The notes below the pieces were generated by a model. That model saw only the letters and a program-made list of their open reading frames with translations, ran no database searches and was not told the origin of the DNA. Source: Tillus elongatus (Eukaryota; Arthropoda; Insecta; Coleoptera; Cleridae). From it: a DNA stretch of 64,000 nt. Positions 1 to 64,000 of the stretch are shown here, in pieces; position 1 is the first letter of the stretch; every line of letters begins with the position of its first letter. The stretch spans positions 94,224,476 to 94,288,475 of the forward strand of contig OZ023262.1 of assembly GCA_964006375.1 (NCBI GenBank). Reading direction: 5' to 3'. A program made the translations under genes and the position numbers.

Positions 1-95
1 CGTGGCCCAGTGACGTCACATGACTTGCGCCAGACAGTCACATGCAAACATTCCAAAGTGTCTGACCTATTACTTCTATTATTCTGGGGATATTG

Positions 96-180
96 AAAAA
101 AACCATTTGGAGCAGGTGAGTTTCGAACCCGGGACATTCAGATGAGGAACGACTACCTTAACCGTCGCGGCTAATCAAGC
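96..180 (-). ncRNA. tRNA-like Pol III unit in left arm (mirror copy)
   Basis: Inverted copy of the right-arm unit. The B-box lies at about 118-129 on the minus strand and the seven-A run (T7 on the transcript strand) at 96-102. It also reads outward. Confidence 0.45.
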
Positions 181-574
181 ACTTGTTAATTTATTGTTTC
201 AGATTTGTATATATACGACTTTTAATTAAAACAAACCATACATGTAACATATTTAAATATTTTATTATTATTAGACAATTGAATGATTCACAAAATAAGA
301 ATTAATATGTTTTAATATTATATAAATGTGAGCTGGAAGATAAAGCCCTTCTTACATTTAATGAGGGAATATCAAATCTGTAAAAATAACACACAGAGGT
401 CGTTGGCAAACAAAAGAAGGAAGTTCAGAAACAAAATAGACAACAGGTTCAAATAGGAAACCAAACTTAAATATCGTAGAGACAATAGAGGTCGCTGGCA
501 AAACAAAGAAGGAAGCTCAGAAACAAAATGGACAACAGGTTTAACTCTTAAAAATAGGAACTTTTTTAGCCTTA

Positions 575-732
575 TGTGTGGGCGCGGCAAGTAGTTGATT
601 TTATTTTGAAAGAGATACAGGTTCGATTCCTGATATATGCTCCTTGATATGGTAGCGTCAAACAAATACAAAGAGGTACTGAATAACTAAACAGTAAGCT
701 TAGAAACAATGGTTGGTTACAGGTTCAATTCC
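575..732 (+). other. Two further B-box-like motifs in left arm
   Basis: GGTTCGATTCC at 620-630 and GGTTCAATTCC at 722-732 both match the Pol III B-box core and both follow the trinucleotide ACA. The mirror copies in the right arm are at 17531-17541 and 17429-17439 on the minus strand. A-boxes are unclear, so these may be degenerate tRNA-like sequences. Confidence 0.35.
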
Positions 733-810
733 TTTCTTAAGCTAACCCCAAGTGTTTAGTGTCATGTTACTCGTCTAAGTAAGCAGAATTAAAAATGGCG
801 ACTAAAATAA

Positions 811-1560
811 GATAAAAAACTTAAAACCCTTATCGCGGAAGATCCGTGAGATGTACGATAGAACCAATACATGCACGGTGTTAAGGAGGCCAAATCAAAG
901 TGGAATATACAATAAAATGGCCACTTCCGGTCTAAACTTTAAATCCTTATATCTTTTGAACGGAAAGTGATAGAAAGGAACCGACTTCAAAAATATATCG
1001 TTTCATAACAAGCTCTACAAGAAAATGAGATAAAAAACTTTAAATCCTTATCGCGGAAGATCGGTGAGATGTACGATAGAACCAATACATGCACGGTGTT
1101 AAGGAGGCCAAACCAAATTGGAATATACAATAAAATGGCCACTTCCGGTCTAAACTTTAAATCGTTATATCTTTTGAACGGAAAGTGATAGAAAGGAACC
1201 GACTTCAAAAATGTATGTTTCGTAACAAGGTCTACAAGAAACTAAGATAAAAAACTTCAAATCCTTATCGCGGAAGATCGGTGAGATGTACGATAGAACC
1301 AATACATGCACGGTGTTAAGGAGGCCAAATCAAATTGGAATATACAATAAAATGGCCACTTCCGGTCTAAACTTTAAATCGTTATATCTTTTGAATGGAA
1401 AATGATAGAAAGGAACCGACTTCAAAAATGTATGTTTCGTAACAAGGTCTACAAGAAAATGAGATAAAAAACTTCAAATCCTTATCGCGGAAGATCGGCG
1501 AGATGTACGATAGAACCAATACATACACGCTGTTCAGCAAAGCAATAAAATCAATAAAAA
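811..1560. repeat. 217-bp tandem repeat, about 3.4 copies, left arm
   Basis: Units begin at 811, 1029, 1246 and 1463 (period 217-218), each starting GATAAAAAACTT and containing CGCGGAAGATC, with an ACTTCCGGTCTAAAC stretch in the complete units. The last unit is partial. The array gives spurious open frames on both strands. Confidence 0.9.
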
Positions 1561-2012
1561 TGTTACTTCCGGTAGACACTTCCGGTATAGCTATTCTTAG
1601 AGCTACATACATGTGTGACACATCAAAATAATCGTCTTGTTGAACAGAAGAAATATAATATTTAAGTAAGTCAGAACAAGCTGTATTAACACCTAAAACC
1701 AACACACACTCTCTTGTAGTAGGTATAGATGGTTCCTTCTGGAGCCACCACCGCCACTCCGCCACCGGTGGTGGCGGTGGTGGTGGTGGAACTGACCAGA
1801 CCCGACGACCCCCGAGCTAACCCGAGCACAAGGTGGTGGACCCGACGACCTCCGAGCTAACCCGAACACAAGGTGGCGGAGTCACTGACTAGACCCGAAT
1901 ATCTCCACCACCTGACTTCGTATTTAACCCGAACAAGTAGCGAACTAACCTGAGATGACGTAATCAAAAGCCAACTAACCTGTATTAGGTAAACGAGGAA
2001 CCGCCATTTAAA

Positions 2013-3339
2013 ATAACATGTGTAATTATTAGTAATAAACCACATGCCAAAGACTAACCTGGTTATTAAAATCAAATCAATTTAAAAGTATCTCATTAGA
2101 ATTAATATAAAGAACGTCGTATGTAGGATGAAAATTAAGTCGATCGAATTAAATAAAGCGAAATAAAACGTTATGATTTTAGTGCAAACGCTTAAATGTT
2201 ACACCAACCACCAGCTGATTAGCCGTTATCACAAGTGTTTCCGCTTTAGGTGAATAGCCTGCCAGTAACAGTTTAAATCGTCAGTCAGGCGCGATCATGA
2301 CAATTATGTGTTTAATAATTTTTTGAATCGTACCTAAAATGCATCAGATGTTTAAGTGTATTACTGGTTGATTACATTTAAATAAAACAAGGTTATTTTT
2401 TAATAGCTGGAGAGGCTATATGTCTTACATAACGCATTGCTCTTTTGGAAATCTGTTTACAGGTGTTATTAATATGGAACTAGTTATTTTGTGTAAAGCG
2501 TGAACATTGGTGTTGGTGACTTTGTATCAAAATGTGTCTAGTTTTTTGTGAAAAATCAGAACTAAGACGTTTTACGAAAATAAGCTAAGTCTGGAGGCAA
2601 TGACTAAGTCTGGTGAGTTGGTCTACTAATTTTTTTTGAGATAGAAATGAGCTTAAAACCTGGGTACAGCAAGTGTGTTATGATAGCGAATTTTCAGATA
2701 AATTTAAATAGAAGTAAAAACCTTTTTATACTTTATCCGACGACTGTTTCACAGTTTTTGATATAGAAATGAGCTTAAAACCTGGGTACAGCAAGTGCGT
2801 TATGGTAGCGAATTTTCAGATAAATTTTCTGACGCTAAATAATCTGATACAAAATATTTTAGCATTGTTTTTGCTATATAGTTTTTATATCGCAAACTTA
2901 CGAGTGTTATACAAATGAGCTTAAAACTTGAAGACAGCAAGTGCTTTATGGTAGTGAATTTTCATATAAAGCTTCTGGCACTAAATATTTGTAAATTTCC
3001 ATAGAAAGCAGTTAATACAAAAATATTTTATTATAACGGAAACCTACCAAATTTGTTTATCATAACTTTTCTTGATATGATGTATAGAAAAATAACCTCG
3101 GTTCTAGGGACATCTGAAGAAATTTTTCAAAGGCTTGTTGAATTTAAAAATTTAGTTTTTAGGATTTGGAGCGAAATATTGATTATAGAAAAACTGTGTT
3201 ACCTAAAAATGTTTTAAGGTTAGTGTATGCACCCAATAAATTTTTATTAGTTGGTTGAAACACTAGATGCAAAGTCAAAAGCCAACTAGCCTGTATTATG
3301 CAAACGAGTAATCACCATTTAAATGACGTGTGTAAATAT
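2013..3339. repeat. Left-arm-specific insertion flanked by a duplicated 45-bp segment
   Basis: The segment from 1966 (AAAAGCCAACTAACCTG...) recurs in degenerate form from 3278. The sequence between has no counterpart in the right arm. It holds repeated blocks of the form GAGCTTAAAACCTGGGTACAGCAAGTG (2651, 2770, about 2918), which resemble the CAGCAAGTGCGTTATGGTAGTGAATTTTC motif of the (TA)n-cored repeats outside the element. No gene is seen here. Confidence 0.6.
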
Positions 3340-3494
3340 GGCGGCTAGCGCATGCGTACAAGTAATTTGTTTATTAAAGTCCTACGTGTTTGGTATTAAA
3401 TGAATCGTCTTGATTCACATATTAAGTTAAAAGCAATAAAACTCAACACGGCAACAAAGCTCAGCTGTAAGAGTAATAATAATAATTAGATAAG

Positions 3495-3502
3495 TATAAA
3501 AG
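3495..3502 (+). promoter_or_regulatory. TATA box for the left rightward gene block
   Basis: TATAAAAG lies about 55 nt before the ATG at 3557. A TTAGTT motif that could act as an arthropod-type initiator lies about 25 nt downstream. Confidence 0.5.
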
Positions 3503-3556
3503 TTGATAATTTCAAACGGAGCATTTAGTTGAAAACTGAAGCAGAACGAGTATAAT

Positions 3557-3691
3557 ATGGTGAACAACGGTAGAAAACGAAAATCTGCTAATGCAGAAAA
3601 TAGTGGTGGTAAAAAACTTAAAGTGCTACAAGACGTCTTACTGGGTAATGCAGTAGAAAGTATTATTCCAAAAGAAGAACCAAAAACATGA
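3557..3691 (+). CDS. Small basic protein of unknown function (44 aa)
   Basis: First ATG after a TATA box. The frame encodes 44 residues with two basic patches (NGRKRKS near the start and GGKKLK further on) that could act as nuclear localisation signals, and an acidic end. Its stop overlaps the next start in ATGA (3688-3691), so the two frames may be translated by termination-reinitiation or may once have been one protein. The family is not recognised. It could be non-coding, as it is too short for reliable support. Confidence 0.4.
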   Translation: MVNNGRKRKSANAENSGGKKLKVLQDVLLGNAVESIIPKEEPKT

Positions 3692-4020
3692 TAAGTGAAC
3701 TATGTACATTATATCCAACAGCAGAGGTTGATGAACAACAGAATCAAGCTATAGAAAATATAATTACTGCAGCATATCCAACAAACCTACAAACACCATA
3801 TCAACCTACGCAAGAAGATATTTTCAATCAGAAGCTGGTAGAAATCACTAATAAAAGCATCGAGAAAAAATTGAAAACAGAAGACTGTGAACTGATGTGT
3901 CAAACAACTTTTTCTCTTACGTCGAACGGCGAGAAGCTGCTTATCATTGGCGTTAATCCAGTTTTAAATTTTTTGCCGTTAATTAAATTATCTCAGAAGA
4001 ACTGTAATATACCTGTGTAA
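3688..4020 (+). CDS. Unknown protein (110 aa), middle frame of three
   Basis: ATG-started frame overlapping the stop of the 44-residue frame by an ATGA. The protein has an acidic, glutamine-rich first half and a more hydrophobic end (LLIIGVNPVLNFLPLIKL). I recognise no domain. The following frame is open from 3983, overlaps the end of this one in the +1 register, and has no ATG of its own. The two may therefore be one ancestral gene broken by a single indel, or joined by frameshifting or a tiny intron. There is no counterpart in element 2. Confidence 0.5.
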   Translation: MISELCTLYPTAEVDEQQNQAIENIITAAYPTNLQTPYQPTQEDIFNQKLVEITNKSIEKKLKTEDCELMCQTTFSLTSNGEKLLIIGVNPVLNFLPLIKLSQKNCNIPV

Positions 4021-4417
4021 TTTGGAAAACAAATCTATAGAAACTAGTGAAACATATACTTTAACCAAATATCTTGTTAAATCACAAAGAAAAACTGTAA
4101 GTTTTAAGCTGAAACTCTGTGGTAAGGAATATGTAATTAATTTTAACTTGTCAACTCAATCACTTAAAATACTAGAAGATATCGGTTGTGTAGCTAAAGA
4201 TTTATTGTTAGAACTAAGCTGTAAAAGTTTCTTTAATTTGGAGATGTTTGCTGATGATTTAAGGACCGAATTAGCTAAATTTAGAGACATTTCCCTAATT
4301 AGATGTGCCTTTTTCGTAGCTAGAGAAAGATATAGTGATACTTTAAGCATGGTATGTGAATTTGTTACAAAATACCAACACGTACTTAATGATATTGTAA
4401 ACTATCGCAAATTTTAA
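3983..4417 (+). CDS. Unknown protein, open frame without ATG (about 131 aa)
   Basis: Open from 3983 to the stop at 4415-4417, in the same register as the 44-residue frame at 3557. The only in-frame ATGs are deep in the frame (for example MFADDL), so it must be reached by frameshift, splicing or a non-AUG start, or it is a broken gene. The protein is mostly alpha-helical in composition, with several Cys and many charged residues and no recognised domain. An AATAAA signal follows at 4431-4436, which supports its being the last frame of the block. Confidence 0.45.
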   Translation, partial: LNYLRRTVIYLCNLENKSIETSETYTLTKYLVKSQRKTVSFKLKLCGKEYVINFNLSTQSLKILEDIGCVAKDLLLELSCKSFFNLEMFADDLRTELAKFRDISLIRCAFFVARERYSDTLSMVCEFVTKYQHVLNDIVNYRKF

Positions 4418-4430
4418 ATGTATAAATTGT

Positions 4431-4436
4431 AATAAA
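4431..4436 (+). terminator. Polyadenylation signal AATAAA
   Basis: AATAAA 14 nt after the stop of the third rightward frame. Confidence 0.55.
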
Positions 4437-4521
4437 GAAATTATGAAAAATATTCGTTTTATTGAATAATTTTTACAAGGATATGTGTCAACACTGTTTA
4501 AAAATAAAAAATCTGAGAATA

Positions 4522-4681
4522 CTATCTACATCCTCCGGAAAAACACATTAGGACCAGATGTTTCCAACGACTAATTAACCGCTATCTACATCCTCCAGAA
4601 ACTCTATAGGATGTTTCCAACGACTAATTAACCACTATCTACATCCTTCAGAAACTCTGTAGGATGTAGATAGTGGTTAAC
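4522..4681. repeat. Short tandem and inverted repeat with perfect 20-bp hairpin
   Basis: CTATCTACATCC recurs at about 4523, 4583 and 4635. The third copy is followed by its exact inverse, so that 4628-4647 pairs with 4661-4680 (20 of 20 bases) around a 13-nt loop. The hairpin lies between the two convergent gene blocks. Confidence 0.85.
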
Positions 4682-4844
4682 GGTTAATTTCGCAAAAACT
4701 TGCGTCAGCTATGAGGTTTCATACACAGATCGTGAAAAAGTAACGCGGACTACTTTTTTACGATCTAAAATATTTATCCAACTCGCCAATACCTGTAAAA
4801 TCCAATTCGTCTTCATAAGGCAGCTCATTTAGGTTAGGCTTATT

Positions 4845-4905
4845 TATTTACTTATTTATTTACTTATCTATATAGTTATTTATTTACTTCTTTATGTACT
4901 TATCT
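4845..4905. repeat. TTTA-rich simple repeat
   Basis: TTATTTACTTATTTATTTAC-type simple sequence. No coding potential. Confidence 0.8.
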
Positions 4906-5195
4906 AGTCAAACGTTCCTAATATTAGTTTCTATACTCTTTCAAGATTTCCTTGTGAAAATATTTAGTTTAAAGACGTGTTATAATGTCTAAAGTGATTG
5001 TAGAAATTGAAAATCAATTGTAATACTTCTTATATTTAAGCGACTTGTCATAAATTTGTTAATAACGAAAACTTTACGTTTAGCTTTGTGTTGAGTAGGT
5101 TGTTGAAATAAAAAAACATATATTTTACAATGTTTATTTTAATAAAAGCATATATTTTACAACGTTTGTTTTATTATAAAGTATTGTAATACAAA

Positions 5196-6089
5196 TTATT
5201 TTATATCTTTGCTAGTTATCCATGAGTTATGAGATTTATCAAAACCAAGCCATTTCACATACGACTTGGCGCCTTTCTTTCTGATCACTCTTTCAACTAA
5301 ATAATAATCAGGGGTTGCAGTCTTTTGTAGCTCCTCTTCATAAAATCCACCACTGATTGGTTTGCCTTGCATGTCTTCTATTAAATAGGTGGTTGGATTA
5401 GTGCAGTGAACTTTAGTGATTTTAAACAGCTCCGTTGACCAACGCGGTGTATAACCTTTCTCAAATAATGTTTTAGCTTTACTTAGACGTACAACATCAC
5501 CCACTTTAAATTTATTTTTGTTAAACACTTTCAGATTCGAGTAAACTTGTTTCAGAATAGCTTCTTCATTTTTCTTGTTAACATCTTGAGGTTTTACACC
5601 AGTTGTTCGATGAACAGTAGCGTTGTAAGTAGCAGTGACATCAGGTAGTGTATTAACCCACTTGTAGGAGCCATTCAAGTTGAAATTTTTATATATCTTC
5701 TCTTTTAAGGTACGTATGACTCTTTCCACTATTGCAGCCTTCTTCACGCTATAAGTGCTGTAGTGATTAATGTTGTATTTTTTCATTATGGCGTTAAATT
5801 TAGCGTTATAGAATTCTAACCCAAGATCAGACTGGATGTTAGAGGGTGCTGTACTAGTAGATAAAATATCAGCCATAGCTTTAGTCACCTCTCCAGCAGT
5901 TTTAGATTTAAGAGGGCGAGTCCACACATACTTTGAAAAACAATTAATAACCACTAAAATATACTTGTAACCAGAGTTGTCTTTGTAGTAGTCTGTAAAT
6001 TCTGCTAAATCAATCTGCCACAAATCATTTAAACCTTTGATTATTGTACGTCTACGTTTAAAATTGATTCTTGCCGGTTTATATCTCAT
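5196..6089 (-). CDS. Retroviral-type DDE integrase with C-terminal chromodomain
   Basis: Integrase of the Maverick/Polinton type, which joins element ends to host DNA and makes a 6-bp target duplication. Counting from the ATG at 6089, catalytic acidic residues are visible in WQIDLAEF (D27), IQSDLGLEF (D88) and IVERVIRTLK (E122). The last 40 residues (YYLVERVIRKK...YVKWLG...SWI) look like a chromodomain. The open frame runs to 6122, but only from a TTG; the first ATG is at 6089, leaving no N-terminal zinc-binding region. A 19-codon frame (6138 to 6079) begins in an ATGA overlap with the upstream fibre-like gene and runs over the integrase start, which suggests stop-start coupling or loss of the N-terminal part. 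A signal for polyadenylation (AATAAA on this strand) is at 5170-5175. Confidence 0.92.
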   Translation of the reverse strand: MRYKPARINFKRRRTIIKGLNDLWQIDLAEFTDYYKDNSGYKYILVVINCFSKYVWTRPLKSKTAGEVTKAMADILSTSTAPSNIQSDLGLEFYNAKFNAIMKKYNINHYSTYSVKKAAIVERVIRTLKEKIYKNFNLNGSYKWVNTLPDVTATYNATVHRTTGVKPQDVNKKNEEAILKQVYSNLKVFNKNKFKVGDVVRLSKAKTLFEKGYTPRWSTELFKITKVHCTNPTTYLIEDMQGKPISGGFYEEELQKTATPDYYLVERVIRKKGAKSYVKWLGFDKSHNSWITSKDIK

Positions 6090-6134
6090 CAATAATTTGT
6101 TTTTTGGTATCAGATGGCTCAACTGTTTTACGTC

Positions 6135-6584
6135 TCATGGTGATGTTGGATTTAAAAGTATCCACTTATCATGTAAATCTTTTAGTTTGCTGTCTATCTC
6201 ACCTAGCTTCTTTTTCAACTTGTTATTCTTTAACACATCAATATCTTTTAAAACTTGAGCAGCTATCGTCTTGTCTAAATTTTTCAATTTGTTTTCAAAC
6301 TCGCTTTTAAGAGCAGCTAGTTCTGATTTATGCACAGCTTCAAGGGTTATAGCGACAAGACTCTGTGATACTTCATCTTTATTCTTCTTATACTCATCTG
6401 CCCACACATCGACAAATTTTCTATTCACACCATCAGCAGGCTCGATAGGATCACCTACGTTACATAATTTATGGTTTTGCACATCAAAATCACCACTTGT
6501 AGTTTTCGGAAATGTTTCTCTGTGCACAATTTTGTTTAAGAAGCTGGGAGTCTTTGCAGAACGTCCGAACTTATCGATAGACAT
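6135..6584 (-). CDS. Fibre-like protein 2 (149 aa), short paralogue
   Basis: Begins MSIDKFGRS and shares its first 65 or so residues with the upstream gene (FPKTTSGDFDVQNHKLCNVGD...VNRKFVDVW). In tail-fibre and adenovirus-like fibre proteins, a stretch of this kind (NVGDP.EP.DGV...VD) precedes a coiled-coil shaft, and here the remainder is charged and heptad-like, with no head domain visible. The likely role is a trimeric spike anchored to the capsid vertex; this is inferred from pattern only. It lies 13 nt after fibre-like gene 1, and its stop overlaps a downstream ATG (ATGA, 6135-6138). Confidence 0.7.
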   Translation of the reverse strand: MSIDKFGRSAKTPSFLNKIVHRETFPKTTSGDFDVQNHKLCNVGDPIEPADGVNRKFVDVWADEYKKNKDEVSQSLVAITLEAVHKSELAALKSEFENKLKNLDKTIAAQVLKDIDVLKNNKLKKKLGEIDSKLKDLHDKWILLNPTSP

Positions 6585-6597
6585 TTTTACACTGAAC

Positions 6598-7461
6598 TTA
6601 TTTTATTTCATTCCAACTAAACTCCATTTTTGATATCCGTTTATCCACCATAACCCAAACTGCTGCCACTGCTTCCTGAACTAGATTTCTATTTATCCCT
6701 TCGATAGCACCATCGATATACTCCTTAGTCACAAACGTTTTTTTAAGTTTATTTTCAATCGTAATCACTGCTTGATTTAAATCGTCTTTAGTAGCAAACG
6801 TATTTTTCAAGTCAGCTTCAAGTTTTGAAACTGCTAGATCTATATAATCTTTTTGAAGTTTAGATATAGCGGTATCAGCCATAGCAGTAAACGTTTTCTG
6901 AGGAGGAAACACTGTTTGATGTATGTACTCCTTGATATCCTCTTTAAGACTAATTAATGTTTCATCAATGCTAGTTTTAAGCGGAAACGAGCTGTAGGCT
7001 TCATGTTTAAGATCCATATAATTTTTCATTAATTGCTCTTCAAGCTTTTGTAGTGATTGATCAACACCAGTCTTAAGTGGAAATGAGTTATAGACTTCAC
7101 GTTTAAAATCATCATAGTTTTTAAATTTATGTTCAAAGTCTTTTTTTAAAGCTTCCAACTCCGGTTTATGTACAGCGTCAAGCAGTATAGCAATTTGAAG
7201 TGCTACAGCATCTTTGCTCACCTTATAATCAGCTTTAGTTTTCTGATAGTCAACTTTAGTTTTCTGATAGTCCTCTATCCATACATCAACAATTTTTTTA
7301 CTTACACCATCTGTAGGTTCAACAGGGTCACCCACGTTACACAACTTATGGTTTTGCACATCAAAATCACCACTTGTAGTTTTCGGAAATGTTTCTCTGT
7401 GAATAATTCTGTTTAGATGTTTTAAATTCTTTGCAGAACGTCCGAATTTATCGATCGGCAT
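6598..7461 (-). CDS. Fibre-like protein 1 (287 aa), long paralogue
   Basis: The start is taken at MPIDKFGRS (7461) because it aligns with the paralogue; the open frame extends 14 codons further, through a TATA-like TATATAA (7493-7499). After the conserved N-terminal NVGDP block come repeats (DYQKTKVDYQKTKADYK, then two units around YNSFPLKTGVD and YSSFPLKTSID) and long heptad-like helices to the end, as expected of a fibrous trimer. No receptor-binding head is recognised. Together with the shorter copy it forms a tandem gene duplication in which the shaft length differs. Confidence 0.7.
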   Translation of the reverse strand: MPIDKFGRSAKNLKHLNRIIHRETFPKTTSGDFDVQNHKLCNVGDPVEPTDGVSKKIVDVWIEDYQKTKVDYQKTKADYKVSKDAVALQIAILLDAVHKPELEALKKDFEHKFKNYDDFKREVYNSFPLKTGVDQSLQKLEEQLMKNYMDLKHEAYSSFPLKTSIDETLISLKEDIKEYIHQTVFPPQKTFTAMADTAISKLQKDYIDLAVSKLEADLKNTFATKDDLNQAVITIENKLKKTFVTKEYIDGAIEGINRNLVQEAVAAVWVMVDKRISKMEFSWNEIK

Positions 7462-7492
7462 TTTGAAAATGGTGAAAAACACACAAATCTGT

Positions 7493-7499
7493 TTATATA
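7493..7499 (-). promoter_or_regulatory. TATA box for fibre-like gene 1
   Basis: TTATATAA on the minus strand, 32 nt before the ATG at 7461. It overlaps the stop region of the upstream gene. Confidence 0.4.
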
Positions 7500-8615
7500 A
7501 CACCCACTTCCTTCAGTTCTTCAATAATAGACTGAATTTCGTTGTTGTGTGCGTTATTACCAGCTGCTTGAGAAGCTACTAACAGTCTAAGTCTATCAAC
7601 CAACTCGTTTATATCATCCCAGTATACATACTCTTTCTGTTTTTTTTGTATGTAGCATGTATGGCATACCACGGCCTAAAGTTACCGAGGAAGATCGCGC
7701 TCTAGCACCTTCTTGTTTTTCTAAAATTGGTTTTATTACATGTTGATATTTGGTAGAGGTATTTCGTAGAACGTCTTCTTTAGGATTGTTCTCTTTTCTG
7801 TGAAGACTAGTAGTTGCCATTATGTCTGCGTAGTCACGTAAAGCTTCCCGATTGTTCAAAGCACTCATACCAGGTTTTCTCAAAAATATCAATTCCAACA
7901 GATGATTAGTACCGTAATATCTTCTGTCACCAACCACAATTTGAAAGGTTTCTCTATTTTTAAAATCTACGTTAGTAATAACAAATTTAATAGGTTTGTT
8001 TCCAAGCATCCAAGTGTTGGTAGCTTTATCATAAGTAACACCATATGTTTGATCACAGGAATGATTATCTGTAAAATATTTATCAACATAATATCTAACA
8101 ACTATTGGATAGGAACTTAACATTCGTTCGTACACTGCCTTTGGTGTATTTGCAGCAGCATCTAATTTTCTATAAGCTTTAGTCGCCCATAATTCAGGTT
8201 CTGGTGCCTCCGCCTCCAATTCAAACGTTTCATCATCACTAAGGAATGGAATTTCCTCCTTTGCTGCTGTTGGTTTGACATCAACTTCAGTTTTAGTCGG
8301 TTTCTGTTCAGTTGTTTGAGTAGTAGCCAATAATGTAGCAGGTTTCTGTTGCGTTGTTTGAGTAGTAGCTAATGATGTGGTGGTTTTAGTCGGTTGGTGT
8401 TGAACAGTAGCCAATGCTGTGTTTTTCGATATATCACTCAAAGGTTTTAAGATGGGTTTATATAAACGTTGTAATGTTTCATCTGTCTCTGTTTTGCCAA
8501 GCTTCAAAGCTAAATATTTCTTTCGAATTATCTTTGATAGATCAGCTATTTTACGTTGTATATTTGGTGGTGCTACTATTTTACCATGACGAACAGCTTT
8601 AGATTTTTTCGACAT
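7493..8615 (-). pseudogene. Conserved Maverick protein of unknown function, frameshifted near its C-terminus
   Basis: The first 333 codons run from ATG 8615 to a stop at 7614. The N-terminus is basic (RKIADLSKIIRKKYLALKLG), then a Thr/Gln-rich linker carries a repeated ATTQTT.QKP motif (residues 83-106), then a folded part ends near TLGRGMPYM. The homologue in element 2 has a conserved tail (YVYW.DINELVDRL...) that here lies in the +1 frame from about 7637 to 7493. The break falls in an eight-base homopolymer (T run 7640-7647 on the plus strand). One extra base, by mutation or sequencing error, explains it. I recall similar proteins as a DUF (possibly DUF8207) in many arthropod predictions, but cannot verify that. 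Probably a capsid-associated protein. Confidence 0.75.
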
Positions 8616-8656
8616 GTTTACTCTATGTCGAACAACTTAATACTAACGTTTTTCAG

Positions 8657-9352
8657 TCAAGTGAGATATATAAAGTGATCAAACCCTTTGCGGTATCTTC
8701 CTTGTGTTAAATCAGAATCTTTAACGACAACCACCATATCATGTTTGTTTTGCCAGCATTCACCACAAAGGAGCTTGAACTTTTCAAAACTCATATCGGT
8801 AGTTACATGATCATCATACACATGTTTAAGATTAGTTTCATCTTGTTTAAATAAAACTATAATGTTAGCATTGTCACGCACCAATTGCTTCGGAACTTTG
8901 CTATATGTCTGACATAAGTAGAAACTATCAATATTTTTATGTCTACCCATACAAAAATACGATTTTATTTTATCTTGCCTATCACAGGCTACATCATCAA
9001 ATATAAAAATTGAATTACTCTTTGCATCTGCAGGATCTAATATCTCTTCGTTTTCACTATATGGATAGTATCCAACACCTTTTGTAGCATCCAACACCTC
9101 CTTTAACATACTGTATTTAGGTTGATATAAAGACTTTGAGTATACGTATACGTTTTGAAATTTTAAACCGTTGGGTTCAAACAACAAACTTAACATAACA
9201 TTTGTTTTACCACATCCACTTGGACCACATATCAAACATCTAACTGTGTTTGGTAAAAGAAGTCCATGTCTTTGCTGTTTAGGTGATGGAATGGTAACAT
9301 CATCTATGTTTGTGACTGGTAGGGTAGCTTTTGCGTGTTTAACAATACGCAT
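8657..9352 (-). CDS. Genome-packaging ATPase (FtsK/A32-like)
   Basis: 231 residues. Walker A is GPSGCGKT (residues 43-50) and Walker B is the hydrophobic strand IFIFDD (about 115-120); the later KQLVRDN and VLFKQDETN blocks complete a FtsK/HerA-type core. In Polintons and related viruses this enzyme drives DNA into the preformed capsid. Roughly three quarters of positions match the element 2 copy, making it the best conserved protein of the two elements. It is divergent with the PLA2/pX gene across only 80 bp and lies 41 bp before the conserved unknown gene. Confidence 0.93.
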   Translation of the reverse strand: MRIVKHAKATLPVTNIDDVTIPSPKQQRHGLLLPNTVRCLICGPSGCGKTNVMLSLLFEPNGLKFQNVYVYSKSLYQPKYSMLKEVLDATKGVGYYPYSENEEILDPADAKSNSIFIFDDVACDRQDKIKSYFCMGRHKNIDSFYLCQTYSKVPKQLVRDNANIIVLFKQDETNLKHVYDDHVTTDMSFEKFKLLCGECWQNKHDMVVVVKDSDLTQGRYRKGFDHFIYLT

Positions 9353-9389
9353 CGTTAACTAAACTAAAACTTTTTACGAGTGCAACCAT

Positions 9390-9399
9390 CTATATAAAT
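9390..9399. promoter_or_regulatory. Shared bidirectional TATA element
   Basis: TATATAAATA is the only TATA-like sequence in the 80-bp divergent gap. It lies 33 nt from the plus-strand ATG (9433) and 37 nt from the minus-strand ATG (9352), and reads as a TATA sequence on both strands. Confidence 0.45.
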
Positions 9400-9432
9400 A
9401 CTCAGATTTATCATACCTCATTAGCAGTATAA

Positions 9433-10245
9433 ATGTTGGTGTGCCAAGGTGAAGGTCTTGTTAACACAGCCATCAACAAATTACCTGTTGAGCTGCATGT
9501 TCCTGGTTATCAGTTTTGTGGTCCAGGTACTAAACTTAAAGAACGTCTTGCTAGAGGTGATCAAGGTATCAATCCTTTAGATCGTGTTTGTCGAGATCAC
9601 GATATCGCATACTCTCAATCAAAACAGTTGAGTGATAGACATCGAGCTGACGAGGTGTTGGAGAACCGAGCGTGGGAGAGAGTAAAGTCGAAGGACGCAA
9701 GTTTTGGTGAAAAGTTAGCTGCTTGGGGTGTTACAAACACTATGAAAGTTAAAAGAAAGCTTGGTATGTGTTTAACCCTAAAGACAACCACCAAACGTAA
9801 ACGTAGCAGTAAAAAAGTAAAATGTGGCGGTAAAATACCATTTAAAAACATAATAAATTTAATGAAAGGTGCTATAGCTGTGGGTGCGGAAGTTCCATCT
9901 GTAAAAAATTTACTACATGTAGCGAGAAAAGTAATTAAAAATGCTGGTGGTCGTAAGAAAGTCAAGACACCCAGAGTTATTCCAGTACCGAAAAGTGGAG
10001 GTTTCCTTCCACTACTACCTTTAATTTTTAATGGTCTATCAGCGCTAGGCGCTCTAGGTGGTGGTGCTGCAGGCATTGCTAAAGCAGTTAACGATGCTAA
10101 ATCAGCCAAACAAAAATTGGAAGAAGCAAAACGTCATAACCAAACGATGGAGGCTATTGCTGTTGGTCAACGAGGTAGTGGCTTGTATATGAAGAAACAG
10201 CGAAGCGGTTTCGGTTTGTATTTACATAAACCAAAAAACGTGTAA
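9433..10245 (+). CDS. PLA2-domain / pX-like minor capsid protein
   Basis: The N-terminal part is a parvovirus-type phospholipase A2 domain: Ca-binding loop CGPGT (residues 29-33) and catalytic CRDHDIAY (53-60, with H56 and D57), expected to open endosomal membranes during entry. A basic stretch (KRKRSSKK, about 121-128) follows, then a Gly/Ala-rich hydrophobic segment (FLPLLPLIF...LGGGAAGIA, 191-215) and a helix, as in the adenovirus core pX-like proteins of adintoviruses. The frame ends at 10245 just after an A AAA AAC heptamer (10233-10239). The -1 frame beyond encodes the protease, so a longer PLA2-protease product is likely. The element 2 copy retains only residues equivalent to 104 onward. 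Confidence 0.88.
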   Translation: MLVCQGEGLVNTAINKLPVELHVPGYQFCGPGTKLKERLARGDQGINPLDRVCRDHDIAYSQSKQLSDRHRADEVLENRAWERVKSKDASFGEKLAAWGVTNTMKVKRKLGMCLTLKTTTKRKRSSKKVKCGGKIPFKNIINLMKGAIAVGAEVPSVKNLLHVARKVIKNAGGRKKVKTPRVIPVPKSGGFLPLLPLIFNGLSALGALGGGAAGIAKAVNDAKSAKQKLEEAKRHNQTMEAIAVGQRGSGLYMKKQRSGFGLYLHKPKNV

Positions 10246-10613
10246 AGTGTTTACCAGCAAGACCTCTAACAAATATAGATCTTGTGAAATTTGCTGGTAA
10301 AATGAAAATTCCATATTTTAGAGGTGTATACATGCGAGATACTTTACCATCGAATGGATCACGCAAGAATGAATCATTTATCATGAATTTGCAAACAAAC
10401 AAAGAGTCAGGTAGTCATTGGGTTGCAGTTAAGAAACGTGGTGACACAGCCGTGTACTTTGACTCATATGGAAACTTGAAGCCACCAAATGAACTGTTGT
10501 ATTATCTTAAAAACTGTACTATATTGTATAATCATGATGTATATCAAAAGTATAATACTTATAATTGTGGCCACTTATGTTTAAAATTTTTAAATAAAAG
10601 ACTTAAACAGTAG
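10230..10613 (+). CDS. Adenain-like cysteine protease, -1 frame of PLA2/pX gene
   Basis: Open in the -1 register from 10230; the first ATG is at 10302, inside the domain. Counted from that ATG, the adenovirus-type protease residues are visible as H39 (GSHWVAV), D54 (VYFDSYG), Q82 (VYQKY) and C89 (YNCGHLC). The region before the ATG (TNIDLVKFAGKM) also looks like part of the fold, so the natural protein probably starts in the PLA2/pX gene and is reached by frameshift. This enzyme would process capsid precursors during maturation. It ends 16 nt before the penton gene. In element 2 only the extreme C-terminus (NKRLKQ) is left. Confidence 0.85.
   Translation, partial: TKKRVKCLPARPLTNIDLVKFAGKMKIPYFRGVYMRDTLPSNGSRKNESFIMNLQTNKESGSHWVAVKKRGDTAVYFDSYGNLKPPNELLYYLKNCTILYNHDVYQKYNTYNCGHLCLKFLNKRLKQ
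10233..10301 (+). promoter_or_regulatory. Candidate -1 programmed ribosomal frameshift site
   Basis: A AAA AAC (10233-10239) sits exactly in the zero-frame register of the PLA2/pX gene (CCA AAA AAC), four nucleotides before its TAA. Ten nucleotides after the heptamer, TTTACCAGCA (10250-10259) pairs perfectly with TGCTGGTAAA (10292-10301), giving a 10-bp stem with a short inner AAGA/TCTT extension. A -1 shift enters the protease frame, open from 10230. Confidence 0.75.
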
Positions 10614-10629
10614 TATCTGTGTTTCAGTC

Positions 10630-11409
10630 ATGGCGCGTACGTTTGCTTTGAAGGGTTCTACGTCCTCGTTATCGATGGAAATATTTCCACCGTTAGTATT
10701 AAAACCGCACTTTGAGTATTCGCTCGCGCTTGCAAACTTTCATACATATAACACTATACCAAACATAGAACGTGGGTGTAATAAGTTTCATTATTTTTCT
10801 GCTGTGAGTGGTAGAAAGATTCGACAAGAAATAAGTATTCCTGATGGTTCATATGAAATCAGTGATATCGAGAAATACATTCAGAATGAGTTGTTACGAC
10901 GTTATATTAAAGATAAACATCTGGATCCTGCAGTAGAACACAACATCGATGTGGTAAAACTGTTTTCGCTAAAAGCCAACAACAACACTTTGAAATGTGA
11001 GATTACATGTCAGTATGATATAGACTTTTCTACCGATGCTTCAATAGCACCAATATTGGGCTTTTCTAAACAACGTCTTGCTACAGGTAAACTTTACGTT
11101 TCCAATTTACCCGTAGAAATTGTACGAGTAAAGACGATTCGTTTGGAATGCAACATAGTAGATGGTTCTTACCACGATGGAAAACCTACACATACAGTAT
11201 ATGAGTTTGCTCCTATGGTAGACCCTGGTTATGCGATTGATATAAAACCATATAGTAAGGTTTTTATGCCTCTTACCACACGTATCATTTCGCATATAAA
11301 TGTAAACATTATCGATCAGAATTCAGTACCTGTGAACTTTCAAGGTGAGGAGATCATTGTGATATTGGAGTTGAAAGAGACACCAACATATTATGCTGAT
11401 TATAAATAG
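10630..11409 (+). CDS. Penton-like minor capsid protein
   Basis: 259 residues, starting MARTFALKG. Length, position between protease and major capsid gene, and blocks such as ANFHTYNTIPNI, SYHDGKPTHTVYEFAPMVDPGY and VPVNFQGEE near the end fit the single-jelly-roll penton of adintoviruses and Polintons, which would form the capsid vertices. The homologue in element 2 (236 residues) is clearly alignable throughout, including the FQGEE end. The stop region overlaps the start of the next small frame (11393-11409). It is also the likely anchoring point of the fibre-like proteins, by inference. Confidence 0.85.
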   Translation: MARTFALKGSTSSLSMEIFPPLVLKPHFEYSLALANFHTYNTIPNIERGCNKFHYFSAVSGRKIRQEISIPDGSYEISDIEKYIQNELLRRYIKDKHLDPAVEHNIDVVKLFSLKANNNTLKCEITCQYDIDFSTDASIAPILGFSKQRLATGKLYVSNLPVEIVRVKTIRLECNIVDGSYHDGKPTHTVYEFAPMVDPGYAIDIKPYSKVFMPLTTRIISHINVNIIDQNSVPVNFQGEEIIVILELKETPTYYADYK

Positions 11410-11605
11410 TAGTAATCAAACCGCTCCAGCTTCAGTATCTTCGCTACCTGAGTCGAAAGCGGTTCTATCTTGGGAGAACATACAGTTTCTACAATCATTG
11501 GGTTACGATGTTAAGCAAACTACATATATTCGCAGACCCTGTGCACGACGAGTCAATCAGAGGGGAAGAAATACACACATACGCTCCTCAAACCAGATCG
11601 TTTGA
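11393..11605 (+). CDS. Small overlapping protein between penton and major capsid genes
   Basis: 70 codons, overlapping the end of the penton frame by 17 nt and the start of the capsid frame by 98 nt. The block ENIQFLQSLGYDV (about residues 28-40) is matched in element 2 by DNIEFLQSLGYHV in the same location and register relative to both neighbours, although the surrounding residues differ. That conservation supports a real short protein rather than a chance frame. Function is unknown; a capsid-associated peptide is plausible. The C-terminal part is read inside the capsid gene and is not conserved. Confidence 0.6.
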   Translation: MLIINSSNQTAPASVSSLPESKAVLSWENIQFLQSLGYDVKQTTYIRRPCARRVNQRGRNTHIRSSNQIV

Positions 11606-12713
11606 CCATAATGATACCTGTGAGTTTGCAATCAACCAACAAGATATTTTTTACGATTGGTCTTCATCTGTTCTACTGATAAATGGTAGTATTGAGACGA
11701 GTGGTACGATTGGAACTGTAGAAGTAACGTCTAATGCAGCAGCTCATTTGTTTTCCTCTATTGCGGTTGAAATGTGTAATCAGATTATTGAACATGTGAG
11801 AAATCCTGGTATAGTTACATCAATTAGAACACTTTTGGAAGCAAACAGTGATGAAGCAAGAGCTCTGATTCCAGCGGGATGGCATCCAACCGAAAACAAT
11901 GTGATGTTAAAAAATGAACGTTTTTGCTACTGCATACCTCTTAGCTACTTGTGTAATATTTTCAAAGACTATAAAAGAGTGCTTTTCAGTAAATTGCTTC
12001 TACGTCTCACTAGAGCTCAGAATGATAGAAATTGCTTTATTTTGATTGGTGCCGCAGATGCAGATAAGGCATTAAAGTTTAACATTGAGTATATGGCTCT
12101 GCAGGTGAAACATATCCACCCTAGTGAAGTTATACAGCAGCAATTATTAAAGTCGATTGCTCTAGATAAGAAAATCCTTATACCATATAGAAAATGGGAG
12201 ATGTATGAATTACCAAATCTAAATAATTCAACGAAAGACTTGTGGTCTATTAAGACATCCTCAAACACTGAACGACCTAGATTTGTTATTGTGATATTCC
12301 AAACAGATCGATACAGTAACGTTAGAAAAGACATCAACGAGTTTGATCATGTGGGTATTCGAGATATAAGACTTCACTTAAATTCGAAACAAATCCCCAC
12401 AGAGGGTATGAACCTGAACTTTAACCAAGCAAATTACGTCGAGGCATATAGAAACATGATTGAATTTCAACGTTCGTATGTTGGCAGAGAACCACAGCCT
12501 ACCTTGGATTACAAGTCTTTCCTAAAATATCCCATGTTTGTATTTGATTGCTCCAAGTATAGCGACTCTATAAAACCTTCTACTGTGGATATCAAATTGG
12601 AAATGGAAAGTACTACCAACTTTCCCACTCACACGAAATGTTTTTGTGTAATTATACATGATTGCGTCATCGAGTATGCCCCACTCTCCAACATCGTACG
12701 CTATATAATGTAG
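11508..12713 (+). CDS. Major capsid protein (hexon-like)
   Basis: 401 residues from ATG 11508. Element 2 has a 401-residue homologue with the same start region (M.SKL.IF..PV.D) and end (EYAPL..IVR.IM), about half identical by eye. Conserved blocks include FAINQQD, FRFTRSRND-type RLTRAQND, PYRKWEMYELP and RPRFVIVIFQTDR. Position after penton, length and pairing with ATPase and protease match the double-jelly-roll capsid protein of adintoviruses; the fold assignment comes from family knowledge, not from sequence signature alone. The start overlaps the small upstream protein. Confidence 0.85.
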   Translation: MLSKLHIFADPVHDESIRGEEIHTYAPQTRSFDHNDTCEFAINQQDIFYDWSSSVLLINGSIETSGTIGTVEVTSNAAAHLFSSIAVEMCNQIIEHVRNPGIVTSIRTLLEANSDEARALIPAGWHPTENNVMLKNERFCYCIPLSYLCNIFKDYKRVLFSKLLLRLTRAQNDRNCFILIGAADADKALKFNIEYMALQVKHIHPSEVIQQQLLKSIALDKKILIPYRKWEMYELPNLNNSTKDLWSIKTSSNTERPRFVIVIFQTDRYSNVRKDINEFDHVGIRDIRLHLNSKQIPTEGMNLNFNQANYVEAYRNMIEFQRSYVGREPQPTLDYKSFLKYPMFVFDCSKYSDSIKPSTVDIKLEMESTTNFPTHTKCFCVIIHDCVIEYAPLSNIVRYIM

Positions 12714-12741
12714 CTGTAAGGATGCTGCAATCACTTTCACG

Positions 12742-13230
12742 ATGAGGTTCGTGGTCGTTGATACTCAGGGTTTTTGTGTGCCTGAATTTACACCTAAAGA
12801 GTTTGTGATTTATAATGGTTTCCAAACAGTGCATTGTGTTTTTAAACCGCATACACCATTACGTTTACTGTCTGCAGACATAATCAAGCAAGTGAAGTTT
12901 CTACAAACACAACACCATTGCCTTGACTATAATTGTGGTGATATTAATTTAGAAGAATTACCAAACATAATAGCAAAACATATTATAGCCCAACGTGTTG
13001 ACAGAATTTATGTTAAAGGTGAAAACAAGCAAAGGTTTTTGTTACATTTACTATCAACCTGTGGTTATCAAGTGGATGTTATCAACCTGGAAACCAGTGA
13101 ACGTTGTCCAACGTTAGTGCCTGATACTCCTTTGTGTATGGATCATACTTTAGGATATAATAGAAAATGTATCTGTAGCATAAATAACTGTATATCATTA
13201 TTTACTTATATTGTAAGCTTAATGCCATAA
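12742..13230 (+). CDS. Unknown capsid-block protein (162 aa)
   Basis: Starts 28 nt after the capsid stop. MRFVVVDTQGF at the N-terminus looks like the first strand of an RNase H-like or exonuclease-like fold, and RIYVKGENKQRFLLHLL plus a Cys/His-rich end (CPTLV, PLCMDHTLGYN, KCICSINNC) could bind metal. I recall similar short proteins near capsid genes of arthropod Mavericks, but cannot name a family. The stop overlaps an AATAAA (13229-13234), which marks the end of the rightward block. It is absent from element 2. Confidence 0.6.
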   Translation: MRFVVVDTQGFCVPEFTPKEFVIYNGFQTVHCVFKPHTPLRLLSADIIKQVKFLQTQHHCLDYNCGDINLEELPNIIAKHIIAQRVDRIYVKGENKQRFLLHLLSTCGYQVDVINLETSERCPTLVPDTPLCMDHTLGYNRKCICSINNCISLFTYIVSLMP

Positions 13231-13234
13231 TAAA
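13229..13234 (+). terminator. Polyadenylation signal AATAAA at end of capsid block
   Basis: AATAAA overlaps the TAA stop of the 162-residue frame; a facing signal (TTTATT on plus, 13261-13266) serves the leftward block. Confidence 0.6.
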
Positions 13235-13271
13235 ACAAACGTTGTAAAATATATCTGTTTTTTATTTTAAA

Positions 13272-13769
13272 CTACTTTAAAATACATTTATTAATATTAA
13301 TTTCCAACCACATTAGTCTTTCCAACATCCATCCGCTATCACCTTCAGCAAACTCTAAAGCTTTTGTGTAAATCTCCTCAGTAAATTCTTGATATATATT
13401 TTCAAAGTTAGTTGCCACTGTGATATTTTTATTTTTAGTATTAAATGACTTCATTTCTTTTTTATTTCGACTTTGAAGCACATACAAACCAAACAATTCT
13501 AGATTCATTTTAACTGTATCGTGTTTGGCTAAAGCAGCCTCCATCAAATGAAACAATTTATGCTTCACACTTTCCATGGCAAGTTGTATATCACTACCAT
13601 CCATACTAATACGATAGGTAGCCATTCTGTTTTTAAAAGCTTGAGTTAACATATAAACTTGTTCAACTTCCCACGGTTCACACACTTTAGATTTGTGAAT
13701 TTCACTGCGTAAATGTCCAGAGAAAGCACTCTTTTTCACTTGTAACGAGCACGATTCACAGTATCTCAT
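13272..13769 (-). CDS. C2H2-type zinc-finger protein, possible remnant of the DNA polymerase gene N-terminus
   Basis: 165 residues. The first 30 hold a zinc-finger pattern C4-X2-C7-X11-H19-X5-H25 (CESC...HLRSEIHK). A helical part follows (AFKNRMATYRISM...LMEAALAKHDTVKMNLELFGLY) and an end SGWMLERLMWLEININK. From memory, protein-primed polymerase genes of arthropod Mavericks open with this kind of zinc-finger and helical region and continue past the NIN.-type end into the exonuclease and polymerase domains. Here the frame stops exactly there and nothing polymerase-like follows. It could be a truncated remnant, or a co-opted stand-alone DNA-binding protein. It is intact as read. Confidence 0.6.
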   Translation of the reverse strand: MRYCESCSLQVKKSAFSGHLRSEIHKSKVCEPWEVEQVYMLTQAFKNRMATYRISMDGSDIQLAMESVKHKLFHLMEAALAKHDTVKMNLELFGLYVLQSRNKKEMKSFNTKNKNITVATNFENIYQEFTEEIYTKALEFAEGDSGWMLERLMWLEININKCILK

Positions 13770-13830
13770 CTTAACTATAGGTGCTTAACTAATGAGTAAA
13801 ACACAGACATCTTCAGTTTATATATTTTTA

Positions 13831-14259
13831 TTAACAAATATGTTTACGATAAATATCTTTAAGTACAGTGTAATATTTAAAACCAAAATACATGAGTATA
13901 AATATGGCAAGACACATAAGAAAACCAGTTGATATAAACATAGAAATATAATTTGAAGTGAACAGGTAAGAATCATTTAACACAAGAGTTCTCCAGTCAG
14001 CTGTCTCACCTCGGGTGCCATGATCAAACAAAAACATAAGTTTATAATGTACTATATCAGTCTTAATATTGGACATGTTGTATGTTGAAACTTCAATCGC
14101 TTCATCGTTGTGCAGATATGTTCTTGGTAGTCCAGACCATTTGGTGCAGTCATCGAAACAGATTCGCACTTCTTTCACATTTGGTGGTTTGTAGACGTAA
14201 AACACATTTTGACACAATGCTGTCAGGATGACGAAGCTTGCTTTAAGAGGTGGTGCCAT
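13831..14259 (-). CDS. Single-pass membrane protein of unknown function (142 aa)
   Basis: A hydrophobic N-terminus (ASFVILTALC) could be a signal peptide, and a strongly hydrophobic segment at about residues 105-130 (MFISTGFLMCLAIFILMYFGF) is a clear transmembrane helix followed by a short basic tail. Between them are about 80 polar residues with two cysteines (ICFDDC). The layout resembles a type I membrane protein. The ATG lies inside the 298-residue gene (17-nt overlap, 14243-14259). A membrane protein is not part of the standard Maverick core. Polyadenylation signal on this strand at 13827-13832. Confidence 0.6.
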   Translation of the reverse strand: MAPPLKASFVILTALCQNVFYVYKPPNVKEVRICFDDCTKWSGLPRTYLHNDEAIEVSTYNMSNIKTDIVHYKLMFLFDHGTRGETADWRTLVLNDSYLFTSNYISMFISTGFLMCLAIFILMYFGFKYYTVLKDIYRKHIC

Positions 14260-15139
14260 TGATGAGGTTATTGATGTCGGTTAGCACTTGTTCTTGAGCG
14301 TAATGCAAACACTCTGACATGTAATACTTGAATGTTGAAGACATGTTGTTGAGTAGGGTTTTTATCACTCGGATGGTTTGCGCAGCACTCACATCTGAAT
14401 TACCCAGCTCTGTTAATGTTTGAACGATGTCGCGAAGAAAACAGTCATATATCCAAGCAAACTGTGTTTCTCTTACATACTCAAATCTTTCCTTAATGAT
14501 TTCCTCATGCTCCACCAGCTTTTCTACAGTGTCTTCATTTAGATACATAACCATATGTGTAAAACAATTATTAACACACAAAACTTTTTCACTTAGCATA
14601 GTTGTAGGAGAGATTCGACAGTAGCTCGTCTGAGTTACAGCATGAGTTTGTTCATTATCTTTAAACCACTTTGCAGATAATGCACGTATGTTATCCATAA
14701 AATCGTAAAACTGCCACTCTTCCAATGCTAGATATTGATTTTCTTCATCTAGAGCCAAAGGGTTAACAAATTTCACAAGTATTGTGAACTCATTTCTTGC
14801 ACTAACACCAGTCACTAATTTTACAGATCTTCTGATGTTAAAAGTTGTTTCCATCAGCATCCTAGTATCATCTTGATATTTGTTAAACAATAACTTTTTC
14901 CTATGATGTTCACGGAAATCAGGACCATCGTTTTCGTCACACATTGTTTCAGCACAACAATTCCAAGCAGCTTTCATAGCTAGAAATTTTAAACTAAACT
15001 TGCTATCGTAAACTCTGATGTTAAATAGGTTTTCCCTCTCCACTTTAATTGGTTGTATTCTTCTGGTTGGTTGACTGTTAAACTTTAAAAATCTTTTGCA
15101 ATCACTAAACACCTTATAATATTTCGCACAACATTCCAT
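14243..15139 (-). CDS. Unknown protein (298 aa)
   Basis: Full-length frame from MECCAKYYK at 15139, overlapping the membrane-protein start by 17 nt. It contains many cysteines and long amphipathic helices (VEKLVEHEEIIKERFEYV; LNNMSSTFKYYMSECLHYAQEQVL). No domain is recognised, and there is no hydrophobic segment long enough for a membrane helix. The overlap with the membrane protein suggests joint expression and perhaps a joint role. No counterpart in element 2. Confidence 0.6.
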   Translation of the reverse strand: MECCAKYYKVFSDCKRFLKFNSQPTRRIQPIKVERENLFNIRVYDSKFSLKFLAMKAAWNCCAETMCDENDGPDFREHHRKKLLFNKYQDDTRMLMETTFNIRRSVKLVTGVSARNEFTILVKFVNPLALDEENQYLALEEWQFYDFMDNIRALSAKWFKDNEQTHAVTQTSYCRISPTTMLSEKVLCVNNCFTHMVMYLNEDTVEKLVEHEEIIKERFEYVRETQFAWIYDCFLRDIVQTLTELGNSDVSAAQTIRVIKTLLNNMSSTFKYYMSECLHYAQEQVLTDINNLINGTTS

Positions 15140-15168
15140 GTTCTTTATATCACAGCTTTCTGTGTAAA

Positions 15169-15495
15169 CTAAATATTTCTAATGGTTTCTACATCATAAT
15201 AACTTTTATATTGATCTTGAGCTTCTCCAGGTAAATATTTGAAAAATGGTTTGCTTAAATGCGCTCCTGGACGGTATCGAATGAGCGCTAGAGCGAAGAA
15301 CTGTGTGGAGCAGTATCCAGCTAAATATATATCACATAATTCAACTATATGACCACTCTCATAGTCTTCACCTTCAGAGTCGCGTTCATCTGTAAAAGCC
15401 TCGCTTTGTATTTCCAACACCAACTGTTTTCATTCACACACTTCATCGCCTATTCTATTTTTACGTCCATACCACCGCTCGTAGTTATACGCCAT
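15169..15495 (-). pseudogene. Small acidic Maverick protein interrupted by in-frame TGA
   Basis: An ATG at 15495 (MAYNYERWYGR...) runs for 21 codons to a TGA at 15430-15432. The same frame stays open for another 86 codons (QLVLEIQ...GHIVELCDIYLAGYCSTQFF...) to 15169 with no internal ATG. A TATA sequence (TATAAAAG on this strand, 15531-15538) lies 36 nt before the ATG, so the first part is probably the true start. The simplest reading is a nonsense mutation in a gene of about 108 residues; stop-codon readthrough is an alternative, though the base after TGA is A. I recall similar proteins in other arthropod Mavericks. Confidence 0.6.
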
Positions 15496-15530
15496 ACTTA
15501 ACAAATAAATATTTGTTTGAAATTCTCAAC

Positions 15531-15538
15531 CTTTTATA
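15531..15538 (-). promoter_or_regulatory. TATA box of the right leftward block
   Basis: TATAAAAG on the minus strand, 36 nt before the ATG at 15495. Spacing matches the other TATA-ATG distances in this element (32-37 nt). Confidence 0.5.
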
Positions 15539-16429
15539 CAAAAAAATTCTAGAGTTTTATCTATTTCATACGACTTTAAGGTCATTCAACGGAAATAAAA
15601 CCACAAACAGGAAATATGAACTACCTACAAGGTTATTTCAACAGCTGCAAGAAAACTATGTTGGCTAACAAGGTTAATTTCGGGAAATGCTAAATATAGT
15701 CATAGTTGGAAGCGATATCGCGGCTACCACTAGATGTATTGTTGCCAGCTCTGCTTTCAACAGATTCTTTAAATCAAACCGATTCCAATACGACTTAAGA
15801 ATATACATTTTTTATTGTACACATGTACATATGTTAAATTTGGATTCTGCTTACCTAGACGAGTGATATGACACCAAACACGTAGGACTTTAATGCATAA
15901 ATAACAAATTGCTTGTACGCATGCGCTAGCCGCCATGTTTAAATGGCGGTTCCTCGTTTACCTAATACAGGTTAGTTGGCTTTTGATTACGTCATCTCAG
16001 GTTAGTTCGCTACTTGTTCGGGTTAAATACGAAGTCAGGTGGTGGAGATATTCGGGTCTAGTCAGTGACTCCGCCACCTTGTGTTCGGGTTAGCTCGGAG
16101 GTCGTCGGGTCCACCACCTTGTGCTCGGGTTAGCTCGGGGGTCGTCGGGTCTGGTCAGTTCCACCACCACCACCGCCGCCACCGGTGGCGGAGTGGCGGT
16201 GGTGGCTCCAGAAAGAACCATCTATACCTACTACAAGAGGGTGTGTGTTGTTTTTAGGTGTTAATACAGCTTGTTCTAACTTACTTAAATATTATATTTC
16301 TTCTGTTCAACAAGACGATTATTTTGATGTGTCACACATGTATGTAGCTCTAAGAACGGCTATACCGGAAGTGTCTACCGGAAGTAACATTTTTATTGAT
16401 TTTATTGGTTTGCTGAACAGCGTGTATGT

Positions 16430-17355
16430 ATTGGTTCTATCGTACGTCTCGCCGATCTTCCGCGATAAGGGTTTGAAGTTTTTTATCTCAGTTTCTTGTA
16501 GACCTTGTTACGAAACATTTGAAGTCGGTTCCTTTCTATCACTTTCCATTCAAAAGATATAACGATTTAAAGTTTAGACCGGAAGTGGTCATTTTATTGT
16601 ATATTCCACTTTGATTTGACCTCCTTATCACCGTGCATGTGTTGGTTCTATCGTACATCTCACCGATCTTCCGCGATAAGGATTTGAAGTTTTTTATCTC
16701 ATTTTCTTGTAGACCTTGTTACGAAACGATATATTTTTAAAGTCGGTTCCTTTCTATCACTTTCCGTTCAAAAGATATAACGATTTAAAGTTTAGACCGG
16801 AAGTGGCCATTTTATTGTATATTCCAATTTGATTTGGCCTCCTTAACACCGTGCATGTATTGGTTCTATCGTACATCTCACCGATCTTCCGCGATAAGGA
16901 TTTGAAGTTTTTTATCTCAGTTTCTTGTAGAGCTTGTTATGAAACGATATATTTTTAAAGTCGGTTCCTTTCTATCACTTTCCGTAAAGATATAACGATT
17001 TAAAGTTTAGACCGGAAGTGGCCATTTTATTGTATATTCCAATTTGATTTGGCCTCCTTAACACCGTGCATGTATTGGTTCTATCGTACATCTCACCGAT
17101 GTTCCGCGATAAGGGTTTAAAGTTTTTTATCTCATTTTCTTGTAGAGCTTGTTACGAAACAATATATTTTTAAAGTCAGTTCATTTCTATCACTTTCCGT
17201 TCAAAAAATATAACGATTTAAAGTTTAGACCGGAAGTGGCCATTTTATTGTATATTCCACTTTGATTTGGCCTCCTTAACACCGTGCATGTATTGGTTCT
17301 ATCGTACATCTCACGGATCTTCCGCGATAAGGGTTTTAAGTTTTTTATCTTATTT
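16430..17355. repeat. 217-bp tandem repeat, about 4.4 copies, right arm
   Basis: Same unit as at 811-1560 in inverted orientation. The GATCTTCCGCGATAAGG core recurs about every 215 bp at roughly 16458, 16668, 16882, 17098 (as GATGTTCC) and 17313. This arm has one unit more than the left arm. Confidence 0.9.
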
Positions 17356-17980
17356 TAGTCGCCATTTTTTAATTCTGCTTACTTAGACGAGTAACATGAC
17401 ACTAAACACGTGGGGTTAGCTTAAGAAAGGAATTGAACCTGTGACCAACCATTGTTTCTAAGCTTACTGTTTAGTTATTCAGTACCTCTTTGTATTTGTT
17501 TGACGCTACCATATCAAGGAGCATATATCAGGAATCGAACCTGTATCTCTTTCAAAATAAAATCAACTACTTGCCGCGCCCACACATAAGGCTAAAAAAG
17601 TTCCTATTTTTAAGAGTTGAACCTGTTGTCCATTTTGTTTCTGAGCTTCCTTCTTTGTTTTGCCAGCGACCTCTATTGTCTCTACGATATTTAAGTTTGG
17701 TTTCCTATTTGAACCTGTTGTCTATTTTGTTTCTGAACTTCCTTCTTTTGTTTGCCAACGACCTCTGTGTGTTATTTTTACAGATTTGATATTCCCTCAT
17801 TAAATGTAAGAAGGGCTTTATCTTCCAGCTCACATTTATATAATATTAAAACATATTAATTCTTATTTTGTGAATCATTCAATTGTCTAATAATAATAAA
17901 ATATTTAAATATGTTACATGTATGGTTTGTTTTAATTAAAAGTCGTATATATACAAATCTGAAACAATAAATTAACAAGT

Positions 17981-18065
17981 GCTTGATTAGCCGCGACGGT
18001 TAAGGTAGTCGTTCCTCATCTGAATGTCCCGGGTTCGAAACTCACCTGCTCCAAATGGTTTTTTT
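17981..18065 (+). ncRNA. tRNA-like Pol III unit in right arm
   Basis: An A-box-like TTAGCCGCGACGGTTAAGG (from 17988), a B-box GGTTCGAAACTC (18032-18043) and a run of seven T (18059-18065) occur in the order and spacing of an internal RNA polymerase III promoter with terminator. I could not fold a convincing full cloverleaf, so tRNA-derived or tRNA-like is safer than a functional tRNA. It reads outward, towards the element tip. Confidence 0.45.
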
Positions 18066-18283
18066 CAATATCCCCAGAATAATAGAAGTAATAGGTCAGA
18101 CACTTTGGAATGTTTGCATGTGACTGTCTGGCGCAAGTCATGTGACGTCACTGGGCCACGCCCACAAGGGGTGGGGCTCTGCCTACAAGGGGGGAGGGCT
18201 CCGCCCACTAGGGGTGGAGTGGCGGTGGGGGGCTCCGCCCCCACTTCCTGTCTAGCCCAAGTGTCCCATTACCTACTTAAATG

Positions 18284-20640
18284 GATCCTGGAGATTGGTT
18301 TTAGAGGTCCCAGTAAGCGACTACTTGAAGAAATTTCTATTTTCTGTGGAGCCAGAGTATTAAAATTTGGTACATATATGTAAATACTCCAAGTGGCTCT
18401 AAAAAAATTGTGTTACGTTCTTAATTGGTTATAAAAGTTTTCCAGAAAAAAATTAATTAATTACAAACAGAATATACGTACCAAATTATCAATATGGCAG
18501 GTATTTTCCTTACTAATTGCTTGGATGGTTTTGTTTTAGTCAACCCAATCGAACTAGTTTTTCAAACAAAACAGCAAAAGATTATAGCTTAATGGGAAAT
18601 TGAGCTATCAGATTTGAAATCTTTTTATGAAAATTCTCTACCACAACGTACTTGCTGCACCCAGACCCATTTCATTGCTTATTAGCTGTTGCTGTATACA
18701 TAACTTTTTAAATGATAAAATATTGTAGCTCTCTGTGGGCGACTGACTAACAAGGCAACCTCAAATTCATTTTTGGAAAAATATTTTTAACAAATGAAAT
18801 GAGGTAACAATTTAAACATAAATTAAAAATCTTGATTCGCGGCTTCATCACGGGAGTTCATATCCCACTTCTATATGCCTACAACCACCCTTAATGCATA
18901 AACACGAACAATATAAACAAGTAAAATTTCTTCGGAACAACCTCCAAGAAAGTGGAGGGCCCTGCGGTGAATAAGGATTTTGGGTGAAGTAAACAGGATT
19001 TTCAGCTGAAAAATGGGTAAAAGATAGCTCATAGAGGTCCAGCTAAGCTGGTTCTTTCGAACTCTCTACTCACATTTCCTTTTTTCTTCTTCCCTGCCCA
19101 GCACCCCTATTCACTCTTGGTCCTGTAACTTCCTTAGCGGCCGTTTGCAAGACATTTTTCTTTTAGCATATGCATCCAGAAAGGGTTCTTAGCATGTTCC
19201 TGATTTTTTTTTCTAAAAGTCGCCTGTGTGCTAAACTGCAAATTTATCGAAAATTTAATTTTTATTTTCAAAAGGAAGGTACCTGCCAAATTATAAACGT
19301 GGCAGGTACTTTTTCTTATTAATCGCTTTGATGAGTGGATTAGTCAGCTCAATCGAACCAGTTTCTGCAAACTAAATAACAAAAAAGGTTTTTAAAATAA
19401 ATTTATAGTTATTTTTCAAATCTAGTACCCACGCTGCTCTTATATGGGTTTTACTATGTATCAAAACTGAAGATTCTAGTTTAATGTGAAATTGAGTTAT
19501 CATTTTTTGAAATATTTTTACAAAAATTCCCTACCATAACGCACTTGCTGCACCTAAACTATTTTCAACACTTATTTACTATTACTGTACCCATACTTTT
19601 TAAAAATGAAATAAATATAAACAATACAAAATTTTGAAATTATAATTTTAATAATTTACACTGTACATCTGATTATATATGTAATTTTAACAGCTTTATG
19701 ATATTATGTTGTTTCATTTACTTCAAATGTTCCACAAGGAGAAAAGCTAAGAGTTAAGAAACCATAAGTACCTAGATATTATACCTATATTAATTTGAGG
19801 TGGGTATATATCTTCGTGAAATAATTTTGTTTCACTTTCTTATTTTATTGGATGTTAGAATCATAATATACAAAAGACACGGTCGACTGCCGAAGGTATT
19901 TGTTAAAGTTATGTTGAAATTAGAATTTGGGTTATTATTTACCTACTATTTCTATTAGTCTTTGAATATATGTAGTTCTTTTATATTCTGAGATTCTAAG
20001 GTATTAGCGGAGTCAAATTCGAGGTTAGGCGCAGAACGTACACGTTTCTTTCATGACTCCTGTCAGCCAACAAATCACAAATAATGATGTCAGATTAAAC
20101 TCGAGAGATGGAGATGTCTTTTAAATACCGTGAAAATAGGAAGCTTAATATTTATATGTGTAATATAAATATAATATATATAATAATAAAACGTAGTTCT
20201 AGATTGCTTTTAAACAAATTAAATCGCTTTCATTAAAATTCTTATTTTTTTCTATTCTTCTGATATCTACAGATTTTGATGAGAGTTGTCGTAAATGGCA
20301 ACCCCGCTGATTGTTTATTGTGACATATTTTCGTAGCCTCCTCGTTTAAAACTTAATTTGGAGATTTTCTTTGCAATGAGAGCGGAACCCTGATTTATCT
20401 CTCTGACCTTGTCTAACATTATAAGCATCCACTTAGAGGTAATTTCAGGTCATATTTTTTATTTAGTTATAACTCACGATCTGCTGAACCAATTGAGTTC
20501 AAATTTGGTAGGAAGGACACTTTTACAATGTCTTCGAGCTTGCCAAGTTTTAGTTTAATATTTCTAGTAATTTAAAAGATATTGCGTTTTTTCCTTTTTT
20601 TTTTTTCTAAAAGTATTTGAGCGTCAAAACTGTCTAACGA
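18284..20640. repeat. Gene-free repeat region, fragments of the (TA)n-cored family
   Basis: Begins with a GGATCCTGGAGATTGG...TTTTAGAGGTCCC...TTGAAGAAATTT block, the sequence that follows the (TA)n tract in other copies, so element 1 inserted into such a copy. Further motifs of the family recur in inverted form: CGTACTTGCTGCACC near 18648 and CGCACTTGCTGCACC near 19540. I see no credible gene. Confidence 0.6.
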
Positions 20641-20718
20641 ACTCATCCAAGCTATTAACAAAATGAAGGGAATTGCCAAATTTGGTTTTGATTGGTGAAG
20701 TAGTTTAAGTTATCGGTT

Positions 20719-20793
<75 letters not shown>

Positions 20794-20860
20794 TTTTAAC
20801 TGACCTTGGATTTGGGTTTTAGGGGCCCTAATTCGCGTTCATTTAAAATTTTTTTTACAA
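20640..20860 (+). repeat. (TA)n-cored interspersed repeat, copy
   Basis: AACTCATCCAAGC leads into AAATTTGG...TTGGTGAAGTAG, then (TA)n at 20719-20788, then CTTGGATTTGGGTTTTAGGGGCCCTAATTCGCG. The same order occurs at 45.3, 46.9 and 57.0 kb. Confidence 0.75.
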
Positions 20861-22100
20861 ATCTCATCATCGATACCTTTCTAGTAGTGAATTTTCTTAA
20901 ATTTACTAAAATTACCGACAATAAAAACACACCAATAATAAACATATATGATGCGAGCGATTCAGGTCCAATTATTTTTTATCTCGAAGGTAAAAATCCA
21001 GATGATAATGTTGGTAGAATACGTCGTATAGCAACCGCTAAAATAATAAATAATTGTTCGGATTTCATTGAAGATAAGGTATTAAATATTTCAAGTATAG
21101 GAAAAAATTAACTTAAATCTCCACTGTCCTCCGCTGAAAGTGCAAATAATTTAATACACTCTCAATCGCTTTAATACCTACATGCTTAACCTGTAGACGA
21201 GGAGTAATTAAATATGTTGACTTTGATCTACAAAACGAAGACTTAATAGATATGCAAAACTTAAAACTAATTGAAATAAAATAGAATTACCTAATGTAAT
21301 AAGACCAAAGAGGAAATTTAGAAAAGACAATGTTAGTGAATATATCAATACGTCATCTATCTAAGTAGAGTTCAAAGGACAAGTACTTCCCTTCAAAGTC
21401 TTAATAGAAAAAACTATTTTTCATGTTGAACTACATATCTAAAGAATTACATAATGTCTAAAACGTTTAAGGTACGCGCATATTAGTTTGCAGTGTAAAG
21501 CAAGTGAGCGATGTAAATATTGTGGAGAAAATCATAGTAACAGTATATGTGAAAAGCAGACTACTCCGATATGCGTGTTATGCAGGGGGGCACATATTTC
21601 TACTGATAGGGCTGATTGTCCAGAATTTGATCGACCAAAGGCCATAAAAGCCTTAATGAGTAATGCTAAAGGGGCCCTGGATAAGGTAAACAGGGGGTAT
21701 GCACAAGTTCTCAAAAAGTAATCTACTCAAAACGACAATCGCGTAGAACAGAAACGTGGTCAACAAACAAGATTGGCGTCAGTTACAGTTCCATATGGCC
21801 ACTAACGTCACATTAAACCTCGTGCCTGTAGTCAGGCTATAAAGACTAAAACATGGGGTATTTTATTTCCTCCAAAACGTAGAATGGCGCAGAAAAATCT
21901 TAGAAAATTTTAACTTAACTCACGGTGGGGACATAATAACTCCATTTCTCCTCGTATATAGTAATTCTGGTAAAACATCAAATGCAAATAAAAAAGCCCA
22001 AATATTAATATCAAGAATCGTTAACAATCTAAGACAAGACAACATAGACACACTGAATAGTCAAAGTGTAAATAGTATTAAAGAACTGGTTCAAGATTAA
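20860..22100 (+). pseudogene. Jockey-like LINE ORF1 (gag) relic
   Basis: Two open pieces (to 21111, and 21488-21721) and intervening broken frames. The second carries two zinc-knuckle-like motifs, CKYCGENHSNSIC and CVLCRGAHISTDRADC, followed by PEFDRPKAIKALMS, as in the ORF1 proteins of Jockey-type non-LTR retrotransposons, which bind element RNA. There are multiple stops and frameshifts, and no RT follows in the same orientation. Confidence 0.65.
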
Positions 22101-22109
22101 TAATAATAA

Positions 22110-22980
22110 TATATTTATTGGCACCATCAATACATAAAAATGTGTAGAACACGTCAACATTAAAAAAAAAACATAAAAATATAGGAATTACAATTGAAAA
22201 AAACTATACAATCACGATATTGATTACCAACAGCTACAACTTGTCAGCTAAAAAATCCTCAATATTATAATAGGCCTCTGCCACCAGAATATTATTCAGT
22301 GTTTTCCTCATCTTTGCAGGTGGAAGCTCCTTTATCTGCACCGTCAGCTTGTTGTACACCTTTAGGGACTGCACCACAGCATTATTGTAAATAATACTTT
22401 TTGTAGTTTGTGGAGCAATTAACTGATCCTTTAAACGTGCTCTGGTGTTGTATTGATGCTGTTCTTCACAATCTAATGAGAAACTCCGGTTTTCTCTAAC
22501 AAAACACGCACACTCTAATATATACAAACTTGGCAAGGTAAGTATTCTCTTGTCGAGGAATGTTTTATCTGCACCGTCAGTTTGTTGTACACCTTTAGGG
22601 ACTGCACCACAGCACTGTTGTAAACAATACTTTTTGTAGTGTGTGGAGCAATCAACTGATCCTTTAAACGTGCTCTGGTGTTGTATTGATGCTGTTGTTC
22701 CCAATCTAATAAGAAACTCCGGTTTTCTCTAACAAAACACGCACACTCTAATATATACCAAAAACCAAATACACACGCAATGCAGTGGAACATGGATATA
22801 CCACAAGAGGTAGAAATAACCTGCAAACTGACAAACATCGCACAGCTCTGTACCAAAAATCACTGTTTTACAATGGCTGCAGGTTGTATAATGCGTTGCC
22901 GGAAGATGTACGGAATGTTGACACTTTACCAGCTTTAAAAAAAAAGTGAAAACGATTCTTATAAACAAGACGTGCTACTC
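22110..22980 (-). mobile_element. LINE 3' end with partial tandem duplication (RT C-terminus)
   Basis: Reads on the minus strand. A unit coding YILECACFVRENRSF...[18 protein letters not shown]...LKVYNKLTVQIK is present twice, then the frame continues to a natural-looking end (AYYNIEDFLADKL) at 22234 and an A-rich tail near 22110. The same unit occurs four times at 34.65-35.4 kb. Confidence 0.65.
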
Positions 22981-23400
22981 GGTGGATGATTTTTACACAT
23001 AAACTACCATTAACTATCTTCTGTTTTTAAATTCTTATAATATGAACACTTTGTTTGTAGTGTAGTTGCCATAGTATAAACTATAAACCTAGTGCACCTG
23101 GTGACTCTAAAAAACAATATTGGAATTGAATCTGGATTCTGCAGCTCTTATCTTTTGAACGTTATAAGTGTGTTTCATAAGTATCTTTGTTTTTGTATTA
23201 TTTAAGGAAAAATTTTCCTTAATTGTTATGCTTATTGTGTGTGCTATTGTCGTTCTTATTGTTAATTTTTTGACGTACATGAACATCTCTGTGTCATTCA
23301 GGTGACATTGGCCTGTTTCATTGTTAATATATACATTATACATTATACATTATACAAACTTGGCAAGGTAAGTATTCTGTTGTCGAGAAATGTTTTATCT

Positions 23401-23524
23401 GTTGTGGTCCCTCTTTGTGGACGAGCTGCTGGCTATCCTCGGACTCTGGGAGGTTGAGGTCCAGGCGTATGCGGATGATCTCGTCATAATGGTTAGAGGC
23501 AAATCTGAGGAGGAACTGTCTAGT
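23401..23524 (+). pseudogene. LINE reverse transcriptase, left fragment interrupted by element 2
   Basis: Open in frame up to the element 2 insertion, with the RT catalytic motif YADD (AYADDLVIMVRG). The frame resumes directly after the target duplication at 32671. The 5' part of this LINE is missing (5' truncation at about 23401). Confidence 0.85.
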
Positions 23525-23530
23525 ACTCTT
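23525..23530. repeat. Target-site duplication, left copy (ACTCTT)
   Basis: ACTCTT immediately before the element 2 tip; identical to 32671-32676. Six bp is the Polinton signature. Confidence 0.9.
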
Positions 23531-24200
23531 AGTAGATAGTGCGACACCTGGGCTCATCCCCTCCACTTTTTACTGCGCATGCGCGTGACGTCATGCGCAT
23601 GCGCTGACCTGCGCTGACCTGTGACAGTTGACAGCTGACCTGTCAGATTTGACAGGTGTCAAATGTCACTGACCTGACAGCTGTCAGCTGTCAGCTGTCA
23701 GCTAACCTGACAGCTGTCAACGTCAGCTGTCACCTGACCTGACATGTGTCAACGTCAAATGTCACCTGACCTGTCAGATGACGTCACAAGCATTCCAAGA
23801 TGGCTGACCTGTCATAGACAGTTGCAACCCGGGTTCTCTCTATGGAACTAACCTGAGATGACGTCACAAGCATTCCAAGATGGCTGACCTGTCATAGACA
23901 GTTGCAACCCGGGTTCTCTCTATGGAACTAACCTGAGATGACGTCACAAGCATTCCAAGATGTCTGACCTGTGTGTCCATAGATATCTACAAGTCAGGTT
24001 AGCTCTCCATGTGTGTTTGTCTGATTGTTTATTAAGGTTATGTATTTGTTTATTAAGGTTATGTTCGCTCACGTGTCATCTGTTTGTTTATTAAGGTTAT
24101 GTTTGTATTTGTTTATTAAGGTTATGTCATGTGTGTGTTGATTACCATGCATCTGTTTGTTTATTAAGGTTATGTATTTTGTTTATTAAGGTTAGGTGTT
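23531..24200. repeat. Left terminal inverted repeat of element 2
   Basis: Pairs with 32000-32670. Contains a TGACAGCTGTCAGCTGTC-rich self-complementary zone (23620-23780), an 80-bp unit repeated from about 23771 (TGACGTCA at 23779, 23859, 23939), and five to six copies of TTGTTTATTAAGGTTATG. Confidence 0.88.
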
Positions 24201-25560
24201 CGTAAACACAGCTGTTTGGTTTGTTTATTGTGTTGTTGTTGTTAAGGTGTATTGAAGTTTGTTAGGGTATTTCGTTTTTGGCGGGAAATTTGAATTTGTT
24301 TGAAAATTTCTGTCTGTTGTGTCCAGAGATATGACTCATCGAGCTAGAGAATATTCTATTTGTAAAGTTGTAGAGTGTAGAGAATATTCTCTAGCTCGAT
24401 GGGAGACATCTGTTGGACACAGTCATTCGGTTTAGTCACACACACATACATATATGAGGAAGATATATTGAGCGGGTAATTTGAAATTTTGAATTTAATT
24501 TGAAATATGATTTTTGAAAGAAAAGCATTCGCCAGAAATTAGATTTGAACCCCCAACCATACAACTTACTAAGATATGCAAACGTCGCTAAACCGATTAT
24601 GCTATTCAGACATACGATGAAAGTTTGTTATCAGTGGGTATATATAAAACAAAAACCTGTTACATAAAACGAGTTTATGAGGCTGCTGAGTTTGTGTGTG
24701 TAGGCAGGGGGTGTATCTCTATTACATTCCAATTGAATAATAGGAACTGTAATTTAAAAAACAATTGTTTATTTATAGTAAAAAGAAATTTAAAACACGT
24801 ACCAATTTACCTATCTAATATCATTTAATAACAAAAAACGTTTGAAGTAAACTATATCAATAAGAAAAACGTATTTACATCTAGATATGTTAATGAGTTT
24901 ATTTTAATAGCGCAATAAAACTCGGGGACTTGGTTTTATTGTCGGCGTGTTTGTTTATGTTAGTGTGTTTGTATTTTGAATGAATGAATCTAAATTTATA
25001 TAGGGAGTGATCAAAAACACACAAGTAACAAAACTCAATTTAAAACAACTAAATTAAACTTTGATATACGAGGATTGTTTGATAAGTATTGTTTGTATGT
25101 AAACATAAATAATATAATAGTATACTTACATACAGCAAGAGACGTCATACTTGTTTCACGGCTTAGTACACACTAACGTATGTTGAGGTCTTGAATGGGG
25201 CCCCGTTATAGAAATAACACAGTTGTTTAATGACATTCACTTGAACCAAACAAAACATATAGACGCTGTTGTTGATTGTTAACACACACACACGTCATGA
25301 CAGCTCGAAGTCTTTACTTAGACTGACAGAGCTGTGTAATAAAAGACAGACAATTGATTGCCCAACAAGTATCTTAGATAATCTTGTTTGAGCTTGTACA
25401 GCTGTTTAACACACACGTCATGACAGCTCGAAGTCTTTGCTTAGACTGACAGACAGAAAGGGGTTAATAAAAATGCAACAAAATAAAAATAAAACAACTG
25501 TTTTACATACAATAAAAATTTATTAGGATTAATTAAGTTGTACATATTGATACATAAATG
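24200..25560. other. Subterminal region of element 2, left
   Basis: No supported gene; the short frame at 24625-24828 (67 codons) has no recognisable feature. A B-box-like motif lies on the minus strand at 24541-24551. Blocks at 25131-25180 and at 25300-25445 (CGTCATGACAGCTCGAAGTC, twice) recur in inverted form at 31303-31353, 31778-31830 and 31652-31691, but in shuffled order relative to the right side. Confidence 0.6.
25519..25524 (-). terminator. Polyadenylation signal of capsid block, element 2
   Basis: AATAAA on the minus strand, about 48 nt after the capsid stop. Confidence 0.5.
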
Positions 25561-25571
25561 ACATACAATTA

Positions 25572-26777
25572 TTACATAATGGCTCTAACGATGCCCGTTA
25601 GAGGTTTATATTCCATTACACTGTCATGAATAACCAGACAATAAACACGAGTATTTTTTGGGAAGTTGGCGTGACTCATAAACTCCACCTTAATGTCCAC
25701 CGTTGAAGACTTGATTGACTCGTTCTGGTGCTGACAGTCAATCACAAATAGAGCTCTGTCTTTAAACTCGTCATAATTCAAGATAGGCTCCGACATGTTT
25801 TTATAACAGAAGCTTTTTTGAAAATCTGTATACATGTTATAGGCTTCTGCATATTTCGATTTCTCAAAATCCATATTCATAGATTCATAAGGGTAGCATT
25901 CTGAATTTAGAAACACTCGGAGGTCCAACATACCAATGTTATCGAAATAGTCTGACCTCTTCTTCACGTTATCCTTACGATCTGTTTGAAATGCTATAAT
26001 CACATATCGAGGTCTTTCCAAGTTGGTTGCAGTTTTAACAGCCCACACATCTCTGTTGATATCTCTGAGTGCTGGTAACTCGTATATGTCCCATTTGCGG
26101 TATGCGAGAAATATAGAGGTGTCTTTGGCTATTTTATCCATCAGTTCCAATTTCATTTTATCATTGGGAAAGACATGTTTTACCTTTAAAAACATATTGG
26201 TTACGGTAATTTTTGCTCGTGCCGTACCTGTGCTGTAATAGCCATTGGAATCGTTTCGACTTCTTGTAAAGCGGAAAGTATGTTTGCCACAGAGAACTCC
26301 TTTGAAATGATGAAAGAAACTGAAGAGGAACCAGACAGGTATGAGCATGTGAAACTTGTTATCATTTAAGGTGATGTGCTCCGACGACACATTCAGACCG
26401 GCGTTGCTAAGAGATTGGGCTTCATTCTTACTGAACGATAGCAGACTTTTGATGATGGTTGTGGTGTATGGGTCTCGCACTCGTTCCACTTCCTTGTTAT
26501 TTAACTCATAGGTCATTGATTCAAACAGAGCTGCTCCTCCATTATTTGACAGATAACAAGCACCAGTGGCATTTTGGATTGCTACAGGTTCCAGAGCACC
26601 TTCGATTATTAGAGCTGACTCGGCCAGACATACGAACGCATCTTGTTGGTTGATGGCTATTTCAATTTCATCGCTGTTACCAAACGATTTAGTTGGTGAA
26701 TAGTAAGAGCGCAGCTCTTCTCGATCGATGCCATCATCAAACACGGGTTCTTTGAATATTTCTAGTTTTGACGACAT
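25572..26777 (-). CDS. Major capsid protein (hexon-like), element 2
   Basis: 401 residues counted from the ATG at 26777 (MSSKLEIF), which aligns with the element 1 start; the frame is open further upstream but that stretch is the alternative reading of the small overlapping gene. Alignable to the element 1 capsid protein throughout (AINQQD, FRFTRSRND, AYRKWDIYELP, RPRYVIIAFQTDRKDN, EYKPLTGIVRAIM), roughly half identical by eye with equal length. The frame has no stops or frameshifts, although most neighbours of the capsid module in this element are gone. Confidence 0.87.
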   Translation of the reverse strand: MSSKLEIFKEPVFDDGIDREELRSYYSPTKSFGNSDEIEIAINQQDAFVCLAESALIIEGALEPVAIQNATGACYLSNNGGAALFESMTYELNNKEVERVRDPYTTTIIKSLLSFSKNEAQSLSNAGLNVSSEHITLNDNKFHMLIPVWFLFSFFHHFKGVLCGKHTFRFTRSRNDSNGYYSTGTARAKITVTNMFLKVKHVFPNDKMKLELMDKIAKDTSIFLAYRKWDIYELPALRDINRDVWAVKTATNLERPRYVIIAFQTDRKDNVKKRSDYFDNIGMLDLRVFLNSECYPYESMNMDFEKSKYAEAYNMYTDFQKSFCYKNMSEPILNYDEFKDRALFVIDCQHQNESIKSSTVDIKVEFMSHANFPKNTRVYCLVIHDSVMEYKPLTGIVRAIM

Positions 26778-26898
26778 GATAACCCAGGCTTTGCAGGAAC
26801 TCAATATTATCGGGACGAAGCGTACCCTTTGACGTGTCTGACTCAACTGAATTTGATGTGGTAGATGCACTTGCTTTTATATCCTTAAAGACCAACAT
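26737..26898 (-). CDS. Small overlapping protein upstream of capsid gene, element 2 (53 aa)
   Basis: The ATG at 26898 follows the penton stop by one nucleotide and the frame ends inside the capsid gene at 26737. The block DNIEFLQSLGYHV matches ENIQFLQSLGYDV of element 1, at the same place relative to the capsid start. Function unknown; position-conserved overlap argues for a real gene. Confidence 0.6.
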   Translation of the reverse strand: MLVFKDIKASASTTSNSVESDTSKGTLRPDNIEFLQSLGYHVVKTRNIQRTRV

Positions 26899-26899
26899 A

Positions 26900-27610
26900 C
26901 TAAGCAACTTTTATAAGTTTCAAGCGAACAGACACCTCTTCACCTTGAAAGTTGACAGGAACTGAATCTTGGTCGACGATGTCGATGCTTATATTGGAAA
27001 TCTCTTGCTTGTTCACCGGCAAGTAAATTAAATTTTTAGGTTCTATGTCGATTGCGTAGCCAGGATCAACCATCGGAGCAAACTCATACAGCGTATGTGA
27101 GGGTTGTCCGTTATAATAGGAACCAGACACGATATTGGTTTCGATGCGAATCTGTCTAACATCCACTATATCAACAGGTAAATCAGATTCATAAAAGGTG
27201 TCCGGCTGAAGAACTTGTTTTGAAAAACCCAACATTCGCCCAATCGAACCATCAAATTCAAAACTGACATTTGTATAACACTTTAGTCTGCATTTGATGG
27301 TGTTCGGATTAGGTCTCAGAATCAGAGCCTGTTGCTTTTGTTCGTGTGTTGCTGTAGCACCAACAAGTTCATTTTGAAGTAACTCTTCCAAGTGTGTTAT
27401 TTCATAAGCACCGGTGGGTATCGTGATGGTTCGCCAACCGGTTCCTTCTTTTACATGAAATTTGTTTTTACCTTCATAGATGTTGGGTATGTTGTTGTAG
27501 GTGTGAAAGCCTATCAAGGCAACAGCATAATTACCATCCAAAACAATTGGTGGATGGTAGTCTGACGACAGATGGGAGCTGCGGTCTTTCAACACAAAGG
27601 TGTGCGCCAT
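26900..27610 (-). CDS. Penton-like minor capsid protein, element 2
   Basis: 236 residues, intact. MAHTFVLKDRSSHLS, GFHTYNNIPNIYEG, SYYNGQPSHTLYEFAPMVDPGY and SVPVNFQGEEV match the element 1 penton in order. It would form the vertices of a capsid with the major capsid protein. It follows the pX-like gene by 16 nt, as the element 1 penton follows the protease. Confidence 0.85.
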   Translation of the reverse strand: MAHTFVLKDRSSHLSSDYHPPIVLDGNYAVALIGFHTYNNIPNIYEGKNKFHVKEGTGWRTITIPTGAYEITHLEELLQNELVGATATHEQKQQALILRPNPNTIKCRLKCYTNVSFEFDGSIGRMLGFSKQVLQPDTFYESDLPVDIVDVRQIRIETNIVSGSYYNGQPSHTLYEFAPMVDPGYAIDIEPKNLIYLPVNKQEISNISIDIVDQDSVPVNFQGEEVSVRLKLIKVA

Positions 27611-27626
27611 GACTGATACACACAGG

Positions 27627-28148
27627 CTACTGTTTCAGTCTTTTATTGCATTGGTTTTTGCAGATACAACCCATAACCGTAGCGCTCTTGAGATACATGC
27701 CTTTGCCCAGTCTCTTGCATTTTGGCTTAAATTTCAAGCCACTCCCTCTCCTACCCATCGCGATGGCTTCCATTGTTTTGTTGTGTCGTTCTTGCTCCTC
27801 TAGTTTCTGTTTCGCAGACTTGGCATCGTTCACGGCTTTGGCAATACCTGCAGCACCGCCACCCAGAGCTCCTAGTGCTGACAGCCCACCAAATATAAGA
27901 GGCAACAACGGAAGGAAGCCTCCACTTTTAGGTATTGGAATAACTCGAGGTTTCTGCACATTCTTACGTCCACCAATGTTTCTAACGATTGTATGAGCTA
28001 TATCAAACACGGCGTTCGCTGTTGGAATAAGGTTTCTATCTTTTATAACTTCCTCAATCAGACTTAGTATGTTTTTAAAGGGAACCTTCTTCTTTGGCTT
28101 CGAGTTGATTACATAAAACCCCTCATCAAGTTTTCTGTTAACTTTCAT
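27627..28148 (-). CDS. pX-like protein lacking PLA2 domain; protease lost, element 2
   Basis: 173 residues from the ATG at 28148, matching element 1 residues 104 onward (KKKVPFKNI, RVIPIPKSGGFLPLLPLIFGGLSALGALGG, AKQKLEEQERHNKTMEAIA). The ancestral start can still be seen at 28230 (MLVSQSEG..., then a stop). The sequence then jumps from the first dozen codons to the equivalent of residue 95, so the PLA2 domain was deleted. At the 3' end the frame runs into CNKRLKQ, the last residues of the vanished protease, showing a second deletion. A basic, hydrophobic core protein could still be made. Confidence 0.75.
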   Translation of the reverse strand: MKVNRKLDEGFYVINSKPKKKVPFKNILSLIEEVIKDRNLIPTANAVFDIAHTIVRNIGGRKNVQKPRVIPIPKSGGFLPLLPLIFGGLSALGALGGGAAGIAKAVNDAKSAKQKLEEQERHNKTMEAIAMGRRGSGLKFKPKCKRLGKGMYLKSATVMGCICKNQCNKRLKQ

Positions 28149-28257
28149 GGTGTTTGTAACGCTAGCAACGTTTCAGCAAAACCTGTATCTGTCTTTGTTA
28201 ATAACAACCCTCACTCTGTGACACCAACATGCATACTGACTGGGTGTCTCACTTGCA

Positions 28258-28293
<36 letters not shown>
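28258..28293. repeat. (TA)n tract in divergent promoter region
   Basis: (TA)18 between the pX-like gene and the ATPase gene, at the position where element 1 has its shared TATA element. Confidence 0.9.
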
Positions 28294-28300
<7 letters not shown>

Positions 28301-28330
28301 CCAAAAAAATATAGTTTAGTTTAAGTTAAG

Positions 28331-29026
28331 ATGCGTACCAGCAAACACGCTTCTGCCTTACCCATTACAAATATAGACGATGTTGTTACGGACACAGCTC
28401 AACAACAACTGAGGCATGGTCCTCTCTTTCCAAACACCGTTCGCTGTATCATATGTGGTCCGAGTGGTTGTGGTAAAACTAATGTCATGCTGAGTTTATT
28501 GTTTGAAGCAAACGGTTTAAAATTTGATAACGTGTATGTGTATTCAAAGTCTCTGTATCAACCGAAATACAAGATGTTAAAGGAGGTGATGAATGCAACA
28601 AAAGGTGTTGGTTACTATCCTTATAGAGAAAACGATGAAATATTAGATCCGGCAGATGCCAAGGACAACTCTGTGTTTATATTTGATGATGTAGCTTGTG
28701 ACAAACAAGATAAAATAAGAGCATACTTCAGTATGGGCAGACATAAGAATATTGATTCATTCTATCTCTGTCAAACATATACACGAATACCCAAGCATCT
28801 GGTACGTGACAACACCAATGTTATTGTGTTATTCAAGCAAGATGAAACCAATTTAAAACATGTGTACGACGATCATGTAACCACCGATATGGACTTTAAA
28901 CAATTTAAAACTATCTGCCACCAATGCTGGAAAGATAATAAGTATGGTGTGTTGGTGATTGTGAAGGAAAACGATGTACACAAAGGTCGATATAGAAAAG
29001 GATTCGATAGATATATATTATTCTAA
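28331..29026 (+). CDS. Genome-packaging ATPase (FtsK/A32-like), element 2
   Basis: 231 residues, intact. Walker A GPSGCGKT and Walker B hydrophobic FIFDDVA are unchanged, and the protein matches the element 1 ATPase at about three quarters of positions (LCQTYTRIPKHLVRDN, HVYDDHVTTDM, GRYRKGFD). It would power DNA packaging. It is divergent with the pX-like gene, as in element 1. Confidence 0.93.
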   Translation: MRTSKHASALPITNIDDVVTDTAQQQLRHGPLFPNTVRCIICGPSGCGKTNVMLSLLFEANGLKFDNVYVYSKSLYQPKYKMLKEVMNATKGVGYYPYRENDEILDPADAKDNSVFIFDDVACDKQDKIRAYFSMGRHKNIDSFYLCQTYTRIPKHLVRDNTNVIVLFKQDETNLKHVYDDHVTTDMDFKQFKTICHQCWKDNKYGVLVIVKENDVHKGRYRKGFDRYILF

Positions 29027-29042
29027 CAATGGTAGACAGGAC

Positions 29043-29546
29043 AGACAGCTGTCTAACACAGCTGTCATACAGGTGTCTAACACAGGTGTCTAACACAGCT
29101 GTCTAACACAGCTGTCTAACACACAGCTGTCTAACACACAGCTGTCTAACAGACAGCTGTCTAACAGACAGCTGTCTAACACAGCTGTCTAAGACAGCTG
29201 TCTAACACAGCTGTCTAACACAGCTGTCTAAGACAGCTGTCTAAGACAGCTGTCTAAGACAGCTGTCTAACACAGCTGTCTAAGACAGCTGTCTAACACA
29301 GCTGTCTAACACAGCTGTCTAAGACAGCTGTCTAAGACAGCTGTCTAACACAGCTGTCTAAGACAGCTGTCTAAGACAGCTGTCTAAGACAGCTGTCTAA
29401 GACAGCTGTCTAACACAGCTGTCTAAGACAGCTGTCTAACACAGCTGTCTAACACAGCTGTCTAACACAGCTGTCTAACACAGCTGTCTAAGACAGCTGT
29501 CTAAGACAGCTGTCTAACACAGCTGTCTAACACAGCTGTCTAACAA
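29043..29546. repeat. 38-copy 13-bp CAGCTG array
   Basis: Unit ACAGCTGTCTAAC or ACAGCTGTCTAAG, with a few 11- and 15-bp variants at the left end. I count 38 units. The C/G difference at the last base varies irregularly along the array. It lies between the ATPase stop and the start of the next gene, a gap that is only 41 bp in element 1. Each unit contains the palindrome CAGCTG, which also recurs in the element 2 terminal repeats. Confidence 0.95.
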
Positions 29547-29637
29547 GACAGCCGGACATCGTGATAAATAAGAAGGCATGTACCGTGACAGAGTCAGTAT
29601 ATGTTAAACCACCACACAACCTGTATCGCTCAAACAA

Positions 29638-30807
29638 ATGATTAGACCGACTGGTAACACCAAAAACAGTTGTAGCACAATGGAAGTGTTGGGTAAGGAA
29701 GAGCAAAAAGTTAAGAAAAGGATTTTACAACTTGCTGACAATATTCGAAAAAAACATTTAATGCTTAAACTTAACAGAGCTGAGAATGATGATGCTCTGC
29801 AACGTTTATATAAACCACTTGTTGAGCCCCTAAGTGAAATATCTAAAAACACAGCAGCACTGCAGCAGCAACAGCCATCGCAACCACCAAAGGTTGAACA
29901 AATCAAAGACGAAGTCGATATACCAGAAACGAAACCCCAAGTACAGTTCCTTAAAGACCATGAAGTTTTTGAAGCTGAACCAAGGGAAGAGGCTGAGGCG
30001 ACAAGTTCCGATGAGGACATCCCAACATTTGAAGAGCTTGAGGCAGACCTACAAACTGTCACAACCAACCCTGCATATCAAGAATTTTTGGAGCAATATC
30101 CTGACCGAGTTCGATATTATGTAGACAAGTATTTTACTGAACCACCGAGGCTTGCTACTATTGATCAAACGTATGGTGCTCGCTACGCTAAAGATACTGG
30201 TAGCTGGAGTCTTGGCAACAAACACTTGGACTTTACTGATGCTGAGATTCAACTGGGCCAAAGGAGATACCCGCAAACACAAGGTTTGCTAGAATTGATA
30301 TTTATGAAAACACCTAGAGGGTATACCTATGATGATCTTCAACACTATAGAGATATTCTAGAAGCAACTAGTGTTCATAAAATGAACTATGATCCTAACG
30401 CACGAACCAAGGGTTGTTCCTCTGAAAAGTATCTGACTCTAATAAAACCAGTGATAAATCCACGAGGTCGTAGATCCTCAACACCTCAAGGTTTTGGTTA
30501 CACCTACGAGGAAGACGATGACGACAGCACCGACAGACATCTTAACAAAAAACAAAAGACTGAACTTAAAACTCAGAGTGATAAGAGCAGCGATAGCAAC
30601 GGCATGAGCCCTAACAACAACATCAGCACCAACAACTATATGATACAAAATAACAAACAAATAGCCTATGTGTATTGGAATGACATAAACGAGTTGGTTG
30701 ACAGACTTAGACTTTTAGTGGCTTCCCAAGTTGCAGGTAATACTGCTCATAACAACGAAATTCAGTCAATCTTGGAAGAACTAAAAGAAGCTAGTGTTAT
30801 CACCTAG
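29638..30807 (+). CDS. Conserved Maverick protein of unknown function, element 2
   Basis: 389 residues (375 if the start is the second ATG at 29680, MEVLGKEEQ). N-terminal IRKKHLMLKLNRAENDDALQRLYKPLVEPLSEISKNTA matches element 1. A Gln/Pro and acidic linker follows, then a folded part (VRYYVDKYF, DQTYGARY, QGLLELIFMKTP), a Ser/Asn-rich acidic linker and a conserved tail (YVYWNDINELVDRLRLLVASQ) that in element 1 is out of frame. Complete and intact here, so it shows what the element 1 gene looked like before its frameshift. Probably capsid-associated; function unknown. Confidence 0.8.
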   Translation: MIRPTGNTKNSCSTMEVLGKEEQKVKKRILQLADNIRKKHLMLKLNRAENDDALQRLYKPLVEPLSEISKNTAALQQQQPSQPPKVEQIKDEVDIPETKPQVQFLKDHEVFEAEPREEAEATSSDEDIPTFEELEADLQTVTTNPAYQEFLEQYPDRVRYYVDKYFTEPPRLATIDQTYGARYAKDTGSWSLGNKHLDFTDAEIQLGQRRYPQTQGLLELIFMKTPRGYTYDDLQHYRDILEATSVHKMNYDPNARTKGCSSEKYLTLIKPVINPRGRRSSTPQGFGYTYEEDDDDSTDRHLNKKQKTELKTQSDKSSDSNGMSPNNNISTNNYMIQNNKQIAYVYWNDINELVDRLRLLVASQVAGNTAHNNEIQSILEELKEASVIT

Positions 30808-30820
30808 TAAACCCACAGCC

Positions 30821-30943
30821 ATGAAGAGGCACCAACGACAACAACAACAACAGCACCAACGCAACACTGAACCATCTAATGTTAATAATTCTATAAATGT
30901 ATTCCAACAAAGAGTTTACATACTTGTACTTAGAATCAAATAA
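30821..30943 (+). CDS. Very small Gln-rich frame after the conserved unknown gene
   Basis: 40 codons, MKRHQRQQQQQHQRN..., 13 nt after the previous stop, at the place where element 1 begins its fibre-like genes. The stop codon is part of an AATAAA signal. No similarity to the fibres is visible. It may be chance or a remnant. Confidence 0.25.
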   Translation: MKRHQRQQQQQHQRNTEPSNVNNSINVFQQRVYILVLRIK

Positions 30944-32000
30944 AAGTCTTTGTTAAAATTACTGTGTTTTTATTTTGTAATACAATTAAAAAGTATGTCT
31001 TAAAGCAATAATATCCTGAACAAACTTATCTTGTGGTACATCTGCTATGTCTGTATTCTAGACAAGCTCAAACACGAATAATGGGGGTGATTGAACAGAT
31101 ATAACACAAGATAACATTCGCCAAGGTCATCAACTGACAGGTTGTTTACCTTTAAGAGGACCTCTCTCTTGTGTATATTAAACAGATACACAGACAAGCT
31201 CAAACAGGATCAAGGTTAACAACTGTAAAACGTTGTTTATCCTTTGTAAGGCCTCTCTCTCTTACATCAGTTTGTTTCCTCAATACAAGAGACAGAGACA
31301 CTTGTTCAGTATGTGTTAAGTCGTGAAACAAGGATGACGTCTCTTGCTGTATGTAAGTACACTCTTCTTATTATGTCTGTTTGCATTCAAATAACAAATA
31401 CAAACATAACCTTACTAAACAATCAGATGATTGGTAATCAACATGTATACAAACACCTAACCTCATATGTCAACAACAACTGGCTTTGTTTTATATATAC
31501 AACAGCGAACAAACTTTTAACGTGTGTGTCTGTGGAGCTATTGGTTTAGGGACAGTGTATATCTGAGAAAGCTGTCTATGGCCGATTCGAGGTTCGTGGG
31601 TTCAAATCTAAGTTCAGGCGAATGCTTTTCTTTCAAATACACATGCATCTGTCAGTTTAAGCAAAGACTTTGAACTGTCATGACGTGTGTTATATCCTTT
31701 CAAACAACATATACAAGCTTTAACAATGGCAATCAGTTGTCTGTCTGTATCCTCAACACAGAAGACACCTGTTCAGTAGTGTGTGTATTAAGCTGTGAAA
31801 GAAGGCTGACGTCTCTTGTTGTATGTAAGTACAATCTTGTATTATCTCTGTTTGCATTCAAATAACAAATACATAACCTTAACAAACAATCATATGACTG
31901 GTAATCAACACGTGTGTGAACATAACCTTAATAAACAAATACAGACAGTAGTGTGTGTGTGTGTACGAACATAACCTTAATCAACAAATACAAACATAAC
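30944..32000. other. Subterminal region of element 2, right
   Basis: No gene. Holds two direct copies of a CTCTTG.TGTATGTAAGTAC segment (about 31336 and 31813), repeated CAAACATAACCTTAATAAAC motifs and a B-box-like GGTTCAAATCT at 31599-31609 preceded by a tRNA-like stretch. Several blocks are inverted copies of the left subterminal region. Confidence 0.55.
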
Positions 32001-32670
32001 CTTAATAAACAATCAAAATGGCTTGGTAATCAGTCTGTATACGAACAACTAACCTTAATAAACACATACATACATAACCTTAATAAACAATCAGACAGAT
32101 GGTATTCTTCAAATACACACATGGAGACCTGACTTGTAGATATCTATGGACACACAGGTCAGACGGAACATCTTACGTCATCACAAGACAGTTAATACCT
32201 AACCTGACTTGTGGCTATCTATGGACACACAGGTCAGACATCTTGGAATGCTTGTGACGTCATCTCAGGTTAGTTCCATAGAGAGAACCCGGGTTGCAAC
32301 TGTCTATGACAGGTCAGCCATCTTGGAATGCTTGTGACGTCATCTCAGGTTAGTTCCATAGAGAGAACCCGGGTTGCAACTGTCTATGACAGGTCAGCCA
32401 TCTTGGAATGCTTGTGACGTCATCTGACAGGTCAGGTGACATTTGACGTTGACACATGTCAGGTCAGGTGACAGCTGACGTTGACAGCTGTCAGGTTAGC
32501 TGACAGCTGACAGCTGACAGCTGTCAGGTCAGTGACATTTGACACCTGTCAAATCTGACAGGTCAGCTGTCAACTGTCACAGGTCTGCGCAGGTCAGCGC
32601 ATGCGCATGACGTCACGCGCATGCGCAGTAAAAAGTGGAGGGGATGAGCCCAGGTGTCGCACTATCTACT
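32000..32670. repeat. Right terminal inverted repeat of element 2
   Basis: Inverted partner of 23531-24200. TGACGTCA octamers at 32255, 32335, 32415 and 32608; GACAGCTGACAGCTG-rich zone at 32430-32590; AAAGTGGAGGGGATGAGCC near the tip. Confidence 0.88.
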
Positions 32671-35399
<2,729 letters not shown>

Positions 35400-35400
<1 letters not shown>

Positions 35401-36235
35401 TATTTCAGATTAACTATGCTGCGGATACATGCCTTTTGGAGCCTAAATATTCTACTGGATTCTATGGAATTCCCTCAGAACATTAGTCCATATCGATATG
35501 CGTAGTACGCCTCGAGGCCAGCACTAATACTACTAGAATCTGACAGAACACGCAGAGAATAACTAAAAGCTGACAGTTTACCTGTGAGATAGCCAACATG
35601 TGCCCTCCAGTTCAACTGAGAATCAAGCTTCAAGCCCAAAAACTTAACATCAACCTGCGTGCTCAGCGAGTTGAATTTCAGCGATAACTAGTTACCCCTA
35701 AAATAGTTAAATGGGATTAAATTTGTTTTAGTCATATTCAATTGTAAGTTTATTCCATTGTACCACTGTTCCAGAATTCTCAGTTATTGTGATGCCTCAT
35801 AAATTAGATCACCCTCTGAAGGAGCTCGTAAAACCTAATATGTATCGTCAGCAAACAGGGTTGTCGTATGGGGCAATACTTCAGATAGTTCGTTAATATA
35901 AAGTAAGAACAAGACTGGCCCAAGTATGGAGCCCTGAGGCACACCTCGTTCTATAATCTTCCACTCAGATGCCAGAAATACCGCTGTCCTATAATCATTA
36001 AAAGCCACACATTGTTTCCTGTCCAATAGGTATGACTTCATTAAATTCAGCGAGACTCCCCTGAAACCTAGCAATTCCAACTTAACTAACAGGGTGTTGT
36101 GGGATACGCTGTCAACAGCTTTAGATAAATCCAGCATCATACACATTGTGCTTTCACGCTTATTTAGTCCCTCTGCAGATTCCTTGATAACTTGAAATAT
36201 TTTCCTGTTAGTTGACGATTCACTTATTCATTTTG
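35400..36235 (-). pseudogene. Jockey-like LINE reverse transcriptase relic
   Basis: Minus-strand RT core: MLDLSKAVDSVSHNTLL, the turn RGVPQGSILGPVLFLLYINEL and catalytic LFADDTY are in one open piece (35835-36146). The thumb region downstream (to 35400) is broken, and the C-terminus continues in the tandem units to its left. 5' truncated. Confidence 0.75.
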
Positions 36236-36784
36236 AAAATTCAATTTAAATATACTTTAGTGGAACCGTAGATGAATATAAAATTTAAATATACTTTAGT
36301 GGAACTCTAGATGAATAAAAAGGAATAAGGATCATCTCGAAAAGTATCTGTTTGGCAATAACATAGAACTAAATAAATCTTCAGACTTTATCAACTTCTC
36401 TGGATATAGTTTTTATAGAAGTGATAGATCAGATGGCTACGGCAGTGCTGCCATTCTAATAAAAGGCAAGTATTATTGTGTTGTTAATTGTTAATGACGG
36501 GCTTCGGACTGCTACTGGCTTGAAATACACTGGTGTCACAATAACTATAGACAAAAAAATTAAATGTATATTATTGTTACCTGCCGCCATCGATAAGCCT
36601 AGGCCCGTATCACTGGGAGGGATTTTGCGATGGCCTACGAAGCTTCATCTAGTTTTCGGCGATTAAAATAGTTATCATACTGGACGGTATTCCATTTCAG
36701 ACCATAAGGGATACGAACTATTGTCAAGCATAGAAAATCATAACGTTATTTTTTTAACACGGGGGCTGACACCCTTTTAAAAAA

Positions 36785-36868
36785 TCATTTCAATACCTAA
36801 GAAATAATGAAATAAAGAAATAAAGAAATGAAATAATAAATAAATAAATAATTAAGTAAGTAACTAAG

Positions 36869-36908
<40 letters not shown>

Positions 36909-36930
36909 AAATAAGTAGATAAATAATAAA
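36785..36930. repeat. (AAAT)n simple repeat
   Basis: AAATAAATAAAT with AAGT variants. The flanking 36240-37440 holds no recognisable gene. Confidence 0.9.
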
Positions 36931-37439
36931 GCTATTGATCTGTGTTTGTACTTTCCACACATTGCAGGTAGATTTTCTTGGTGTGTAGAAAATGAAACAC
37001 TTGGTTCAGGTCACTTTGTAATTAGCATAAAATATTCTTACGTTATCTGAAATAATAACTTAGACTTCCAAGTCTCTCGACCTGCTATAAATACTGCAAA
37101 CGTGTGGAATATAAATAAAGCATATTGGAGGTTGTTGACGATACTGATGGAAACAGTAACGGAACTCACTTTTTCAAATAATCTTACATATGAAAGTTTT
37201 ATACAAAACAGCAACTCTGTATGTCGGTAACTATTTCTCGGAGGAGAACAGCCTTTAATTTTGCTTTTAGAAAAGCGTGGAGAAATAATGCATGTAAATA
37301 GCAGTGGATAATGAAAAGCAAGCGCTTCGGTGATATAAAAAAGGAGCTGTAAAACTGTATTACATTTAAAAGCTTGTCCGAAGTTAAGAAGCGCACAATA
37401 CTAACAAGCAAAAAGGAATCTGGGAAAAATTTGTGCGGT

Positions 37440-38860
37440 CAAATTTTTTATTTTATTTCACCACGAGGACTTACAGCCCATACACTATCGTACCACGGTT
37501 GTTAACAAGAGGCAACTTGTTAGTTCTGGACTTGAAGGTTTGGAGGTTTGGAGGTTCGGAGAAGAAGGAAAAACATGTGCCTGCAAGGAATTCCACAACT
37601 TGGAAGTCCTCTGGACAAAAGAGCGGGCATAACAAGATGTTCTATGTCTGGTGACCTGGACAGTAAAAGGGTGGATTCGCTCTGTTCCCCTGTTAGGTAT
37701 GTTGTGGGCAGCAGGTGGAGGAACTATGGAAGAAAGCTCCCCTGTGCCCGCGCAGATATCTATAAAAGTGGGAGAGGTCAGCAACTGCACGTTGGTGGGC
37801 AGGGGATGGCAGCCTTTGGGTGAGGGTAGGGTCACCGACGAGACGTATAGCTCTCTTTTGAATGGAGTCTAGGATAGCAAGTGTAGAAGCGGCAGCTGCA
37901 CCCCAGATGTGGGAGCAGTATTCGAGGTTTGGTTTTATTTGTGAAGTACATAAGGTATAGAGATTAGCTGGTGAAAAGTATTTGCGAGCCCGGAAGAGAA
38001 AACCTCATTTATTAGCAGCCGCATCTGCAATAGATGTGACATGTTGGTACCAATTGAGATTTCGATCCACAGAAATGCCAACAAGAGAAAAGGACTCATT
38101 ACTTTGAATAACTTGGTTGTTCATTGTGATGGGACTAGGGCTGGTGTATCTCTTATGACAAAGAAAGCAAGACTGAGATTTGGTAAGGTTGAATTGTACA
38201 AGCTTTCTACTTCACCAGTCTAATATTTTTTGGAGATCCACGGACACAGAACCCTCCATTAGTCGCGATTCTCATCGAATTGGGCTAAAGAGACAGGCTT
38301 AGAATATTGTATAATTGAGAGGAGGGTGCTGTCGTCCTCGTAACTGTGAACTGGGTTTAAAGTGCTAGACAGGAGGTCATTGATGTGGAGAAGAAACAAA
38401 GTCGGGGCTAAAGCTGAACCTTGAGGAACTCCTGCATTAATTGGATACAGTTTAGAGGAATGGCCATCCACGACAACAGAAATGCTCCGGTTGCAGAGGA
38501 AATTTGCAATTTGCTGTCCAGGTACAGAGTTTTGGTGGTAGGCTATAGGCCGGAAGCTTATTATTAAGCAGCGCTGCCAGACCTGGTCGAATGCTTTGGA
38601 TATGTCTAGAGCGACAATCTGGGATTCACCGTGTAATTCCATTGACTTGTTCCGAGAATGGGTCACAAAGAAAAGGAGGTCGATCTGCGCTGACGGAATT
38701 TATACTGCATGTCGTGGATTAGGCTGTGTTTTTCAAGAAATTTTAGTAACTCGGTGTTTATATACTTTTTCATCACTTTAGAGACGACTGAAAGGAGATA
38801 AATAGGCCTGTAGTGGCTAGGCCTTAGATCCTTTCTTGGGGATGGGTTGTACTCGAAGAG
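37440..38860 (-). pseudogene. Jockey/CR1-like LINE relic (RT to C-terminus)
   Basis: On the minus strand, ALDISKAFDQVW, NAGVPQGSALAPTLFLLHINDL and a catalytic box reading YEDD instead of the usual YADD lie in the open piece 38259-38666. The C-terminal end with RSFVQRTSKLWNSLQAHVF is at 37485-37835 in another frame. Frameshifts between the two and the changed catalytic box mark it as inactive. Confidence 0.7.
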
Positions 38861-39675
38861 TAAATTAACAAAAATACTTCAATTAAAGAGATATGGAAAA
38901 TGGCTAAAGGTTAAGTAAGGTTAGGTTTATGGTTAGATTCAAGGCAAGGTTCATGGTCATATTCGATTTTTTCTTTTACGCTCGCTGGAATTATATTATT
39001 TAGGGACTTCTCGGCCCAGATGTCATCCGATACGATAGGATACTTTGATGCTTGTCCATTAATAAAGAGAAAAAAATGCATTAATAAGTCCTATTTAATT
39101 AAAAATTATAATAAGAAAACTGTTGTTGAGAGAACATAAAATGTAAAGTAAGAAGTTAATAAATTGTTAGATTGTTTTGAATTGAGTGTATTAATGATTT
39201 AATGAATATAGTTGCAACCAAACAAAAGAATAAGAACCAAAATAAAATTAGAAGTTTTCGTAACAATCAAAACAAAACGCAGATTTTGGCGCTAGGTGTG
39301 TTTTCAAACTATTTATAGAGCGTTTTGAAACCACTACCTGATAGATATTGAGAGTCCGACTGAGCAGCTTAACATTATAAGTAGTTGTATATAGTATGTT
39401 ATAATCAGGTACTTTATTTTTAATTCATTTAAGAGGTATATTTATTTTAATCGTTATATTTTCTAAAATACAGAGTGTTACATGAAAACATAAAACATGA
39501 AGTGTGAAACTGGCCTCGTATGTGTGTTCAAGATGGTGTAATTAGCGATCATTTGAAAAAAAAATCGAAACACATTAAGTTTTCTTTATGAAAATTCGCT
39601 AAAAATAAGTTATTTAAAGCAATTGTGCTACCGCGTGTCAGTAATGCGCGTTTACAGAAATATTTTAAAAGTCTG

Positions 39676-39905
39676 GACGCAGCGAGCGCGTTATGGTAGT
39701 GAATTTTCATAGAAATGGTCTGGCACCAAATATTTTTTTATATATTTTTTTCTTTTAACATAGAAATATAAATGTTGGAATACAGTTTTCTCTTAATATT
39801 TTAAACTTACCCACCAAATTTGGTTACCATAGCTTTACTATGTCTTGAGATAACTTTTTTTTTCGACAAATTTTATTAAAATTGGACACACACACACAGC
39901 CAGAT
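39676..39905 (+). repeat. (TA)n-cored repeat, 5' part, split by a mariner-like element
   Basis: Starts AGTCTGGACGCAG and contains TATGGTAGTGAATTTTCATAG and CCAAATTTGGTTACC; the (TA)n core and 3' part resume after 41837. The mariner-like element therefore landed in the TA core. Confidence 0.7.
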
Positions 39906-39908
39906 ATA

Positions 39909-42069
<2,161 letters not shown>

Positions 42070-42070
<1 letters not shown>

Positions 42071-45000
42071 GGGTTCTCACAAACCGACTATTATGGTAAA
42101 ATGGATTTAAGAGTTTTAATGAATGGATTGTGTGAAATACCGCCGAAGTAAGATATTTTTATTAGCACTTGAAATGTATTCCCGGTGTGCGTATTCATCA
42201 TAGAGAATATAATCATTAGACACAAATGGGACAGTATCCATGCTAATTAAACATTAACCATCTTTAGTAAGCAAGCAGAAGCGGCCCCATTTGGCTGGGA
42301 ATTATCACATCAACAAGTGGTTCTCTCTGACTTAACCTACGCATCTTGTATTGAACGTATGGATTATGTTTGTAGTTACTCTTCCTTCCTCCAATTTCCT
42401 CCACAGATCTTGTAATTTAGATGTGACAGAAGAAGAGATATATGAGGGAACCTGCAGTAAAGCGTTGTAACTTAGGAGGTGTGTTCATTTAGATAAGTGT
42501 TATCAACACCTAACTGGTAAGTTAAATATAGAATAGGTAATCGAATTAGAGCTTGTAAACGCGGTTTGAAGCATAACCAATTTAATATGAAAAAATCTCT
42601 GGACGCAGCAAGGGCGCTATGGTAGTGAATTGTCATAAAAATGTTTTTAATAGGAAATATAATTTTTTAAAGAAAGCTTGCATTAAATTTGGTTACCAGT
42701 ATAACCTATATAGGAGAAACAATGTACCATATTTCATCACAATAACTTTATTGTTTGACAGTATACAAAAATCTTCCGATAATAAACGTAAAATGTGCCC
42801 AAAAAACTGGTTTCCTGGCCAACGGACCTTAGGTTAACAGTAAATTAAGCTATCGAAAGAAACATTTTATGTAGAATCGCTACCATAACGCAGTTGCTGA
42901 GTATCGAATTTATTTTCTTACAAAGATGCGATGGAAAATGCAAAAATTGTAATACTATAAGACGTGTTCGATTAGGAAACAAAATTGCATCAGCAGCGAC
43001 TTATGGGCCGCCTGTGATTGTAAAAATAATTTTATAAGATGCAGCTCCAGACATCGTATAATTAACATATATTTTTTAATCATATCTTGTATAATAATAG
43101 ATATTTTGAGCTTTACCCTAGAAATGCGTCACCCTGTATATATGAAAACAGATAAAAACCGAAACTAACCCAGCTATGGGTTCTATGGGGCCTACTTCGC
43201 GCTCATTTAAAGAAATCTTTTCAAAATTGAAAAGTCACTAAAATTGTATCCAACTCTATGAGTAAAATTGTGATGGCCAAAAATAAATATGATTGTAAGA
43301 AGAAGAGCATGTCTACATTTGTATTACAAATGTCAGAAAACAAAATACTTATTTACATGTCACTTTGAAAGTAGATCTGACATTTATCAAAATAATTTGT
43401 CAGCTGAATATGACATGTTCTGTTTCCCTGGACTATCATTATTGTATTACGCCTTATAAGAATCTTGTTGTTTTTTGGAGTACGAAAGCTTATTTTACTG
43501 TAAAAACATTTTACATCACTTAACCTGAAATGGTTTTCGTTTCATTTAACGTTGTTTCATTATAGCGTCACAGTAGGTTTTACAATCTAGAAATTATTCT
43601 ATTTTGTGTGAATTTTTTCGTTGCATACCTAGAACACATTGTATTTTCCTTTAATTATAAATGATAATTTTAAGTTAATTTCTATATTTTCTGTGCCCAA
43701 TGTGTTGAACCGAGGGGGAAATCACTAAAATGAATTGTACACTAAAATTCCCTTTTCAGAAACAATTCCCCGCAATTCCCCGATATTACCCGAAATATCT
43801 TTGAAATACCCCGAAATACCTCGAAACTTTCGAAATACCCTAGAAATTCCCTTAGTGGTCTGCAATTCCCCAAAAATTCCCCGAAATTCCATGCAATTCC
43901 CCAAAGCGCTATTGAAATTCCCAGATCTATTTATTTTGTGACGTCACGACTATTATTCTGTATTAAAATGCAAATAAATACATATACATACATGTCTGTG
44001 AATGCTTACTCTAACTGAAACATAATAATCGACTGAAGTGGTGCAATATGTATTGTTGGTAAATACTATTATTTAACAATTTTTAAGAAATAAATATTCA
44101 TATTCGACGTTAAATTTTTATTCACTCTAAATTAACGAGAAAACAAACTCACATAACAACACAAACTTAAAAAGTAGAGAAGACGTTCTCAAACATTTAG
44201 AGGGCGTTAACATTCATGAACTTGATTTGTTCATTATGTCACATAATCACAGTATAATATTCTGATCTTAAATAATTACATCTAACTATTAGTAAAATAA
44301 GTAATTTGTTAACTGGTTGTGATGAAATGTCGAACTCCACTGTACGACAGCATATTATTGTTAGTAGTGAATTTTCATAAAAATGTTTTTAATAGCAAAT
44401 AGGTGTGTTTTTTTTTTAAGAAAGCAGGCATACAATTTGGTTACCAGTATAACCTATATAGTAAAAACAATGTGCCATGTTTCACCAAAATAACTTTATT
44501 GTTTGAAAATGTACAAAATTTAAACTTAAAATGTTCCCGGAAAAACTCGTTTCTTGGTCAACCTTGAGCTATTCAAAAATGAAGCATTTGATCAAAATTC
44601 GCTACCATAACGCACTTGCTGCGTCCGGAATGTCTTTTATTACAAACATGCATTATACTTTGATGGAAAATGCAAAAATCAATAACATAAGGAGTGTTTG
44701 ATTTAAAAAAAAGTCACCAACGACTTATGGGCCAGCCTGTGATTGTCAATTTTTTTTTAAGATGTAGTTCAAGACACCCTATAATTAATGTATACATTCT
44801 TTTTCGTATCTTGTATAATAACGGATATATTGAGCTTTATTGATTTTTTACGAAAATTCGACCAAAATTATATATCACTAAACGATAAACTCTATAGCTA
44901 AGGCTACTGCCAAGCATCAGAGAAAGGGTCTATTTGAAATGAATTTTCTGGAAATATTTTAGTAAAATGAAGGACAATGACGGTTGAAACTAAGACTTCA

Positions 45001-45284
45001 GGGTTTGTAAAACATTCTTCTTGAGACATTTTTTCTCCATATGCCGTATTAGATTCATATTCTTTACCTAAATGTTGCCAATTTTGACGTTTTAAATCGC
45101 AACTTTGACGTTTCGAGGAAAACCCCAATGTATTTTTCTTTAAATGCCTATAACTTTTTGTCTCTTGACCTACAGAGGTAAATTTAGGTAGGTAACTTAC
45201 GTATAACAATATAAACCCGCTTACCAAATTTGGTTGCCCTTACTTTGTTAATTCGGGAGATATAAATTTTTTTCGAAAGAAAAC

Positions 45285-45285
<1 letters not shown>
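42070..45285. repeat. Gene-free stretch of degraded interspersed repeats
   Basis: Contains further copies of family ends: TCTGGACGCAGCAAGGG at 42599, inverted CATAACGCACTTGCTGCGTCCGG at about 44610, a hairpin-less copy at 43140-43260, and GGTTACCAGTATAACCTATATAG twice (42690, 44443). No credible coding sequence. Confidence 0.6.
43735..43930. repeat. Degenerate short tandem repeat AATTCCCCGAAATACC
   Basis: Runs of AATTCCCC, GAAATACCC and GCAATTCCCC in irregular order with a unit of about 10-11 bp. A second array of the same type is at 45795-45960. Confidence 0.75.
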
Positions 45286-45660
<375 letters not shown>

Positions 45661-45794
45661 CTTATTATCATAGCTTTTGTTATTTGTATCATGCGTTGTT
45701 GGATCAGCGTAATAGCGGCCCGGTGACTTTTAGTACAACGTTACCAAATTATGGAATATTTCATGAAATATTATGCAATATACGTTTAACATGC

Positions 45795-45960
45795 TCCAAA
45801 ATACCTCAAAATTCCCCGAAATACCTTGCAATTCCCCAAAATATCTCAAAATACCCTGAAAAACCTCAAAATTCCCCGAAATACCCTCAAATGAATTGAA
45901 ATTCCCCGAAATACCTCGAAATGCCCCTGCAATTCCTTACCTTGTACACTAAAATACCCC
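45795..45960. repeat. Second AATTCCCCGAAATACC array
   Basis: Same short repeat as at 43735. Its right flank (TTGTACACTAAAATACCCC...) resembles the left flank of the first array. Confidence 0.75.
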
Positions 45961-46854
45961 AGTGATTTATCCCTCGTGTTGAACGGTTGCGAAACGGGAG
46001 AAGAAAATTTCATTTAAAGTTAAGATGACGAAGAGAACTTTATTCCAGGCACGAGCGTTGTTTGAATTTTTTTAATATTAATAACATTTATAGGTAAATT
46101 AGCAGATTAGCGTATTGTTCGTTTTTAAAAAATATATATTCAGAAGCATGCTTAGAGGAACCCCTTTATGCATTAACCATCGGACAAATACTGTGATCTC
46201 AACTCCACAATACAGTTAAGAGACCTAAAGTCAGTTTGAGGTTCTGTGCATTTAAACATGCTACAACAGAGTTACAAATGCAAACTGTAAAAAACTCACC
46301 TTGCAGAAGTCCATAGAAAGGAGAAACTACTTACCAACACCGTTTCTTTATAAAAAACTTCCACATTGCACAATTGAAAAAAGAAACGCTACATAATAAG
46401 CGTAATCTGATTCCTTAAAATTAAATAAATAACTGAAACTGCTACCAAAGCATCACATAAAGGGTCTATTTTAAATTAATTTTCTGCAAATAATTTAATA
46501 AAATAAAGAACAACGAAGATGGTAGCTGAAACTTAGGGCTTTTTAACTTCTTTTACGGCATTTACGCTGCATAGCCGTTCATGTAAGTTATCTATCTAGA
46601 GTATGTCAAATTATTCTGTCTGTCTCGTACAACAGTTTGTGACTAATCCACTTTGCTTCCGAGGCCATCCCTAAACTAACACACACAGAGCATGTCAATT
46701 TTGACGTTTAGAATCACGACTTTTTGACTCTTTAACTTTGTTTTATTTTAACGTAGAGATTAAAATTTTGGTGCATGGTTTTCTTTTTATAATATAAAGC
46801 CTCACATCTAATATGGTTGCCCTAACTTTGTTATTTCCGGAGATATAAACAATT

Positions 46855-47300
<446 letters not shown>

Positions 47301-47494
47301 GTAAAGCATTTTTAGTAGCTGATTAGATTTTTTGCTTTTCAGCTTTGCCATAGTTTGCGATTTCCTGTGCCGGACAACTATTCCATTATTTATGAAATTT
47401 CCCTTGAGCCCATGGTTTTTTGTTATACCAAGTAAAATTTGATTTTCAAAAAACCGAATATATTGGTTGAATATCAACTACATCGTTGATAATT

Positions 47495-47600
<106 letters not shown>

Positions 47601-48289
47601 GTGGAGAATTCTTCTCTGGCTTGGCATTTACTTGTTTTCGCCTCTGCAACCTGTTTAGCTTCCTTACAGCATTGCGAGAGATAGAGCAAATTGAACTTAT
47701 TTATACACATTTATGACATATAAATAAAAAATAAATAAAAATTCGTTGTTACGACGTTAGGGTATTATAACTAAAAAAAAGTCTGGACGCAGCAAGTGCG
47801 TTATGAAAGTGATTTTTTTTTAAATGTTTTTTATGGGAAATATGTCTCTTTAATGCAATCCGGTATCAATTTGGTCACCGGTATAACCTATATAGTAGAA
47901 ACAACGTACCATATTTTATCAAAATAACTTATTGTTTAAAAATGTGCCAAAGTGTTCCAAAAATTAATTTAAAATGTTTCCGAGAAAACTCGTTCGGTGG
48001 CCAACGAAACTTAGGTTTGAAGGATATAGAGAAAGTTCGCAACCAAAACGCATTTACTGCGTCCAGATTTTTTTATTACAAAAATGATTCATATTTCGCT
48101 AAAAAATGCAAAAATGCAATAATATAAGGGATGTTCGAAATAAATATTGTAGGTATCACCGACGACTTATGGGCCACCTTGTGATTATCAAAATCATTTT
48201 ATAAGATGCAGCTCAAGTCCCTGTAATTAACGCATACAATTTTTTCTCGTATCTTGTATAATAAAAATTATTGTATATAGACATGTTGG

Positions 48290-49350
48290 AATGTAATATT
48301 TATTCCAACCTAAATACTGAGGCAGCTGCAAATTCATATCAAAACAACTACCCAGAAAGGCGACAACCAAACACCAAATATTTCGCAGGATAGTGACCAA
48401 TCTATTGAACGACGGTAGCTTCCACGCAAAGAAACTAACATTGCCTAGAAATGAAGAAAGAAATAATGCCGTCTTACAGGTTTCAAACGAAAACCCTTCC
48501 TAATCTGTTCCGTTTTATGGTGAACAAATTGACGTTCAAAAAGTACAGTCCATCGTGTGTTAAAACAAATTCATTAACATCCATACAAACCTACAGTCGT
48601 ACAAGGCTTAAATGTTGACGATTACACTAAGCGACTTAAATTCTGCAGATGGTATCAAGGACAATCTCAGCAAGATGAAAATTTTCATTTGACAATAATA
48701 TGGATTGACGAAGCCAGATTTAGAAATTGTGGTGTGTATAATCGCCATAATAGGCATTATTGGGCGAACGAAAATCCCCATCTAAAGGAAGAAAGACGAT
48801 TGTAAGACCGATTTGGTATTAATGTTTGGTGCGGCTTATTAGGTAGAAAACTCTTGTTTTTATTTGTAGATTAGACAGTTTTAAAAAATTTCAGGTAACT
48901 TTATTGTTGGTCCGTTTTTATTTGAAAATAATTTAACTGTGGAAATCTGTTGAGAAACGATATCTTACCAACAATTAGAAGAATTCATGATGACTTAGAC
49001 GATATTTGGTACCAACAAGACGGTTGTCCAACTCACAATGCTAGGATCGTCAAAGAATGTTTGTACCAAAATTTTAATAGTCGTGTCAATTGTAACAATG
49101 GGCCGGTTCATTGGTGTGCTCGAAGTCCTGATATTACACCGATCAATTTTTATTTTTGAGGTACTCTAAAGAATAATATGTATAAATTCGATCCACCACA
49201 AAATATCAATGAATTACAAAACAGAATCACGAAAGCTATAAATCATATTAACCAAAACACCCTCACCAGAGTTTGCATGCATGTTTCAAAAAGGTGCATA
49301 AAGTGCGTTGAACAAAACGGTGGCCATAGTGAACAATTTTCTATTTAATG
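48290..49350 (+). pseudogene. Second mariner-superfamily transposase relic
   Basis: Fragments WIDEARFRNCG...HYWANENPH, GINVWCG, DIWYQQDGCPTHNARIVKE and ARSPDITPINFYF provide the expected D, D and D positions. The chain is broken by stops and frameshifts, and the spacing between GINVWCG and the next block is enlarged. It is a different family from the element at 40 kb (WIDEARF against FSDE). Terminal repeats were not located. Confidence 0.7.
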
Positions 49351-51540
49351 TATTTTTAAATTTCTGTTTTATTATTTGTTGAGTTTCGTTTCTAATTGTG
49401 TTGTTTTGTGGAATTTAAGTTTCTATTTGTTATTGCCGGGTTTCGTTATTAACTGTTTCACATAATATTACCTAGCATTATTACCTAAATAAGTATTGTA
49501 AATTAAATCACAATATTTTTTTATCGTGAATCATTACGGAAAATTATGTTGAAAGTAGAAGTCTATTATTGGACTCCATGGCCTACTGCTTTTTGAACAC
49601 TTTTTTCGTCATTTTTTTTCTGGTATTGGATTTCATAGCCTACTATTCTCTAAACGGTTTTTCTCAAAATTGTCAGTGCAATTACATGATTTCTCAAGCA
49701 TGTTGTACATCATTCGAAAGCTCTTGTCACAGGCTATCACTTGAGCAAAAAATCCAGTATGGCTGCCGTAATAAAAACAAACGTTGATACCTGTAGCTCA
49801 AAAACAAATGACAAACCAAAGTTGAGAATAGCACAAAAAGATTACTCAGTGAAAAGTGCCCTGATAATGTGCAAGTCTTAGACATGTGAGATTAACGCCT
49901 ACTTAGCTATTGAAGAAAAAAAAATCGACAATTTTTTTTTCTCGAAATAACTCGAAAACGAAAGGAGACCACGCAAAATACAAGCCATACTTGACACGAG
50001 CATGAAATTCTACAAAACATTGCTAATATAATCGTCTTTCTATCTCTAATAATAACTGAGATAGCAATACATTCCCATCCAGTTTGGGGCACACTGTATA
50101 TAGACATATAAATATTCAAACTGACCCCGGAGATGTGTTTTAGAGGTCTAATTAACGCTCATTTGAAGAATTTTGTTCAAATTCAAAAGTAGAGCTCTCC
50201 ACACTAGTGAAGTTTTTTTAAAGAAAATTCACTAATACCGAAATTTTATTAGTAAAGTTAGGGTTAAGAGGGTCAATATTCGAAAAAAAAAAAAACAGCT
50301 TAGTTGGACATCTATAAGTTGCTTATTTCATTCATAAATATGCGGGCACATTTACTTCAAATAATTGAGAAGTAGAATTTCCGGTATAACAAGATGTGGC
50401 GCTATCTCAAGAAATATTTCGTTAAAAGATGTAATTGGTTTGGTGGAAGGTTGAACATTGAAAATTAAAATTTACGTTATAAGCGCAAAAACGCCTAATG
50501 AAAGCTATTGCGTGAATCGTTCTGAAGAGATAGTATTCCTGAAAATCACGTAAGAAGTCACATCACTCGTGGAAATTTCGTGCTTAAAAATATAGCGAAA
50601 TGTATCATTTACCCGCTTAACTGAACGTTACTCTCAAGTTACGTGAAACCTGTTACAGGCTCAAGGTAATTTGAAACTTGTGTTGAACCAGATGTCAAGT
50701 GATTCACATGTGAGCACCGTCTGCAGTCGCTTCCTCCTCTAAATTGCACCAAAAATCTTACAATCCAATTCTTAGTTCATTTACTGTCCCTGTCTTGTCT
50801 ACTCTTCGATCCGTTCTGACATGTTGTAATTGCTTTCCATTAGATCATTCCGACAACTGAGTTAGCATTCCGTGCTCCCAGATAGATAAATCTTTTATCA
50901 CGTTCCATGGCATCCTTGATTAGCAAAAAGCAAAATAAATTATTCAGTGGGAAATCTTACAGCTTCTTCAGTAATAATAACTTCAATTCGTTTTTAGTTA
51001 GTCAAGAAGGGAACATTGATGGATCGATCACAGTAATAATTAAGTAAGGCTTCTCCGTTAGACTGATTTATTCCAAATGGTTTGGCGATACTAAAAGTCA
51101 AATTATATAATTGTCACACTTTAATAACATGATGAACAATTGTCAATAATTTAGAGACACATAATCGATAGAATCATGCGTTACTTCGTGGTAATTTACA
51201 GTCATAATAATAAACATTATTTTCTTTTATATAGTCTCAAACGTGTGTAAGTGTGAAGACGGGAACAGCAAATATAATATTTTTTTGTACCAACGTCGTA
51301 AAAAATGTTGAAACATGCAAGAAAACCTGTTTTCTAATGAAAAATAATGCTTGTCGGTCCGTCGGTCTGTTGGTTGTTGGCTCTTCATGTGATAACTTAA
51401 GAAGAATGTTACGGCCTCCCATTTCAGTAACACTTTTCTCTAGACCTTACTATCTAGACCTTACTATTTCAATAGTAAGGTCTAATAAATTATTTAACCA
51501 ACTTAGTGGTTCTCTGGAAAATTTGTGACAGACTGCGAGC
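49350..51540. other. No gene recognised; one (TA)n-family 3' end
   Basis: A 3' end of the common repeat (GACCCCGGAGATGTG, GCTCATTTGAAG, paired TTCACTAATACC) lies at 50110-50240. The rest is AT-rich with no supported coding or repeat feature. Confidence 0.5.
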
Positions 51541-52275
51541 TCCTGGTGTTACGGTTATCAGGCGAAATGCGAGTTTGTCAAACCAGAATTTAAATATTTA
51601 GGGTAAATCGTTGATCAAATAGGCTTGAGGGTTGACCTTAATAAGGTTGCAGCCTGGATGAATTTTTCCACTCCAGCTAGAAGAAGCTCAGAAGATTTTT
51701 GGGAATGGCGAGCTGTCGTTAGCGTTTTTTGCCAAAATTTTGAGAGATGATTGCTCCTCTGACTAAGCGTAGTAAGAAGCACGCAAAAGTCATTTGTAAT
51801 GAAGATACTGAGAAATATTTCTCCGATCTCGAACAATGTATAGTTTCTGTCCCGATTATTCCTTGCCCAGATTTCTCTCATCCACTTATCCTCCCGACTG
51901 ACGCTAGTCAGAACGCATTGAGTGCCGTCCTAATTCAGAAATCTGAAGACGGAGAAAAGGTGATGGCTTATGATGGCCGAACTCTTAAACAATGTGAAAC
52001 GAAGTATTGTGTTAGAGTTAGAGTGTCTAGCTTCACTTTTGCACTTAAAAAATTTAGAGGATATTTGGAGTTTGCGAAGTTCAAGGTTATTAGGGATTTT
52101 TATTTTATTGATATTACCACACAAGTCTCAAGTGGTTGGGGAATCTCAAGGAGGTCTCAGGTCATTTAGGTACTTGGGCTTTGTAGATGTAATCCTATGA
52201 CGTCTATATAGAGCACCGCAATAGAAAATACCACCGAGTGCCAGATGCGTTATCAGGCGCCGTTGCAGAAAAGTT
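51540..52275 (+). pseudogene. Gypsy-type LTR retrotransposon RT/RNase H fragment
   Basis: PCPDFSHPLILPTDASQNALSAVLIQ followed by VMAYDGRTLKQCETKYCV and FRGYLEFAKFKVI is the RNase H part of a Gypsy-like polymerase, with the connecting segment upstream (DLNKVAAWMNF). Frameshifts and stops throughout. No LTRs found. Confidence 0.75.
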
Positions 52276-52289
52276 AAGCCGAAATGGTT

Positions 52290-52786
52290 GGCAGGAAACA
52301 AATTTGACAATTTCGTTGAAATTATCTGTAACTCGTTGTACCGAAGGCTTGCCTATCAAACAAACAAGTTTTTTAGTTTTAAATTCACTTGAATTTATTA
52401 ATAAAGTTAGAAATATTATATTGGTTGAAGGCGATACCCTAATATCCTTTAATGTGATCTCTTGTTTCCCAGTGTTTCCATAAAAGAAACGTTAACCTAT
52501 TTAGACCATTTGTTAAAAAAACAACAACATAGATGAAGAGGTTTGTAAAGAATATATAAACCTAACAAATCTTTCCATGAATCAAAATATTTTTCAACTT
52601 AATAATCATTTTTAAAAAATAAACTCATGACACAGCCATGGGTCCCCGTTTCCTCATGCATTGCAGACCTTTTTATAAGTAGATTTGAAACAGATTTTGC
52701 AAATCAAAATGACTATTTTCCTAGGGTGTGGTTTTGATATGCGGACGATGTTTTGGCAGTATTGAATACAAATATATGCAAACTAT
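52290..52786 (+). pseudogene. Penelope-like element, RT fragment
   Basis: Across frames, the plus strand encodes LEFINKVRNIILVEGDTLISFNVIS, a block like AMGSP (as HGSPF), and a YADD-type box near 52738 (DMRTMFW in the shifted frame). These match the order of Penelope RT motifs. Continues at 55325 after an inserted LINE. Confidence 0.6.
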
Positions 52787-52869
52787 ATGATTTTCATCAT
52801 CCTCATCATCAATCAGCCCTCTGCGTCCACTGCTGGACATAGGCCTCCCCTAGTTGAGTCCATTATTTT

Positions 52870-53598
52870 CTATCTTGAGCGCTGCGAATCCAGTTTTTTT
52901 GTAACTGGATACTCCAGGACGGTGATAAACAGTTTTGGAGACATCGTATCTCCCTGGCGTACTCCTCTCCCAATTTTTATAGGATTCGTGTTTTCATGTA
53001 GTTTTACCACAAAAGTAGCATTTTTATATATATTGTAGATTAGTTTGGTGTAGCGATAGTCAATACGGCATGCTTCCAGGGACTGCAATACTGCGTCCAG
53101 CTCCACAGTGTCGAAAGCCTTATGGAAATCCACAAAAGCAAGGACAAGTGGTCTGTCATATTCGATGGTCTTTTCAATCACTGTTTTAACGGTTTGAAGA
53201 TGATCATTGGTTCCAAACCCACTTCGAAAAGCGGCTTGTTCTACTGGCTGGATAAAGTCTAACTTCTTTTCAAGTCGTGTGGTAATTATTCTAGTAAATA
53301 ATTTGTAGAGGTGACTAAGTAGACTTATAGGCCTGTAATTTTCTAGGTTCGAGATGTCTCCTTTCTTGTGGATCAGTATTACGATGGTGTTGTGCCACTT
53401 TTCTGGTAACGTACTATTGAAGAGACGAAGGTTGAAAAGAGATTTGATTTTTTGGAGCAAGCAAGGACCACCAATCTTTATCGCATCGGAAACCACGCAG
53501 TCTTCTCCGGGCGATTTTTGATTTTTAATCTTTTTTAGGGCTAGTTTAATCTCATCTAGTGATATTTCCATCAGTATTTCCGAGCCTTGGTTAACCAC
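52870..53598 (-). pseudogene. RTE-like LINE reverse transcriptase, 3' truncated
   Basis: Fingers and palm: IKNQKSPGEDCVVSDAI, IHKKGD...NYRPISLLSHLYKLF, QAAFRSGFGTNDHL, LAFVDFHKAFDTVE and GVRQGDTMSPKLF. The catalytic DD box that should follow is missing because the frame runs into the element 3' end, so it cannot be active. Confidence 0.82.
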
Positions 53599-53639
53599 GC
53601 CTTTTTTACGGGTTAGTATGTCAGATTCTGGATGTAGAT

Positions 53640-54923
53640 TTATATCACTTTGGCTTTACATAGCATTCCATAAAACTCTTCCACTATATTTAGAATATCT
53701 CTCCTGTTCGTCGATGTGTGCCCTTGTGCATTTTTAAGTTTTATTATTTGTCTCTTTCCATTGTCAAGCTTTCTACGTAGAACTTCCATACCGTTGTTGT
53801 TCTCTATGGTATCTTTGATTTGGTTGTGTCTAAAAGCTCTTAGGTCGCGTCGTTTGCCTTTTGAAATTTGTTTATTTATTTCTCTTAATTCTCCTTCAGA
53901 TGTATAGTTTTTGGGCCTCATATCCCTTCTTTTTTCTATGAGCAGTTTGGAGCAGTGTCGACTTTGGGCCTTGGTTATTGTGGTCGTGATGATATTATTT
54001 AGTTTGTTGATGTCATTACCAAAGACGTGTTCTATTTCAGCCTTGGCTAACTTAGTGGTGATCCATTGTTCAAAGCTATTTACATCTGCTGGATTTATTA
54101 GCAAATTTAATTTATTGCTCTTTTGGATTATTTTTTGTCTTTCTTTGCCAGTGTCAATAGCTACTTTTGCTCGAACAAGCCTGTGGTCGCTCCCAGTAGC
54201 AAACATATTTAGGACAGTTACGTCTTTTATTATGTGTTTTTTATCTGTGATGATAAAGTCTATTTCGTTTCTTGTTTTACCATCGGGGCTTTTCCACGTC
54301 CATCTTCTATTTGTTTTTTTTTTGTAGAAAAAGCTGTTCATTTGAAACAGATTGTTTTGTAGTAGAAATCTGAGTAGCGTTTCGCATAGATCATTTCTAC
54401 CTTCCAAGCCAATGTCTCGAAGTGCTTCCTGACTCTGATTTATTTTTCTGCCTATTTTGGCATTGAAATCACCGCATATTAGAGTAAAGTGCTTTGGGTG
54501 TTCGTTTAGATCAGTGTAAATGTCCTCATAGAACAGGTCTATCTCCTCATCGTCATGATCCGTTGTAGGCGCGTATAATTGTATGAGCTTAATATTGTAT
54601 CTGGTATTGAGTTTTAGAATCAAAGAGATAACTCGTGTTGATATTTTATTTACTGACACGATGCTTGATTTGTGTCTCTTGTGTATGAGAAATCCTGTTC
54701 CTCCCCAGGAGCTCTCTTCTTCACCCACGTTATAGAGCATGTGCCCAGATTTAAGGTCTATGAGCTGTTCGCCTCGTCTTTTTACTTCACTTAGTCCGAC
54801 AACGTCCGATTTTATATGTTCCAAAGCGCCTTCCATTAATCTTTCATCTGTTGACAGTGATCGGGTATTGTAGGTTGCAATATGCAGTATTTTGTTGTTG
54901 GTACGTTTGGTACTCGTTGCCAT
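53640..54923 (-). CDS. Apurinic-like endonuclease domain of RTE-like LINE
   Basis: 427 residues. ATYNTRSL at the start, SEVKRRG (catalytic E), LIQLYAPTTDHD, CGDFNAKIG and TGSDHRLV near residue 245 are the EEP nuclease motifs used to nick target DNA. A linker of about 180 residues leads towards the RT. The frame ends just before the RT frame, which begins in another register at about 53600, so one frameshift separates the two. Confidence 0.85.
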   Translation of the reverse strand: MATSTKRTNNKILHIATYNTRSLSTDERLMEGALEHIKSDVVGLSEVKRRGEQLIDLKSGHMLYNVGEEESSWGGTGFLIHKRHKSSIVSVNKISTRVISLILKLNTRYNIKLIQLYAPTTDHDDEEIDLFYEDIYTDLNEHPKHFTLICGDFNAKIGRKINQSQEALRDIGLEGRNDLCETLLRFLLQNNLFQMNSFFYKKKTNRRWTWKSPDGKTRNEIDFIITDKKHIIKDVTVLNMFATGSDHRLVRAKVAIDTGKERQKIIQKSNKLNLLINPADVNSFEQWITTKLAKAEIEHVFGNDINKLNNIITTTITKAQSRHCSKLLIEKRRDMRPKNYTSEGELREINKQISKGKRRDLRAFRHNQIKDTIENNNGMEVLRRKLDNGKRQIIKLKNAQGHTSTNRRDILNIVEEFYGMLCKAKVI

Positions 54924-55324
54924 ATGTTTGCACCCCCCCCTCCCCCCCCACCCCAGAATCCTTGGGGCAGACTGAATTGTTGTCAGGGCGTGATTTTGAA
55001 AATACTTTTCTACTCGCCTGGGGTAGTTCAGTTTTTACATCTGGCATGGTCATAGGGGGTATTTAGCCATAAAACACCACGTTGGCTAGACGTCTTGGTG
55101 AGTTTGGAACTTCAGCCGCCCATTCTGGGTCAGACGCTGTTCGTAGCCGCCCCCTCTGGGTCAGACGCTACTGTACCTGTTGGCCCGCGGGAGGTGTTTC
55201 ATTTCCCTCCTACCACTCATATCTGAGAAGCATTTCTCGATCCGCCACCTGAGGACGCGCCCTCTAGGGGTTACAGGTTCCCCGAGGATAAATTTGACTC
55301 TATTAAATTTACGCATGAAATAGA

Positions 55325-56015
55325 AATTAGTAACTAATTACCTTCTTTTGATGTATTAGGCACTAAAAATAGACACTTTAAAATTTGACATCCACAGAAA
55401 GGAAACCGTTACTGGGAGTTACATTTCGATTGACTTACTCCATAGTTTTCCACAAAAATACAGATACTTTAAATTTTCTGGTTCATAAATTAATAGAGTT
55501 TCCCTTAAATGCAAAAAGAAACATCAGTGACATTGACACTTGATTATATTAACAATGTAGCTAAGTATAACGGTTACTTTATCTGCTTGGTGGAAAAATG
55601 GGTCAATCAACATAAAACAGAGAAAATGTTAGTGAAATCTACTCTCATAAAAGTAGAACCAGACAAGACCTTTGTGTTAGGAGAGGTTTTAATGGAATTT
55701 TTAAGAAAGCAATTTACAGATAACATTTTCTACAAAAAATACCTTAAAAAATTTTCTGGGTAACTCAAAGGATAAAGATAAAACCACAGAAGTGTCGGAA
55801 ATCTATAAAATAGGTTATAAGGATTATGAACTTAAATATGTTGGGCAAACTAAAAGATGTAGTTAAACTAGATTTAAAGAAAATTTAGCTCAACTGAGAT
55901 ATGGCACTATTGATAAATCATGTACTATTACATATTTGGGATAACATTCATCATGTAGATGAAGAAAATCTCAAACACGCAAGTATAAATAATAATCACA
56001 ATGATTTATTGTACC
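55325..56015 (+). pseudogene. Penelope-like element, C-terminal part with GIY-YIG endonuclease
   Basis: Resumes the Penelope frame (TRKETVTGSYISIDLL-like region at 55390, then MQKETSVTLTLDY at 55509). Across frames, YKIGYKDYELKYVGQTKR (from about 55805) and TRFKENLAQLRYG match a GIY-YIG nuclease. Many stops. The join to the fragment ending at 52786 brackets the RTE-like insertion. Confidence 0.6.
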
Positions 56016-56417
56016 CAAATAAAGTTGTATGAAAATGAACACAAAAGCAATTTCGCAGTTTATAACATAACGTAAAAACATTTAGAAAATTTACTTTAAC
56101 CTTCCTCACAATACAATACAATAAACCGTAAAATAGTCTGTAGTATTTTCTTTGCTATCAAATAGCCCGAAAAAGCTTATGCTTGTCCGCGTTGTCATTT
56201 GATGGCCTTTCAAATTATAATTTACGTCTGATTACAATTGTCTTATATGTCTAATAAGTACACGACAACAAATTCACTTCACAGCACGTTGCATAAGAAT
56301 TTAACCAATTTGTCAATCAATCGTTACAATTAAATCAAACAAGATAAATACAAAATTCAAACCAGGATAAGACAAATCGAAATTAAATCAAATTTAAAAT
56401 TATATTAAAACTAAAAG

Positions 56418-56419
<2 letters not shown>

Positions 56420-56484
<65 letters not shown>

Positions 56485-56501
56485 CGTATATATTAATATA
56501 T

Positions 56502-56568
<67 letters not shown>
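56420..56568. repeat. (TA)n microsatellite, two blocks
   Basis: (TA)n interrupted by CATACGTATATATTAATATATACACACA.. in short pieces. The flanks 56015-56940 hold nothing recognisable. Confidence 0.95.
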
Positions 56569-56569
<1 letters not shown>

Positions 56570-56939
56570 CTATAATAGTATTTTTGGCACTTTCAATTAT
56601 TGAGCATGAGAATTTTAATTATTATGAGTTTCCCTCTTTATTTAAAGTACTAACATTGATGAAAATGAAATTATGCCAATATTTGCTTACTTACCGCCGC
56701 ATCTCTTAGGTATAGTTCTGAAATTGGGCTAGCATTTTTGTTTTTATGTACCTTATTTGTATATTTTTGTTAATCCAGAATGTTAGAAATTTCGTTAAAA
56801 TATTTTCAATTGAGTTTTTATTGATTTTACTCTTTTAATTGATAATCATTTGAATATAGACTTATTTGGTGATATTATATATTTTTTATGTACTGTACAC
56901 TTAGACACGTTTTAAAAATATTTCGAATTTTTTACTAAG

Positions 56940-57299
<360 letters not shown>

Positions 57300-57300
<1 letters not shown>

Positions 57301-57955
57301 CCACCCAGTATGAAATTAAGCCACCTTAGAAAGAGGGATGTGAAGCTTAGGGGTCTATATATCCCTCCTGCTGTTGCTTTATCTTTCTTACTGTAAAATA
57401 CACTTGGTTTTAAGCTGGTTGCTGTTTCTCTTAAATTTTAAATTGTCTGAAATATTATAATGGATAGTCAGCGTGCGACCCCCTGCAGAGAGTGTTCTAT
57501 TAAACATAACGAAATTTGTGGTACTTCCGGTTTAACAGGGAGCACCATTGGCCTGAAAGCAATTACATAGAATTCCACATAAACGCCTATGACCCAACGA
57601 AGTTTTTTTCTTTGAATTCCGACTAGAGAGTCATAAGCTTCTAATGTACGCGACTCGCCGAACACATTAGGCACATGTTGCGTTTGTATTGTTTATAATA
57701 CTTTACGCTTGCATGACAAACAGCTGTTAATAGGATAATTTTACGCAAATGTTGTGTTGTGAGGTAAAATACAACTCTCTTGCATGCACATTAGTTGTAG
57801 AGTACCTACAAATGTTAATGCGAGAGGTGTAAACAACAGGGAAAATGCGTAACGATTAAAGCCCGTGTAAAGTGCAGTTTTAAAGATAAAGCTAATCTTG
57901 GTTTAATTTGTATGTTACCTGAGAAATTTATAAAGTATATTTTAACCGAACAAGT
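57300..57955. other. No feature recognised
   Basis: Unique-looking AT-rich sequence. A minus-strand open piece at 57468-57674 has no recognisable content. Confidence 0.5.
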
Positions 57956-58325
57956 TGGAACCTTGGTGGTTCAGGGGTAAGAACGTGTGCCTCTGAACCG
58001 AAGGGTACTGGGTTCGATCCCAGGATACTCCTTTCACTTTTTCAGTACAAACTGTAACAATAATATCAACCGAGGTTCTGGCATTGTATTTGAGCAAGTT
58101 AAATGTCTGCACGTTTCGCCCTTTGGAGGGGGCGTAAAGCCGTCGGTCCCGTGTCCAGGCGATGTTAGGCACGTTAAAGATCCCTACCCTCCTTATAGAA
58201 AGGCAGTGCTTCGGCACAATTTCCAGGATAGTGAGGTGAAACTGCTCCCTGGGGTCGGTGTTTGGCCATAGTCGCGGAAATAGGCCGACGTTAAAGAAAC
58301 AAAACACACACACACACACAACCGA
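57955..58325 (+). repeat. tRNA-derived SINE
   Basis: tRNA-related head with A-box TGGTTCAGGGGTAAGAAC (57967) and B-box GGTTCGATCCC (58011-58021), a body containing AGCCGTCGGTCCCGTG and AGGCACGTTAAAGATCC, and a tail (AC)n after TTAAAGAAACAAAA. The body motif resembles conserved SINE core domains of invertebrates. Confidence 0.75.
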
Positions 58326-58329
58326 AAAA

Positions 58330-58973
58330 GTTATTGCTAGAAATATGTGTGTTTGTACGGATTTCGTCATCGCAGTCTTAAGGCTATGTTGCCTTGTCGT
58401 CACAACCATAATCCTTGGTCTCCAGCAGTTTCTAGTTTGTAGTTTCCGAACTTTGTCGGATGTCTCAGGTTTTCCGGGGGTTTGCCTCTTGGTCTACGCC
58501 TTTCTTATTATTACTCTTTCTAATGTGTATTTATTCAAAGTGTTGATCCGTGGTCGATATCTCGAGGTGGTCTTCACATGGATCTAAATCCGAACGGTAG
58601 TTAGGCTAAGAGTGATATTCACCTCCCAGACCCTAGCATAGTTTACCTATCGTTGAGAATTGTAATAATTAGTGACTTAATTGGATAAAGAATACACTAT
58701 ACCGTTTTATAACAAAGAAATAAATAAATACCTACCACATCATAATGTTGCTTTATCCAGGGTCTTCAATTTTTGAGCTCCCCAGATTAAAACACAGTAA
58801 CTGTTTCTTTAAATTTTGAGAGCTCTAGATTAAGATATTTAAATTTCGTTACACTAACACTGAGATTGGGAGAATTGTTCAAAAGGAATTAATTACTCAA
58901 TTAGACACATATATAAAAAACAGAAATATTAGCTTTTATTAACATAACATATTTATATATACCACACACACAC

Positions 58974-59037
<64 letters not shown>

Positions 59038-59124
59038 GAAAAGTAGGAGATTTAAGTTTCTGATAGGTGAAGTGTAGCAACATGTAAACAGGGTATTTTT
59101 TATAGCATCAAATTATGAGTTGAG

Positions 59125-59202
<78 letters not shown>

Positions 59203-60560
59203 AAAGGTAAGAGATTTAAATGTCTGATAGGTGAAGTGCAACAACATGTGAACAGGTTATTTTTCATAGAATCAAATCATGAGTTGAGTTTAATTGATTG
59301 GTTAATTCTAGATAAAACTTATTCTGGGCAGATTTATACATGAGATTGTCAACTGAAGAGGTTGCTGATGGCTTAAATTTACAATTCACAAATCCTAATG
59401 TTTTGTCAATATTAATTATATCAATACTAAAATGTCTGAAATAGCATAAATATATTTTGCAATTCAAATCAACAAGTAAAGTTACAATTTACATTTGCAA
59501 GGAAATATCTAAAGTTTTACACTTTTTACATCTCGTTAGAAGCATATTAAGAATTTTACATATTCTACATTCGTAATAAAAATATTACCTTACTGTTTAA
59601 ACAAAATTTGAAGAATTTAAATTAATTTCAATTTCTATAAAAGTTCACTAGTAGAGGGAAAAAGTTTGTGTGAGAGTCAAATTTTAGATCACCATAAAAA
59701 CAATTTAGCAAAAACTAACTTGTGTTCTCGAAGATACCTTTTCAAGTGGTGAAGTAGGATCTTTAACTTCAGGCCCTGCAGTCGATAAATCGGAAACAGG
59801 CTAGATCTGGCCTCCAAATTATTTCTATGCTGGATGACGCCGTCTGCAAGTGTCTATACAGAGGCTGACTCCCGCGAAGTCTGAGGAAGCGAACTAAAAA
59901 GGCAATTCCAAGAGCTAGTGAACGGCGTAGACGGTGATGACAGAGAATCAGGAGAGTGCCCATACAAGACAATACGAGATCAAAGCAGATAACGTAAAGG
60001 GAGACAAAATAATATGAGATAACTCGATGGAAGACAAACACGATGGGTACGATAACGACCACCCCTGTAATAGCAAACAAGACAAGATCTTAGAAATATT
60101 CGCTCTATACATCAATGAATCTTAAAGAACTTACCACTAGGTTGATTTCAGTAAGTGGAGTTCACTAAACAGGCTTCTAACAAATCACGATGCCCTTCGG
60201 AAAGGCCACCTAGGTACTTTCGTATAAACGGTATCGTAGTCGCGCTGTTCGCTTACCTTATACCTTGTCCGCTTTTGCCTCGTCGCATTTCCGTTTTATT
60301 CTTCTAGTGACGCTTTAGAATCGTGCGCGGACCTGTCGAATCTCTGTCGTTTGGAAGTTTCAACGGCTACAGCCACGTGTGATAGTGGGGGTCGGCGCTG
60401 GTCTGGGTAACAAGACAACATTTCTCCTTAAGACCTTCTAGAAATTTCGATGCTTAATTTGTCCCTTTATCACAGAGAACTACGTTTTAAATATATAAAT
60501 CGATATTTTTTGATTTCTAAGAAAGACTATTGTTCACATTGCTTAACCGGATGAATATTT
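58330..60560. repeat. Gene-free stretch with a duplicated (TA)n unit
   Basis: TTAAGTTTCTGATAGGTGAAGTG... (59050) and TTAAATGTCTGATAGGTGAAGTG (59215) begin two copies of a unit of about 165 bp, each preceded by (TA)n (58978-59032; 59132-59197). The rest, including a GC-richer part at 59800-60430, shows no recognised gene. Confidence 0.55.
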
Positions 60561-62500
60561 CAGTAGGAAAGTGTCTCAAAATAACGACCTTCTCTTTAGG
60601 CAAATACTCCAACATGTGAATATTTAACTGAATGTAAATAAATGGAAAAGGCGGTAAGAGTGCTACGATGGTAATTTTCAATAGCAAATTGGTAGGGTGA
60701 AGTTTTATATTGCTCTGTCTGCGGTCTAGACTGACCGTAGATCAGTTGTCTTTTGCGATACAGAGCTTTGCACTCGCACAAGATGTGCTGGGCTGATTCC
60801 TCCCCCTCGCCGCAGAGACTACATGCGAGGTGCCCTTCTAACCGCCCCATTTTATGCAGGTGTTTCTTGACGGAAATGTGTCCCGTCAAGAGATCTGTTG
60901 TGTTTCTGAGCTGTCCTCTGCTAAGATTTAGCAGCTCCACAGCTCTCTTTGAACTGGGTCCGTCAATTATTGGCATCCCATGTCTGACCCCTGGACAGTC
61001 CGCCTAGTACACCTTGTGTTGGTTTCCGGACTTAATGGCTCCCCTGGCAGTGCTATTTGACACTCCCAGAGCCGGTTCTGGTCCCATAAATGGTTCTGCT
61101 GACCCTCTCTTCGCGAGGCTGTCAGTTTCTTCATTGCCTTTGACCCCCGAGTGACCCGGCACCCAGATGAGGGTCACCTCATTCTGCCCAACCAGGTGGC
61201 TCGTCTCGTCTCGGCACTCACTCACCAGCCAGGAATTTACCCGTGGGCTACTTAGTGCCTTAAGGGCTGCCTGGCTGTCTGTGGCTATGAGGATCCACTT
61301 GTTGGTGTAGCCCCTCCTCTTGTTCTCCCGCAAACAGTGCATGATGGCGTACATCTCGGCCTGAAACACTGTTGCATGGGCTCCGAGGGAAATACTATGA
61401 CTTACCCTCGGTCCTTCCGAGTAAACACCTGCCCCGTCCCACGTTCGCCGCCGGATCCGTTCGTGAACCAGACGAGCGCGTCCCGTGGTATGCCCGGCGT
61501 CTCCTACCGCCATGCCTCGCCGTCGGGGATTTCCACTGTAAAGTTGTTTTCCCTGCACATTCGCGGGCTCGTAAAGTTTGACCTCATTTCAAGCATGGGC
61601 TCCTTCACGGTCTCCTGAATTTTGCAGTGGCCCCTGAAGCCTGGGTTGATCTTCAGTCTACCATTGCAGGCTAGTCTGTATAGTCCTTGCCTGGCCTCCC
61701 CATAATAACTAAGTGTAGGGGGGGCAGATCCAGCAACACCTCCATGGCGGCTGTTATGGTTGAAGACATGGCCCCTGTGATGCCTAGGCAAGCCATCCTT
61801 GGGATCTTGCTTAGTTTTTGTTTGGCACTGGATTGTGTCACCTTAGGCCACCAGACCAGTGCCGCATATGTTAACGATGGTCTGACCACCCTTGTGTACA
61901 GCCAGTGGGCCATACTAGGTCTTAGTCCCCACGTTTTTCCATATAGCCGCTTAGTGACGGCTAAGGTCATGACTGCCTTACGCAGTATTTTTGCAATGTG
62001 ACCATTCCAGGACAGCTTAGAGTCCAATACGACCCAAATATACTTTACCGCCCTGGCCATTGGAACGCTCCTACCGTATAGAGTGAGAGTTCTGTGACTG
62101 TCGCACTTTCTTCTCCTCGTAAACGGCGCGACGGTTGCTTTCTCGGGGCTCACCGCGAGCCCTTGATCAACCGTCCACCCTTCCACCACTTTCAGTGCAG
62201 TCTGCATGCGCTCCCACACTGCCTGTGTGACCTTTCCTCGGACTATGATGACAATGTCGTCCGCATAGCCCTGTACCTCATACCCCCCTCCCGAGAGCCT
62301 CCCCAGCAGGCCGTCCACAACTAGGCACCAGAGCAAGGGAGACAGGACGCTCCCCTGCGGACACCTCGCCGCGACCCCCGCCAGCAGAGTCCCTCCCGCG
62401 AGTAGTTGGTTCACATGAGTCTCAGAGAGCAGGTCGACTTTGGGCACTAGATAATCACTCACATTAATTACACAAACTAGAAATCTAAACAAACATGTCA
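60560..62500 (-). pseudogene. I/R1-like LINE: RT, RNase H and zinc knuckle, broken
   Basis: Minus strand, 5' truncated near 62500. RT: QGSVLSPLLWCLVVDGLL, YADDIVIIVRG, PFTRRRKCD and VVWWPK-like LVWWPKVTQ (61671-62492). A frameshift near 61700 precedes RNase H with AEMYAIMHCL, ATDSQAALKAL and WVPGHSGVKGNEETDSLAKRG (61004-61558). A last piece (60596-60976) holds RGQLRNTTDLLTGH and CSLCGEGEESAQHILCEC. Domain order and motifs match the LINE at 32.7-34.3 kb, but the two are different families by eye. Confidence 0.85.
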
Positions 62501-64000
62501 GTTCAAGTAGATTTATTTAAAAATGTGAAAGCTTAAGACAAAACAATTAAATTTGTAATTAATAAATGAGTATCATTTTAAAATCAATATAAATAAATTG
62601 AATGCAATTAAGTATTAATTAAATTTCAATTAAAAGAAACAAATTTTGCATTAAGCTCTCCTTCTGCATGTGCAGAAAAAGTTAGCTATAAATGCATGTT
62701 AAGGGTATACACAATTCAAAGGTAAAGTGAATTTAGATTAATTTTAAAACAGAGTTACGATAAATTGAAGCATTTTATGAAGGGAAAGTTATACAAAGAT
62801 GAAACATTTTGTAAAAAAAATGAAGCAATGGTTAGTTTTCGCACTTTTGTGACACCTAGCTTGGATTTAGATATATATGCTGCTATCTTCTGGTTTCGTT
62901 GTTCACAGTATACATCCTTGTTCAGCTGGAATCTGTCTTGCCCTCTTCATGGATAATTCAGTTGTAACGGTGGGCATTAGAGTGCGTGCTTCTGCTATCG
63001 TTATTGCAGGTGCAACTTTGAATGTTCATTGCCTTCCTCAGAGTTTATTACATTATTGTTTAGAAGTTTTCTTCTTACTGCCTTTCTCAGAGTTCATCAC
63101 GTCATTGTTTAGAAGCCAACTTCTTACTGCCTTCCTCAGAGTTCATTACATCATTGTTTAGATGCTAACTTCTTACTGCCTTCCTCAGAGTCCACTACAT
63201 CATTGTTTAGAAGCTAACTTCTTACTGCCTTCTTCAGACCTGATGCAAACATGTGGGTTAGTATTGTTCTTAGGCAAATTCAAATCCCTGCAATGTGACA
63301 GTGTCTTTACAAAAACTAACTAATTAAATGATTTATGCATAAAGCCTAAAATACTATTTGACATATAATTAAAGACACGTTACATGCAGAAGAACTACAC
63401 TCATATTTAGCAATACAGTTATTACAAGAATAGCATTTAATGAGGTGAAAATAGCTTATATCAAACGTACACACCCATGACTAAGATTTTGAAGCTCTTT
63501 AGTGTACCAAGATTAATTGCCTAAACAACATTAATTAGAAAAGGAATAAATCGACGGATGGAATTTCAATTTATTGGTTGTGATAAGACAACAAGCTATC
63601 AATACTTAATTACTTCTGCAGGCTGACCAACAGTCATGGAGCTTGGAACTTTATGTGATTAAACAGAGATGGAGAGTTATCTGTATTATTAAATATAAAA
63701 TATGTATAAGCAGTAAATAAAATAAATGTAACCTTTTGGACGTTACATCCCTTACTTAATAAAATAAATAACTAAAGTGTTTTATAAACCTGCGACCACT
63801 TTGCGTTTATTTTTATATCAGTATTATATAAACGTTATCAAAATGTTTCTAGCAACAGTAATGTTTTATAAAAAAAAACATTATAAACGTTCTTGTGACT
63901 ACAATAAAACATCAACTTGCTAGCTTAACAAGTCAAACTATTTTAGCACTTTAAACTCAAGCAAGTAGCTTTCAGTTTACAAGTGTTTTCCTTGTTATGT
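62500..64000. other. Gene-free end of window
   Basis: AT-rich with no supported gene apart from the tandem repeat at 63020-63240. Confidence 0.5.
63020..63240. repeat. 49-bp tandem repeat, about 4.4 copies
   Basis: TTCTTACTGCCTTCCTCAG starts at 63072, 63121, 63170 and 63219 (period 49), with a divergent copy before the first. Confidence 0.9.

What the first reader, a model, noticed from the sequence alone, without database searches (positions are those of the whole stretch)
10233..10301. Retrovirus-style -1 frameshift signal fusing a PLA2/pX capsid protein to its protease
Seen: A AAA AAC in exact zero-frame register, stop 4 nt later, perfect 10-bp stem beginning 10 nt after the heptamer, and the -1 frame open from 10230 through an adenain-like protease whose only ATG lies inside the domain. 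Known: this heptamer plus downstream structure is the gag-pro mechanism. Inference: this virus-like DNA transposon makes limiting protease as a fusion with a minor capsid protein. I do not know of this arrangement being described for Mavericks or adintoviruses.
Basis: partly seen in the sequence, partly recalled or inferred. Interest (0 to 1): 0.9.

Follow-up and report, generated by a model that had tools for sequence, protein, structure and literature searches.

The report
Ribosomal frameshift joins capsid protein, protease
A virus-like jumping element in an animal genome appears to make its capsid-maturing protease by having ribosomes slip back one base at the end of a capsid gene, the trick retroviruses use, and the slip signal looks conserved in many relatives, although nobody has yet measured it.

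Summary
Heptamer A AAA AAC (10233-10239) lies in zero-frame register at the end of a PLA2/pX minor-capsid ORF, one codon before its stop; the -1 frame runs into an adenain-type protease whose first ATG (10302) lies behind a helix of the fold. It is not decay: 40 of 40 scored young copies keep heptamer and register, with no ATG upstream in the protease frame. Relatives raise it above chance: 118 of 120 listed pX homologues end in Lys-Asn plus 0-2 residues, as a heptamer beside the stop would give; 8 of 11 old divergent copies in the same genome keep CCAAAAAAC; and one remote virus contig (L001) has the same heptamer, -1 overlap and no upstream ATG. Limits: the stem is only moderately supported; 89 of 120 listed protease homologues have a predicted start at or before the domain; and a second family in this genome has its own ATG at the junction, mostly not in the -1 frame. 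So frameshifting is probably real here, but not the only way in relatives. Nothing was measured. A 2024 preprint predicted a Hexon-Adenain frameshift in adintoviruses; my searches showed no pX-adenain report.

The parts
9433..10245 (+). pX / PLA2 minor-capsid ORF (270 aa), zero frame, stop TAA 10243-10245
   Evidence: Pfam Phospholip_A2_4 E 6e-11; 2328 homologues, 120 listed
10233..10239 (+). slippery heptamer A AAA AAC in zero-frame register (Lys-Asn codons)
   Evidence: 40 of 40 scored young copies; 8 of 11 old divergent copies; KN terminus in 118 of 120 listed pX homologues
10243..10245 (+). zero-frame stop TAA, one codon after the heptamer
   Evidence: TAA, TAG or TGA in old copies
10250..10261 (+). 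5' arm of candidate stimulatory stem
10290..10301 (+). 3' arm of candidate stimulatory stem
10230..10613 (+). -1 frame ORF: adenain-type cysteine protease
   Evidence: AF2 pLDDT 90.4; top PDB matches human adenovirus 2 and 8 proteinases
10302..10304 (+). first in-frame ATG of the protease frame, behind predicted helix 15-24
   Evidence: none upstream in 40 of 40 copies
10054..10068 (+). pX residues 208-212 LGGGA, fits the adenain-like cleavage pattern (M/I/L)xGG-x (pattern recalled)
   Evidence: pattern present in 118 of 120 listed pX homologues; 114 occurrences at the same place relative to the RHN motif
8657..9358 (-). A32-type packaging ATPase ORF
   Evidence: Pox_A32 E 3e-9
10594..11409 (+). 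penton-like ORF (name by gene order and recall, no Pfam match)
11406..12713 (+). double jelly-roll major capsid (hexon-like) ORF
   Evidence: E 4e-60
5196..6134 (-). rve integrase ORF
   Evidence: E 4e-10
1..2012 (.). left terminal inverted repeat, as far as it lies in the window
   Evidence: 795 nt at 100% and 581 nt at 98% complementary to stretches of the right arm
15938..18160 (.). right terminal inverted repeat, as far as matched

Best explanation
Programmed -1 ribosomal frameshifting. Ribosomes translating pX mostly stop at 10243. A minority slip back one base while the two tRNAs sit on AAA AAC, helped perhaps by the downstream stem, and continue in the -1 frame to make a pX-protease fusion. 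The fusion rides into the assembling capsid through its pX part in low number, and the adenain domain then cleaves capsid precursors, probably pX itself at LGGG/A. Shown: anatomy, register, conservation and the predicted fold of the protease. Inferred: that slipping happens, its efficiency, packaging as a fusion, and self-cleavage.
For: Register and chance. Scored young copies: heptamer 40/40, protease frame open 40/40, pX open 39/40, no upstream ATG 40/40. Shared variants show constraint in pX (9 nonsynonymous, 17 synonymous, P 1e-4) and weakly in the protease frame (2:4, P 0.053; shared versus singletons Fisher P 0.009). Old divergent copies: CCAAAAAAC kept in 8 of 11 while the following codon (GAA, ATG or none) and the stop (TAA, TAG, TGA) differ; in an alignment of the window and 10 old copies each heptamer column is the same in 10 or 11 of 11, the next codon's columns in 8, 6 and 6. 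In 6 of those 8 the -1 register to the protease domain is intact. pX homologues: 118 of 120 listed end KN plus 0-2 residues, although the distance from a GLYL-like motif to KN varies 6-16. Remote contig L001: A AAA AAC at 4947-4953, zero-frame stop 4963, protease in -1 frame, first ATG inside the domain. Helix 15-24 precedes the first Met at high pLDDT. The two best protease hits, P0003 and P0004, also start inside the domain.
Against: No frameshifting, transcript or peptide was observed. The stem competes with another fold in a longer stretch, its 10-nt spacer is long (recalled), and its arms lie in protein-coding sequence. 89 of 120 listed proteases have a predicted start at or before the domain, 16 at residues 11-24, 15 inside the domain. 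Family 2 (17 copies) has an ATG at the junction; measured against the pX tail it is in the -1 frame in 5 copies, +1 in 10, the same frame in 2, and one copy (L094) reads straight from tail into protease. Of 11 old window-like copies L080 (CCTTAAAAC), L093 (one A more, which makes tail and protease continuous) and L099 (junction deleted) lack the site, and in L076 and L097 later indels break the register. No in-frame pX-protease fusion is among the 120 listed pX hits (longest 316 aa). Relatives' DNA outside this genome was seen only in L001.
Confidence: 0.8

Rival explanations
1. Termination-reinitiation or internal initiation: ribosomes finishing pX start again at a start codon beside the stop, so protease is made as a separate protein and the heptamer is incidental.
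For: 89 of 120 listed protease homologues have a predicted start at or before the domain; family 2 has an ATG at the junction; one old window-like copy, L078, has TGATG.
Against: The window family has no ATG before 10302 in 40 of 40 scored copies and L001 has none before the domain. KN is kept in 118 of 120 listed pX termini, which separate initiation does not explain. Starting at 10302 would lose helix 15-24.
Confidence: 0.1
2. Transcriptional slippage: RNA polymerase adds or drops an A in the A-run, giving mRNAs in which pX and protease are in one frame.
For: Family 2 has T/A runs of variable length at the junction between otherwise very similar copies; L001 has 11 As.
Against: The window family has only six As, fixed in 40 of 40 young copies and 8 of 11 old ones and followed by C there; the Asn after Lys in 118 of 120 listed homologues fits a heptamer, not a bare homopolymer. 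That slippage favours longer runs is recalled knowledge.
Confidence: 0.05
3. Lys-Asn is conserved as a protein motif (C-terminal recognition or cleavage) and the heptamer is only its coding.
For: KN is seen in homologues at protein level only; their codons were not seen outside this genome.
Against: The number of residues after KN varies 0-2, unlike a C-terminal motif. In the window plus 10 old copies the third bases within the heptamer are the same in 10 or 11 of 11, while neighbouring third bases vary more. L001, whose pX-like protein found no relative but itself, also has the heptamer there.
Confidence: 0.03
4. Decayed element: the frame break is a pseudogene mutation.
For: The genome holds many damaged copies.
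Against: Same register in 40 of 40 near-identical scored copies and in 6 old diverged copies, TIR stretches 98-100% matched, and shared variants under constraint in pX.
Confidence: 0.02

Closest known systems
Retroviral gag-pro -1 frameshifting (A AAA AAC class, e.g. MMTV; recalled)
   Same: Same heptamer class, stop just downstream, stem after it, structural protein fused to the maturation protease.
   Different: dsDNA Polinton-like element, cysteine adenain instead of aspartic protease, partner is a PLA2/pX minor capsid protein.
Hexon-Adenain (Hexain) and Penton slippery sites suggested for adintoviruses (PMC11071296, section 16 read)
   Same: Suggested -1 frameshift attaching adenain to a capsid protein in the same virus group.
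   Different: Partner there is Hexon; here pX. There a prediction stated as hypothetical; here register, copies and relatives were examined.
Sf Maverick 1 and 2 (PMC5803895, part 1 of section 11 and passages read)
   Same: PLA2-bearing CAP and adenain-like PRO are listed as separate ORFs of the element.
   Different: No frameshifting of CAP-PRO in what I read.
Human adenovirus 2 proteinase with pVI C-terminal cofactor (1nln, 1avp; PMC4246237 passages)
   Same: Closest solved fold; protease present at few copies per virion and tied to a minor capsid protein tail.
   Different: In the reviewed scheme protease and pVI are separate molecules and pVIc is cut out and bound later; the word frameshift has 0 hits in that review.

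Membership tests
Canonical programmed -1 frameshift site | X XXY YYZ heptamer in zero-frame register | tested here: met
Canonical programmed -1 frameshift site | -1 frame open through the site into a long ORF, zero-frame stop near | tested here: met
Canonical programmed -1 frameshift site | site conserved in relatives | tested here: met
   exceptions L080, L093, L099 and family 2
Canonical programmed -1 frameshift site | downstream stimulatory RNA structure | tested here: inconclusive
   stem, z -2.56 but displaced in a longer fold; 11 or 12 of 12 pairs in 9 of 10 old copies with a junction, 5' arm lost in L074; one copy with compensating changes, itself damaged; no Rfam match
Canonical programmed -1 frameshift site | measured frameshifting | not testable with these tools
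   needs a reporter or proteomics
Maverick/Polinton (adintovirus-like) element | rve integrase, A32 ATPase, DJR capsid, adenain protease | tested here: met
Maverick/Polinton (adintovirus-like) element | terminal inverted repeats | tested here: met
   outer ends not seen
Maverick/Polinton (adintovirus-like) element | protein-primed DNA polymerase B | tested here: not met
   longest ORF touching 1-18160 is 435 aa and is the capsid; no PolB match in the ORFs given to Pfam (smaller ORFs not scanned). So I call it Polinton-related, not a full Polinton.
Retroviral gag-pro | aspartic protease and reverse transcriptase downstream | tested here: not met
   protease is adenain-type; no RT match in the element ORFs given to Pfam
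Adintovirus Hexain | adenain fused to Hexon | tested here: not met
   protease overlaps pX, not the DJR ORF

The most novel reading that the evidence does not exclude
A gag-pro-like -1 frameshift attaching adenain to the pX minor capsid protein is an old and general device of animal Polintons/adintoviruses, reaching polinton-like viruses such as L001, so that these dsDNA viruses package their maturation protease in fixed low number as a fusion to a capsid protein; proteases with their own ATG are later or parallel additions.
Probability: 0.45. Interest if true: 0.85.

Novelty: new variant of a known kind. Interest (0 to 1): 0.75.

Why it matters
[quoted passage not shown] A conserved site between a minor capsid protein and its protease would show the retroviral dosage solution arising in an unrelated virus kind. 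It would say how protease enters Polinton particles, and give a simple test of whether these elements still make virions. It also gives a practical annotation rule: a pX ending in Lys-Asn just before the stop may mark a hidden pX-protease product that gene callers split.

Tried and rejected
Scans that gave no relatives: viral contigs with P0002 and with pX alignment A2, genome contigs twice, plasmids with pX and phages with the protease. Alignments A1 and A3 each found the same IMG/VR contig (L001/L002). A heptamer-plus-motif pattern scan gave one contig (L003) with phage-like ORFs, a chance match. The L001 pX-like protein found only itself. Rfam found nothing. Decay, plain protein-motif conservation and transcriptional slippage were considered and ranked low (see rivals).

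A second, internally deleted Maverick in the window has lost its protease, so it could not serve as comparison.

P0082, a protease homologue, begins with what looks like a pX tail in the same frame.

For these reasons the odds of the novel reading went from 0.50 to 0.45.

Full report
What is in the window. A Polinton-related element lies between inverted repeats 1-2012 and 15938-18160; the two longest matched stretches are 795 nt at 100% and 581 nt at 98%, so it looks young. Its outer ends were not seen. It carries an rve integrase, an A32 ATPase, a PLA2/pX protein, an adenain-like protease and a double jelly-roll capsid protein. No ORF long enough for a DNA polymerase B is present.

The junction. 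pX ends CCA AAA AAC GTG TAA at 10231-10245. The protease is in the -1 frame, open 10230-10613. Its first ATG is residue 25. The AlphaFold model (pLDDT 90.4) has helix 15-24 before that Met, with mean pLDDT 94 for residues 11-20. The best PDB matches are human adenovirus 2 and 8 proteinases (1nln E 9.5e-8). Starting at the first ATG would therefore lose part of the fold (inference).

Is it chance? Within pX, penton and hexon, 5 of 970 register positions carry a canonical heptamer and one carries A AAA AAC: this one. Three register positions lie in the 0/-1 overlap, giving a chance of 0.0017 for the exact heptamer and 0.016 for any canonical one. I do not rest the case on these odds but on conservation.

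Young copies. The genome search scored 40 of 3033 first-look candidates, all full length and 98-100% identical, the window's own copy included. Heptamer in 40 of 40, protease frame open in 40 of 40, pX open in 39 of 40, no ATG upstream in the protease frame in 40 of 40. Thirty of 143 pX copies scored with another query were fetched; they partly overlap the 40, are 96.6-99.1% identical, and all 30 have the same heptamer. Variants shared by copies, which probably arose while the element was active, are 9 nonsynonymous to 17 synonymous in pX and 2 to 4 in the protease frame, against about 2.5 to 1 expected; singletons are 27:13 and 15:1. The protease counts are small, and P there is 0.053.

Old copies. 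Patterns for the FRGV motif of the protease that do not mention the heptamer gave 28 loci: 5 and 23 (6 cut there, 17). Eleven are window-like and 17 a second family. Among the 11, CCAAAAAAC is exact in 8. L080 has CCTTAAAAC, L093 has one A more, L099 has lost the junction. After the heptamer the codon and the stop vary (GAA TAA, GAA TAG, ATG TGA, or TAA at once) with the stop within one codon. Read back from the FRGV motif, the -1 register is intact in 6 of the 8 (L074, L075, L077, L078, L085, L098); in L076 and L097 later indels break it, and in L093 the extra A makes tail and protease continuous. A Met ahead of the domain appears only in L078. These copies are damaged, so their losses are expected.

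The stem. It keeps 12 of 12 standard pairs in 4 of 10 old copies with a junction and 11 of 12 in 5; L074 has lost the 5' arm (the value printed for L074 is a misplaced arm). L076 has four changes that keep all pairs, one of them double-sided; random changes of that number do so in 0.6% of trials, a test chosen after seeing the data and on a copy whose register is broken. In a longer fold the stem is not in the lowest-energy structure.

Other species. Of 2328 pX homologues, the 120 listed were examined: 118 end in KN plus 0, 1 or 2 residues (28, 49, 41); the two others, P0216 and P0218, end in KKKFFR and KKKKFH. The distance from a GLYL-like motif to KN varies from 6 to 16 residues. A heptamer pinned beside the stop explains this; the DNA of these relatives was not available, so the codons are inferred. 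Named sources among the hits include Trypoxylus, Aromia and Molorchus (that these are beetles is recalled).

A remote relative. IMG/VR contig 3300046323_000841 (L001) encodes an adenain-like protease 42% identical in the best matched segment. It is in the -1 frame of an upstream ORF ending TKKKNPEF, with A AAA AAC at 4947-4953 inside a run of 11 As, and no ATG before the FRGV motif. The neighbouring ORF is an A32-type ATPase. The RNA after its heptamer folds only weakly better than shuffles (z -1.71). This is one contig.

Results against. Of the 120 protease homologues listed (of 500), 89 have a predicted start at or before the domain, 16 start at residues 11-24 and 15 inside the domain. The starts are gene-caller choices. 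Family 2 in this genome has an ATG at the end of a T/A run. The run totals 16 bases in 8 copies, 17 in 5, and 15, 13, 12 and 10 in one each. Against the pX tail, the protease ATG is in the -1 frame in 5 of 17 copies (all with 17; four of them with the tail ending KKKCQ and an A AAA AAA heptamer, one with a stop inside the run), in the +1 frame in 10 and in the same frame in 2; L094 reads straight through. The commonest type, 6 copies, reads KKN and then 12 more residues in pX, and a -1 slip there would not reach the protease. So this family does not follow the window's scheme, or its copies are damaged at the run.

Mechanism. I favour -1 frameshifting making a minor pX-protease product. By analogy with adenovirus, where estimates of 7 to 50 proteases per particle stand against over 2000 cleavages (PMC4246237 passages), a capped amount delivered inside the particle fits. 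pX has the pattern (M/I/L)xGGx in 118 of 120 listed homologues, 114 occurrences at the same spot. That this is the adenain cleavage pattern is recalled, and the region is glycine-rich, so this is only a lead. The pX tail might also serve as built-in cofactor, like the pVI tail of adenovirus; this is speculation.

Prior work. PMC11071296 (section 16 read) suggests slippery sites in adintovirus Penton and a Hexon-Adenain fusion. PMC5803895 (part 1 of section 11 and passages) lists CAP with PLA2 and PRO as separate ORFs. Passages of PMC8097293, PMC10120064, PMC12567637, PMC8363768, PMC10675110, PMC12721341 and PMC9683012 use 'frameshift' for mutations, assembly errors, search settings or other viruses; PMC8547959 has no such word in its main text. 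Searches for adintovirus; frameshift, Polinton, protease; programmed ribosomal frameshift, adenovirus, protease, Maverick; Polinton, adenovirus pX, frameshift; ribosomal frameshift with minor capsid terms; adintovirus, frameshift; ribosomal frameshifting, Polinton; eukaryotic DNA virus, slippery; and slippery, adenain showed no pX-adenain report in their listings. Of the 11 papers with adintovirus and frameshift, 8 were opened for passages; the others were seen as listings or, for one, not listed. The founding adintovirus paper (10.1093/ve/veaa055) is not held, so I cannot exclude that it mentions this.

Noticed in passing
window 25575-30507: A second Maverick-like element whose pX has lost its N-terminal part and whose protease is deleted. 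A 573-base piece of it matches 40 scored places (of 2318 candidates) at 99-100%, so a deletion derivative has multiplied.
   Followed up: partly
window 1-18160: The element has integrase and capsid genes but no ORF long enough for DNA polymerase B, yet its pX-protease stretch has 3033 first-look candidates in the genome, 40 of them scored.
   Followed up: no
L079, L081-L084, L086-L092, L094-L096, L100, L101: Second Maverick family with a T/A homopolymer of variable length exactly at the pX-protease junction between otherwise very similar copies; assembly error, replication slippage or a length switch.
   Followed up: partly
window 6135-7512: Two neighbouring reverse-strand ORFs are diverged duplicates (56-60% identical) without Pfam match.
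   Followed up: no
P0082 (protein hit): A protease homologue whose N-terminus looks like a pX tail in the same frame, a possible natural in-frame fusion.
   Followed up: no
P0177, P0180 (protein hits): pX homologues filed under Rickettsia endosymbionts of insects, probably host DNA in symbiont assemblies.
   Followed up: no
window 782-1537 and 16405-17503: Tandem repeats of about 217 bases inside both inverted repeats.
   Followed up: no
window 52870-55034 and 61671-62516: Endonuclease and reverse transcriptase ORFs, LINE-like.
   Followed up: no
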